IMG/VR virus record: IMGVR_UViG_3300030616_000008
Location: 1 to 43,203 of that record
DNA: 43,203 nucleotides
Origin: a virus
Reading direction: 5' to 3' (one strand)
Shown piece after piece: positions 1 to 43,203 of the stretch; positions within the stretch are counted from its first letter, which is position 1; every line of letters starts with the position of its first letter. The translations under genes and the position numbers were made by a program. Below the pieces are notes generated by a model. The model searched no databases. It was not told where the DNA came from and saw only the letters and a list, made by a program, of their open reading frames with translations.

Positions 1-127
1 TAACTATTTAGAAGGTGCTATGGGAGATTTTACTGAAGCAATAGATAGCAACAAATTAAATATTATAACATTAAATAATGAGATTGACAGATTAGATGAA
101 CAAGTTAGAAAAACATATACAGCATTT
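1..127. repeat. Terminal direct repeat, left copy (contig circularises)
   Basis: Bases 1-127 match 43077-43203 exactly. A reading frame continues across the join without interruption, so the repeat is the overlap of a circular assembly and not a real gene duplication. Its length of 127 equals a common maximum assembler k-mer, which favours an assembly overlap over a biological terminal repeat. The molecule is therefore circular or circularly permuted, 43,076 bp. Confidence 0.95.
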
Positions 128-1099
128 TCTGGTCAACAGTTTGGATGGGATGAAGGTGGCTATATGGGATGGCAAAAAGCTGTCCTAGAACAAGAAACGG
201 CATTAGACAGAGTGAACAATGCTTATAGAATGGCATCAGCATACGGTGGTGAATATCTAGATGAATTATATGAGTTAAATCCAGAACTTGCAGCGTTAGC
301 AAAGATAATATATGAAGCTGCAGATGCACAGGAAGAGTTAAACAAGCAAACAGGTAAGAGATTTACATTTGAAGCAGGTAGAATAAGCACTAGAAGAATA
401 CTAGAAGAACTAAGAAATAAAAAAACATCTAAAGGTGAAAAAACAGAAGCAGAACAAGCTGAAGAAGATGCACAAAGAATATTAGATGTATGGTCATATA
501 GAAATTATAAACTTTCTGATATAAGAGATGATGAAATAAGAAATTTAGAAGAAATGATAATAGCTGAACAAACAGAACTATTGAAATATGAATCATGGCT
601 TAGAGAGGAATGGGCAACATATGGTAAAACAGTAGGTGGCTATATTAATTTCTTAAAACAAATAGATACATTAGGATTAACAGAACAATATGAAGCGATA
701 ACAGGTTTAAATGTTGTAAGAGAAGCAAATAGGCAATATAGATTATTTTCTGAATTCATATCACAGAATCATGGTAATGACTTCTTTAAGGCACTATCTA
801 TATTTAGGTCAGCGTTGCCAGGTGGATGGACACCATTTGGAGGCTCATGGCCAGGAGGATTCCAACATGGAACAACATATGTGCCAAAGACTGGTTTGTA
901 TCCATTACATAAAGGAGAAGAAGTAATTCCAGCAGGTGGTCATGGTGGACAAACAACAATACAAGTAAACATACCACCGATAGAAATTAACGCAAGGATT
1001 GTAAATGATGATGACATGGAAGCGTTCATAACACGTCTAGGTTACGCAGTTAGCACAGGACTTATATCAGGATTACAAACTAATTACAGGGTGGGATGA
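2..1099 (+). CDS. Tail tape measure protein, C-terminal part
   Basis: This is the C-terminal 365 codons of the gene that starts at 41410; the frame joins exactly across the circular junction to give one 921-residue protein. The segment is a long charged helical region (heptad-like, rich in E/Q/K) followed by a Gly/Pro-rich stretch and a compact end domain with a GLYPLHKGEEVIPAGG motif, commonly seen at the C-terminus of TP901-type tape measures. The stop is TGA at 1097. An internal ATG at 20 has no ribosome site and should not be taken as a start. Confidence 0.9.
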   Translation, partial: NYLEGAMGDFTEAIDSNKLNIITLNNEIDRLDEQVRKTYTAFSGQQFGWDEGGYMGWQKAVLEQETALDRVNNAYRMASAYGGEYLDELYELNPELAALAKIIYEAADAQEELNKQTGKRFTFEAGRISTRRILEELRNKKTSKGEKTEAEQAEEDAQRILDVWSYRNYKLSDIRDDEIRNLEEMIIAEQTELLKYESWLREEWATYGKTVGGYINFLKQIDTLGLTEQYEAITGLNVVREANRQYRLFSEFISQNHGNDFFKALSIFRSALPGGWTPFGGSWPGGFQHGTTYVPKTGLYPLHKGEEVIPAGGHGGQTTIQVNIPPIEINARIVNDDDMEAFITRLGYAVSTGLISGLQTNYRVG

Positions 1100-1155
1100 A
1101 AATTGAAAAAAATTTCCCTGTCCTATCTTGAAAGCGTTGCGTATATCTGGGTTAC

Positions 1156-1170
1156 AAGGGTATATATAAA
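1156..1170 (+). promoter_or_regulatory. Candidate archaeal promoter for the distal tail genes
   Basis: AAGGG followed by TATATATAAA lies in the 115-base gap after the tape measure gene. The spacing allows transcription to start about 25 bases later, just before the GGAGGT ribosome site at 1202. The layout (purines, then TATATAAA) resembles the box at 27649-27660. This would let the distal tail and surface genes be made independently of the head genes. Confidence 0.55.
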
Positions 1171-1214
1171 TATTCCTTGTATCTCATTTTGTATTTTAAA
1201 TGGAGGTACAAACA

Positions 1215-1781
1215 ATGGGATTTTTACCTAATTACCAAGAATATTATGGTTTACACTACAACCATTTTAAATATACATGGGGCGGTGTTGACTACAATAA
1301 AATATTGGTTAAAACTGATTCTGTAGAGCCAGATGACGTACTTGATGGTATGGCTATGAGTACAAGTACGGAAGATACTACAGTTTATTTTATAATACCA
1401 TCATCTTATAAATATAGATATTATTTAGATGGATGGTGTGAAGGATATTGGACATTTGAGAATTGGGATGAAGCAATAGGTACATATTTAACAGATTATA
1501 CTATTACATTGGAAAGTGTAGATGATGCTGGAAATGTTGAAGCACTAGGAAATTATGTTGCAAGTAGTATAGACCAAGATGTAGATGCTGGTTATGAGGT
1601 ATGTTTTCCATTTAAGTTTGATTTAAATAGAGTGTTAGTAGATGAAGGAAGTAAATTAAGATTAAAGATATATTATTATTCTACTGCAACTGATAATTGT
1701 GGTATAATATTTTATAAGAGTCCTGTATATGGACACACACTTTCAATATCAATACCATATGCACCGGAGAGTGGAATATAA
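1215..1781 (+). CDS. Putative minor/distal tail protein
   Basis: 188 residues, acidic, rich in Tyr and beta-forming residues, with no signal peptide or membrane segment. I do not recognise the family. It directly follows the tape measure gene, where distal tail or baseplate proteins are found in siphoviruses. The start at 1215 is chosen because GGAGGT at 1202 is correctly spaced from it; the in-frame ATG at 1200 overlaps that ribosome site. Its stop overlaps the next start (TAATG), so translation is probably coupled. Confidence 0.6.
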   Translation: MGFLPNYQEYYGLHYNHFKYTWGGVDYNKILVKTDSVEPDDVLDGMAMSTSTEDTTVYFIIPSSYKYRYYLDGWCEGYWTFENWDEAIGTYLTDYTITLESVDDAGNVEALGNYVASSIDQDVDAGYEVCFPFKFDLNRVLVDEGSKLRLKIYYYSTATDNCGIIFYKSPVYGHTLSISIPYAPESGI

Positions 1782-2710
1782 TGTCGTTTACATTGACAGG
1801 TTCAACTGATATATATGTTAAGTATTTTCAACCTTCATATGATGGTTATTTAGTTTACGATAGTGATACAGGTTTATATACTACTGATTTTGATTCTACT
1901 ACAATTAAAATTGGATATGTAGATGCTAGTCATACATATAATAGAGGATTTATAGAATGGGATACATCGATATTGGAATCAGGTATAAATGTTATAGAGC
2001 TTGCATTGTTATGTGAAACTACACGTGAAACAAATGCTAGAGATTCTCAGATAAGAGAGATATTAGGTGCACGACCAAAAGATTTTTATGATGGTAGTAT
2101 AACTGATGGAGAACTGTTTGCAGAGATTGGAGAAGGTACAATATATTACAATACTGCTGGTTTTATGATAAATGGTGCATACAATCAATATATAGATTTA
2201 GGTACATCTGCAGAAACAGATTTTGAAACAAATTTAACTAATGGATGGTTTGGAATAGGAATACAATCTACAAATGAAGCATATGTGAATTATTTAGTTA
2301 TTTCTAAGATGTTGAGTTCTGAAAATGTATTATCTAGACCTATGCCAACATTGAAAGTGTCATATAGATTAAATGGAAGTGCTACTGTTACTTTAGATGA
2401 CCCAATAAACATACGTATAACTACAGGTGCAGCGTTAGGTAAATTTAATTTTAGAGATGGTTATTATAAGATATATAGTCGTGGAAAAGAAAAAGATTAT
2501 CTTGTTATAGAAGGAGAAGAAATAACAACTGGTGAAGATAAGGTACAAAAGATACGAAATTATATAGCATTGGGATATAAGATGGCAGTTTCAGGTTTAT
2601 CTGATACAAATTTAAATACTGATTATTATATAAAGGATATAAATGCTGAAAAACATGAAGGATACTGTTCTGGTAGATATAGATATACATTAACGTTGGA
2701 GAGAATATAA
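1781..2710 (+). CDS. Putative distal tail protein with carbohydrate-binding-like N-terminus
   Basis: 309 residues. The N-terminal half contains RGFIEWDTSIL followed by strands and a LALLCE-type strand, resembling the DNRLRE/CBM-like beta modules of extracellular and phage proteins. The C-terminal ~110 residues end in YYIKDINAE...RYRYTLTLERI, closely matching the end of the next protein (RLKNIDFD...YKYTITFER). The two proteins therefore seem to share a C-terminal tail module, perhaps for docking on the tail tip. Start and stop overlap both neighbours. Function is inferred from position and this shared module. Confidence 0.55.
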   Translation: MSFTLTGSTDIYVKYFQPSYDGYLVYDSDTGLYTTDFDSTTIKIGYVDASHTYNRGFIEWDTSILESGINVIELALLCETTRETNARDSQIREILGARPKDFYDGSITDGELFAEIGEGTIYYNTAGFMINGAYNQYIDLGTSAETDFETNLTNGWFGIGIQSTNEAYVNYLVISKMLSSENVLSRPMPTLKVSYRLNGSATVTLDDPINIRITTGAALGKFNFRDGYYKIYSRGKEKDYLVIEGEEITTGEDKVQKIRNYIALGYKMAVSGLSDTNLNTDYYIKDINAEKHEGYCSGRYRYTLTLERI

Positions 2711-3354
2711 TGACTGTAACAAATCCGAGACCAGTATTTGGAACTGCAAAGACAACTGATTCTACTCCATATAATGTTAATGGTGGTAAAGTTATAATAT
2801 TTAATGCAACTACAAACTCAAAAGTTATATTCGGTAAAATAGTAAATGGTTACTATATGATAAATGATATAGCAGAGATATATAGAGATAATGATACTGA
2901 TACATTTACGATAAAAAGTTATGAAACAAATGGAGATTATGCAGGTGAACGTTCTTTTAATTATCCACGCTATCATACTGGTATGTTCAATATAACATTA
3001 GATAGAATATTAAAATGGAGTATAGACAACATATATTTAAGAGAGCCAATAAATATTACAACAATAAACGTATCTACATTAATGAAGACAAATTTAAGGG
3101 ATGAAACGTATGAACTACATCCATTTGGAATTGGAAAACGTAGTTTACAGCTAATAGGTAAAGAAGATAGAGATGGACCAGATACAAGTGAGTCATTTGA
3201 CCTTGTAGATGATTTGCGTGGTAAGATTGGAGATGAAGTTACTATAGCAAACTTACAAGATGATATAGATGGGATATGGAGATTAAAAAATATTGATTTT
3301 GATTCTATGGGTAGACCTGATATGTATAAATATACAATAACATTTGAAAGATAG
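2710..3354 (+). CDS. Putative distal tail/baseplate protein
   Basis: 214 residues, all-beta in appearance, with no export signal. Its last ~35 residues share the pattern of the preceding protein's end, so the two genes probably arose by duplication of a tail-tip module with different front domains. It overlaps the preceding stop (TAATG). I do not recognise a named family; a Dit- or Tal-like role is plausible from gene order only. Confidence 0.5.
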   Translation: MTVTNPRPVFGTAKTTDSTPYNVNGGKVIIFNATTNSKVIFGKIVNGYYMINDIAEIYRDNDTDTFTIKSYETNGDYAGERSFNYPRYHTGMFNITLDRILKWSIDNIYLREPINITTINVSTLMKTNLRDETYELHPFGIGKRSLQLIGKEDRDGPDTSESFDLVDDLRGKIGDEVTIANLQDDIDGIWRLKNIDFDSMGRPDMYKYTITFER

Positions 3355-3364
3355 GGGGTCTTAT

Positions 3365-3706
3365 ATGAAAGGTAGGAAAAGTACAAGAAAGATTTTAGAT
3401 AAAAGAATGCAAAAAATTAATGAAGAAAAGATGTTAAGTGATATACCTAGTTCTGCAGATGAAAAATTAAATAAGATATCTGTTGATATTGCAACAATAA
3501 AAGCAAATGTTACTGAAAATAGAGATGACCTCAAATTCATAAGAAAAGAGTTATTCGGTAATGGAGATAGGGGTTTAGTTTCTACGGTAAGAGAATTAAA
3601 TACTGATTATTCAATACATAAGGCAAATTTAAAAACTTGTATAAAAGTAGGAATACCAGCTTTAATAGCTGTTGTAGCAATCATAGTTACTATTTTAGTG
3701 ACATAA
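3365..3706 (+). CDS. XhlA-like membrane protein (holin-associated)
   Basis: 113 residues: basic N-terminus, central coiled coil with the pattern IATIKANVTENRDDLKFIRK followed by ELFGNGDRGL, then one C-terminal membrane helix (about residues 91-110). This order and the motif match the haemolysin XhlA family, found next to holins in Bacillus-type phages. The start at 3365 has GGGGG (3354-3358) before it; an in-frame TTG at 3344 lies inside the previous gene. It is paired with another small membrane protein, as in lysis cassettes, but I see no endolysin nearby. Confidence 0.65.
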   Translation: MKGRKSTRKILDKRMQKINEEKMLSDIPSSADEKLNKISVDIATIKANVTENRDDLKFIRKELFGNGDRGLVSTVRELNTDYSIHKANLKTCIKVGIPALIAVVAIIVTILVT

Positions 3707-3720
3707 TAAGGAGGTATGTT

Positions 3721-3963
3721 ATGGATATACCAATAACACCTGAATTAATCGCAGCATTAGTTACAACCATAATGACATTATTGGCTGCACTAGGTGGTGC
3801 AAAATGGAAAAAATATAAGAAACTTGCAATAGAGTTTGGAGAAGCATTATATGTAACCACTGATGCAATAAAAGATGATACTGTTACTGTGGATGAAGCA
3901 AAGCGATTAATTAAAGAGTGGGAAGAAGTCATAGAACTGGCAAAAGAACTGTTCGAAGATTAG
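3721..3963 (+). CDS. Small holin-like membrane protein
   Basis: 80 residues with one N-terminal hydrophobic helix (about residues 9-25, ending LAALGGAK), then a basic patch and a charged amphipathic helix. The start at 3721 has a strong AAGGAGG site. Size and layout fit phage holins of the LL-H/Bacteroides type, and it follows the XhlA-like gene by 14 bases. An alternative is a scaffold that holds the giant surface protein encoded next. A T-rich stretch at 3973-3988 may partly end transcription here. Confidence 0.55.
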   Translation: MDIPITPELIAALVTTIMTLLAALGGAKWKKYKKLAIEFGEALYVTTDAIKDDTVTVDEAKRLIKEWEEVIELAKELFED

Positions 3964-4005
3964 AAATCCTACTCTTATTTTTTTTATTAAAATGGAGGTA
4001 AAAAG

Positions 4006-7000
4006 ATGGAATTTATATTAATATTAGCTATATCATTAATAGCTGCAGCGAGTGTTGTAGGTATTATGTACTACTATAGAGATAAGTTAAATACTTATAA
4101 AAAACAAATTATTGCAATATTAGTTGCATTTGGAATAATATCAGCACCATTTATGCTTATGGAGGGCCCAGAATCTGGAGAATTCGGTTATAATGCATCT
4201 GGTGATGGATGGACTGTTATCAATAATAGACAGGTGGCGACATGGGGTTTAGTAAGTGATGGTGATGGTGAAGTTGATTGTATATATGCATACATGCATG
4301 GATATGCAGGAGGTAGTTCTCAATTTGATGTAAAAGGTGCATTATATACATATAATGGTGATGCTGACCCGGTTGATAAAATAGCAGAAACAGAGGAAAA
4401 AACAAATCTTATAATAGGTGATAGTGTAAATAGATGGGTACGACTTAATTTTTCAAGTCCACCAAGTGTAACAAATAATACAAAATATTTTATTGCTTTA
4501 ATGGGAAATCTGGATAGTGGAGCAGGTATCGGTTTAATGGCACAAAGTGGTGATAGTGGTTATTCTGTTTATTGTACACAAACATATGAGGATGGGTTTG
4601 AAGACCCGTGGGAAGATGATACTGGAAGTAGTTATCATAGATGTTTGTATGCTTTATATACACCAAGTGAAGCAGGATGGGTTAATTCCAATCCAGTAAA
4701 TTTAAATCCTGACCCTCAGAATGGAAATACAAGTGTTGACGTTCAGACAAAATTAAGAATTGTAGTAAATGATTTAGATGATGCAAACCAAAGTATGAAC
4801 ATTACTTGGAGTAGTAATTCATCAGGGACATGGCAAGTATTTGGTATAAACAATAGTGTAAGTAATGGAACATATTATCAGAACAATATAAATTTCACTG
4901 GTTATGGTAAGAAGTATTACTGGAATGTTTCAACAAATGATGGTGCAGGAGGATGGGATAATGATAGTTATTCATTTACAACAAGGAATATATTGATTGA
5001 AAAATGGAAATTTAAAATAAGAGACTATGCACCAAATACATATTGGGGTGTAAATAATACATTTACATCAAGGGTTATTCCAATAGGGGCTAATGTAATA
5101 GGAAATGAAAATATGGAATTGTTCTTTTCATCAGGATATTATGATAGTGACACTGCTAAAAAATGGGGAATAATCGTTTGTGTGAATGGGTCAGATGGAA
5201 CAGAAATTTGGAATTATAGTAATGTAGGAATCGGTTGTCATGCCTGTGTTGAGTTAGGGGATTGTGATAATGATGACGATTTGGAAGCTATTATTTGTGG
5301 TTATTATGAAGTAAGATGTGTTCATGCAGAAAATGGAACATTGCTATGGAACTATACATCTACTTCAAGGATGGATAGACCACCAATAATATATGAGATT
5401 GACGGAGAGGATTATGTTTATCATTCCATTAACAACTTTTATGATTTATCTATTCCATATTTGAGAAAGGTATATGGAAGCAATGGAACAGAAGTCGTTA
5501 ATGTAAGCACTGGACAAACCCCATGTAATGGAGGATTAGCAGCAGCAGATGTTAACAATGATGGAAAATTGGAGATTATAAGTACAAGTAGGGATGACCC
5601 AGAAGGAGATGGATTACAATGTTACGATGAAAATCTTAATCTATTATGGAGTTATGATAATGTCAGTTGTTCTGGAGGGACTCCTGCAATAGTGGATTTT
5701 GATAATGATGGATATTTGGATATCTTAGCATTTGAAACGTCAGCAGGTAGTGCATGGATAGGTGTTGTTGACGGTGAAACAGGAAATATTATGCCTGGAA
5801 AATGGAACAGTTCTGAAAATATGACATTGTATGTACATGATACACCAACTATAAATGATATTGATGAGGATGGAGATATTGAAATTTATACTCAAAGAGA
5901 AGGTAATGATAAGATACAGGTTTGGGATGCTACAAATTGGAAGTGGGAAACAAATTTAACTGAAGCTAACAATACAAAGTCACTTCAGAATCCAGTTATG
6001 GCAAATGTGTTGGGTGATTCTTCGTTAGAAATCATACATTCAAGTTCTGGAAGTGTTTATGCTGATAGAGGATTAAGATTTTGGAACAAAACAAATAATT
6101 TTATTAAACAAGAAGTAACTGCTGTATTTAATTATTTTATAGTTGATGATTGCGACAATGACAATATGAATGAGTTATTTGGATTTTCGACATATAACGG
6201 TGTTGGAGGATGGGTTGTTGCATATGATACGGATGGAGAAACACTTGGGGCTGATATTGAAAATATGTATTATTCGAAACTTAGAAATTCTGTTGAGGAA
6301 TTTTTTAGTGGTAATCCACCTGCAATAAGAAATCCAAATCCAGATAATCTTTCGATTGCTATAGAATTGACACCAATATTAAATGTTACTGTAGATGATG
6401 TTGATACTAATACACTCAATGTAACTTGGCATAGTAATAGTAGTGGAACATGGGAATTATTTGGTATTAACAATAGTATTGATGTAAGTAGTGGGTCAGT
6501 AAATATAGTTCAAAACAATTCTAATTTTTCAGCATATATAACAAAATATTATTGGAGTGTTAATGCAACAGATGGTATTTATTGGACAAATAGAACATAT
6601 AGCTTTACAACAAAATTGACACCATACTCTAATTCACCACCTGTTATAACACCACATTATAAATTTACTAACAATTCTATAGATAAAAGAATAGATGCAG
6701 TAATAAAAGTAAACATAAGTGACCCAAATGGAAATTTAACTACAGTGAAATGGTATAGATATTGGGATGGTACATATCATCATGTACAAACAAATGTTAG
6801 TGTTGGAAATGAAACAGTATCGTATGATAGAGTTTCAGTATACTGGTATCATAATGATATTAACTGGTATGTAGATGTTACAGATGAATATGATAATGTG
6901 TCTAATTACTGGCAAAGATTTTGGACTATGTATAATGTTGAGCCATACGTACATGATTTTACAGTTAATGGTACAGGTAATAATTCAGTAGATGTAATAA

Positions 7001-10000
7001 GATGGCCTAGATTAGAAATAGAAGTTAACGACAATACAAGTCATATGGGAGATGATTTTACAGTATATTGGAGTACAAACGGAACTGGAATATATCAAGC
7101 CAATGTGAGTGTATATAATGGCACATATGTAGACCTTAATTGTAGTTTTGCAGATAGCTATAGTACAAAATATTATGTACAAATATATGCAAATGATACT
7201 TGTAACCCACAAGATGAAGAAGGAAATACAAGCAGATGGTATACATTTACAACAAAAGCAGAACCATCAGGACCACCATATGTAGATTTACCACCAACAA
7301 TAAGTAATCCTCAACCAGCTAATAATTCATGGGATGTAAATAGAATTAACCATGTTGCTATAGATGTGGCTGACCCAAATGGTAATGATAGCTTATCTGT
7401 AAAATGGTATCGCTGGTTTTCAGGATGGAGTTTAGTACAAGAGAATACATCATTCGGTTCAAACGGTACGTGCAGATGGAATCATGGTGATTTTGGATAC
7501 GGTCAAGAAGTTAGATGGTATGCAGAAGTAAGTGATGGAAGTGGAGGTAGTGCAAATACAACAAACGAATGGATGATATTTCATGCAGAAAATGAATCGG
7601 CACCACCACAATATTATTCAAACATATATTATGTTGGTACAAATGGAAGTGATTCAACTGGTACAGGAAGTAAAAACAATCCTTGGCGTCATATTGACTA
7701 TGCATGGGAAAGTGGTACGGGACCATGTATAATAAATATATATGCTGGTACATACGATGAAAAGGTATATAAAGATTCTTCAAATGATGCTATAATGTCA
7801 GGTAATACAACACATCCAACAATAATACGACCATTTGAAAATGATTATGTTGTATGGAAAGAAGGTAACGACAGTTCAGATAGTGGATGTTTAAAGACAA
7901 TGAGAGTGCATGATTTAATAGTATGTGGTATACATTTCAAAGATGGTGCATATCATGGTGTATTCTTTGGAAATTCTGTATCAACATATTATGCACATAA
8001 TCTAAGTGTAATTGATTGTACATTTGATAATATGTCATGTAGTGCAATTAAGTTTAATGGTTATTCAAATAGAATAAGAGATGTTGCTGTAGAAAGATGC
8101 ATTACTGATGAGATTAATAACTGTTGGAGTGGTGTAAATTCACAAGAAGGAATCAGCTTTAGTAAAACAGACTGGGGACGAGTTAATGATACAATAATGA
8201 GCAACGGTCATAAAAACAATATAGACGTTAAATCAGGAAGTTCACATATTGAAATATATGATTGTATGATTAATACATCACATGGATGGACACCAGTACT
8301 TGTAAATCCTTGGAATTCTGGTGGTGGAATATATTTTGATGCTTATGGAAGTTCATCAAGTTGGAATAGTGCACATAATAATTTCATATGGGGAAACTTT
8401 AGCTGTATACACATGGGAAGTGAATTAGATGATGGTAGTAATGCAGGATGTAATAACAATACAGCATACAATAACATATTAATAGTAAATCAGTCACCAC
8501 ATTATGCACACTTTCCAGCATATCTACAAGGAACACAGAATCCATCATCAATGGAAGCGCAAACTAGATACTGTTCATTCTATGGAAATACGCTCATCGG
8601 TGGAGAAAGTAGCTTTGGAGTATATAACGATTGGGAAGATATAATAGGATGTAACTTTAGTGATAATATATGTGAAGGTCCAGATACATTTTCAATAAGA
8701 TTACAAGATGGTAATTCATATCCAGGATTAGCAGTATATAACAATCTATTCAATAAAACAAGTGAGAAATATGGAGAACATCCAGTTAATGGTAGTCCTT
8801 TACTTAAAGGAAGTGGTAGCGACCCATACAACTTGAGTGCAACATCACCAGCTATAGATGCAGGTGGAGATTTTGGAATATATGAAGATTATGCGTATAC
8901 AACAAGACCAATTAATGGAGTATTTGATATAGGAGCATACGAAAGATTATATGTTGCAGGATGGGTAAATACACCACCTACACAAAGTGATTTCAGAGCA
9001 AACGGACATACTAATAATAGTGGAGGTGTACCAAGATGGCCAAGATTGAATATAACTACAGCAGATGCTGATGGTAATGCAACAAACATATATTGGAGTA
9101 CAAACGGAAGTGCAAACTATCAAGTAAACTTAAGTTCAGCCAATGGTACATACAGAGACCTTAACTTTAGCTTTGCGTCATCATGGAATACAAAATATTA
9201 TGTAACAATATCAGTTAATGATACACATGAAAATGTTACGAGATTGTATACTTTTACAACGAAACCAAAGCCGTATGTAAACTTACCACCAACACAAACT
9301 GATTTTAAAGCTAATGGTCATGCTAATAATAGTGGAGGAGTTCCAAGATGGCCTAGATTAAACATAACAACTGCAGACCCAAATGGAAATACAACTAATA
9401 TATATTGGAGTACAAATGGAAGTGCTAATTATCAGTCAAATCTGAGTGTAGTTAATGGTACATATAGAGATTTAAACTTTAGTTTTGCATCATCATGGGA
9501 TACTAAGTATTATGTAGAAATTGCAGTAAATGATGGATGGGAAAACATATCAAGATTGTATACATTTACTACAAAACCAAAACCATATGTAAATTCACCA
9601 CCAGTGCAAAGTGATTTTAAAGTAAACGGTACTGGAAATGAAAGTACTAATGTTATAAGGTGGCCAAGGATAAATATAACTACATCAGACCCAAATGGTA
9701 ATGCTACTAATATATATTGGAGTACAAATGGTAGTGCAAACTATCAATCAAATTTAAGTTCAGTTAACGGTACATACAGAGACCTCAACTTCAGTTTCGC
9801 TTCAGCATACGACACAAAATACTATGTAGCAATTGCAGTGAATGATGGATGGGAGAATATATCTAAATGGTACTGTTTTACAACAAGATTAAAACCAAAT
9901 CCAAATGATGAACCAGTACAGAGTGATTTTAAAGTAAATGGTACTGGAAATGAAAGCACTAACGTAATAAGATGGCCAAAAATAAATATAACCATAAGTG

Positions 10001-10959
10001 ATGCAGATGGACATAATATGAATGTATACTGGTCTACAAATGGTAGTGCTAATTATCAGACAAATTCTAGTGTTGGAAATGGTACATATCGTGATATTAA
10101 CTTTAGTTTTGCATCTTCATATAGTACTAAATATTATGTAAGAATAAATGTAAGTGATGGCATAGTAACTACACCAAGATGGTATTGCTTTACAACAAAG
10201 GCTGCACCATCACCACCAGCAGGAAATCCACCAGCATTTAGTAATGAATTTCCAGACAATAGAAGTAAGGGTGTATCATTAAAGCATACTGCATTTACTA
10301 TTGATATAAATGATGCAGAAGGGGATAGTTTCGACTGGACAATACAATCACGTGGTTTTTCATCATCAGCCAATGGTGCAAGTAATGGTACAAAATCACT
10401 TACAATGAATCTTCATCCAAATACAAATTATACAGTATATGTAAATGCTACAGATGGTGTATATACTAGAGAAACATTCTGGTTCTGTACAACATTTAAC
10501 TCTAGCATATCTGTTGATGGATTGAATAACGGTTATGTTACATTTAAAGGATGGTCTACAGCTGGTTATAATCAAGTATGGTGTAATAGCACTGGTGCAA
10601 GTGATGATACATTAAGATGTACAATAACATCAAATGAAACATACAAAATAACAAGAATGAACATAACAATACATGATATGAATGACACAGGTGCAGACAT
10701 ACCATCAGAGAACATACACGTATATGCAAGTATTGATAACATAACATATTACAACTTTAGTAACAATGCTGGAGATGGAACTGATGTAATGATTGACGCT
10801 TCAACATGGCTTGCAGGTGATGACCCATTTGAAATAACTACAAATACAACTATATATGTTAGATTTAAGCTTATAATACCTACAGGCTTAGCACAAGATA
10901 TGTATTATGGTGTGGGCGGGGATAGGTGGTCTATTACAATAACTAGAATGCCAAAATAA
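4006..10959 (+). CDS. Giant membrane-anchored multi-domain glycoprotein (putative host-binding fibre)
   Basis: 2,317 residues, 16% of the genome. Order: two N-terminal hydrophobic helices (about 2-21 and 34-54); a lectin-like beta region to ~220; an Ig/Fn3-like domain (224-327); an FG-GAP/VCBS-like propeller region (330-766) with calcium-loop motifs such as ADVNNDGKLEI and VDFDNDGYLDI; four more Ig-like domains (769-1195); a right-handed beta-helix of pectate-lyase type (about 1206-1650) beginning YYVGTNGSDS; four tandem ~103-residue repeats (1657-2065) each with WSTNGSANYQ; another Ig-like domain and a C-terminal beta domain. About a hundred N-X-S/T sequons are visible, so it is probably exported and glycosylated by an archaeal host. 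It likely binds the cell surface, either as a tail fibre or as a protein displayed on the infected cell. GGAGGT at 3993 sets the start. Confidence 0.7.
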   Translation: MEFILILAISLIAAASVVGIMYYYRDKLNTYKKQIIAILVAFGIISAPFMLMEGPESGEFGYNASGDGWTVINNRQVATWGLVSDGDGEVDCIYAYMHGYAGGSSQFDVKGALYTYNGDADPVDKIAETEEKTNLIIGDSVNRWVRLNFSSPPSVTNNTKYFIALMGNLDSGAGIGLMAQSGDSGYSVYCTQTYEDGFEDPWEDDTGSSYHRCLYALYTPSEAGWVNSNPVNLNPDPQNGNTSVDVQTKLRIVVNDLDDANQSMNITWSSNSSGTWQVFGINNSVSNGTYYQNNINFTGYGKKYYWNVSTNDGAGGWDNDSYSFTTRNILIEKWKFKIRDYAPNTYWGVNNTFTSRVIPIGANVIGNENMELFFSSGYYDSDTAKKWGIIVCVNGSDGTEIWNYSNVGIGCHACVELGDCDNDDDLEAIICGYYEVRCVHAENGTLLWNYTSTSRMDRPPIIYEIDGEDYVYHSINNFYDLSIPYLRKVYGSNGTEVVNVSTGQTPCNGGLAAADVNNDGKLEIISTSRDDPEGDGLQCYDENLNLLWSYDNVSCSGGTPAIVDFDNDGYLDILAFETSAGSAWIGVVDGETGNIMPGKWNSSENMTLYVHDTPTINDIDEDGDIEIYTQREGNDKIQVWDATNWKWETNLTEANNTKSLQNPVMANVLGDSSLEIIHSSSGSVYADRGLRFWNKTNNFIKQEVTAVFNYFIVDDCDNDNMNELFGFSTYNGVGGWVVAYDTDGETLGADIENMYYSKLRNSVEEFFSGNPPAIRNPNPDNLSIAIELTPILNVTVDDVDTNTLNVTWHSNSSGTWELFGINNSIDVSSGSVNIVQNNSNFSAYITKYYWSVNATDGIYWTNRTYSFTTKLTPYSNSPPVITPHYKFTNNSIDKRIDAVIKVNISDPNGNLTTVKWYRYWDGTYHHVQTNVSVGNETVSYDRVSVYWYHNDINWYVDVTDEYDNVSNYWQRFWTMYNVEPYVHDFTVNGTGNNSVDVIRWPRLEIEVNDNTSHMGDDFTVYWSTNGTGIYQANVSVYNGTYVDLNCSFADSYSTKYYVQIYANDTCNPQDEEGNTSRWYTFTTKAEPSGPPYVDLPPTISNPQPANNSWDVNRINHVAIDVADPNGNDSLSVKWYRWFSGWSLVQENTSFGSNGTCRWNHGDFGYGQEVRWYAEVSDGSGGSANTTNEWMIFHAENESAPPQYYSNIYYVGTNGSDSTGTGSKNNPWRHIDYAWESGTGPCIINIYAGTYDEKVYKDSSNDAIMSGNTTHPTIIRPFENDYVVWKEGNDSSDSGCLKTMRVHDLIVCGIHFKDGAYHGVFFGNSVSTYYAHNLSVIDCTFDNMSCSAIKFNGYSNRIRDVAVERCITDEINNCWSGVNSQEGISFSKTDWGRVNDTIMSNGHKNNIDVKSGSSHIEIYDCMINTSHGWTPVLVNPWNSGGGIYFDAYGSSSSWNSAHNNFIWGNFSCIHMGSELDDGSNAGCNNNTAYNNILIVNQSPHYAHFPAYLQGTQNPSSMEAQTRYCSFYGNTLIGGESSFGVYNDWEDIIGCNFSDNICEGPDTFSIRLQDGNSYPGLAVYNNLFNKTSEKYGEHPVNGSPLLKGSGSDPYNLSATSPAIDAGGDFGIYEDYAYTTRPINGVFDIGAYERLYVAGWVNTPPTQSDFRANGHTNNSGGVPRWPRLNITTADADGNATNIYWSTNGSANYQVNLSSANGTYRDLNFSFASSWNTKYYVTISVNDTHENVTRLYTFTTKPKPYVNLPPTQTDFKANGHANNSGGVPRWPRLNITTADPNGNTTNIYWSTNGSANYQSNLSVVNGTYRDLNFSFASSWDTKYYVEIAVNDGWENISRLYTFTTKPKPYVNSPPVQSDFKVNGTGNESTNVIRWPRINITTSDPNGNATNIYWSTNGSANYQSNLSSVNGTYRDLNFSFASAYDTKYYVAIAVNDGWENISKWYCFTTRLKPNPNDEPVQSDFKVNGTGNESTNVIRWPKINITISDADGHNMNVYWSTNGSANYQTNSSVGNGTYRDINFSFASSYSTKYYVRINVSDGIVTTPRWYCFTTKAAPSPPAGNPPAFSNEFPDNRSKGVSLKHTAFTIDINDAEGDSFDWTIQSRGFSSSANGASNGTKSLTMNLHPNTNYTVYVNATDGVYTRETFWFCTTFNSSISVDGLNNGYVTFKGWSTAGYNQVWCNSTGASDDTLRCTITSNETYKITRMNITIHDMNDTGADIPSENIHVYASIDNITYYNFSNNAGDGTDVMIDASTWLAGDDPFEITTNTTIYVRFKLIIPTGLAQDMYYGVGGDRWSITITRMPK

Positions 10960-10976
10960 AATAGAGGAGGCTTACA

Positions 10977-11927
10977 GTGAAACTTCTCAGAGTGATAGTT
11001 GTAGTGCTGTCTTTAATGACATTCATACATACTGTCGCTTCTGATGATACAACTTATGACTTTAACATTAAAGTAGATAACAGAGGTGAATATCAAGAAG
11101 ACACAGTATTTGTATTTTCAGTGAGTGTAGATGTAGAAGAAGATGCAACACCACCAAATACAGATACTACTTTCTATTTTAAAACTAGTGCTGATGTTAG
11201 AGTAGGTGGTTTATCAACAGAAGAAACAGTATATTTCAAAGTACGTGCAGAGGTAGTAAAATTAGCAAATCTAACAAACATGACAGTAAGACGTGGAGGT
11301 GTAGATTATTTCATATGGTATGGACAGAATGATACTAGAGCAACGTGGATTGTAAACAAACATTTCATTGGAGAAACAGGATATATTGCAAGATGGCTTC
11401 CAGATTATGTATATAACTATACAATAGATGGTGGAAATTATACAGGTAATATAACTCCAGATTGGAACGGAACCGATGACGGATTAAACAATAACAATGG
11501 TACAAACTGGCTAGTTAAAAGTGGATGGTATAAATATCAATTAAATGGAAGTGGAATAGATTTTAGAGTAAATACCTACGATGTAATAATGGTAGATTTA
11601 GGTGGCACAGGAACACTTACAATATCAATGCAAAATGACAGTGGATTTGACTATACAGCATCACGAAATATAACATTAACAAATCAAAGTGGAGCACCAC
11701 CATGCAGAAATTATGGTTATAATTATGTTGGGTATAGTGGTACACCAAAGAACGTTGAAGATTTAGTTACAATATCTACATTCCAATGGATAGCAAGATG
11801 GAATCAAACTACTCATGTATGGAATATATGGATAAAAGGTTTTCCATTTACACAAAATTATACAGTAAACTTATATGACGTTTTAGCCTTAAAAGTAGCA
11901 CAAACGAGATATTTAAATATAACGTAA
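10977..11927 (+). CDS. Secreted glycoprotein of unknown function
   Basis: 316 residues with GTG start after AGGAGG (10964). A cleavable signal peptide is clear (LLRVIVVVLSLMTFIHTVAS, residues 3-22). The mature part is beta-rich with many N-X-S/T sequons and resembles surface-layer-like archaeal proteins in composition. It is the last gene of the late block, 17 bases after the giant glycoprotein, and may be its partner. There is no membrane anchor at the C-terminus. Confidence 0.6.
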   Translation: MKLLRVIVVVLSLMTFIHTVASDDTTYDFNIKVDNRGEYQEDTVFVFSVSVDVEEDATPPNTDTTFYFKTSADVRVGGLSTEETVYFKVRAEVVKLANLTNMTVRRGGVDYFIWYGQNDTRATWIVNKHFIGETGYIARWLPDYVYNYTIDGGNYTGNITPDWNGTDDGLNNNNGTNWLVKSGWYKYQLNGSGIDFRVNTYDVIMVDLGGTGTLTISMQNDSGFDYTASRNITLTNQSGAPPCRNYGYNYVGYSGTPKNVEDLVTISTFQWIARWNQTTHVWNIWIKGFPFTQNYTVNLYDVLALKVAQTRYLNIT

Positions 11928-11931
11928 AAGT

Positions 11932-12086
11932 AAAAAACATACATCCCTGCAACCCAGATGTAAAACGTGGTAATGACTCTAGGTTACACTTTTAAGGTTT
12001 TTTTACCTTATGCAACATTTATTAAAATTTTAAAAAAAAAAATACTTGATTAAAAAAAAGAAAAAAGTGTAACCTACCCTGCAACC
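11932..12086. repeat. Boundary element copy A (convergent hub; likely two-way terminator)
   Basis: This lies between the ends of the late and early blocks. A left arm, AAAAAACATACATCCCTGCA then ACCCAG (11932-11957), matches copy B at 28111-28136. A perfect 13-bp inverted repeat follows: AGGTTACACTTTT at 11981-11993 and its complement at 12063-12075. The 69-base spacer has T tracts for plus-strand transcripts and long A tracts (T tracts on the minus strand). CCCTGCAACC occurs on both flanks (11945 and 12077). Since both blocks end here it would work as a two-way U-tract terminator, but copy B sits where transcription diverges, so another role (origin, terminus or protein binding) is possible. 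Confidence 0.75.
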
Positions 12087-12113
12087 AAAATACACTTCAG
12101 ATTTACTCTCGTT

Positions 12114-12653
12114 TTATCCATCATCAGTATTAAATTTATTCATTGTGAAATTACTGAACATATCTTGTTTGAATTCTAGTCTAAAATTACTTCCTATTTT
12201 TTTCATGCAATCATTTATGCTTTCTTCCATTTCTGGCTCATAGAATATTAAGTCAATCTTCTTACATTTTGGACAGCGTAAATAGTGTCCATTATGTATT
12301 CCATTAAACGTTACATCTTCACAGCCACAATGTGAACATGAATATTTCATCTTTTTTATTTTTACTTCATCTAGTAATGTCTTTATGAATAGTTGTAAGA
12401 ATACAGCTTGTTTTCTACGTCTTATCCTTGGATTAGTTTCTGCTGATTTACATTCTGGGTCTTTATCTAGTATATCTTTACAGTCAGTATAATATTTTAC
12501 GTTGAATTTATCAAAGTCGCATTCTATTACGTTTCCTTCTTTTCCTTCTGCAACTTCAATAAAATGTTGTAGCCACTTTCTTAACTCTGCTTCAATATGT
12601 TCTTTATCTTCGCAAAGTAATATCCAATCTTTAACTTTCTTAAGCTTTGTCAT
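12114..12653 (-). CDS. Zinc-ribbon protein of unknown function
   Basis: 179 residues, last gene of the early block. A charged helical N-terminal half is followed by a zinc ribbon (CSHCGCEDVTF...YLRCPKCKK, about residues 105-131) and a helical tail. The ribbon type occurs in transcription and replication factors, but no other motif defines a role. It overlaps the previous gene by 4 bases (ATGA), so expression is coupled. Confidence 0.6.
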   Translation of the reverse strand: MTKLKKVKDWILLCEDKEHIEAELRKWLQHFIEVAEGKEGNVIECDFDKFNVKYYTDCKDILDKDPECKSAETNPRIRRRKQAVFLQLFIKTLLDEVKIKKMKYSCSHCGCEDVTFNGIHNGHYLRCPKCKKIDLIFYEPEMEESINDCMKKIGSNFRLEFKQDMFSNFTMNKFNTDDG

Positions 12654-13114
12654 TTACGATATCTCCTTCTATATTCTTCTTTTGCTTCTATTATTGTATC
12701 ATCACAATCACCTATAAACTTACTACATAATATTTCTGATGGTTCTCCTAGTACTAACATTCTATGTAAATCTTCTATTAATAGATATGCTATTTCTGAT
12801 ATTTCTGAATCTGAAAACATGCCTGGCTTTTCTATTTCACTAAACCGTCTTTTAAGTAATTTAGTTAATTCTTTTTCTGCTTTCTCTTTAAACATTCTGC
12901 AATCACCGTTATTTATTTTATTGCATTCTTCATATTCACAATCTATTTCTCCATTTACACATGATATTTTAGTTTTTGCTGTTGCCTTACAAAGTGCCGT
13001 TAAAGTACTATACATATCTTCATATCGAGCTATGTAATTTGCACAGTTCTTACATATAGTTTTACATTCCTTTGGAAATGGTTTTCCATTATCTTGGTTT
13101 GATTCTACACTCAT
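12650..13114 (-). CDS. Cysteine-rich protein of unknown function
   Basis: 154 residues. The first ~75 hold nine cysteines, in patterns such as CKTICKNC and CEYEEC, that could bind one or two metal sites; the rest is acidic and helical with ILCSKFIGDCDD near the end. AAGGAGGTAAAATTAG before the ATG is a clear ribosome site. I do not recognise the family. Confidence 0.55.
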   Translation of the reverse strand: MSVESNQDNGKPFPKECKTICKNCANYIARYEDMYSTLTALCKATAKTKISCVNGEIDCEYEECNKINNGDCRMFKEKAEKELTKLLKRRFSEIEKPGMFSDSEISEIAYLLIEDLHRMLVLGEPSEILCSKFIGDCDDTIIEAKEEYRRRYRK

Positions 13115-13211
13115 CTAATTTTACCTCCTTAAATATATATTCTATTGCTTCTTTCGATGTTGTTAATTTTATATCTGTTGGACAACTTGCAATAGGTATT
13201 AATTTAGCCAA
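13089..13211 (-). CDS. Small protein with TTG start
   Basis: 40 residues beginning TTG GCT AAA, with AAGGAGGT 5 bases upstream (13218-13225). No ATG is available in the frame. The sequence (AKLIPIASCPTDIKLTTSKE) is not low-complexity, and the gene overlaps the next start by 26 bases. Function unknown. Confidence 0.5.
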   Translation of the reverse strand: MAKLIPIASCPTDIKLTTSKEAIEYIFKEVKLDECRIKPR

Positions 13212-13223
13212 TTTTTAACCTCC

Positions 13224-13655
13224 TTAAAATAATACAATACATATTACTATACCAGTGAATATAGTAAATATATATACTACATTCTTAAAGAACATATACG
13301 TTTTCAATAGTAATTCATCTCTGTATGCTAATTCATATAATCCATAACAATACTGCATTAACATTATTGGAAATATTGATATTGTATATGTAGAATTAGC
13401 CAATATTGTCAGAGCTGTTGGTATCATCAGAATTGTTCCAGAAAATAGTCCACCTGCTACAAGGAATATCCTACGTTCCTGTTCTGTTAATGTACCTGCA
13501 TATGTTGTTCTTAATGATGGAATCTTTCCATGCCACCATAGTTCTATTTTTGCTGGTTTATCTGTATAATGTTCTGCTGTCATCTTATGTCCTATTTCGT
13601 GTACAATCATTGATATGAAAAAGTATAGTATAAATAAGATTATCTCTACAATCAT
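13224..13655 (-). CDS. M50-like membrane metalloprotease candidate
   Basis: 143 residues, four or so hydrophobic helices. The first helix carries IVHEIGHKMTAEHY, the HExxH zinc-binding motif placed at a membrane segment as in site-2 proteases (M50). The later NxxPxxxLDG motif of classic M50 enzymes is not obvious; YGLYELAYRDE (about 103-113) is the only acidic candidate for a third ligand. It may be a reduced intramembrane protease that cuts a host or viral membrane protein, or a degenerate homologue. It overlaps the helicase gene by 4 bases (ATGA). Confidence 0.6.
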   Translation of the reverse strand: MIVEIILFILYFFISMIVHEIGHKMTAEHYTDKPAKIELWWHGKIPSLRTTYAGTLTEQERRIFLVAGGLFSGTILMIPTALTILANSTYTISIFPIMLMQYCYGLYELAYRDELLLKTYMFFKNVVYIFTIFTGIVICIVLF

Positions 13656-15106
13656 TTTTCACCTCCTTTTCTTTCATCTTTTAATTCACCTTGTTCTAAT
13701 TTATTTAGAAAATCATCTACTGGTGAATAACTATCTTTCCAACGTAGATTTTCATATACTCTACTAGTTTGACCTATTCTTTTTTCAACTTTTATTTTTA
13801 CTGTATCTAATATATCTATCAATCTTCTACTAAACAAAGTTTTAGTCATATATGGAAATGATTTTTCCTTTGCCCATTTAACATATCTTTTGTATACATC
13901 TTCAGTGCTTACTGTGCAATCGCTGTCTTCAACTAGATATTCTTCTATAAATGCAACTTCTGGATTTGATAACAATTCATAAAGTTCATCATCTTCATAC
14001 AAATCTGTTTTTGTAAAGTCTCCATTTTGTCGGAGTCTGTATAAGCCTTGGATTGCCCAATTAAAGAGTCCTGACCGTTCATCTTCTGTGCATATTATGT
14101 CTGCAAGCCCAATCTTGGTCTTACTATCTCCTCTTGGAAACGTCCTTGAAAATATTATTATTTTCCACCTCTGGTAAAACGCATAACTTGTATCATTAGT
14201 CTTTGGAATCTCGTTTGCATTGAATATTAACTTTGCATAGTTTTTGAAATTGAATGTTCCCATGTATTTGTACATACCTGATATATCGTCATCACCAGTT
14301 AATGCTTTAAATCTTGCTGAGTCTGATATTGTCCGTGATGATATTTCAGTGCAAATGTTAGCCATTTTTCCATACAAGTCTGCCGTTGCAAATCTATCAG
14401 ATACTAAGTCATGTAGTTCTCGTGTGCTATAGTTATCTTTTCCTATAAGTTTCTTTAAAAGATTTACACACGTTGATTTACCATTTCTTCCTCTACCATA
14501 CAATATAAATGCTACAGGATAATGGTACTTTCTAAATAGTGTATATCCAAACATCTCTTGTACAACGTCTATGTATTTCTTATACTTGCCTGGAAATATC
14601 TCTTTCATGAACTGTTTTATCTTTGGACAATCTTTATCTTTATCGTATGTTACTGGTAATTGATTTACAAATCCATATTTTGGACTATGTGGTAATAGCT
14701 TGTCGTTGTCTATATCGTATACACCATTTTTAAGACATAGAAAATTCAAATCTGGTTCAAATTCATCTCTATAATGTATGCTGTCGTCTTTTATAAAAGT
14801 TAGCGTTTCTGATTTTCTTATGTTATTAGTCTTTTCTTCTAAAAGTTCGTTTATAAGTTTGCGTATTATTGCTTCTCCACCGCGATGATAGTATCCTTTT
14901 TTATAATATACTATCTCTGATTTGTTCGTTGTTTTGTCCACAAGCGTTTTGAAGTGATAACCATATTCTTTCATTATCATCTTCGCAAGATTCGCTGTAG
15001 TAACTTTTATTCTACCACTAGGCGTTTCTTGGTATACATCGTACTCTCGTAATAGGTCTTCTACTTTTGCTCTACGTAACAGATATTCAACTGCGTTTAC
15101 TGCCAC
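13652..15106 (-). CDS. SF3 helicase, D5/P4-type replication protein
   Basis: 484 residues. A D5_N-like region (about 60-190, with LCLKNGVYDI) precedes an SF3 ATPase core: Walker A YGRGRNGKST (203-212), the B region around KMANICTEISS (247-257), motif C LIFNANEIP (293-301) and an arginine in YQRW (313). A winged-helix-like end follows. Such proteins open DNA and drive replication in poxviruses, P4-like elements and many archaeal viruses. The primase domain found in longer relatives is absent from the first 60 residues, so priming must come from the host or another gene. GTG start with AGAGGAA upstream. Confidence 0.88.
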   Translation of the reverse strand: MAVNAVEYLLRRAKVEDLLREYDVYQETPSGRIKVTTANLAKMIMKEYGYHFKTLVDKTTNKSEIVYYKKGYYHRGGEAIIRKLINELLEEKTNNIRKSETLTFIKDDSIHYRDEFEPDLNFLCLKNGVYDIDNDKLLPHSPKYGFVNQLPVTYDKDKDCPKIKQFMKEIFPGKYKKYIDVVQEMFGYTLFRKYHYPVAFILYGRGRNGKSTCVNLLKKLIGKDNYSTRELHDLVSDRFATADLYGKMANICTEISSRTISDSARFKALTGDDDISGMYKYMGTFNFKNYAKLIFNANEIPKTNDTSYAFYQRWKIIIFSRTFPRGDSKTKIGLADIICTEDERSGLFNWAIQGLYRLRQNGDFTKTDLYEDDELYELLSNPEVAFIEEYLVEDSDCTVSTEDVYKRYVKWAKEKSFPYMTKTLFSRRLIDILDTVKIKVEKRIGQTSRVYENLRWKDSYSPVDDFLNKLEQGELKDERKGGEK

Positions 15107-15257
15107 AGTATTTTTCCTCTACTATTGCATCTACGTTGTCATACTGATGTTTTTTACATAAAAAGTATTTATACGACTCTCCATTACACGTATAAACACC
15201 ATCAACTACTGCTTTATCTCCACACACTATACATCTGCTTTCCAATACTATTATCAT
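15087..15257 (-). CDS. Small zinc-binding protein
   Basis: 56 residues with CIVCGDKAVVDG...CNGE...FLCKKHQ, an HIT/treble-clef-like spacing of metal ligands. GAGGTGAGCA before the ATG is a good ribosome site. It overlaps the helicase start by 20 bases, so the two are probably translated together. Confidence 0.6.
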   Translation of the reverse strand: MIIVLESRCIVCGDKAVVDGVYTCNGESYKYFLCKKHQYDNVDAIVEEKYCGSKRS

Positions 15258-15272
15258 TGCTCACCTCACTCA

Positions 15273-15425
15273 TCATTCATCTTCATTCTTACTAATTCTT
15301 TTACCTTTTCTTGTGAAAAAATCACTATGAAGTTCATTTTTTGTATGACGTCTACATATTTCACACCAATATTTATTAGTGTTGCATCTATATTTATTAA
15401 GACATTTTACATCTTCTAACTTCAT
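15273..15425 (-). CDS. Small cysteine-containing protein
   Basis: 50 residues, ATG start with GAGGTAAC upstream. Cysteines are in CLNKYRC and WCEICRRH, enough for a single zinc site; the C-terminus is basic. Part of the run of tiny overlapping genes upstream of the helicase. No known function. Confidence 0.55.
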   Translation of the reverse strand: MKLEDVKCLNKYRCNTNKYWCEICRRHTKNELHSDFFTRKGKRISKNEDE

Positions 15426-15442
15426 ATGGTGTTACCTCTCAT

Positions 15443-15643
15443 TTATTGAGACTTTTTATGTCTTTTAACTTCATCTGGCATTACCTCTTGATTTGTGAAA
15501 AATAAATACCAAAATTCTGAGTCTGTACTTATCACTTCATCACCATCGTCTAATATTATGTATTTTCCTGATGGTTTTGTAACAGTTGGTATGTTATCTT
15601 CTAGTATTTCTTTCTCTAAATCGTCTAGTTCGTCGTCACTCAT
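15443..15643 (-). CDS. Small acidic protein
   Basis: 66 residues beginning MSDDELDDLEKEI. The start at 15643 is chosen for AAGGAGAG 8 bases upstream; the frame extends to 15706 but that part lies inside the glutaredoxin-like gene. Acidic N-terminus, then a beta-like YIILDDGDEVISTDSEFWY segment. Unknown function. Confidence 0.55.
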   Translation of the reverse strand: MSDDELDDLEKEILEDNIPTVTKPSGKYIILDDGDEVISTDSEFWYLFFTNQEVMPDEVKRHKKSQ

Positions 15644-16029
15644 TTTGTATCTCTCCTTATTAATTCCATTGAACGTAATGCTGACATTATCTCTGATATA
15701 CCACATAGTTTTCTACCATCAGGTGTTATCACAAATGGTGCTAATTTTGGTTTCTTTCCAAACTTTATTTTATTTCTCATTAATATTTTTTTCAAATCGA
15801 ATATTGTAACTTCTTTATAATCATATTCTACGTTTAATTCATCTAATGCTTTTAATAGTTGCTTACAATTATGACACGTTGCTAGTCCAAATACTTGAAA
15901 CTTTGTAAGTATGTCATCACGTTTCTTTTTACACACTATGCAAGTTCCATTGTCATCTAATTCTTCTGGTGTCAATCCTGTGATATGTGATTTTAGATGT
16001 TCAAACCATATCTCATCTTTGGTTTTCAT
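15640..16029 (-). CDS. Glutaredoxin-like thiol-disulfide protein
   Basis: 129 residues. A CIVCKKK pair is followed by a thioredoxin-fold domain: beta strand FQVFGL, active site ATCHNC, helix KQLLKALDELNVEY, and the cis-proline segment APFVITPDG. This is the glutaredoxin/NrdH layout of about 75 residues, so it could reduce host ribonucleotide reductase or another disulfide during infection. Start at 16029 (ATG); an in-frame GTG at 16038 is possible. It overlaps both neighbours by 4 bases. Confidence 0.75.
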   Translation of the reverse strand: MKTKDEIWFEHLKSHITGLTPEELDDNGTCIVCKKKRDDILTKFQVFGLATCHNCKQLLKALDELNVEYDYKEVTIFDLKKILMRNKIKFGKKPKLAPFVITPDGRKLCGISEIMSALRSMELIRRDTK

Positions 16030-16163
16030 CCTATCCACACTCTATCGTCTAATTCTCTGATATATGTTATAGTACCACCTGTATGGTAAGGGTCTGATAC
16101 ATATTCAACTTCTTTATCTGGGTCACATTTCTGTAGTAATTCAATCAGCTTATCTACTTTCAA
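16026..16163 (-). CDS. Small conserved phage-type protein with TTG start
   Basis: 45 residues starting TTG AAA GTA GAT, with a strong AGGAGGTG site 4 bases upstream. The opening MKVDKLIELLQKCDPDKEVEY fits a widespread small phage family with the pattern LIxLLxxxDPDxEV. Function of that family is unknown. No ATG exists in the frame, so the TTG start is well supported. Confidence 0.65.
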   Translation of the reverse strand: MKVDKLIELLQKCDPDKEVEYVSDPYHTGGTITYIRELDDRVWIG

Positions 16164-16443
16164 TTTTCCACCTCCTAAATTCACTCTTTATCTTTTCAAT
16201 ATAATATGAATGTTGTCTATTAAACCAAGCTGGTTTATAGTCTGGTAATAAAATCTCGTTTTCCATCATATCGAATCTTATAAACTTACGCCAATCTTGG
16301 TATATGGGAATATTCACTAAAATCTTATAATGTACTATTATTTCATCATGGTCGCTATCTTCATTTAGGAAATAGACGTTTCCATTTTTACAGCATAAAC
16401 CTTTTATTCTTTTCTCTGTTTGCATGATACTATCGTTTTCCAA
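16150..16443 (-). CDS. Unknown protein
   Basis: 97 residues from TTG at 16443, or 91 from ATG at 16425; neither has a strong ribosome site. Beta-rich middle (NVYFLNEDSDHDEIIVHYKIL) and a basic, aromatic end. It overlaps the preceding zinc gene by 22-40 bases. Unknown function. Confidence 0.5.
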   Translation of the reverse strand: MENDSIMQTEKRIKGLCCKNGNVYFLNEDSDHDEIIVHYKILVNIPIYQDWRKFIRFDMMENEILLPDYKPAWFNRQHSYYIEKIKSEFRRWKIESR

Positions 16444-16571
16444 TGACCACAGCTTAAACCAAACTGTAGTGCTACTGTTTTTCCATCTTCATGTATTCTC
16501 ATATGTAATATTCTTTTATCTTTAAGGCAATCTATACATACAGTACTCATTGTTCTGAAAATGTAATCCAC
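16404..16571 (-). CDS. Small zinc-ribbon protein
   Basis: 55 residues from GTG at 16571, or 48 from ATG at 16550. It has CIDCLKDKR...LSCGHWKT...SC, a typical one-zinc ribbon of nucleic-acid or ubiquitin-like adaptor type. It starts one base after the previous stop. Unknown role. Confidence 0.55.
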   Translation of the reverse strand: MDYIFRTMSTVCIDCLKDKRILHMRIHEDGKTVALQFGLSCGHWKTIVSCKQRKE

Positions 16572-16572
16572 A

Positions 16573-16737
16573 TCAACACCTATTCATGTATTCTCTAGCA
16601 CGTTTCTCTATGTATTGTCTCCTTTCTAAAGCCAATGCGTTAATTCTGTCTTTATTCTTTGCGTAATATTCTTTTTTATTCTTTCTAACTTTTTCACGAT
16701 GTCGCTGTCTATAACGTTTGGATGATATTCTTGACAT
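16573..16737 (-). CDS. Small basic helical protein
   Basis: 54 residues, rich in Arg/Lys and Tyr (EYYAKNKDRINALALERRQY). This pattern matches the basic helical N-terminal extension seen on many phage HNH endonucleases, but no HNH domain follows. It may bind DNA or RNA. Good site GGGAGGCAT upstream; overlaps neither neighbour. Confidence 0.55.
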   Translation of the reverse strand: MSRISSKRYRQRHREKVRKNKKEYYAKNKDRINALALERRQYIEKRAREYMNRC

Positions 16738-16738
16738 A

Positions 16739-16879
16739 TTATGCCTCCCTTACTACCATCAATTCGTAAGGCTTAAATACTTTCTGTATCACTTTTTCAA
16801 TTTGGTCTGTGCTTGGTCTTTCTATATCTTTTATTATAATCAAAAACCTCGTTTCATATATTTCTTTATCGTCTGACAT
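16739..16879 (-). CDS. Small unknown protein
   Basis: 46 residues, ATG after GAAGGAGGATG. Pattern TRFLIIIKDIERPSTDQIEKVIQKVF suggests a small beta-alpha fold. It overlaps the preceding gene's end by 40 bases in another frame. Unknown function. Confidence 0.5.
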   Translation of the reverse strand: MSDDKEIYETRFLIIIKDIERPSTDQIEKVIQKVFKPYELMVVREA

Positions 16880-16977
16880 ATTTCATCCTCCTTCATATTT
16901 CCATAACAAAGTTTTTTCATTTCACATTCCATACATATATCTGTTCTTGGGTGTGAACACATTGGTTCTTCTACCAT
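16840..16977 (-). CDS. Small cysteine-rich protein
   Basis: 45 residues with CSHPRTDICMECEMKKLC, able to bind one metal ion. Its start lies 3 bases after the stop of the gene before it in transcription order. Its last part is also read in another frame as the start of the next gene. Function unknown. Confidence 0.5.
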   Translation of the reverse strand: MVEEPMCSHPRTDICMECEMKKLCYGNMKEDEICQTIKKYMKRGF

Positions 16978-16979
16978 AT

Positions 16980-17141
16980 TTACCTACTCGGTATGTTTAT
17001 TGTTAGATATCCACTAGGAGAAAGATACGCTTCAAATCCATCTTTTTTACCAACTTCTATTGCAATATCTTTTACTTCTCCTTCTATATCTAAAATGTAT
17101 ACAATGTTTGATACTTCTAATTTATTAAATTCTATTTTCAT
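16980..17141 (-). CDS. Small unknown protein
   Basis: 53 residues; pattern of alternating strands (NIVYILDIEGEVKDIAIEVGKK...GYLTINIP). Start ATG lies 1 base after the stop of 17142-17291, implying coupling. Unknown. Confidence 0.5.
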   Translation of the reverse strand: MKIEFNKLEVSNIVYILDIEGEVKDIAIEVGKKDGFEAYLSPSGYLTINIPSR

Positions 17142-17291
17142 TCAATCCCTCATATTTTCTACAATATATTTTATTCCTATCACTATGCCTCTTAGATATT
17201 CACAACTTGCTTTATCTACTAACCGTCTACTATCATTATCTCCCAATAATATAGCTTGATTTATTTCATTTAATGCTTCATTTTTTTTCAT
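17142..17291 (-). CDS. Small helical protein
   Basis: 49 residues, ATG with perfect AGGAGGTAAAGAAC upstream. That leader is shared with two other genes here (see the 40-base repeats). Helical sequence, no motif. The helix EYLRGIVIGIKYIVENM resembles short helical phage proteins of unknown use. Confidence 0.5.
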   Translation of the reverse strand: MKKNEALNEINQAILLGDNDSRRLVDKASCEYLRGIVIGIKYIVENMRD

Positions 17292-17323
17292 GTTCTTTAC
17301 CTCCTATACTCCAAATCTTTTAT
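17284..17323 (-). repeat. 40-base leader repeat, copy 1
   Basis: This 40-base stretch equals 17539-17578 exactly and its first 25 bases equal 17962-17986. It covers the last codons of one gene (KRFGV, stop), a GGAGG ribosome site and the ATG of the next gene. It marks a recent local duplication of gene junctions. Confidence 0.85.
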
Positions 17324-17546
17324 CAATTATTTCAATTATTACGTCTGAAATATACTCTATACCATACTTACCTGAAAGTTTAGATATATCTTCAATGAGT
17401 TTCTTTCGTAGTATTTCGATATCTTCTGATTTAAAAGCATTGTCCGTTTCCTGTTTTGTATAACCATCATCATCTGGTTCATTATTAAAATCCCAATAAA
17501 CCATTTTAAATGATTTTCCTTTTAAAGTCCAATCATCATTTTTCAT
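17304..17546 (-). CDS. Unknown protein between leader repeats
   Basis: 80 residues, ATG with AGGAGGTAAAGAAC upstream. Aromatic/acidic front (MVYWDFNNEPDDDGY) and helical C-terminus ending DKRFGV. The gene is bracketed by identical 40-base repeats, one at each end, so it is a duplicated or inserted unit. Unknown function. Confidence 0.55.
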   Translation of the reverse strand: MKNDDWTLKGKSFKMVYWDFNNEPDDDGYTKQETDNAFKSEDIEILRKKLIEDISKLSGKYGIEYISDVIIEIIDKRFGV

Positions 17547-17578
17547 GTTCTTTACCTCCTATACTCCAAATCTTTTAT
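17539..17578 (-). repeat. 40-base leader repeat, copy 2
   Basis: Identical to 17284-17323. Here the KRFGV-stop codons sit upstream of gene 17304-17546 but have no intact gene in front of them, so they look like the tail of a lost paralogue. Confidence 0.85.
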
Positions 17579-17590
17579 TAATACTCCACT

Positions 17591-17692
17591 TCACCTACAA
17601 TCCTCACAGTATAACTGATGGTCTAACCACCCACCAGAAATATTTGTTGATTTGCATTTCGGACATTTTCTTATCATTTCAAATTGTTTCAT
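17591..17692 (-). CDS. 33-residue zinc-ribbon protein
   Basis: Begins MKQFEMIRKCPKCKS and ends LYCEDCR: a minimal CPKC...CEDC ribbon. The ribosome site is weak (AGGATG). One of at least a dozen such mini-ribbons in the early block. Role unknown. Confidence 0.6.
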   Translation of the reverse strand: MKQFEMIRKCPKCKSTNISGGWLDHQLYCEDCR

Positions 17693-17697
17693 TTTAT

Positions 17698-17940
17698 TTA
17701 CATCCTATATACTTCTGGAAAATATCTATGCCAAAGCATCATACAAACATTGGCAATATCCACAGTTTCATCGCCCTTCCCAGTTCTTTTTGGTTGATTT
17801 TTCCATTCTTCAAATTCTTCAATTAATTTATTTTCAAGAAATTTTATATCACAAGTTTTCCAACTATTGCCTTTCTGTTCATCATGTTTTGCTAATACCT
17901 TTTCCATTTCTAATATAAATTCTTCTAAATCTTCTCTCAT
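17698..17940 (-). CDS. MazG-like nucleotide pyrophosphohydrolase
   Basis: 80 residues, all-helical. ENKLIEEFEEW and, about 12 residues on, GDETVDIANVCMMLW give the EExxE...ExxD metal-binding pattern of the MazG/all-alpha NTP-PPase superfamily, in a minimal single-domain form. It would hydrolyse a (d)NTP or an alarmone such as ppGpp, a common phage strategy to clean pools or block host starvation signals. Its start overlaps the stop of a 10-codon leader frame (ATGA). Confidence 0.65.
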   Translation of the reverse strand: MREDLEEFILEMEKVLAKHDEQKGNSWKTCDIKFLENKLIEEFEEWKNQPKRTGKGDETVDIANVCMMLWHRYFPEVYRM

Positions 17941-17969
17941 ATCTTATCACGACACTCATTATTTTTCAT
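17937..17969 (-). CDS. 10-codon leader reading frame
   Basis: MKNNECRDKI-stop with a perfect AGGAGGTAAAGAAC site, the third copy of the shared leader (25-base repeat 17962-17986). Its TGA overlaps the ATG of the MazG-like gene, which has no good site of its own. It probably delivers ribosomes to that gene. It may be the remains of a duplicated gene start. Confidence 0.45.
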   Translation of the reverse strand: MKNNECRDKI

Positions 17970-17986
17970 GTTCTTTACCTCCTATA
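17962..17986 (-). repeat. Leader repeat, partial copy 3
   Basis: 25 bases equal to the first 25 of the 40-base repeats at 17284 and 17539, covering ribosome site and ATG. Confidence 0.8.
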
Positions 17987-17988
17987 TA

Positions 17989-18099
17989 TCAGCCAATTCT
18001 ACAATACCAATGCAAACATTTTGCAAACCAAGATGTGTAGTCTTCATTTTCATCTCTTATTGGTACTTCTGGTATTATAAATACTATATCTTTTTTCAT
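17989..18099 (-). CDS. 36-residue unknown protein
   Basis: MKKDIVFIIPEVPIRDENED...CLHWYC, with AGGAGGTTTTT before the ATG. The front resembles a single beta strand plus turn; two cysteines and a histidine near the end. Unknown. Confidence 0.5.
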   Translation of the reverse strand: MKKDIVFIIPEVPIRDENEDYTSWFAKCLHWYCRIG

Positions 18100-18110
18100 A
18101 AAAACCTCCT

Positions 18111-18300
18111 ATGATACACCTACGACTTGAACGTAATTGTATGCCAACATATACGTACTAGAGTCCACACCACGCTCCAACGCTACATATATATCTTCAT
18201 AGGTGTACCTACTACTTCCTACAGGTTATGAGCCTGTTGATTTCTTCGGAAGAGTGTACCTGTATTATATATTTGAGGAGAATATGAAAGCTACAGGTAC
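18111..18300. other. Self-complementary, GC-richer non-coding region (candidate structured RNA)
   Basis: About 200 bases without a gene, visibly richer in G/C than the surroundings. Stems: ACAGG/CCTGT with a 7-base loop (18221-18237); TTC-TTCG-GAA, a UUCG tetraloop on the plus strand (18242-18251); a 9-bp pair GTACCTGTA (18256) with TACAGGTAC (18292); ACGTA/TACGT around 18131-18156; GTGTACCT repeated at 18203 and 18254. On the minus strand the first loop reads CTCATAA, identical to a CAU anticodon loop, but the other tRNA arms are missing. It could be a small RNA or a protein-binding site between the lipoprotein and the next gene. Confidence 0.5.
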
Positions 18301-18307
18301 ATTAAAA

Positions 18308-18808
18308 TCATGGCATTGACTCTCCCTTGTATTTAAATATTATTTCACCTGTTATGTCTATGCTTTTACATACTAATGTATTGTTGTAATACTCTGGTGC
18401 TATTATCAGCGTTGTACAGTTTAATTCTAATGTTGAACTACCATTAATTTGCAATCTTTGACACGTTATTACATTTAATTCGTTTGGTAATCTTACTATT
18501 GTATCTGAATTATAAAAGAATACAAAATATCCTTTATGTCTTTCAAATACATTTGAATCTACGTATCCTTGCACTGGCTTATATTCATATATATTATTTA
18601 GTACCAATGAGTTTTCTACAGCGTCATTCCATGTATATATCTCATCTCCTACGGCAACTATCGTTGCATTTTTATTTATTGTTTCTGGTAATGATATGAT
18701 ATTCCAGCCTCTGTCTGTACCTATGGGACTAGGTAATGGTGGGCTATCAATACATCCAGACATTACTCCTAGTATACAGACCATAATTACACACATCTTC
18801 AATTTCAT
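18308..18808 (-). CDS. Secreted lipoprotein
   Basis: 166 residues. Signal peptide with lipobox VMSGC (cysteine 19), so a lipid-anchored surface protein. The mature part contains GWNIISLPETI and KGYFVFFYNSD, a beta module common in archaeal surface proteins, and several N-X-S/T sequons. It stands alone: a strong terminator lies just upstream (18809-18848) and the structured region just downstream, and it has no ribosome site, so it probably has its own promoter or a leaderless transcript. A role in superinfection exclusion or host-surface change is a guess. Confidence 0.7.
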   Translation of the reverse strand: MKLKMCVIMVCILGVMSGCIDSPPLPSPIGTDRGWNIISLPETINKNATIVAVGDEIYTWNDAVENSLVLNNIYEYKPVQGYVDSNVFERHKGYFVFFYNSDTIVRLPNELNVITCQRLQINGSSTLELNCTTLIIAPEYYNNTLVCKSIDITGEIIFKYKGESMP

Positions 18809-18848
18809 ATAGAAACAAAAAAAAATAATTGGGAGATTTTACTCTCCC
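18809..18848 (-). terminator. Hairpin plus U-tract terminator
   Basis: GGGAGA/TCTCCC stem (18831-18836 and 18843-18848) with loop, then on the minus strand a run of about ten T. It sits at the stop codon of gene 18839-19381. Confidence 0.75.
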
Positions 18849-19381
18849 GGTGGTAATTCATCTTGTTCTTCTTCTGGTGGCTTTTCCTTTTTCTTTCCTA
18901 AACCTACAGCGAATAATCGTGGTCGTCCACCTTTATCTCCTGGTTTACCAAGTCCTATGTATTGTATTGCTACACGTCGTCCTTCTTCTGCAACTTCACG
19001 CTGTGGCATATTTTTATTCAAGCCTAATTTAGTTTGTAGTCTTGATGGAATTGGTGCCATGCTTACAGTAATTGCTTCTGGTAGTTTTGTAAATTCTTTA
19101 TCTGATTTCTTTTTAGCATAATCTACTTTTAGTGACATATTGTATCTTCCTTCGTATTTCTTACTGACACCAAGGAATAATATCTCACCAACTATTGTAG
19201 TTCCTGTCTTAACAAGGAATAGTTTTTCTCGTCGCTTTTCATCATCGTCCTCTTGAAATAAGCCCCATCTTATCCATATTGTATCGTCTTCTTGTGCTGT
19301 ATATTCTCCTTCTTCAAATTTATTTAAATCTCCAAGAAGGGTTTGTTCTGCTTCTTCTATCTTTTCATTGTCGTCTGGCAT
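18839..19381 (-). CDS. Acidic-tailed protein, possible ssDNA-binding type
   Basis: 180 residues: acidic helical start, a beta-rich middle (TIWIRWGLF...VGEILFLGVSKKYEGRYNMSLKV), then a basic Gly-rich stretch and an acidic, Pro-rich tail ending DELPPGE. An OB-like core with an acidic tail recalls phage single-strand DNA-binding proteins, but no signature is clear. It is followed by the strongest terminator of the early block, which suggests high expression. Function is an inference. Confidence 0.5.
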   Translation of the reverse strand: MPDDNEKIEEAEQTLLGDLNKFEEGEYTAQEDDTIWIRWGLFQEDDDEKRREKLFLVKTGTTIVGEILFLGVSKKYEGRYNMSLKVDYAKKKSDKEFTKLPEAITVSMAPIPSRLQTKLGLNKNMPQREVAEEGRRVAIQYIGLGKPGDKGGRPRLFAVGLGKKKEKPPEEEQDELPPGE

Positions 19382-19383
19382 GA

Positions 19384-19587
19384 TTACTCCTCTTCTTCAT
19401 CTTCTTCTTCTTGTTCTTCTTCTTGTTCTTCATCTTCAGTCATTTTATGACCTCCTCTTTTATTTTTTATAGTGGTTTTCTCCACTTTCGTAGTGTCCTC
19501 TACGTTAGTCTTTTTTCTACTTCTTCGTTTTGTGGGAGCCTTCACTGGTGCTGGTTTTCTCTTCCCACGTAATGCTGGATTTACCAT
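19384..19587 (-). CDS. Basic/acidic bipolar protein
   Basis: 67 residues: the first 45 are very basic and Pro-rich (RKPAPVKAPTKRRSRKK), the last 17 almost all Glu/Asp. Start at 19587 has GAGGTGAT upstream; an in-frame GTG at 19599 overlaps that site. A second ribosome site (GGAGGTCATAA) before an internal ATG at 19443 suggests that the acidic tail may also be made alone. Histone-like or charge-neutralising roles are possible. Confidence 0.5.
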   Translation of the reverse strand: MVNPALRGKRKPAPVKAPTKRRSRKKTNVEDTTKVEKTTIKNKRGGHKMTEDEEQEEEQEEEDEEEE

Positions 19588-19607
19588 TTTAAATATCACC
19601 TCTTTTT

Positions 19608-19769
19608 CTATTTATTGCGTACTTGTATTACTTTGCTACCATCAGGTACGTCTGCTGAAAAACTCTTTAAGGTAGCATTGAAACCATTTATTGCTTCTGA
19701 AAGTTCTGCTATATCATCTCTAATTGCTTCTAATGTGTCATTTATATCACTTAATTCTTGGTCTGTCAT
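19608..19769 (-). CDS. Small helical protein
   Basis: 53 residues, acidic heptad-like helix (LSDINDTLEAIRDDIAELSEAI) then a short beta tail. Strong GAGGAGGTGAATG site. Overlaps the gene upstream by 4 bases. Likely a small coiled coil. Unknown function. Confidence 0.55.
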   Translation of the reverse strand: MTDQELSDINDTLEAIRDDIAELSEAINGFNATLKSFSADVPDGSKVIQVRNK

Positions 19770-20239
19770 TCATTCACCTCCTCATCTAACCATTTATTTC
19801 CTTTTATATATGTATCTTCTATTCGTTTCCATAGCTCTTTACATATAGGACAGTTCTGTGTATGTTCACTTCTCTTTTCTCTCGGCATTTCACACGCAGT
19901 TTTACATGGATATAAAGGAACAATGTTTTTTAATATTTCTTCTAGTGGTGTCTTGTTGAATTCTTTATTTAACTCTACTTTGTATATTATATTTTTTCTA
20001 CGTTCACCGTATTTTTCTATTAAGTGTTCGCTTAATTCATCTAAATCCATTTTGTCGGTGTTCTCTTGTTCGTCAGGATACAATCCTTTTTGCAGGTGTT
20101 TCTTTGGTTTACTTGGTTTATCCTTTGATTTCACTATAACTACAGGGAACTTCTTTTCTTTGTATTGTATTCCTTTGCATTGTTCTATTATATCATCGAT
20201 GTCGTCGTCAAATACCTCATCTAAGTTGTCCTTGTTCAC
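19766..20239 (-). CDS. Unknown protein with C-terminal cysteine cluster
   Basis: 157 residues, GTG start overlapping the previous stop. Acidic N-terminus (DEVFDDDIDDIIEQC), a Lys/Pro-rich linker, then CKTACEMPREKRSEHTQNCP-type cysteines and histidine near 112-132 that can form a zinc site. Unknown function. Confidence 0.55.
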   Translation of the reverse strand: MNKDNLDEVFDDDIDDIIEQCKGIQYKEKKFPVVIVKSKDKPSKPKKHLQKGLYPDEQENTDKMDLDELSEHLIEKYGERRKNIIYKVELNKEFNKTPLEEILKNIVPLYPCKTACEMPREKRSEHTQNCPICKELWKRIEDTYIKGNKWLDEEVNE

Positions 20240-20412
20240 TTAATCATCTTTTTTATTTCGCGTCCTATTTGCTCGCCTGTGTTTTTCTCATAGTCTGCAA
20301 TCTGCTTGAGTATCGCAGTTTCTATTTCTTCAAAACTATCTGCTTCACTACCACCTAATTTTATACTTTGGTAGTTACCAATATTTATGGTTACGCTTAG
20401 TTCGTATTTCAT
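20236..20412 (-). CDS. Small beta-alpha protein
   Basis: 58 residues: MKYELSVTINIGNYQSIKLG followed by a helix (DSFEEIETAILKQIADY). Small phage proteins of this pattern are common and uncharacterised. GAGGTGATG upstream of the start. Confidence 0.6.
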   Translation of the reverse strand: MKYELSVTINIGNYQSIKLGGSEADSFEEIETAILKQIADYEKNTGEQIGREIKKMIK

Positions 20413-20437
20413 ACATCACCTCTTTGATGTTTTTCTA

Positions 20438-20668
20438 TCAAAAATCATATTCTTTTTTTAGTTCATCGAAAATCTCTCTGCATTCTGTCTTTGCTTTCTT
20501 TATGTCTTTATTGTAAACTTTCACAGTAATCTCAACTTTGTTACCAGAAAGTCCTTTTTTGAGTTGTACGTGGCTTATGCTCTCTGTGTATTGATTTACA
20601 AAAACCTCTCTTATCATATTCTCCTTTTCGAGAGCCTCTTTCATAAGCTCTACATCTTCATCAGCCAT
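20438..20668 (-). CDS. Small alpha-beta protein
   Basis: 76 residues: acidic helix, then VQLKKGLSGNKVEITVKVYN and a final helix. The second half shares general layout with the next gene (beta hairpin plus helix). TGGAGGTGAAAA before ATG. Unknown function. Confidence 0.6.
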   Translation of the reverse strand: MADEDVELMKEALEKENMIREVFVNQYTESISHVQLKKGLSGNKVEITVKVYNKDIKKAKTECREIFDELKKEYDF

Positions 20669-20671
20669 TTT

Positions 20672-20782
20672 TCACCTCCATTTATTTATCTTTCTTTTTT
20701 TACCAACTCCTTCATACATATTCCTATATATCCTCATAGATATGACAGGAGATTTAATCTGTAAATGTGTTTTTGCTTTCAT
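20672..20782 (-). CDS. 36-residue basic protein, tentative
   Basis: MKAKTHLQIKSPVISMRIYR..., no ribosome site; if real it would be leaderless or re-initiated. Its end contains the ribosome site of the next gene. Low confidence. Confidence 0.3.
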   Translation of the reverse strand: MKAKTHLQIKSPVISMRIYRNMYEGVGKKRKINKWR

Positions 20783-20832
20783 TATAACATATGGATAAAA
20801 ATATACTGTAAAGTTTTTCCATCTACACAATA

Positions 20833-20985
20833 TCATGTATGACCCTTATCATATGTATTCTTACTACCACAATGTATACATTTAACATCATGGTCTTTTT
20901 TCTTCATCAATGCTTTGTATACCATTGCTCTTACTGTAGTGTCTTTACCACAATCTGGACAATGATATATTCTACCACGTGCCAT
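20833..20985 (-). CDS. 50-residue zinc-ribbon protein
   Basis: CPDCGKDTTVRAM...KCIHCGSKNTY gives a full CxxC-CxxC ribbon with basic linker. GGAGATAGT upstream of ATG. Likely binds nucleic acid or a polymerase subunit, inferred from type only. Confidence 0.65.
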   Translation of the reverse strand: MARGRIYHCPDCGKDTTVRAMVYKALMKKKDHDVKCIHCGSKNTYDKGHT

Positions 20986-20986
20986 A

Positions 20987-21082
20987 CTATCTCCATATTC
21001 CAATGTGCCACCAATATGACATAAAATATACGAAAGGATAGTACAAAAACAACGTTATATAGTATGGGAATATTATCTTCAT
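20987..21082 (-). CDS. 31-residue membrane mini-protein
   Basis: MKIIFPYYITLFLYYPFVYF...: one aromatic-rich membrane helix and a WWHIGIWR end. It starts 2 bases after the preceding stop and its stop overlaps the next ribosome site, which is the spacing of real genes here. No clear ribosome site of its own (GAAGAGAG). Confidence 0.45.
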   Translation of the reverse strand: MKIIFPYYITLFLYYPFVYFMSYWWHIGIWR

Positions 21083-21084
21083 AT

Positions 21085-21345
21085 CTATACTCTCTTCTGA
21101 TATTCAGGACAGTTCATGTTGCTACACGTATGATAACATCCAATAACATGATATGCTAGTGGTTGCTTACATATTTTACATATCCTAGTATTGCTTTTTC
21201 CTGGTTTTGTTTGTTTCTTTCTTACGTTTATCTTTCCTAGCTTTGGTTTTGGTAATTCTTCTGGCTTTATCTTTCCTAACATTCCTTTCTTTACTTCAAA
21301 TGTTTTCTTGCAATAAGGACATCTTATGTTTTGTATTTCATTCAT
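21085..21345 (-). CDS. Two-finger zinc protein
   Basis: 86 residues. An N-terminal CPYCKKTFEVKKG half-ribbon, a Lys/Pro linker, then CKICKQPLAYH...CYHTCSNMNCPEY, giving two possible zinc sites. Good AGGAGGTAAAGA site. The end resembles zinc ribbons of topoisomerase type (CSNMNCP). Unknown role. Confidence 0.65.
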   Translation of the reverse strand: MNEIQNIRCPYCKKTFEVKKGMLGKIKPEELPKPKLGKINVRKKQTKPGKSNTRICKICKQPLAYHVIGCYHTCSNMNCPEYQKRV

Positions 21346-21490
21346 TCTTTACCTCCTCTATACTATCATATGTTTCATCAAATTCTATTTCACTTCCACA
21401 CGCAGTACATTCTACCGTATGTGTGTCTTTATCAATCCTATATCTATCATAACATTTACATATAGGACATTCTATATATGCTATTTTCAT
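21338..21490 (-). CDS. 50-residue zinc-ribbon protein
   Basis: ECPICKCYDRYRID...ECTACGSEIEF, a classic ribbon. It overlaps the next start by 8 bases and carries that gene's GAGGAGG site in its last codons. Confidence 0.65.
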   Translation of the reverse strand: MKIAYIECPICKCYDRYRIDKDTHTVECTACGSEIEFDETYDSIEEVKNE

Positions 21491-21510
21491 ATTTAAATCA
21501 CATCCAGTTT

Positions 21511-21579
21511 GCAGGACAGCACAAATTATATGGGAGGTTTTAAAAAATGTCTAAAGTTTAGGATATGCTGTCTCTCTGC
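21511..21579 (-). other. Imperfect stem-loop in intergenic gap
   Basis: GACAGCA (21515-21521) pairs with TGCTGTC (21566-21572) and GCAG with CTGC outside it, around a ~44-base loop. On the minus strand the loop holds a T6 run, so it may slow or stop transcription after gene 21585-21731. A stray GGGAGG...ATG is in the plus-strand loop but encodes only four codons. Confidence 0.4.
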
Positions 21580-21584
21580 CTAGA

Positions 21585-21731
21585 TTATATTTCTTCTAAA
21601 AGTAATTCTCTTGTTCTACCTACATGACCTTTCTTATCTGTTATTGTAAACACAAGTAACCTAGCATAAAATTTCTTTGTTTCTGTATCATAAGACACAG
21701 TTATTTTATCAACTTCTACTGGTATTATCAT
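21585..21731 (-). CDS. Small unknown protein
   Basis: 48 residues, beta-rich (IIPVEVDKITVSYDTETKKFYARLLVFTI). Overlaps the stop of the upstream zinc gene. Unknown. Confidence 0.5.
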   Translation of the reverse strand: MIIPVEVDKITVSYDTETKKFYARLLVFTITDKKGHVGRTRELLLEEI

Positions 21732-21831
21732 TTTTTATCACAACCTTTTTGTATTGTTCTTCAATCCATTCATCATGACACGTTTCACAAAAACCATGTT
21801 GCTTATAATTACCACATTTCTTACATTTCAT
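21709..21831 (-). CDS. 40-residue zinc-ribbon protein
   Basis: MKCKKCGNYKQHGFCETCHDEW: CKKC and CETC within 18 residues, ribbon of rubredoxin-like knuckles, then an acidic and basic tail. Start overlaps the preceding stop (ATGA). Confidence 0.6.
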   Translation of the reverse strand: MKCKKCGNYKQHGFCETCHDEWIEEQYKKVVIKNDNTSRS

Positions 21832-21998
21832 TTATATACAGCCTCTACAATTTCATTCGTTGTTTCAATTATATCTATAATATCTTTCAGTTTCATTTTT
21901 TTCACCTCCCTACAATCATCTTCCATCAGTGTTTTTCTAACACCATTTTTTTTAATTCTAACTAAAAGTTCTGCTTGTTCTTTATCTAGCTTTATCAT
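21828..21998 (-). CDS. Small helical protein with possible internal start
   Basis: 56 residues from ATG 21998. A perfect GGGAGGTGAAAAAA site precedes an internal ATG at 21896, so a 22-residue form (MKLKDIIDIIETTNEIVEAV) may be made as well or instead. The first start has no good site. Unknown function. Confidence 0.45.
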   Translation of the reverse strand: MIKLDKEQAELLVRIKKNGVRKTLMEDDCREVKKMKLKDIIDIIETTNEIVEAVYK

Positions 21999-22002
21999 TA
22001 AA

Positions 22003-22164
22003 TTACTTCCACTCAGCGTTATATCTTACCCAACTTAAACTACATTCTGCAAACACGCTTTTGTCCACGTTCATTTTATCCATGAATCTTTCAGCAAACT
22101 TATCATACCATTGTTGCACTTCGTATATGTTAGCTTCAGTTATCGACAGCTTTTTTTCTACCAT
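22003..22164 (-). CDS. Small unknown protein
   Basis: 53 residues, mixed helix with aromatic end (CSLSWVRYNAEWK). Starts 6 bases after the upstream stop. Unknown. Confidence 0.5.
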   Translation of the reverse strand: MVEKKLSITEANIYEVQQWYDKFAERFMDKMNVDKSVFAECSLSWVRYNAEWK

Positions 22165-22170
22165 GTTTCT

Positions 22171-22317
22171 TCACCGTCTGTTTATAAATATCTCTTTGTT
22201 GTCTGCGATGACGGATGTAATATCTCCAATCATTTCATATAATTTTTTTATTTTCCTAAGACAGTATTCTATATCTTTTCTATTTTCTTCTACTTGACTT
22301 TTCCTTTTTTTTAACAT
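22171..22317 (-). CDS. Small basic coiled-coil protein
   Basis: 48 residues, Lys/Arg/Glu-rich helix (KSQVEENRKDIEYCLRKIKKLYEMI). GGAGGTAGAAGTTA site upstream; overlaps the end of 22280-22603 by 38 bases. Unknown. Confidence 0.5.
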   Translation of the reverse strand: MLKKRKSQVEENRKDIEYCLRKIKKLYEMIGDITSVIADNKEIFINRR

Positions 22318-22603
22318 TAACTTCTACCTCCATTGGTAATAATCCTATTGTAACTGTATTTACCATTGCGATTATATTACCACAATAACTTCTTTTCTTT
22401 AACATTATAGATGATGTTCTCGCTGCTTCGTCATGCCACTCTAAATATTTATTTCGCATGAAAAAGTTTCTATCATCTTCTCTTAAGTCTATTGTTTCAT
22501 AAATTGTTTGTGCTTTAGAAATGAGTGCATCCATTATTATGGTGTTAGAACGCATCTCCTCCTTTTTTGTTCCTTTCCACCAATTTGTTATTCTCCTCAC
22601 CAC
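22280..22603 (-). CDS. Unknown protein
   Basis: 107 residues from GTG 22603, or 91 from ATG 22555 just after AAGGAGG. Helical front, a hydrophobic segment (IIAMVNTVTIGLLPMEV) near the middle-end, and a basic tail. Overlaps the gene upstream. Unknown. Confidence 0.5.
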   Translation of the reverse strand: MVRRITNWWKGTKKEEMRSNTIIMDALISKAQTIYETIDLREDDRNFFMRNKYLEWHDEAARTSSIMLKKRSYCGNIIAMVNTVTIGLLPMEVEVNVKKKEKSSRRK

Positions 22604-22829
22604 CTATTATTTTTCTTATCTCTCCCCTCAACTTTTCTTTGTCATTGTCATCGACATATGCAACAACTTCACAATTCATACTGTGCATACAATAGCCCAT
22701 GTATGATAAGCTGTCTGTTACTAGTTCTATTATATCATCTATCGTTTTGTCAGATGGTTTCTGTAGTCTGCGTATTGTTTTCATCATCTCATCTACTGAC
22801 ATATTTATTATTTGGTTGTCTGTGTACAT
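22545..22829 (-). CDS. Unknown helical protein
   Basis: 94 residues, helical (SVDEMMKTIRRLQKPSDKTIDDIIELVTDSL). Start at 22829, with AAGGTGG a few bases upstream; another ATG is 3 bases earlier. Unknown. Confidence 0.55.
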   Translation of the reverse strand: MYTDNQIINMSVDEMMKTIRRLQKPSDKTIDDIIELVTDSLSYMGYCMHSMNCEVVAYVDDNDKEKLRGEIRKIIGGEENNKLVERNKKGGDAF

Positions 22830-23056
22830 CATTCCACCTTTACTGCATATTTCTTTATATCACTTACATATACATCTCCAATGTCATATGAGTCATGTGT
22901 ATATGGACTCTTTACTGCACATAACCAACGTGCATATGGTTTATTGTCGTCTGCTTGCCATTTTTTTAGTACTCTCCATTCCCAAGTACCATCTAATGTC
23001 TTCCATATTTCATATGGGTTATCTATCTTTCGTTCTTTAAGACATTCATTCTTCAT
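22829..23056 (-). CDS. Small phage-type protein (YARWLCAVKSP motif)
   Basis: 75 residues. NPYEIWKTLDGTWEWRVLKK followed by YARWLCAVKSPYTHDSYDIG looks like a small environmental-phage protein family of unknown use, mainly beta with many tryptophans. Overlaps its neighbour's start. Confidence 0.6.
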   Translation of the reverse strand: MKNECLKERKIDNPYEIWKTLDGTWEWRVLKKWQADDNKPYARWLCAVKSPYTHDSYDIGDVYVSDIKKYAVKVE

Positions 23057-23060
23057 TTGA

Positions 23061-23249
23061 TTACCTTTTTATGTATATTATCATAATTGAAACTATTTTG
23101 TCTGTATTAGTTAGTCCTATATTGTGGTTTATATCTACTATCTCATAGTCATTTGATGCTAGCCACTTGTTGACAGCGTTTTCTATATCTCCATTTTCTG
23201 TAGAAAAAACTTTAATTCGTAACGAACCTGAACGTTCTGTTGGTTTCAC
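23061..23249 (-). CDS. Small alpha-beta protein, GTG start
   Basis: 62 residues: RIKVFSTENGDIENAVNKWLASNDYEIVDINHNI...VSIMIIYIKR. A beta-alpha-beta-beta pattern as in small proteins of unknown function in archaea and their viruses. The GTG start overlaps the previous stop by one base (TAGTG), so translation is coupled. Confidence 0.55.
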   Translation of the reverse strand: MKPTERSGSLRIKVFSTENGDIENAVNKWLASNDYEIVDINHNIGLTNTDKIVSIMIIYIKR

Positions 23250-23389
23250 TACAACACCTTCTGTTCTATTACATCTCCTCTTTGATTTGTTACATATTGT
23301 ATTGTTCTCTTTGTATTGAAATACTTACCACAGCTTTCATATGGACACGCTACTAATATGTCCACTTTAAATTCATGTATGTTCCTCAT
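23249..23389 (-). CDS. Small protein with CPYESC motif
   Basis: 46 residues with AAAGGAGATAAAAAT upstream. VACPYESCGKYFNTKRTIQY looks like half of a zinc finger. Unknown. Confidence 0.55.
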   Translation of the reverse strand: MRNIHEFKVDILVACPYESCGKYFNTKRTIQYVTNQRGDVIEQKVL

Positions 23390-23420
23390 ATTTTTATCTC
23401 CTTTCATATCAAAAAAAAAA

Positions 23421-23672
23421 TCATTTTTCTTTTATTTTCAGTGGGCTTTTATCTAATCTTTCTGTTAGTCTTTGAATTTCCTCTCGTATTCCCTGTTCTT
23501 TTGCTTTGTATTTTGCATATTGTTTTGCGTGATATTCTACATTAAACTTTACTGATGACATATCTTCTTCCAAAGCTGTTAATACATCTCTATCTTGTAT
23601 ATCTCTGTCTAGTTGTGTCTTCGGTGGCTCATATATTACTACTTCTTTCTCTTCTTTCTTTTTATCAAACAT
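23421..23672 (-). CDS. Coiled-coil protein
   Basis: 83 residues from ATG 23672 (AAGGAG site 6 bases upstream); an earlier in-frame ATG at 23696 contains that site. Lys/Glu-rich N-terminus, then YEPPKTQLDRDIQDRDVL and a charged helix to the end. Unknown. Confidence 0.5.
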   Translation of the reverse strand: MFDKKKEEKEVVIYEPPKTQLDRDIQDRDVLTALEEDMSSVKFNVEYHAKQYAKYKAKEQGIREEIQRLTERLDKSPLKIKEK

Positions 23673-23735
23673 ACTATTCTCCTTGCCTCTCGGCATAGCC
23701 GTACCACACCATGACGTGTAAGTACAGCTCTTTAT

Positions 23736-23933
23736 TTACATTACTGATAATAGGTCAGAAAAATCATCTTCTGTTTTCTTCTCTCTAAACATTAGAGTAT
23801 CTGGTTGTCGTTCTGTTCTAGCCATCCATTGTTCTCTAGAATACTTATTATTATGCACTAAACAGGCATTACATGGATATTGCCACGATTTCTTTTCAAA
23901 ATGTACACATTCAAAACAATATTTTCTCTCCAT
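23736..23933 (-). CDS. Cysteine-rich small protein
   Basis: 65 residues: YCFECVHFEKKSWQYPCNACLVHN gives a compact four-cysteine site, common in small phage proteins. Acidic end. Unknown. Confidence 0.55.
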   Translation of the reverse strand: MERKYCFECVHFEKKSWQYPCNACLVHNNKYSREQWMARTERQPDTLMFREKKTEDDFSDLLSVM

Positions 23934-23946
23934 GTAACCACCAGTA

Positions 23947-24156
23947 TTAGATATAGTCGTCTACAAGTTTTCGTAATTTTTGTTCAATATCTACTGCTTT
24001 TTCCATTGACCTTTCGTATGTAGATATAAAGTATTTCATTGTTAATATCTTTTCTCCTATTGTTACACAGTATTTATCAAGTAACGCAAATTGTTCTTCT
24101 GAATATTTCAGAAACTCATCTGAATCTACTTTTAACATTTTTCCTTTTTCTACCAT
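23947..24156 (-). CDS. Small helical protein
   Basis: 69 residues, helical, no motif. ATG after AAGGAGATGAAAG. Unknown. Confidence 0.5.
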   Translation of the reverse strand: MVEKGKMLKVDSDEFLKYSEEQFALLDKYCVTIGEKILTMKYFISTYERSMEKAVDIEQKLRKLVDDYI

Positions 24157-24168
24157 CTTTCATCTCCT

Positions 24169-24414
24169 TTATTCTATAATTTTTATTCTTCCAAGACTAT
24201 CTGTTTTTATGCCAAAATGTAACGGTATCCCTCTGTATAACAGCATTCCTTCATCTGTTATTTTTGCTATAAAATAGCCAATTTCATCTTTGTCGTTAAC
24301 ATCTTTTATTTTAAGTATTATATCATTTGACATATCATCTCTTGTTAGATATATTAATGCATTCTTTGGTGTTGTGTCCTCTTCTTTTAGTATTAAATTC
24401 ACTTTCTTATCCAT
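24169..24414 (-). CDS. Small beta protein
   Basis: 81 residues, strands dominate (VNLILKEE...ALIYLTRDD...DIILKIKDV). Strong AGGAGGTGAAAG site, which also ends the zinc frame upstream. Unknown. Confidence 0.55.
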   Translation of the reverse strand: MDKKVNLILKEEDTTPKNALIYLTRDDMSNDIILKIKDVNDKDEIGYFIAKITDEGMLLYRGIPLHFGIKTDSLGRIKIIE

Positions 24415-24417
24415 CTT

Positions 24418-24519
24418 TCACCTCCTATACATCTGATTACATATCGTACATTTACCATTAGTATGATACGTAGTAGTTTTACATTTCTTACAATATTTAA
24501 CTCTAGTTGTCGTATATAC
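24418..24519 (-). CDS. Zinc-ribbon frame without a standard start codon
   Basis: YCKKCKTTTYHTNGKCTICNQMYRR is a clear CxxC...CxxC ribbon that ends inside the next ribosome site. Upstream, the frame has a stop at 24525 and no ATG, GTG or TTG before the ribbon. The only nearby ribosome-like site is AAGGTGAG. Translation could start at GTA (24519) or ACG (24513), or the gene may be decayed. Confidence 0.4.
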   Translation of the reverse strand, partial: VYTTTRVKYCKKCKTTTYHTNGKCTICNQMYRR

Positions 24520-24550
24520 ACCTCACCTTGTATATATGGATGGGGGAGTA

Positions 24551-24991
24551 TTAATCCCCACCCTGATCTTCTACATAGTCGCTGTAGTATTTAGCCACTT
24601 TGTAAGCTGTATTTCTCCTCACTCCAAACTTCTTATTTTTGTATCCCATTATGTTCAGTGAGTTGTTCAATCCACTTACGTCTTGACTTGCTTTCTCTTG
24701 TCCTACTTCAATCATGCCAGCTTGTAACCCAATCTTCTCTAATACTAGATTGAGTTTTCCTATTGGTATATCGAAACGTCTACCGTGTTTGTCGCTGCCG
24801 CCACCTTTTTCACATAGTTTGTCCATGAAGTCTATTAGTCTTTGTGCACCTTCTTGGTTCTGTTCCAATGTTATCCATCTTCGCCCAGATGATGTTAACT
24901 GTACTTTACTATCCAACACTTCGTTGAAAAAGTCCTCATCATCTAATATTTCATCTATACCAGCGTCTATTTCACTATCTTTTTTTGCCAT
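24551..24991 (-). CDS. Conserved early protein, paralogue 2
   Basis: 146 residues. Acidic start, then SGRRWITLEQ...RLIDFMDKL...SDKHGRRFDIPIGKLNLVLEKIGL...GLNNSLNIMGYKNKKFGVRRNTAYKVAKYYSDYVE. The same framework recurs in gene 26476-26880, so the two are duplicates. Strong AAAGGAGGT site and a palindrome upstream (25018-25029). The basic RR/KK core suggests binding to nucleic acid, but no named family comes to mind. Confidence 0.65.
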   Translation of the reverse strand: MAKKDSEIDAGIDEILDDEDFFNEVLDSKVQLTSSGRRWITLEQNQEGAQRLIDFMDKLCEKGGGSDKHGRRFDIPIGKLNLVLEKIGLQAGMIEVGQEKASQDVSGLNNSLNIMGYKNKKFGVRRNTAYKVAKYYSDYVEDQGGD

Positions 24992-25017
24992 TTAGTTTTT
25001 ACCTCCTTTGTCATCTA

Positions 25018-25029
25018 ATCATATATGAT
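25018..25029. promoter_or_regulatory. 12-bp palindrome (possible operator)
   Basis: ATCATATATGAT lies 27 bases before the start of gene 24551-24991, overlapping a TATA-like core. It suggests regulated transcription of that gene. Confidence 0.4.
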
Positions 25030-25055
25030 GACTCTAAATTATTCATATTGCTTTA

Positions 25056-25166
25056 TTATTTTGTATTTCTAGTTTTTGTTCCACATCTTTCACATACAAA
25101 ACCTTTAGCAACAATCACATAATCATCACACTTAGGACAATATTCAATATCTGGTTCTTCCCACAT
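25056..25166 (-). CDS. 36-residue zinc-ribbon protein
   Basis: IEYCPKCDDYVIVAKGFVCERCGTKT: complete ribbon. Starts one base after the previous stop. Third gene of a short cluster behind the promoter at 25600. Confidence 0.6.
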   Translation of the reverse strand: MWEEPDIEYCPKCDDYVIVAKGFVCERCGTKTRNTK

Positions 25167-25167
25167 C

Positions 25168-25320
25168 TTAATCACGTTTCTTCCACGTTGGTGGTATACT
25201 TATAAGTTCACCTTGTTCTTTCTTACGTTCCCACCATGTTTTTGTGCCATAATATTTAACCTTAATTTTATGTATATCACTTTGTTGAAAATGTACAATA
25301 AAATCATCATCATCATTCAT
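25168..25320 (-). CDS. 50-residue basic protein
   Basis: MNDDDDFIVHFQQ start, then KIKVKYYGTKTWWERKK and a Pro-containing basic tail. Its ATG overlaps the upstream TGA. Unknown. Confidence 0.5.
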   Translation of the reverse strand: MNDDDDFIVHFQQSDIHKIKVKYYGTKTWWERKKEQGELISIPPTWKKRD

Positions 25321-25496
25321 AATGTATCTCTCCATATAGTAGGTAGTTCTATCAACTTCTTTACCTCACCACCATTTCCACATACGGGACATATACCACT
25401 ACCTAAAAGTATACTTCTATATGTTTCACACTTGGTACATATATATGATACTAATGTACCAGCTTCAGTTAAACCTTCGTATATTTCAATCAACAT
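25317..25496 (-). CDS. 59-residue zinc-ribbon protein
   Basis: YICTKCETYRS...GSGICPVCGNGGE ribbon. GAGGTAAAC upstream, and a TATA box 100 bases before (25600-25607) is a fitting promoter. First gene of a three-gene cluster. Confidence 0.6.
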   Translation of the reverse strand: MLIEIYEGLTEAGTLVSYICTKCETYRSILLGSGICPVCGNGGEVKKLIELPTIWRDTL

Positions 25497-25599
25497 TGTT
25501 TACCTCATTTTGTGCTACATCCCTTTTGTGCGTTGGTGCATTATTATATCTGGGTAGATTTGTTAATAACACATTCAACTATACACTGGTTTACAGCGT

Positions 25600-25607
25600 T
25601 TTATATA
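25600..25607 (-). promoter_or_regulatory. Candidate TATA box for the 25.0-25.5 kb zinc cluster
   Basis: TATATAAA on the minus strand in a 244-base gap (25497-25740). Farther upstream in the gap lies a near-perfect palindrome, CTGATAT-AC-ATATCAG (25687-25702), and ATATCAGTTAT occurs at 25623 and 25697; these may be operator sites. Confidence 0.5.
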
Positions 25608-25740
25608 CGACACACACACCAAATATCAGTTATTTTTTATTTATATTTGTGCACTAATACATATATATGTGGATGGGATGATACACCTGATATACATATC
25701 AGTTATACACTATATACCAACAATACAAACAATCATATTT

Positions 25741-25863
25741 TTATTTGTGCTGACACTTCAACACTCTATTCTTGTAGCTTTCTTTATATGCACAGTATTT
25801 ACAATTCTCCTCTTTTGCCACCGTACCAAATAAGCTACATTCTATTAAATTCTTTGTTTTCAT
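25741..25863 (-). CDS. 40-residue cysteine protein
   Basis: ECSLFGTVAKEENCKYCAYK...LKCQHK, four cysteines plus a histidine, likely one zinc. GGAGGCAAAACGA upstream. Confidence 0.55.
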   Translation of the reverse strand: MKTKNLIECSLFGTVAKEENCKYCAYKESYKNRVLKCQHK

Positions 25864-25899
25864 TCGTTTTGCCTCCATCAATACAAACAACCATACAGT

Positions 25900-26289
25900 T
25901 TATAGAAAGTTGTTATTTTTACCGTAGTTGTTTACATATCCTTTATGTTGTTTCTCATTTTCTATCCAAAGAGATATATCTTCTAGTATACATATTACTT
26001 CTATTTTGTACATTGGTATTTTAATGTTGTCTATCCTATAAATCATTTTCACATTGTTATCTTTGAATTTCTTAAGTTTGTCTATGTTTCTGTATAATAT
26101 CTTTTCAGTTATATTGTCTCCACGTACGCTTAATATCTTTTTACCGTATTTGTGTTCTAATTCTCGTATTCTCATTATCTTTGGTTTATTTGCTGTTTTT
26201 ATACAATCTTTGAATATATCTCTTAAGTCTTTGTCTACCATTTTGTATGCTTTGGATAATTCTATTTCTAATTCTTCTATTGTCGGCAT
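25900..26289 (-). CDS. Unknown protein
   Basis: 129 residues, Lys/Ile-rich and basic, with helices and an ILEDISLWIENE segment near the end. GAGGAGAAAG upstream, inside the small gene before it. Unknown function. Confidence 0.55.
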   Translation of the reverse strand: MPTIEELEIELSKAYKMVDKDLRDIFKDCIKTANKPKIMRIRELEHKYGKKILSVRGDNITEKILYRNIDKLKKFKDNNVKMIYRIDNIKIPMYKIEVICILEDISLWIENEKQHKGYVNNYGKNNNFL

Positions 26290-26381
26290 TTGACTTTCTC
26301 CTCTTTTTTGTGCTTGAATACTAAAATCAAATTTCTACTTTTTGTGAGTCTTTCTTCTACTTCTATTTCTGTTTCTGTCAT
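26277..26381 (-). CDS. 34-residue charged protein, tentative
   Basis: MTETEIEVEERLTKSRNLILVFKH...: short acidic helix and beta strand. No strong ribosome site, but its end overlaps the next start and carries that gene's site, as for other genes here. Confidence 0.4.
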   Translation of the reverse strand: MTETEIEVEERLTKSRNLILVFKHKKEEKVKCRQ

Positions 26382-26449
26382 TTGTGCAACCACAACCATA
26401 TTCCTATTTTGTGCTTTCGCACATTCCTTTTAACCACCATGACGTGTAT

Positions 26450-26484
26450 TTAAAAAGTAAGGAAAGTAGTTTTGTCTACTTCCC
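26450..26484 (-). terminator. Hairpin terminator after paralogue 1
   Basis: GGAAGTAG (minus strand) pairs with CTACTTTCC around a 6-base loop, followed by a T5 run. It overlaps the stop region of gene 26476-26880. Confidence 0.6.
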
Positions 26485-26880
26485 TGCTGATTCCACATAA
26501 TCCATGTAGTATTTTGCTGTTTTGTAGTTTGTGTGTCTACGTACGCCTAGTTTTTTGTTTGTATACCCTAGTATGATTAAGCTATTGTTCAATCCTGCGA
26601 TATCGTTACTTGCAACATCACTTCCTACAGAAATCATATTGTCAGGAAAACCACATTTGTGCAAGACTTCATTTAGTTTTTCTATTGGTATATCAAACCG
26701 TCTACCATGTTTATCACTTTGTCCAGCTTTCGCTGTAATTTTGTCCATAAAGTCTATAAACTTTTGTGTCCATTTTGGGTGTGCTTCTGCTACTTCCCAG
26801 CGTCTACCACCTGAACTTAGTGGTACTTTTGTCTGAATGACTTCGTTAAAGAAATCATCATCTAACAAATTGTCTGCCAT
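26476..26880 (-). CDS. Conserved early protein, paralogue 1
   Basis: 134 residues, clearly homologous to gene 24551-24991: shared DDFFNEV, SGRRW, FIDFMDK, SDKHGRRFDIPI, GLNNSL, LGYTNKKLGVRRHTNYKTAKYYMDYVE. It has its own terminator and a TATA-like stretch at 26931-26945 upstream, so it is transcribed as a single unit. Highly expressed early proteins often have such a layout. Unknown function. Confidence 0.65.
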   Translation of the reverse strand: MADNLLDDDFFNEVIQTKVPLSSGGRRWEVAEAHPKWTQKFIDFMDKITAKAGQSDKHGRRFDIPIEKLNEVLHKCGFPDNMISVGSDVASNDIAGLNNSLIILGYTNKKLGVRRHTNYKTAKYYMDYVESAGK

Positions 26881-26995
26881 ATTATTACCTTCTGGACTAT
26901 TTGTCCATATTCCTTTTATACTCTTATGGGGAATATAAAAAGTATTAACCTTTGTCTACATATCCATGCAAAATTAAAGAATAAAAAGAGATGTT

Positions 26996-27307
26996 TTAAT
27001 CTAGTTTTGATATCCTTTTGTGTATTAGTAGAAAAAACACTAATTCTTTTAACAACATCACTTCATCATTTGTCAGTTTGGTTATATCTATATCTATACT
27101 ATTATCACATTCTAAGCAAAGTTGATATAACTTTAATTCTATTTTTTTGTCTTTATCTCTTATAAAGATAAATGCTGAATCAAAATCACATTTAGTTGCT
27201 TCACCAAACCATATTGTGCAACCTCTACCTTCGTCTAGTCTATCGCTATATTTTTGTTCTTCTTCAGTTATTAATAATTCTTTGTCTATTTTTACTTTTG
27301 TTATCAT
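26996..27307 (-). CDS. First early gene, unknown protein
   Basis: 103 residues, acidic, with CTIWFGEATKC and LCLECDNS cysteine pairs and a hydrophobic helix (EVMLLKELVFFLLIHK) near the end. AAGGATAAC upstream. It is nearest the divergent control region, so it is likely expressed first. Unknown function. Confidence 0.55.
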   Translation of the reverse strand: MITKVKIDKELLITEEEQKYSDRLDEGRGCTIWFGEATKCDFDSAFIFIRDKDKKIELKLYQLCLECDNSIDIDITKLTNDEVMLLKELVFFLLIHKRISKLD

Positions 27308-27530
27308 GTTATCCTTCTCTTTGGCTATTTTGCCTTATGGTGTAGATAGGTTAATAAAAAGTAAGAATATGGTTGTTTGTATTGTCAGTATTACCAACAG
27401 TACATATAGTATATTGTCTACCACCACGTGAGAGCTACTCTTTCGTATAATGTATATCTTATACTTATTGTGGGTTTATGTAGTATTCTACTATACTGTA
27501 TTGTTTTGTGCGTGTGTCATTTCGTACTAA
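27308..27530. other. Non-coding upstream region of the early block
   Basis: No supported gene. It holds small palindromes such as GTAGTATTCTAC (27480-27491) and AT-rich TATA-like stretches (CTTTTTATTA on the minus strand near 27345), so the early promoter is probably here, but I cannot point to one convincing box. Confidence 0.4.
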
Positions 27531-27660
27531 GTAGGGTTTTGTGTAGGCATACCCTACGCTACCGAGTTGCGTACCCTACTCATGCCTACCCGTAGGGCGT
27601 GGTATCGGCGTTAAGCCAAATCCACTCTCGGCAAGGTTACATCAACTAGGGGGTATATAA
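27531..27660. other. GC-rich self-complementary block
   Basis: About half G/C in a genome that is otherwise mostly A/T. GTAGGCAT (27543-27550) pairs with ATGCCTAC (27582-27589); inside, TACGC (27555) pairs with GCGTA (27569). CCCTACG (27552) can also pair with CGTAGGG (27591), and CCGAG (27562) with CTCGG (27627). GTGG/CCAC plus GGC/GCC form another hairpin (27599-27624). Such islands in AT-rich archaeal genomes are often structured RNA. Alternatives are an origin structure or recombination site. Confidence 0.55.
27654..27660 (+). promoter_or_regulatory. Candidate TATA box (plus strand)
   Basis: GGGGG then TATATAA, the same layout as at 1156-1170. It points into the repeat region, where no gene follows for a kilobase, so it would make a non-coding transcript or a replication primer. 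Confidence 0.35.
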
Positions 27661-27807
27661 ATGTTGCTATTATATCTTTTTATTTTACACAACTTATGTT
27701 ATCTATTTTGTACTTTAGTTTACATATGTTATATATAATCAATTTATATGATATCGTGCCAATGATAAGCATTGTCTTTTAGTGTGTTGCTTAACTACCT
27801 TTACCCT

Positions 27808-27879
27808 GTAAAGCTACCATTTTAACTATGTAAATGTTGTAACGCTACAACCTTAACGTTGTAAAGCTTCAACCTTAAC
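27808..27879. repeat. Three iterons of 20 bp
   Basis: Copies at 27808-27827, 27838-27857 and 27860-27879, approximate consensus TGTAAMGCTWCMAYYTTAAC. Direct iterons beside an AT-rich segment are typical binding sites of replication initiators. No initiator apart from the SF3 helicase is recognised in this genome. Confidence 0.7.
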
Positions 27880-27907
27880 AACCATTCAAACTTTGTGCAA
27901 ACTGTTG

Positions 27908-27960
27908 CATGGTAACATATATCACGCCACATTGTGAATCATGGTAACACATATCACGCT
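27908..27960. repeat. 20-bp direct repeat pair
   Basis: CATGGTAACATATATCACGC at 27908 and CATGGTAACACATATCACGC at 27940, one base different, 32 bp apart (three helix turns, same face of DNA). Likely binding site for a dimeric or cooperative protein. Confidence 0.7.
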
Positions 27961-28110
27961 ATATTATACGTCAATTTATATATAAATGAAAGAATAAAAA
28001 TGCGGGTATTCCAAAATAGCAAATTGTAAAATCATAATGAAAAACAGAATGAAGTACAAAATAACATAAAAAACGCTGTCAAAAATCTCAAGGTTATACA
28101 ACTGCAAGGA

Positions 28111-28286
28111 AAAAAACATAATCCCCTTCAACCCAGTAACAGAATAAATTCTAAGGAAGAACACATAGTGGTTTGCATACAATACTAATCCCTCGGTTAC
28201 ACTTTTTTGTATTTCTTACCTATATAAACATTTTTCAATTTTAAGAAAAAAAAATAAGTGGTTGTAAAAAGGCAAAAAGTGTAACC
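28111..28286. repeat. Boundary element copy B (divergent hub)
   Basis: Left arm at 28111-28136 matches copy A (11932-11957) nearly base for base. Then a perfect 13-bp inverted repeat, GGTTACACTTTTT at 28195-28207 and its complement at 28274-28286, around a 66-base A/T-tract spacer that aligns with the copy A spacer. The distance between left arm and inverted repeat is 58 bases here and 23 in copy A, so arms and repeat are separate conserved units. Confidence 0.8.
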
Positions 28287-28365
28287 TACGGGCAAAGTCT
28301 GGATTTAGATGTAATTTTAGATGTGGATGTAAGCGTAGTTTCTGCAACGTTGATTTTGATAAAAC

Positions 28366-28485
28366 TACAGCGTTTTTTACATCTCGTTGCATCATATTCT
28401 GAACTTCACACAATCGCTATCTCGCTGTAGATAATTTAATCATCTCTGCGTAGATTAACGACAGCATTTTTCATTTCTCGCTGTA
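28366..28485. repeat. CGCTGTA repeats
   Basis: TCTCGCTGTA occurs at 28420-28429 and 28476-28485, with an inverted TACAGCG at 28366 and weaker copies (ATCTCTGCGTAG at 28442). They lie between boundary element B and the late promoter and could bind a late-gene regulator. Confidence 0.5.
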
Positions 28486-28602
28486 ATCAACTATGACTTC
28501 AAAATTTTCCTCTCGTATCCTTTAAGATTGACGGTGTCAATGTGGGGTACGGGGAGATAATATTTTTCGTCTTGTACTTCTTGTTGTACGTCATTTCTAA
28601 AT

Positions 28603-28617
28603 CGAAAACTTTATATA
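28603..28617 (+). promoter_or_regulatory. Late promoter (BRE/TATA)
   Basis: CGAAAAC followed by TTTATATA is close to the ideal methanogen-type BRE plus TATA box. Transcription would start near 28640, about 60 bases before the first late gene. Confidence 0.7.
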
Positions 28618-28702
28618 TTCACAAGTAGATACAGTTATTATAAATTAGATTATATTTTAATACATTTTGATATGAAATTAGGTGTAAATAGAGGGAAAAA
28701 GC

Positions 28703-28921
28703 ATGGCAAAATGTCCTAAATGTGGGGTAAACAATAGTGAACAACAATGGAATTTTAGGTTATTACGTAAGGAATGGCAATGTATTAGATGTAAAACTAG
28801 GTGGATTTATAGATATGGGAGAGAATTTATAGTTTCAGATAAGGATTATTTTGAAAGATTGAGTTTTGATGACTTTATGAAAGTTGTAAAAGGTGAAAAA
28901 TGCCGAGAGATAGAGATTTAA
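28703..28921 (+). CDS. Zinc-ribbon protein, first late gene
   Basis: 72 residues: CPKCGVNNSEQQWNFRLL...WQCIRCKTRW, a full zinc ribbon, then a helical acidic tail. AGAGGGAAAAAGC before the ATG. It overlaps the next gene by 22 bases. Ribbons of this kind recruit polymerase or DNA; a late transcription factor is a fair guess from its position. Confidence 0.6.
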   Translation: MAKCPKCGVNNSEQQWNFRLLRKEWQCIRCKTRWIYRYGREFIVSDKDYFERLSFDDFMKVVKGEKCREIEI

Positions 28922-29553
28922 AGAGAGAAGTTAAGATTAAAGAGCTTGTTGCTAGTGGTATTACAAGTCCAACTGAGATTTTAGACAGATTGGAAAAAGA
29001 TTATGGAATGAAGATTAGCAGAATGCAATTACATTGTGATTTAAAAAAGATATCTGGGGCTGGTGTCGATGAAAGTGATGCTACTGTTAGAGATATGCTT
29101 GATAGAGTAGATTCATATTTAAAATTTGATGAGAAATTAGTAGATAAGGCAATAGATGCAGGAGATTACAAAACAGCGTCGCAAATGATAAGTAGTGCAA
29201 TATCTAATTCTGAAAAATACATAAGATTAGTTAATTTAATACGTGAAACCGAACATCTTATAAATTTAGAGAAACAGAGTAAAGAAGGAAAGTTTGCAAC
29301 TAAGGAAACAATAAGATTTGTAGATGCACCAGCTGAAATAGATGTTAGACGTGTTAGTATAGAAGCTGGTAGAATGGCTATAGCTAAATTTAGAAATATA
29401 ATAAAAGATGAATTTATGCGTATTTATGATACTGAAGAAAGATTTATTAATACTACATCTAAAGATGTGAAAGATGTTATGATTTCAAGATTGCAAAAAT
29501 TTAAAGAAAGTTTTTTAGAAATATTGGAAAGATATAAACCAAAGGAGGAATAA
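28900..29553 (+). CDS. Putative terminase small subunit
   Basis: 217 residues. N-terminal helix-turn-helix-like region (IKELVASGITSPTEILDRLEKDYGMKISRMQLHCDLKKI) and long helices after it, as in TerS proteins that recognise packaging DNA and form a ring. It comes first in the packaging cluster, upstream of the nucleases and TerL. GGTGAAAA before the ATG. The family call rests on layout and position. Confidence 0.6.
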   Translation: MPRDRDLKREVKIKELVASGITSPTEILDRLEKDYGMKISRMQLHCDLKKISGAGVDESDATVRDMLDRVDSYLKFDEKLVDKAIDAGDYKTASQMISSAISNSEKYIRLVNLIRETEHLINLEKQSKEGKFATKETIRFVDAPAEIDVRRVSIEAGRMAIAKFRNIIKDEFMRIYDTEERFINTTSKDVKDVMISRLQKFKESFLEILERYKPKEE

Positions 29554-29554
29554 A

Positions 29555-29875
29555 ATGCCAATAGCATTAAAAGTTGGAAATATGATAGATGAAAAAAAGT
29601 TGAACAAAGGAGAAGCAATTGATTTTATAGTATTTCTGGAATATGAAATAGATAGACATATTCGTGCTTGTCGTAAATGTCAATCAGTACTTGTAAAGAG
29701 AGAAATACCTAATATTTTGAGGCAATCATATAAATGTTCATATGAAAATCATAAAAAAGATATATATGAAACAGCCAAAGGAATAGATTATCTTAGAAAT
29801 ACTCATGTAATAACTGAAACTGATGTAAAAGAAAGAAAATTAAACTTAAGGATGGCACGTAATTATGTCGGATAA
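29555..29875 (+). CDS. Unknown packaging-cluster protein
   Basis: 106 residues, basic, helical, with a RACRKCQSVLVKRE cysteine pair and a later YKCSYENHKK; perhaps one zinc site. AAAGGAGGAATAAA before ATG. Overlaps the nuclease gene. Unknown function. Confidence 0.5.
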   Translation: MPIALKVGNMIDEKKLNKGEAIDFIVFLEYEIDRHIRACRKCQSVLVKREIPNILRQSYKCSYENHKKDIYETAKGIDYLRNTHVITETDVKERKLNLRMARNYVG

Positions 29876-30530
29876 AGAATTAGATGCAATAGCTTCAGAT
29901 ATACTTCAGGATAATAAAGATGATGATTTTTATTATGTTGAAAATACTCCATATATAAGAGTTACAAGAGTGCTTAATGTTATAGCAAAGCCAAGGCTGT
30001 ATGCATGGTATGGTAAATATGGTACAGTTGAATGTAGACGGATAAGTAAAGAACGTAAAGCATTTGGAACAAGAATGCACAAGTATTTTGAGAATTATTT
30101 AAAAGGTAAAGAGCCAGATGAAAGATATATGGAGCCAGAGGAAAGGTCTGTATTTTTTACATTTAGAGATTGGATAGAAGAAAGAAAAGTTGAGCCTATG
30201 TTTCTAGAAAAACAGGTTGTATCTAAATATGGATATGGTGGAACTATAGATTTCGTGGGAAAAGTAGATGGTGTCCTTACTATAATAGATTGGAAAACAG
30301 CTAAAGATATATATGATGATTACCCAATACAACTAGGTGCATATTATAATGGATTAAAGGAAGTAGAAGAAATTGATGTTGAATCAGGAATTATAGTTAC
30401 ATTTAGAAATCTTACAGCAAAACCTATTGTATTAACAAGGCAACAATTAAATACGTTATTTAAGATATTTTTAGCTGCGTACAGAGTGTGTCAATATAAG
30501 AAATTTGGAATAGAAGGACTTAAGATTTAA
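29865..30530 (+). CDS. RecB/Cas4-like PD-(D/E)XK nuclease
   Basis: 221 residues. Motifs in order: GTRMHKYFE (H72), a glutamate near 115 (FLEKQVV), YGGTIDFVG (D129), TIIDWKTAK (D142, K144) and the helical YPIQLGAYYN (Q156, Y160). This is the full RecB/PDDEXK_1 set, so the active site is intact. It would cut or trim DNA during recombination, replication or packaging. It sits in the late packaging cluster, not among the early genes, which suggests a role in processing DNA for packaging. Confidence 0.85.
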   Translation: MSDKELDAIASDILQDNKDDDFYYVENTPYIRVTRVLNVIAKPRLYAWYGKYGTVECRRISKERKAFGTRMHKYFENYLKGKEPDERYMEPEERSVFFTFRDWIEERKVEPMFLEKQVVSKYGYGGTIDFVGKVDGVLTIIDWKTAKDIYDDYPIQLGAYYNGLKEVEEIDVESGIIVTFRNLTAKPIVLTRQQLNTLFKIFLAAYRVCQYKKFGIEGLKI

Positions 30531-30539
30531 TTCGGATGT

Positions 30540-30992
30540 ATGCAGATGGTTGAGAGAAAGTATATCTCACAGTATAAACGTTTCAAAGTTCTTAAAAGAC
30601 AGAGATATAGATGTGCTAAATGTGGATGCAAATTAATACATTCAGGAAAAAGTGATTTTGAAGGGAAGGTTGCACACATAGACCATAAAATTCCAATATC
30701 TAAATGGGATATGATGGATGGCGACCCAGATGACATAAAGAATCTACAAGGATTATGTCCTGATTGTAATTTATCTAAATCAAATACATATTGTGATATA
30801 AGTGAAAAGCGTGGTGGTATGTTAGAAGGAGAAATATATGATGAAATTTTAAGATGTGAGCATTCAAAGAGATATGTATTAGACAGAATTACAGAAGATA
30901 ATGTGGTTAATTTACAACAACTTGTAAATCATTTAGATATGTTAAGAGCAAAACTAAGTTATTATACTAATTTTAAAGGAAAGGCATTTTAG
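30540..30992 (+). CDS. HNH endonuclease
   Basis: 150 residues. RYRCAKCGCKL, HIDHKIPISKWD, and NLQGLCPDCNLSKSN give the HNH fold with its two zinc-binding CxxC pairs. HNH proteins next to TerL (as in HK97) work with terminase to cut cos sites, so packaging may use cohesive ends. Start at 30540, or the next ATG at 30546; ribosome site weak. Confidence 0.85.
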   Translation: MQMVERKYISQYKRFKVLKRQRYRCAKCGCKLIHSGKSDFEGKVAHIDHKIPISKWDMMDGDPDDIKNLQGLCPDCNLSKSNTYCDISEKRGGMLEGEIYDEILRCEHSKRYVLDRITEDNVVNLQQLVNHLDMLRAKLSYYTNFKGKAF

Positions 30993-30993
30993 T

Positions 30994-31239
30994 GTGTGTG
31001 AAGAGTGGTGGGATGCCGAATTTGAATGTATAATGAACGAATGTCTGATGTTTATGGAATATCTACGTGATGTAAAACGAGAACAGGCAAAAAAAAGATG
31101 GGAACGCTATTACAAATATCATAGTGATGTGTTGAAACTAGGCTCTAAAGGATGTAAATTATCTGAACATCGTGATGAAGATTTTAAACGTGAACATGAA
31201 AAAATCATTGCTGAAATGAAGCGTCTGAAATTACGATAA
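30994..31239 (+). CDS. Small charged helical protein, GTG start
   Basis: 81 residues, GTG start one base after the previous stop with AAAGGAAAGG upstream. Acidic, aromatic front, then basic helical sequence. A T8 tract follows the stop. Unknown function. Confidence 0.5.
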   Translation: MCEEWWDAEFECIMNECLMFMEYLRDVKREQAKKRWERYYKYHSDVLKLGSKGCKLSEHRDEDFKREHEKIIAEMKRLKLR

Positions 31240-31321
31240 TTTTTTTTGAAAGTTGAAATATAATTGATTGCAGAGTATTTTAATATTACAGCGTTGGGGC
31301 TATTATGAGAGAGTATTTTTT

Positions 31322-32746
31322 ATGTCTTGGCTACAAACTGGTGAGAATGCAGAGAAGATATATGATATTACATCACCACGCACATATCTTCAAAAGCAGA
31401 AGGAAGTTTTGGATGCCATAGAAAGAAGGCATATTAAAAGTGTTCTCTACAGTGGAGCCTATGGTGCTGGTAAAACACTATTAGAATGTCATGTTGTGAT
31501 AAGACAATGTCTAATGTATCCCAAGTCGGTGTGGTTGATGGGGTGCCAGACCATACCGATGTTGCGGGATACTGTTTTGACTACATTCATGGAAGAATTA
31601 GGTGAATATCAGAGTACATTAAGAAAAGCAGGCATGAAGATAAGATTAAAGAAATCTTGGTTGTCAGGTGAAAAGAAATTTACATTCTATAACAATAGTG
31701 TTGTATTATTTAGAAGTTTTGACGATGAAACGAAGTTTAAATCATTAAATTTAGATGGATTTGCAATAGATGAGCCAGTTGATATAGATGAGGGTGTATT
31801 TAATATGCTTATAGGTAGATTAAGAGCAAAACATTCACCATGTGCACATAGCATACTTGCTGGTAATCCATCTGGAAAGACAAATTGGGTATATAAGAAT
31901 TTTTTTGAAGAATACAAGACACCACCACTATGTACAGAGTGCTATTCAAAGAAAACTGAATTTATGGGAAAATTTAATAGTTTAAGTAGATATAAATGTA
32001 CTAAATGTGGATATGTATTTGATTCTGATTATTATGCAGTAGAAACTACAACATATGATAACAAAGTAAATTTACCATCTGATTATATACCAAATATGGA
32101 ACGTAAATATGATAGACAATATCAGGAACGTTATCTAAAAGGAAAATGGGGTAGTTTCGAAGGACAAATATACCAAGATTTTGATGCTGATATTCATACT
32201 GGAGATTATTCTGGTATGAAATTTCCAAGATATAGATTTGGATTTGATTTCGGTTTTAGAAACCCATCATGTTTATTGATTGGAGGAATTACAGATACAA
32301 ATAAAATATATATAGTAGATGAATTCTATAAAAATAAATGTACGTCTAGAGAACTAGTTACTATAATACAGGAATACAATAAACAACATTCACCAGAGGG
32401 AATATATGTAGACCCATCTGCTGCGGATATAATAACACAGATGATGAATGTTGGATTACCTGTTTATAATGGAGATAATGACCTTGATTTTGGAATATCA
32501 AAGATAAAGGCATATTTGAGAGCAAAGATACTATTTATTGATAAGAATAATTGTAAAAATACAATAAGAGAATTTGAATCATATAGATATAGTAGTGATA
32601 AACAGCTATATAAGAAAAATCTTACAGAAATACCAATAAAAAAAGATGACCATGCACCAGATGCAGCGAGATATTTATTAACTGATTATGATGCGTTCAG
32701 AGAAGATGTAGGATTATCTGTAGGATTTCACGATTATCATTATTGA
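31322..32746 (+). CDS. terL: Terminase large subunit
   Basis: 474 residues from ATG 31322 (an in-frame TTG 54 bases earlier is less likely). ATPase: Walker A SGAYGAGKT (44-52), Walker B LDGFAIDE (144-151), coupling GNPSG (181-185). Nuclease: D309 (FGFDFG), D364 (YVDPSA), D443/D447 (DHAPDA). Between the two domains an unusual four-cysteine zinc knuckle is inserted (CTEC 204-207, CTKC 226-229). The enzyme drives DNA into the prohead and cuts it. Ribosome site weak. Confidence 0.93.
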   Translation: MSWLQTGENAEKIYDITSPRTYLQKQKEVLDAIERRHIKSVLYSGAYGAGKTLLECHVVIRQCLMYPKSVWLMGCQTIPMLRDTVLTTFMEELGEYQSTLRKAGMKIRLKKSWLSGEKKFTFYNNSVVLFRSFDDETKFKSLNLDGFAIDEPVDIDEGVFNMLIGRLRAKHSPCAHSILAGNPSGKTNWVYKNFFEEYKTPPLCTECYSKKTEFMGKFNSLSRYKCTKCGYVFDSDYYAVETTTYDNKVNLPSDYIPNMERKYDRQYQERYLKGKWGSFEGQIYQDFDADIHTGDYSGMKFPRYRFGFDFGFRNPSCLLIGGITDTNKIYIVDEFYKNKCTSRELVTIIQEYNKQHSPEGIYVDPSAADIITQMMNVGLPVYNGDNDLDFGISKIKAYLRAKILFIDKNNCKNTIREFESYRYSSDKQLYKKNLTEIPIKKDDHAPDAARYLLTDYDAFREDVGLSVGFHDYHY

Positions 32747-32767
32747 TTTCTATGAAGGAGGCTGGAA

Positions 32768-34324
32768 ATGTTTGATAACATACAAAAAATAATGTATAGT
32801 AGGCTGAAGAATAAATTTAAAGTTGATGATTATCAAGAAAGTGCTTTGAGTAAGCCAGATGTATATGGATACGGTTTATATGAAGACCGACAGAAACAAC
32901 AGAATGTTCCAAGATTAGTACAATTAAGAGAACTTGCATTACAAGAACCAATGTTCATGAAAGGTATTTATAAGAAGTACAAACACGTATTCAGGCAACC
33001 ACCAAAGATTGTAAAAAAAGATGGGTCTGATTTATCTACAGATATACAAGCAATAATAGATGATTTTAACAAGTCTACTAATATAATGTATAAAATGAAG
33101 ATAGGTGGTATATCTTCTAGCATATGGGGAAATGGATTTATAGAACGTACATTCAGTAATGACTTTGATGACAATAGAAATATAAAAAAGAATGTGTCAT
33201 TAAAAGAGCCATCAGGTGTACCAGTAGGTTTGAATTTAGTAAACCCAGAGTTTATAAATACATTTGGACCAAGAAAATATTCAGTTGTGGACAAACAAAA
33301 CTATTATCATTTTAGAGATAATAAAGGAAATAATACATATATACATCCAAAGAGATTATTACATATAAAGACAAAAGAACTTCCATTTTCAAAATTTGGA
33401 ATATCAGATGTTGATGTGTCATTTAGAATAATAGATTCAAAGTTGCGTGCAGATAAAGCACTAGGTGATATATTAGCATGGTTTGGACGTGGAATGTTAT
33501 TTATAACAAAAGAAGGATTACGTGGAAGTGAAAAGACTGAAATGGAGAAAGACTTAAAGAAACATCCATCATTTATGATAGGAAATGAACGATATAAATT
33601 TGATGTTAAAAATCCAACACAAATAAATCCTAAATGGTATACTGAATATTTCATAGAAAACATAGCAGCGGCAATTGAAATGCCAACAAGTATATTATTG
33701 GGAAATGAAAGTAGTACAGGAGAAGTTGTAGTTGGAGCTGAAGATTACTACAATGATATACAAAACATACAAGATGTTGTGTTTACTCCAATATTTGAAG
33801 ATGTATATAAACAATTACTACAATCACATGGTCATACATGGAGATATGAGATTAGGTGGCCAACGGTGTTTGTAGATGAATTATCAGAAGCAAAAGCATT
33901 GGAAAAAAGAATGTTAGTAGCTACTACAGGTTATAATTCAAAACTTGTAACAAGAGATGAAGGTAGAAAAATAATAAATGAGGGTACGATTTCCCTTGAT
34001 GTGAAACAACCAGACGGCGATTTCAAAGAGGACAGTGATAATCCAGGGATGCCAAGTAAACCTACGCCAAATCTAGAGCCAGTGCCTCCTTCAAAAAAAC
34101 CAGTACCAGAAGCTTCACAAGATAAAGTGGGTGATATTATGAGTAAAAAGAAGGAAGAATGGATGAGTAAAAGTTTAATGACAGAAGAAGAATTTAAGGC
34201 ATTTCAAGAAAAAGGTAGAAAAGAATTAGCTGAGCAAGAAAAGAGAATTCAAGAGGGAAAAAATAAATATAATGTTGGATTTAACTTATCATTTGATAAC
34301 AGGGATGAAAGTGATGAAAAGTAG
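32768..34324 (+). CDS. Portal protein
   Basis: 518 residues, directly after TerL with GGAGGCTGGAA before the ATG. Features of the portal family: early aromatic/acidic segment, a central region (IWGNGFIERTF, then LLHIKTKELPFSKFG), the clip/wing helices (FIENIAAAIEMPTSILLGNE, STGEVVVGAEDYYND) and a long C-terminal helical, Pro/Lys-rich tail. It forms the dodecameric gate of the head. The last ~100 residues are low in complexity. Confidence 0.85.
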   Translation: MFDNIQKIMYSRLKNKFKVDDYQESALSKPDVYGYGLYEDRQKQQNVPRLVQLRELALQEPMFMKGIYKKYKHVFRQPPKIVKKDGSDLSTDIQAIIDDFNKSTNIMYKMKIGGISSSIWGNGFIERTFSNDFDDNRNIKKNVSLKEPSGVPVGLNLVNPEFINTFGPRKYSVVDKQNYYHFRDNKGNNTYIHPKRLLHIKTKELPFSKFGISDVDVSFRIIDSKLRADKALGDILAWFGRGMLFITKEGLRGSEKTEMEKDLKKHPSFMIGNERYKFDVKNPTQINPKWYTEYFIENIAAAIEMPTSILLGNESSTGEVVVGAEDYYNDIQNIQDVVFTPIFEDVYKQLLQSHGHTWRYEIRWPTVFVDELSEAKALEKRMLVATTGYNSKLVTRDEGRKIINEGTISLDVKQPDGDFKEDSDNPGMPSKPTPNLEPVPPSKKPVPEASQDKVGDIMSKKKEEWMSKSLMTEEEFKAFQEKGRKELAEQEKRIQEGKNKYNVGFNLSFDNRDESDEK

Positions 34325-34433
34325 AATGTGTGAAAACTGTGGATTTGTAAAAGAATTTCCAGATAATGCATCAGAGAAGTACTGTTGTATAATGTGCCAT
34401 GTTACAAATCCTGTAAAATGTAAAAAGGCATAA
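34314..34433 (+). CDS. 39-residue zinc protein
   Basis: MKSRMCENCGFVKEF...CCIMCHV...KCKKA: five or six cysteines, one zinc site. It starts inside the portal end and stops 3 bases before the next gene; an alternative ATG lies at 34305. It is one of very few zinc mini-proteins in the late block. Role unknown. Confidence 0.55.
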   Translation: MKSRMCENCGFVKEFPDNASEKYCCIMCHVTNPVKCKKA

Positions 34434-34436
34434 ACA

Positions 34437-34838
34437 ATGTTTAGTATTCAAGCTATTGGATTAAAAGAAACAATAACTAAATTCAATGATGCAAGGCAAA
34501 TGGGATGGTATAAAAATACATTAAACAAAATAGGTAAGCTAATGAGAGATGAGGTTCAAAGAATGGCACCTAGAGATACTGGGGCAATGGAGCAATCAAT
34601 AGAACTAGTAGTGGATGATGAAGGAATAGAAATAATTGTACCAGTACCGTATGCTGTGTTTAATGAATATGGAACAAGATATATGCCAGTGGGTGATGAA
34701 GAAAAACCATTAATGATAACTAGTAGGTCAGGTAAACTTGCGTTTAGACCATTTGTACGACCTGCGATGTTAAAAATAATAAGAGAACATGGGGATGATT
34801 TCGGTAAAGAGTTACTGAAAATCTTATCTCATGGATAG
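34437..34838 (+). CDS. HK97 gp10-like head-tail joining protein
   Basis: 133 residues with the family pattern MAPRDTGAMEQSI...PYAVFNEYGTRYMP...FRPFVRPAM. The HK97 gp10 family completes the neck or tail end. In most phages this gene follows the capsid and connector genes; here it lies between portal and protease, an unusual order. Confidence 0.85.
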   Translation: MFSIQAIGLKETITKFNDARQMGWYKNTLNKIGKLMRDEVQRMAPRDTGAMEQSIELVVDDEGIEIIVPVPYAVFNEYGTRYMPVGDEEKPLMITSRSGKLAFRPFVRPAMLKIIREHGDDFGKELLKILSHG

Positions 34839-34853
34839 AAGGAGGTATAAAAA

Positions 34854-35012
34854 ATGAAAATGATGAAACTATGTTGTGGTGGAAAAGGCTGTCCGTCTGT
34901 AAGGCTTACAGATAACGGATATGTTGAAATAGAAGACGATGAGTCGAATGTTGTACGACTGACTACAGGACAATACAACATATTGATAAAAAAAGGTGGA
35001 GAACTTGCCTAA
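34854..35012 (+). CDS. 52-residue unknown protein
   Basis: MKMMKLCCGGKGCPSVRLTDNGYVEIED... with a perfect GAAGGAGGTATAAAAA site. A CCGGKGC knot leads a beta domain with a DDESNVVRLTTGQY segment. Likely a small structural or metal-binding protein. Confidence 0.6.
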   Translation: MKMMKLCCGGKGCPSVRLTDNGYVEIEDDESNVVRLTTGQYNILIKKGGELA

Positions 35013-35691
35013 GATAGTAGAAAAAGACGGTAAACAAGCTATAGAAGTAGAACATGACCCAATGTTATCAGAATTGGAGAAGCTACAAGACTTTGAAGAT
35101 GGCAATGCAGAGAAACAAGAATTCGTTGAACAGGTTAAGGTAAAATGGGAAGATATTAAACCATTAGATAAAGGTGAACATGGTACATTTAATTCTATGC
35201 TTACATTAAGCAACGACCTTAATGGATTAAAGAAACAACATAAAATGCACCAAGAGATATTAAAAGATATACATAAATCATACAGAGATATCAAGCGTGG
35301 AAAAGTTAAATATATATTAGTACAGAAAGACAAAGGCGTATTTATGCCTGATTTTGACATGACGAAACTACAAGATAATCTAATAAAGCAAAGAAACATA
35401 ATGGTAAATGCTGATAATTCAATTACAGGACAAGTTGAGAGAAAGGCTGAGCTGTTTAAAGAGTACATACTTAAATCATACAAGATGGCAAAGTTATTAG
35501 TACAGAAATACTATGGAGAAGAGCCTGACAAAATACTTGCAGATTATGAAGAGCTTAAAGAAATAAATGAAAAAAATGATGAATATCAAATAGGAGGTAA
35601 TAAAGATGGACATAAAGTTCATGGACGACCTGAAAAAGGAGATAAAGATAGCAAGGTGGATTCTGGAAAGACAGTTGAAAAAAAAGTATAA
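34996..35691 (+). CDS. Unknown helical head-region protein
   Basis: 231 residues, GTG start within the previous gene (or TTG at 35005, after GGTGGAG). Mostly long charged helices; the end is Lys/Gly-rich. It lies before the protease and capsid genes, where scaffold-type proteins are encoded, but no scaffold motif is visible. Confidence 0.55.
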   Translation: MENLPKIVEKDGKQAIEVEHDPMLSELEKLQDFEDGNAEKQEFVEQVKVKWEDIKPLDKGEHGTFNSMLTLSNDLNGLKKQHKMHQEILKDIHKSYRDIKRGKVKYILVQKDKGVFMPDFDMTKLQDNLIKQRNIMVNADNSITGQVERKAELFKEYILKSYKMAKLLVQKYYGEEPDKILADYEELKEINEKNDEYQIGGNKDGHKVHGRPEKGDKDSKVDSGKTVEKKV

Positions 35692-36130
35692 TCTCCATTT
35701 GATAGATATATTCTATGATTTGGAAAACTGCGGAAACGGTATAATCAGAGAGCTATGGGCAGAAATAATGGAAGTTTCGAATAGTTGTGATAAAAAATAC
35801 TATCAAAAGATATTACGAGATTGGGGTGCAATATTCCTATTCATATTGTATAAAGATACAGCATTCAGAGACCAAGTATGGTATGTATTAGACAAGTTTG
35901 CAAATAAAGTAGTAAATGATGAAAAATTAAATTCAGAATTAAAAAAATTAGTTAAACAACCACGTCAATGGTATTGTAATGTTCATGAAATAGCTAGAAG
36001 TCATCAGGTTGATGATAAAATGACATTTGATGAATTACAATTTATACCAAAACACCAAAGACAAAAATTAGATGAATATGCTAAACAAGTAGGGCGTGAA
36101 GTTGAAAAAATTAAAATATTCAGGGGGTGA
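35606..36130 (+). CDS. Unknown head-region protein
   Basis: 174 residues, basic and aromatic, helical. AGGAGGTAATAAAG before the ATG. Its TGA stop sits inside the GGGGGTGA ribosome site of the next gene. Unknown function. Confidence 0.55.
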   Translation: MDIKFMDDLKKEIKIARWILERQLKKKYNLHLIDIFYDLENCGNGIIRELWAEIMEVSNSCDKKYYQKILRDWGAIFLFILYKDTAFRDQVWYVLDKFANKVVNDEKLNSELKKLVKQPRQWYCNVHEIARSHQVDDKMTFDELQFIPKHQRQKLDEYAKQVGREVEKIKIFRG

Positions 36131-36134
36131 TTAA

Positions 36135-36875
36135 ATACCTGAACCAAATAAGGGAAAAGAAACGCGTAACGAATGGATGTCAAGATGTATATCTTATAAG
36201 ATAAATGAAGGCAAATTTCCTAACACAGAAGAAGGTAGAAAGAAAGCAGCAGGTGAATGTGGAGGCATATGGGAAAATGCTTCTGAGTTTTATATAACAT
36301 CAGAATTACCAATTAATACAATAAAAGCAGAAGAAGGGAAAGAATTACAACTAATACCAGATACTGTAGTTATGGGTAGAGGTAACTTTACATATTATCA
36401 TCCTTTTCTTGGAGAAGTGTATGTAAAAGAGGAAGATTTAATACAAAGTATTGAAACGTGGAAAGATTCGTATCTTGTGTTAAATCACAGCAGAGATATA
36501 GAAGATATAGTAGGTCATCTTGAAGATATACATTATAGTGATGGTAAACTATCAGCAAGACCAGTTATAGATGATGAAAGACCGAAGGCAGAATATGCAA
36601 AAGCACATATTCATGCTATGATCAGAAATGGACGTATACCACACGTTAGCTGGGCATTTTCATTTTCACATACAAAGGAAGATGTTAATGGTAAGTCAAT
36701 GTGGTGTGCGAAGAATATTAGAGGTCTGCATTTAGGAATGGTAGACCAAGGTCAATGTAGTCCAGCAGATGGCTGTGGGATTGGGCTATGTAATGAAAGT
36801 ACAGCCGATATTGAAAGAATTAAAGCAAAAAGAGAGAGATTATCTCAATTAAGAGGTGAGAAGATAAATGGATAA
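36135..36875 (+). CDS. Head maturation protease, probable AUA start
   Basis: 246 residues if read from ATA at 36135; the first ATG is 36177. The 14 residues before that ATG (PEPNKGKETRNEW) continue into MSRCISYKINEGKFPNTEEGRKKAAGECGGIW, a known prohead-protein N-terminal pattern (PxxxGE...SRC...A..C...W). GGGGGTGA ends 5 bases before the ATA, ideal spacing, while no site precedes 36177. The core has LVLNHSRDIEDIVGHLEDI and HVSWAFSF, resembling DUF2213-type maturation proteases. It would cut the capsid delta domain. Confidence 0.7.
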   Translation: MPEPNKGKETRNEWMSRCISYKINEGKFPNTEEGRKKAAGECGGIWENASEFYITSELPINTIKAEEGKELQLIPDTVVMGRGNFTYYHPFLGEVYVKEEDLIQSIETWKDSYLVLNHSRDIEDIVGHLEDIHYSDGKLSARPVIDDERPKAEYAKAHIHAMIRNGRIPHVSWAFSFSHTKEDVNGKSMWCAKNIRGLHLGMVDQGQCSPADGCGIGLCNESTADIERIKAKRERLSQLRGEKING

Positions 36876-38214
36876 TTTGAAGGCAACCGATGAAATGTCT
36901 GAGGAAGAGCTAGATAAAGAATTGAAAGCTTTTGAACTTCAGGCAAAGAAAGATAAAATAGTTGAATATAGGGCTAGTTTAGATGCAAAGATGAAGAAAG
37001 ATGAAGAAGACCTTAGAGCACAGACGAAGGAAGATTTGAAGAAAGAATTGCAGGCTGAAATGGCAAACAAAAGTACGATTACTGCAAACCAAGAAGAAAA
37101 GGTAACAACTTTAAATGCCAAAGATGAGAACGAAGAAACATTTATGTGGTCTAGTGCAGATAGGCAAAAATTCAGAATAGGAAACGGAAGTAACTATGTA
37201 TTACATTGTGATTCTGATTATGATGGATTGATAGAGAAAGTATGTTGCGACTCATATATAAAAGTAGGCAAGGACAAAATAACTCCAGAGAATTTATGGG
37301 GAATGTCCAAAGATGAGAATTTTTGGATGAAAGCAACAAACGATACTACAGCTGCGAACTGGTTACCAGACAGAAATTATGTTGATGACATGATAGAGGC
37401 TGCAGTATGTCATAGCCAACTATCAGGTGTAATAACACGACGTTCATACGATGTGAACAAAGGAGAGGGTGGACGAGTAGATATACCATACACTCCAGCT
37501 AGAACTGCACAAGGGCCAATAGGGACATGTGCGTGCTTGACTGATACTAGTTCAACATTAGGGAAATACTATGTTACATTAGGGCAATATGGAGATAGCG
37601 ACTTAATCTGTGACTTTACTGAATTTAAGAGTAAGTATAACATACGTGCTAACATAGGCAGAGAGATGGGAAAAGCATTAGCCGCAGCATGGGATACAAA
37701 CATATGGACAGCAATAACAGTATTTATGCCAACATATACTTATACACTAGGGCATGCATGGACAGCTGGTATGACAAGTGACAGTTGCTGTATGAATGCT
37801 GTGGATTTATACAACGGTATAATACAACTTACAAAGGCACTACAAGGTGCAGCGTATCATCCAACACACGTAATCATGCATCCAACTGTAGCAGCACATT
37901 TGTATTACAAAGATGCATCAGGTGTAGCAGAACAACAGTTACCATTAGTAAAAATGAATAACGGAAAACTAACAATGGTAGGTGAACTAGAAGTAATAGA
38001 GTCATGTAATGCTACAGCAGGTACAGATGTTAGTGGTACAACGTTAGCTGTAATTGTAGATAAATCCAGATCAGTAGCAGAGGCATGGGGTAAGAGACCA
38101 GATTTCGGAACATTCTATGAACTACGTTGTAACAGAACAAGGCTTGCAGTATGGGCATACTGGGGAACAAGCAGACTAGAAGCAGCGTCAATTGGACACA
38201 TATTGAACCCATAA
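36868..38214 (+). CDS. Major capsid protein, HK97 fold
   Basis: 448 residues. The first ~85 form a charged coiled coil (delta/scaffold domain) likely removed by the protease encoded just upstream, with which the gene overlaps by 8 bases. The rest has the HK97-type pattern: long helix region, GGRVDIPYTPARTAQGP, NIGREMGKALAAAWD (spine helix), THVIMHPTVAAHLYY and a final beta strand domain. About a dozen cysteines is high for a capsid protein. A terminator follows. Confidence 0.9.
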   Translation: MDNLKATDEMSEEELDKELKAFELQAKKDKIVEYRASLDAKMKKDEEDLRAQTKEDLKKELQAEMANKSTITANQEEKVTTLNAKDENEETFMWSSADRQKFRIGNGSNYVLHCDSDYDGLIEKVCCDSYIKVGKDKITPENLWGMSKDENFWMKATNDTTAANWLPDRNYVDDMIEAAVCHSQLSGVITRRSYDVNKGEGGRVDIPYTPARTAQGPIGTCACLTDTSSTLGKYYVTLGQYGDSDLICDFTEFKSKYNIRANIGREMGKALAAAWDTNIWTAITVFMPTYTYTLGHAWTAGMTSDSCCMNAVDLYNGIIQLTKALQGAAYHPTHVIMHPTVAAHLYYKDASGVAEQQLPLVKMNNGKLTMVGELEVIESCNATAGTDVSGTTLAVIVDKSRSVAEAWGKRPDFGTFYELRCNRTRLAVWAYWGTSRLEAASIGHILNP

Positions 38215-38224
38215 ACATGAAAAG

Positions 38225-38256
38225 AGGGGAAACCCTCAATTTTTTATTTTTTTGAT
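38225..38256 (+). terminator. Hairpin plus T-tract terminator after capsid gene
   Basis: GAGGG/CCCTC stem with a 4-base loop, then AATTTTTTATTTTTTT. It would partly end transcripts after the capsid gene, as is usual for the most abundant virion protein. Confidence 0.75.
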
Positions 38257-38284
38257 TTTAGTAGACCAAGAAGGAGGTCAAAAT

Positions 38285-38389
38285 ATGGTTACATTCATAT
38301 GGAAAGATAGAGCTATAATAAACACAAATGATAGTGATGTTATAGCAAAGTTGATGAGGTCAAAAGACCATAAAATGTTAATGGAATAA
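38285..38389 (+). CDS. 34-residue unknown protein
   Basis: MVTFIWKDRAIINTNDSDV..., good AAGGAGGTCAAAAT site. Basic end. Its own ribosome site and spacing suggest it is real. Unknown function. Confidence 0.5.
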   Translation: MVTFIWKDRAIINTNDSDVIAKLMRSKDHKMLME

Positions 38390-38402
38390 GGAGGAATAAA
38401 AA

Positions 38403-39368
38403 ATGGCAATAGAAGTACCTGTCAAGATAATACCATTAGATTATCAAGATTCTATATATGAAAGAGGAGAAACATTTTCGTATTGGGTACAAACAAATGA
38501 TAGAACAAACTCAGCTGTAGATATGGCTACTTGTTCAGAAACGATAGAAGGTGTGTGTGGAAACATACTTGTAAATGCTTTAGCTATGACACATTCTGCT
38601 ACAGGTAGATATCATTATGAATATGCAATACCAAATAATGCAAATTATGGTAAATATAAGATAACGATAGAATCAACAACACCAACTGATACATTTATAT
38701 ATACAGATGAGTTTTTTGTATTGCCATGGAAGATGGACAAAGAGGTACGCATGAAAACAGGTCTATCTGAAACAAAGGATATTAAAGGTATTGATTTAGC
38801 TAACATATGCTGGCAGAGTTATCAGGAGGCATTAAGAGATGTATTTATTTATCATCACAACGAAGCACCTTCAGGTAACCCAACTACTGGAACACTATAT
38901 GACGGTTCAAACACATCATTCAAATTAAATGATAATCTAGCGGACATAAATGGTGATGGTAGTGTTACAGGATGGGGACAAACAAGCTGTCTTACTGATA
39001 TAGATGGATGTTGGTATGATGAAAATAAGATATGGCAACAACTTAAGATTACTGTAACAAATAGATATTCAGGTGAAGTTACAATAACACAACGAGATGG
39101 AACACCAATACCACAAAATAATAACGGTGTATATGTAAAATATTATACTGAATATGAGTCATATAATGAATATCTATTTCAACAAGCATCATGTTATCTA
39201 GCAGCACATAATGTAGTATTGAGATTAAAGGCTGCGGATAGAGTTACAATAGCAGATTTAAATACAAATAAAGTTCTGATAGAGAAAGATGAAAGAAGAT
39301 TTATTAACAAATATCACGATATACTTGAGCAAATAAAAGAACCTTCATTTAGAGGAGTAGTAATATAA
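38403..39368 (+). CDS. Head-tail connector with Ig-like N-terminus
   Basis: 321 residues. The N-terminal ~110 are Ig-like (beta, FSYWVQTND...GRYHYEYAIPN). The C-terminal part has KGIDLANICWQSYQEALRDVFIYHHNE...LFQQASCYLAAHNVVLRLKAADR, a helical pattern of head-completion proteins. It lies right after the capsid gene. A fused Ig domain may extend from the neck or bind glycans. Overlaps the next gene (TAATG). Confidence 0.55.
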   Translation: MAIEVPVKIIPLDYQDSIYERGETFSYWVQTNDRTNSAVDMATCSETIEGVCGNILVNALAMTHSATGRYHYEYAIPNNANYGKYKITIESTTPTDTFIYTDEFFVLPWKMDKEVRMKTGLSETKDIKGIDLANICWQSYQEALRDVFIYHHNEAPSGNPTTGTLYDGSNTSFKLNDNLADINGDGSVTGWGQTSCLTDIDGCWYDENKIWQQLKITVTNRYSGEVTITQRDGTPIPQNNNGVYVKYYTEYESYNEYLFQQASCYLAAHNVVLRLKAADRVTIADLNTNKVLIEKDERRFINKYHDILEQIKEPSFRGVVI

Positions 39369-39862
39369 TGGCATATACAACAACAGATTTAAGACAGGAA
39401 ATTATAGACCAAATTGCATATCTACATGATTATGATGGTGATGGTACAGAAGAATGTACAATATCATTCGTTGATGAAAATGATATAACAAGATATGTAC
39501 CAATAAAAACGCATGAAGATATGAACGAAGATGACTTAGATTATATGCCATTCATAGAGGTTGAAATTGTAGATACGCCTGCTAAAACAAAAACACTAGG
39601 TAAAACTAGATATATAGAACAATATATAGACTTTAACCTTTATTATGTTAGAACAGATGATATAGACATAAAAGATTTTCACATTACAATATTTAATAAA
39701 ATGGTACATCAGATTACAGATGATTCAAGACATAATAGGTTTACTAATGCAGTTCAAGTAGAAGTGATAGATGATACTAAATCTATTAGAGAATTAAAAG
39801 GAAAAGAAATTGTATACCACAAAGTCCTATCTGTAAAAGCAAAAAGATGGGATAGTGGATAA
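39368..39862 (+). CDS. Putative tail terminator protein
   Basis: 164 residues, alpha-beta, with a strand/helix order (FIEVEIVDTP...YIEQYIDFNLYYVR...DFHITIFNKMVHQI...VQVEVIDDT) that fits gpU/tail-terminator proteins, which cap the tail tube. Located between connector and tube genes, its usual place. Acidic. Confidence 0.6.
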   Translation: MAYTTTDLRQEIIDQIAYLHDYDGDGTEECTISFVDENDITRYVPIKTHEDMNEDDLDYMPFIEVEIVDTPAKTKTLGKTRYIEQYIDFNLYYVRTDDIDIKDFHITIFNKMVHQITDDSRHNRFTNAVQVEVIDDTKSIRELKGKEIVYHKVLSVKAKRWDSG

Positions 39863-39882
39863 AATTAAAAGAGGTGAAAATA

Positions 39883-40785
39883 ATGGCATGGAGTGCCGCA
39901 GGAACAATGATAAGTAGACCTTATCAGGGTTTTGCAAGCTGGTGGGTAGAAGCCACATACGGCAACGATACACCAAAGAGTGCAGCGTCAGAAATAGCTG
40001 ATTGTGTAGGCTCTGCAAGATTTGAAACTGGTGAGGTAAATAAATATTATAGAAGTATTGATAGCTACAAAATAAGTAAAGCAACAGAAACATTGATTGA
40101 CTATACATTTCATTTAGAATATCATGTGCAATATGACGATGAATTAGCAAAATATTTATTCTTAAGAGGTGCTGATGATAATGTACGTTCATTAGGCTTC
40201 GAAATAGGAATGAATACAGGAAGTGCAGCGTATGATTCATTTTTCATTCTAAAAGGATGTAAATGTAAGAATGCGGAATTGAATGGTTCTGAAGGTGAAG
40301 GGTGGAATGTAACAGCTGACTTTTCTGTTCGTGATATAACAATTACGGATACACAAAATAGTACAGTTACAACTACAGTTACTGGTGATTTATGTATGTT
40401 TAACGTTGCTGGAAACATACAAGCTGATGCAGCAGATATAGCATATGCAGTAAACAACTTTACAGTTAGAGTGAGTCATGGAATAGATGATATTTGGACA
40501 GTTGGAAGCAGATTAAAGAAAGCTGCGATAGGAACTGCGATGGATATTACAGGTTCATGCGATATATCAATGGATGATGGTGGTGGAAACCACATAAATG
40601 ATGTAATAGGAAGTGCAGAGGCAACATCAATAGTAATAGACTTAGGTACTGGTGGCTCATTGAGATTTACACTTTCTAATGCAAGGTTTGATTCAGGGAT
40701 GATTGAAACTGCAGGACGTTCAGAGGGTGTAATAGAGGGCTGTCCATTTACTTGCAGAGACATAGCAATAACAGCTGTACCATAG
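39883..40785 (+). CDS. Major tail tube protein
   Basis: 300 residues. Beta-sandwich pattern of tail tubes: ISKATETLIDYTFHLEYHVQYDDELAKYLF..., then SLGFEIGM...FILKGCKCKNAELNG...WNVTADFSVRDI. Start at 39883 is set by GAGGTGA; a GTG at 39874 lies in that site. A terminator follows, as for an abundant protein. Confidence 0.75.
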   Translation: MAWSAAGTMISRPYQGFASWWVEATYGNDTPKSAASEIADCVGSARFETGEVNKYYRSIDSYKISKATETLIDYTFHLEYHVQYDDELAKYLFLRGADDNVRSLGFEIGMNTGSAAYDSFFILKGCKCKNAELNGSEGEGWNVTADFSVRDITITDTQNSTVTTTVTGDLCMFNVAGNIQADAADIAYAVNNFTVRVSHGIDDIWTVGSRLKKAAIGTAMDITGSCDISMDDGGGNHINDVIGSAEATSIVIDLGTGGSLRFTLSNARFDSGMIETAGRSEGVIEGCPFTCRDIAITAVP

Positions 40786-40791
40786 TTGTGT

Positions 40792-40820
40792 GGGGGATAA
40801 CTTCCCCTTATTTTATTTTT
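40792..40820 (+). terminator. Hairpin plus T-tract terminator after tail tube gene
   Basis: GGGGA/TCCCC stem (40793-40807) with a 5-base loop, then TTATTTTATTTTT. Same arrangement as after the capsid gene. Confidence 0.7.
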
Positions 40821-40850
40821 GATTTCGATAATATCTGAAGGAGGTATTAG

Positions 40851-41237
40851 ATGAAGGCTGTAATAGAATTTGTAAATAATGGAGAAGAATTTGAATTGCC
40901 AGGTTTAACTGAGAAAGACCACGAAAGAGCAATGGAAATGATAGCAACGCAACACAAGAAATTAACTAACCTGCAGTTCAATAGAGAAATGAATAGAAAG
41001 ATAGTGTTAATAACACTACAAAAAGTAGACAAGAACGTAAAATCATCTGAGATAGAAACACTGCATCCTGATGAATTTACACAATTACTCTCTGCAATAT
41101 GGAGATGCGGCAGACGAGATGAAAGTAAATTTCGAATCGGGGACGATAAGCCCAAGAATATGGATAAAGAAGTCGGAGATAAACGAAACAGTGTATCCGA
41201 TGGAAGAGTGGATAAAAAGAAAAAAGATGAGATATAG
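40851..41237 (+). CDS. Tail assembly chaperone, short form (gpG-like)
   Basis: 128 residues, small and charged, with ILTEKDHERA-like helices; GAAGGAGGTATTAG before the ATG. Its size and place, just before the tape measure, match gpG chaperones, and a second frame overlaps its end (see frameshift feature). It would coat the tape measure during tail assembly. Confidence 0.7.
   Translation: MKAVIEFVNNGEEFELPGLTEKDHERAMEMIATQHKKLTNLQFNREMNRKIVLITLQKVDKNVKSSEIETLHPDEFTQLLSAIWRCGRRDESKFRIGDDKPKNMDKEVGDKRNSVSDGRVDKKKKDEI
41056..41237 (+). other. Probable programmed frameshift window (gpG to gpGT)
   Basis: The second frame is open from 41056 to 41409 and lies in the +1/-2 phase relative to the first. 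A-rich AAAAAAG (41220-41226) allows a -2 slip, and CCC-AAG near 41152 a +1 slip. The site cannot be fixed by eye. Confidence 0.55.
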
Positions 41238-41409
41238 TTTATATTTAAATACTGGTAATATGTTAGATATATTAGATATACCACCATGGGAAATAAATGA
41301 AATAATAGAGTTTTCAAATCAAAGAAATAAAGATAGTGGTGGTAGTGTTAGACCTTTAACATCATATGAAAAAGACATGATTGAAAGAGCTAAAAATAAA
41401 GGTGGATAA
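41071..41409 (+). CDS. Tail assembly chaperone, T domain (gpGT-like, by frameshift)
   Basis: 112 residues if started at 41071, but no ribosome site precedes it. The part after the overlap (LDILDIPPWEINEIIEFSNQRN) resembles chaperone T domains, which carry a Pro-Trp-Glu loop. It is expected as an extension of the short form by frameshifting. It ends right at the GGTGGA site of the tape measure gene. Confidence 0.65.
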   Translation: MNLHNYSLQYGDAADEMKVNFESGTISPRIWIKKSEINETVYPMEEWIKRKKMRYSLYLNTGNMLDILDIPPWEINEIIEFSNQRNKDSGGSVRPLTSYEKDMIERAKNKGG

Positions 41410-43203
41410 ATGGCTATTGTAAATACATATAGATTTCAAACTGAAGGAGAAAGAGTAGTAGAGAATTCTCTAGTTAATATAAACAATTTACTCATACAAT
41501 TGACAGGTCAGATTGAAGGTACAAACAATAGACTATCTAACATGGGAGCACAACTAGGTTCATTAAATGCAAACATGGCTAAAACTACAGATAAAACAAA
41601 CAAAGTAACACAACAAACATCAATGTGGCAGAAATCACTTAAATCGGTAGCTGTAAGATTAGTTGGATTACACGCACTTTTATCAATAGGTCTTGGAAAA
41701 TTAAGAGAGCTTTGGAGTTGGGTACAAAATAGTGGAGAAGCATTTCGTAAATTTGAACGTAGACTTGCTGAAGTTTCTACAATTATAAAACAGTTAGGTG
41801 GTACAGAGATGCCACAAATGACAGCTCAAATTGAAATGCTTTCTAAACGATTTGGAAAAAATGTTGAAGATTTATCTAAAGGAATGTATGACATATTATC
41901 AGCTTCTTTTGAAGCTAGTGAAGGTATGAGATTACTACGTACAGCAACAGTTGCAAGCATAGCAGGATTGACAGATGTAGAAAAAGCTGTAGATTCATTA
42001 ACATCAATACTTAATGCTTATGGTAAAAATGTAGGACAAGCAAGTGCTGTATCTGATGAACTATTTCAAACTGTAATTAGAGGTAAATTAGTATTTGAAG
42101 ATTTAGCAAGTGCTATGGGATATATAGTACCAATCGCAGCGAACTTAGGAGTTGAAATGAGAGAACTTCTAGCTTCATTCAGTACTGCAACAAGACAAGG
42201 TCAGCACTTAGACATGGTAACTAGAGGTTTAGCATTAGGATTACAAGATATATCAGACCCAACAGTAGCATCTGCAAAAGCAGCGAAAGAATATGGTGTA
42301 GATTTAAATTCAACTGCATTACAGGTTAAAGGTTTAGAATATGTACTATATGACTTAAATGAGGCAATGAACGAATATGGGGCAAAGATATTACCAGAAA
42401 TGATAAGAAATATGCGTTCAATGAGAGTATTCATGGCTCTTACAGGGAAAGAAGGCATACAAGGATTTACTAGAGATTTAAATGAACTAAATACTGAAGC
42501 AGGTCAAACAGAAGAAGCATTTACAAAGATGGCTAATACAATGGCTTTTCAAGTAGATGTTTTAGACCAAACAATGGCACAATTAGAGAGAAGAGTAGGA
42601 GAGGTTTTTACTGGCTTTGAAATATGGTGGAAAAAGACACAAGTATGGTGGGGAACATTATTTACTTCAGGATTATTTGAAGCTGAGAAATCAGTTAGAA
42701 AAATAGACGAATATATAATACAACTACAGCGACATTATATTAGCTTAGTTGCACAACAAGGTCAAGGAATTACACCTTTCTTTAAGCAATTCGAGATGGG
42801 TAGAAAGCAGGAATTACCAGTAGACGAAGTAATTGAATACTTTAGAGTACAAGACCAAATGTACAAAAAGGCAAAAGATTGGATAGACGTAGAAAATGAA
42901 CTACGAATAGCTAAACTAGAAAAATCAGAAGCAGGTGGAGATAGACCAGCAGCATGGTTTGATGAAGATTGGAGTAGAGCATCAGAATCAGTAACAAAAC
43001 TAGAATCTAAACTAGGTGGATTACGTGAAGAATATGAAATGCTTACAATAGAAGCAGATACGCTTGTGTGGTCATTTAACTATTTAGAAGGTGCTATGGG
43101 AGATTTTACTGAAGCAATAGATAGCAACAAATTAAATATTATAACATTAAATAATGAGATTGACAGATTAGATGAACAAGTTAGAAAAACATATACAGCA
43201 TTT
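41410..43203 (+). CDS. Tail tape measure protein, N-terminal part (continues at base 2)
   Basis: 598 codons here plus 323 beyond the repeated 127 bases: 921 residues in all. GGTGGATAA precedes the ATG. A Gln/Asn-rich coiled start, a hydrophobic segment (VRLVGLHALLSIGLGKL), then the conserved TP901 tape-measure core FEASEGMRLLRTATVASIAG and LNAYGKNVGQASAVSDELFQ. It sets tail length; at about 0.15 nm per residue this gives a tail near 140 nm (a rule of thumb, not a measurement). Confidence 0.92.
   Translation, partial: MAIVNTYRFQTEGERVVENSLVNINNLLIQLTGQIEGTNNRLSNMGAQLGSLNANMAKTTDKTNKVTQQTSMWQKSLKSVAVRLVGLHALLSIGLGKLRELWSWVQNSGEAFRKFERRLAEVSTIIKQLGGTEMPQMTAQIEMLSKRFGKNVEDLSKGMYDILSASFEASEGMRLLRTATVASIAGLTDVEKAVDSLTSILNAYGKNVGQASAVSDELFQTVIRGKLVFEDLASAMGYIVPIAANLGVEMRELLASFSTATRQGQHLDMVTRGLALGLQDISDPTVASAKAAKEYGVDLNSTALQVKGLEYVLYDLNEAMNEYGAKILPEMIRNMRSMRVFMALTGKEGIQGFTRDLNELNTEAGQTEEAFTKMANTMAFQVDVLDQTMAQLERRVGEVFTGFEIWWKKTQVWWGTLFTSGLFEAEKSVRKIDEYIIQLQRHYISLVAQQGQGITPFFKQFEMGRKQELPVDEVIEYFRVQDQMYKKAKDWIDVENELRIAKLEKSEAGGDRPAAWFDEDWSRASESVTKLESKLGGLREEYEMLTIEADTLVWSFNYLEGAMGDFTEAIDSNKLNIITLNNEIDRLDEQVRKTYTAF
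43077..43203. repeat. Terminal direct repeat, right copy
   Basis: Same 127 bases as the window start; see the left copy. Confidence 0.95.

Follow-up and report, generated by a model that had tools for sequence, protein, structure and literature searches.

Tailed viruses of sheathed archaea make sheath-like (SH) proteins that resemble the surface-layer proteins of their hosts; they are exported and have been proposed to disturb the host envelope at egress (PMC11576556, Medvedeva et al. 2024). The receptor of the archaeal tailed virus HFTV1 is probably an S-layer protein (PMC9973310). Viral remodelling of archaeal surfaces, especially of those of uncultured Thermoplasmatota, has scarcely been described. 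The window (the whole stretch of viral DNA analysed, 43,203 nucleotides of IMG/VR record IMGVR_UViG_3300030616_000008) carries on its plus strand a gene for a giant anchored glycoprotein of 2,317 amino acid residues (positions 4006..10959), which starts with ATG, 8 nt downstream from a GGAGG, and runs without internal stop. Based on sequence comparison, we propose with moderate confidence that through this gene the virus makes a mimic of a surface glycoprotein of Thermoplasmatota, anchored in the membrane, N-glycosylated and displayed on the infected cell.

The contig is that of a tailed virus. The terminase, portal and capsid genes were recognised with PHROGs and the tail-tube gene with Pfam, and the tape measure gene spans the contig ends. 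Both ends are identical over 127 bp; since the contig of a relative also has identical ends of 127 bp, this identity is probably the k-mer overlap left by the assembler on a circular contig, and the ends are doubtful as biological terminal repeats. The glycoprotein gene is placed after the tail genes. Two small genes on the plus strand were identified by eye upstream of it, one (3344..3706) for a small protein with a C-terminal hydrophobic stretch, possibly a lysis or membrane protein, and the other (3637..3963, likely start ATG at about 3721) for a holin-like small membrane protein, for which no family match was obtained. The glycoprotein itself had no match in PHROGs.

Two N-terminal membrane helices had been proposed in a sequence-only reading of this gene, in agreement with the hydropathy profile. 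Over the whole 2,317 residues, 19-residue windows peaked solely at start positions 1-6 and 32-37, indicating a helical hairpin (4009..4161, plus strand) composed of TM1 (residues 2-24), the basic loop YYYRDKLNTYKKQ and TM2 (residues 33-52), both helix boundaries being approximate, with no membrane helix elsewhere. The helices were called from hydropathy and conservation, not with a trained predictor. The loop RDKLNTYKKQ is basic and its flanks are acidic, so that both ends of the hairpin are predicted to lie outside according to the positive-inside rule. Among the viral relatives described below, complete N-termini share a layout of at least one hydrophobic helix, a lysine-rich stretch (for example WIKKNxKK), a helix and an acidic or proline-rich sequence, the most divergent being those of L062 and L063. 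When each hairpin was left out in turn, 10 of 11 were recovered by the profile of the remaining ones. In this leave-one-out HMM, the window hairpin scored 11.2 bits as compared with 7.5 bits for the best non-family ORF, ranking right behind all the family members and ahead of any non-family ORF, even though the match is weak on its own (E=0.02). The C-terminal transmembrane segment of several cellular relatives is absent from the viral family members.

Against 390 Thermoplasmatota genomes, the hairpin profile gave fragmentary matches only, resembling signal peptides or polytopic proteins. Because several of these matches are signal-peptide-like, TM2 may have been derived from a signal peptide, with TM1 added later. 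The similarity of TM2 and its lysine-rich lead to host signal peptides could also mean that the protein is secreted and not anchored, signal peptidase cutting after TM2 and the ectodomain coating cells or acting in soluble form; the product of the neighbouring gene (10977..11927) is itself secreted. We consider this quite improbable, since no conserved cleavage motif was found across the family hairpins and the conserved TM1 would have no evident purpose.

The ectodomain of the anchored form, which we prefer, is a mosaic of modules, all encoded on the plus strand. The N-terminal domain (residues 56-222, 4171..4671) shares 30% identity with the corresponding part of the L029 protein of a relative (E=7e-12). 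It is followed by Ig-like domain A (residues 223-327, 4672..4986), an FG-GAP/VCBS beta-propeller (residues 328-768, 4987..6309), Ig-like domains B-E (residues 769-1204, 6310..7617), a right-handed beta-helix with a choice-of-anchor-Q end (residues 1205-1650, 7618..8955), Ig-like repeats F-I (residues 1651-2071, 8956..10218), which are 61-84% identical to the first, and Ig-like domain J with the C-terminal domain K (residues 2072-2317, 10219..10956). The Ig-like domains were assigned by an Ig profile, the last segment also by likeness to the L059 protein, to which residues 1878-2312 are similar (E=1e-25); the AlphaFold model of the C-terminal domain was unusable (pLDDT 45). The overall architecture suggested earlier, including a VCBS-like propeller, a pectate-lyase-like beta-helix and about nine Ig-like domains, was thus correct in outline, except that the Ig-like domains number ten, all matched by one profile. 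The propeller segment, when scanned alone, matched FG-GAP_3 with E=6e-10 and 40 bits, above the Pfam cut-off of 26.9. In the beta-helix region, choice_anch_Q was above its cut-off, and the AlphaFold model (pTM 0.74, mean pLDDT 65) showed repeated short strands. The top PDB matches of this model in Foldseek were right-handed beta-helices, the first being the HK620 tailspike (E=2.5e-5). Positions occupied by E, D and K in the beta-helix are conserved between virus and host, and mapped to no known active site.

In fold, this helix is closest to the tailspike of HK620 and to further helices that act on glycans, a point in favour of a virion appendage. This would be a tail fibre or spike whose hairpin lies buried in the tail tip until it inserts into the membrane of the next host at entry, its beta-helix and propeller serving to bind or cleave glycans on the surface. 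The fold is not specific, however, because host surface proteins contain such beta-helices as well. The number of N-glycosylation sequons, previously put at about a hundred, is 115 as compared with 45 ± 5.8 in shuffled sequences (z=12.4) and with 55 occurrences of the reversed motif; outside the repeated Ig block, the count is 63 versus 29. Sequons are expected above chance in proteins exposed to the archaeal oligosaccharyltransferase. In the host loci used for calibration, cytosolic proteins contained 22 forward and 22 reversed motifs, and secreted proteins 420 and 280, respectively. The z-scores of other family members were 9.4, 9.2, 5.3 and 2.7, and those of the contigs found later were 11.1, 7.9, 7.2, 4.5, 3.3 and 2.6. 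In contrast, most fibre, tape-measure and capsid proteins encoded in these genomes stayed within ±2, the main exception being one fibre with a z-score of 3.3. This enrichment, which most of the tail, capsid and tape-measure proteins encoded alongside do not share, makes it very probable that the ectodomain passes through the membrane, and the protein is probably sugar-coated by N-glycosylation. Of all the evidence against a tail fibre assembled in the cytoplasm, we consider the sequon pattern the strongest.

The relatives were identified with domain profiles: the Ig profile detected L003 (G001), a second form of it detected L029 (G392) and L030 (G393), and a profile of the conserved C-terminal domain (C-domain) yielded eleven viral loci. 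Neither the whole protein, searched in phages and in viral contigs, nor the tail protein and terminase, searched in viral contigs, retrieved relatives. Eleven other viral contigs share the design, in which the helix-basic loop-helix anchor is combined with a host-type ectodomain that varies and with the conserved C-domain; with the window they make twelve viral contigs, of which two are near-identical. Family members range from 700 to 3,200 residues, with a short member of 697 residues in L066. The L029 protein (3,173 residues) is an orthologue in layout, composed of the hairpin, the N-terminal domain, two propeller blocks, Ig-like domains and two beta-helices, and its propeller blocks are about 28% identical to the window protein over 730-740 residues (E=5e-48 and 4e-52). 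The window is most closely related to G395 (L064), of which the MCP is 42% identical and the portal, connector and tail proteins are also homologous to those of the window.

In G395, the glycoprotein gene lies between the capsid and connector genes. Within the family the gene belongs to the late head/tail cluster, in many cases with the tail fibre and tape measure genes on either side, and this location, together with the fibre-like combination of conserved ends and a variable middle, would suit a virion appendage. The gene position is, however, not fixed among otherwise similar genomes, favouring display on the cell over a tail fibre; recognisable tail fibres are encoded by separate genes in several relatives; and the hairpin, with its positive-inside loop between acidic flanks, is in keeping with a membrane anchor. 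The earlier argument, namely that membrane helices are unusual at the start of tail fibres, is sound. A virion-attachment N-terminus and assembly in the cytoplasm, as in tail fibres or tailspikes, are made less likely by the hydrophobic hairpin and the sequon enrichment. An appendage is unlikely on balance. Incorporation into the virion after secretion, one of two options raised before, is disfavoured because the virion is non-enveloped and assembled in the cytoplasm, and because fibre and tail proteins show no sequon enrichment, with one exception. The other option, display on the infected cell, is supported by the conservation of the anchor in relatives, by the sequon enrichment as a sign of selection for membrane passage, by the cellular homologues, which are surface proteins, and by the separate fibre genes in several relatives.

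The L003, L029 and L030 proteins all terminate in the C-domain. In the window, this domain is encoded on the next gene (10977..11927, plus strand), a point overlooked in the first reading. The product is a separate secreted glycoprotein with the family C-terminal domain at about residues 98-316; it matched the C-termini of the anchored proteins in G001, G392 and G393 with E=8e-12 to 9e-22, and the C-domain profile, which includes this sequence, with E=2e-58. It contains 15 sequons as compared with 4.6 expected. We rejected the idea that this ORF is the frameshifted end of the glycoprotein, since this ORF comes with a separate GGAGG, start and signal peptide. The window glycoprotein is a split variant of the anchored family.

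The likely hosts are Thermoplasmatota archaea. Of 390 Thermoplasmatota genomes, 38 contain surface proteins that were matched by domains of the protein, the profile searches on the host side covering Thermoplasmatota only. Residues 237-914 (678 residues) align at 35% identity with part of a Thermoplasmatota surface protein of 5,402 residues (E=8.5e-69), and a motif scan of about 85,000 species genomes gave a sole confirmed locus, again in Thermoplasmatota. A CRISPR-spacer search of window positions 24001-43203 against the 390 genomes yielded only AT-rich matches of about 23-58 bp at noise level. In all of 10 relatives checked, a small CarboxypepD_reg-like protein, referred to as B, is encoded directly downstream of the glycoprotein, usually overlapping or abutting it, the Pfam CarboxypepD_reg matches of viral B being below the curated cut-off. 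A profile made from viral B alone matched, in Thermoplasmatota loci that had been chosen solely for weak C-domain matches, a secreted protein whose gene immediately follows that of a large surface protein with the C-domain. An N-terminal hydrophobic segment is present in none of 10 viral B proteins versus all of 10 cellular ones, and sequons are depleted in viral B (24 versus 42 reversed), the corresponding counts in cellular B being 104 versus 74.

The host cluster was read out in two genomes (L092 and L093). Host A, consisting of a NosD-type helix, PKD/Ig domains and the C-domain, is secreted; host B combines FN3 and PKD with a type I dockerin (Dockerin_1, E=9e-10 and 1e-8); and the product of the third gene has a C-terminal hydrophobic anchor in both genomes and a cohesin (E=8e-14) in that of L093. 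The binding between dockerin and cohesin is established. From their adjacency, we infer that host A binds host B. The simplest reading would be that the virus took this host surface-protein pair and gave its first partner an anchor of its own. More tentatively, the two-gene scaffold may have been captured such that the large partner, now with a membrane anchor, covers the infected cell without need of the host's dockerin and cohesin, while the small partner, deprived of its export signal, became part of the virion, the surfaces of host and virus docking via the same captured interaction; we hold this extension to be rather doubtful. It would be new if shown; that viruses make look-alikes of host surface proteins is known in principle.

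The following sequence of events may be considered for display. The glycoprotein would probably be made late, its two-helix hairpin would insert into the cytoplasmic membrane, the ectodomain would be N-glycosylated outside, and the protein would then stand on the surface of the infected cell. The host surface protein appears to be held via its dockerin partner and the cohesin-bearing membrane protein; the viral version with its own anchor might occupy the surface without this scaffold and displace host surface proteins. Displacement of the coat could ease egress by loosening the envelope, prevent superinfection by masking the receptor, or both, envelope remodelling and receptor masking being functions deduced from display. 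Against display, such a receptor-like protein could trap progeny virions, and cleavage after the signal-peptide-like TM2, with release, is possible. A narrower version of display is superinfection exclusion by a receptor decoy, in which the protein imitates a host C-domain receptor and binds incoming adhesins non-productively. The pairing of C-domain and B in both host and virus fits this idea, as does viral B, which lacks a signal peptide, is poor in sequons and so would stay inside, perhaps as a virion protein, with viral A outside. Against the decoy, the binding of A and B is deduced from adjacency, the late-region position suits egress better than exclusion, and in HFTV1, an archaeal tailed virus tested for superinfection exclusion, none was seen at the step of attachment (PMC9973310). 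We rate it as unlikely. The window itself speaks against both the decoy and display in one respect: B is absent downstream of the glycoprotein and the C-domain resides on another gene, so that the pair model is not directly applicable to it.

No description of this anchored family was found in the literature searched, subscription journals being mostly outside the search. With at least ten other archaeal virus contigs sharing the design, it looks like a common, undescribed way to rebuild the archaeal cell surface. The family and the host gene pair form a concrete, testable system for asking which protein belongs to the virion and which to the cell surface, and whether the host pair serves as a receptor. 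The hairpin and C-domain profiles together can serve as a marker in the search for further viruses of this kind and may give indications of their hosts.

Compared with known systems, SH proteins were sought at 150-350 residues, as amyloid-type proteins with signal peptides in sheathed archaea, whereas the proteins described here are hairpin-anchored mosaics of 700-3,200 residues from other hosts and without a sheath core; the window protein, with 2,317 residues, a hairpin and other domains, differs in length, signal peptide and amyloid core alike. Tailspikes and fibres such as that of HK620 share the right-handed beta-helix of glycan-binding type and the late gene region, but the window protein has a membrane hairpin, sequon enrichment and host-type Ig and propeller domains, and the relatives have separate fibres. 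The domain repertoire is also that of archaeal surface proteins containing FG-GAP, NosD-type helices and PKD/Ig repeats; the viral family is anchored by an N-terminal hairpin instead of a signal peptide and/or C-terminal transmembrane segment. The Thermoplasmatota A-B-C cluster resembles the viral loci in the order of a large beta-helix/Ig protein ending in the C-domain and then a CarboxypepD_reg protein. In contrast to the viral proteins, host A bears a signal peptide but lacks an anchor, host B, with FN3 and dockerin, is a secreted protein, and it is the third gene product that is anchored in the membrane.

The N-terminal hairpin of the anchored glycoproteins apparently represents a separate module, because the contig stretch L066 encodes a second, shorter protein (13131-14579, 483 aa) carrying the same hairpin, apparently without the C-domain. 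In the window, a predicted lipoprotein (18308-18808, minus strand; lipobox VMSGC) includes the pattern 'GWNIIS...GYFVFFY', which recalls the C-domain.

In the 115.8-kb relative G393, about 19 consecutive genes (stretch L042, 211-17845) resemble, as judged by sequence, enzymes of sugar-nucleotide and glycosyltransferase type, including sialic-acid synthase-like proteins, nucleotide-sugar dehydratases and glycosyltransferases, suggesting that this virus may produce its own glycans. In the closest relative of the window, G395, short near-identical units form a tandem array (stretch L071, 3693-4073), one frame of which reads as NCTIxxCL repeats. The portal gene of another relative, G001 (stretch L005, 3869-6301; 810 aa), appears to bear an intein-like insert, with HINT-type sequence in the middle of the protein.

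The opposite, minus strand of the window encodes a membrane zinc-peptidase-like protein (13224-13655, weak match), a D5-type primase/helicase (13652-15106), a glutaredoxin-like protein (15640-16038, match under the Pfam cut-off) and a paralogous pair of 146 and 134 aa (24551-24991 and 26476-26880), which apparently arose by duplication.
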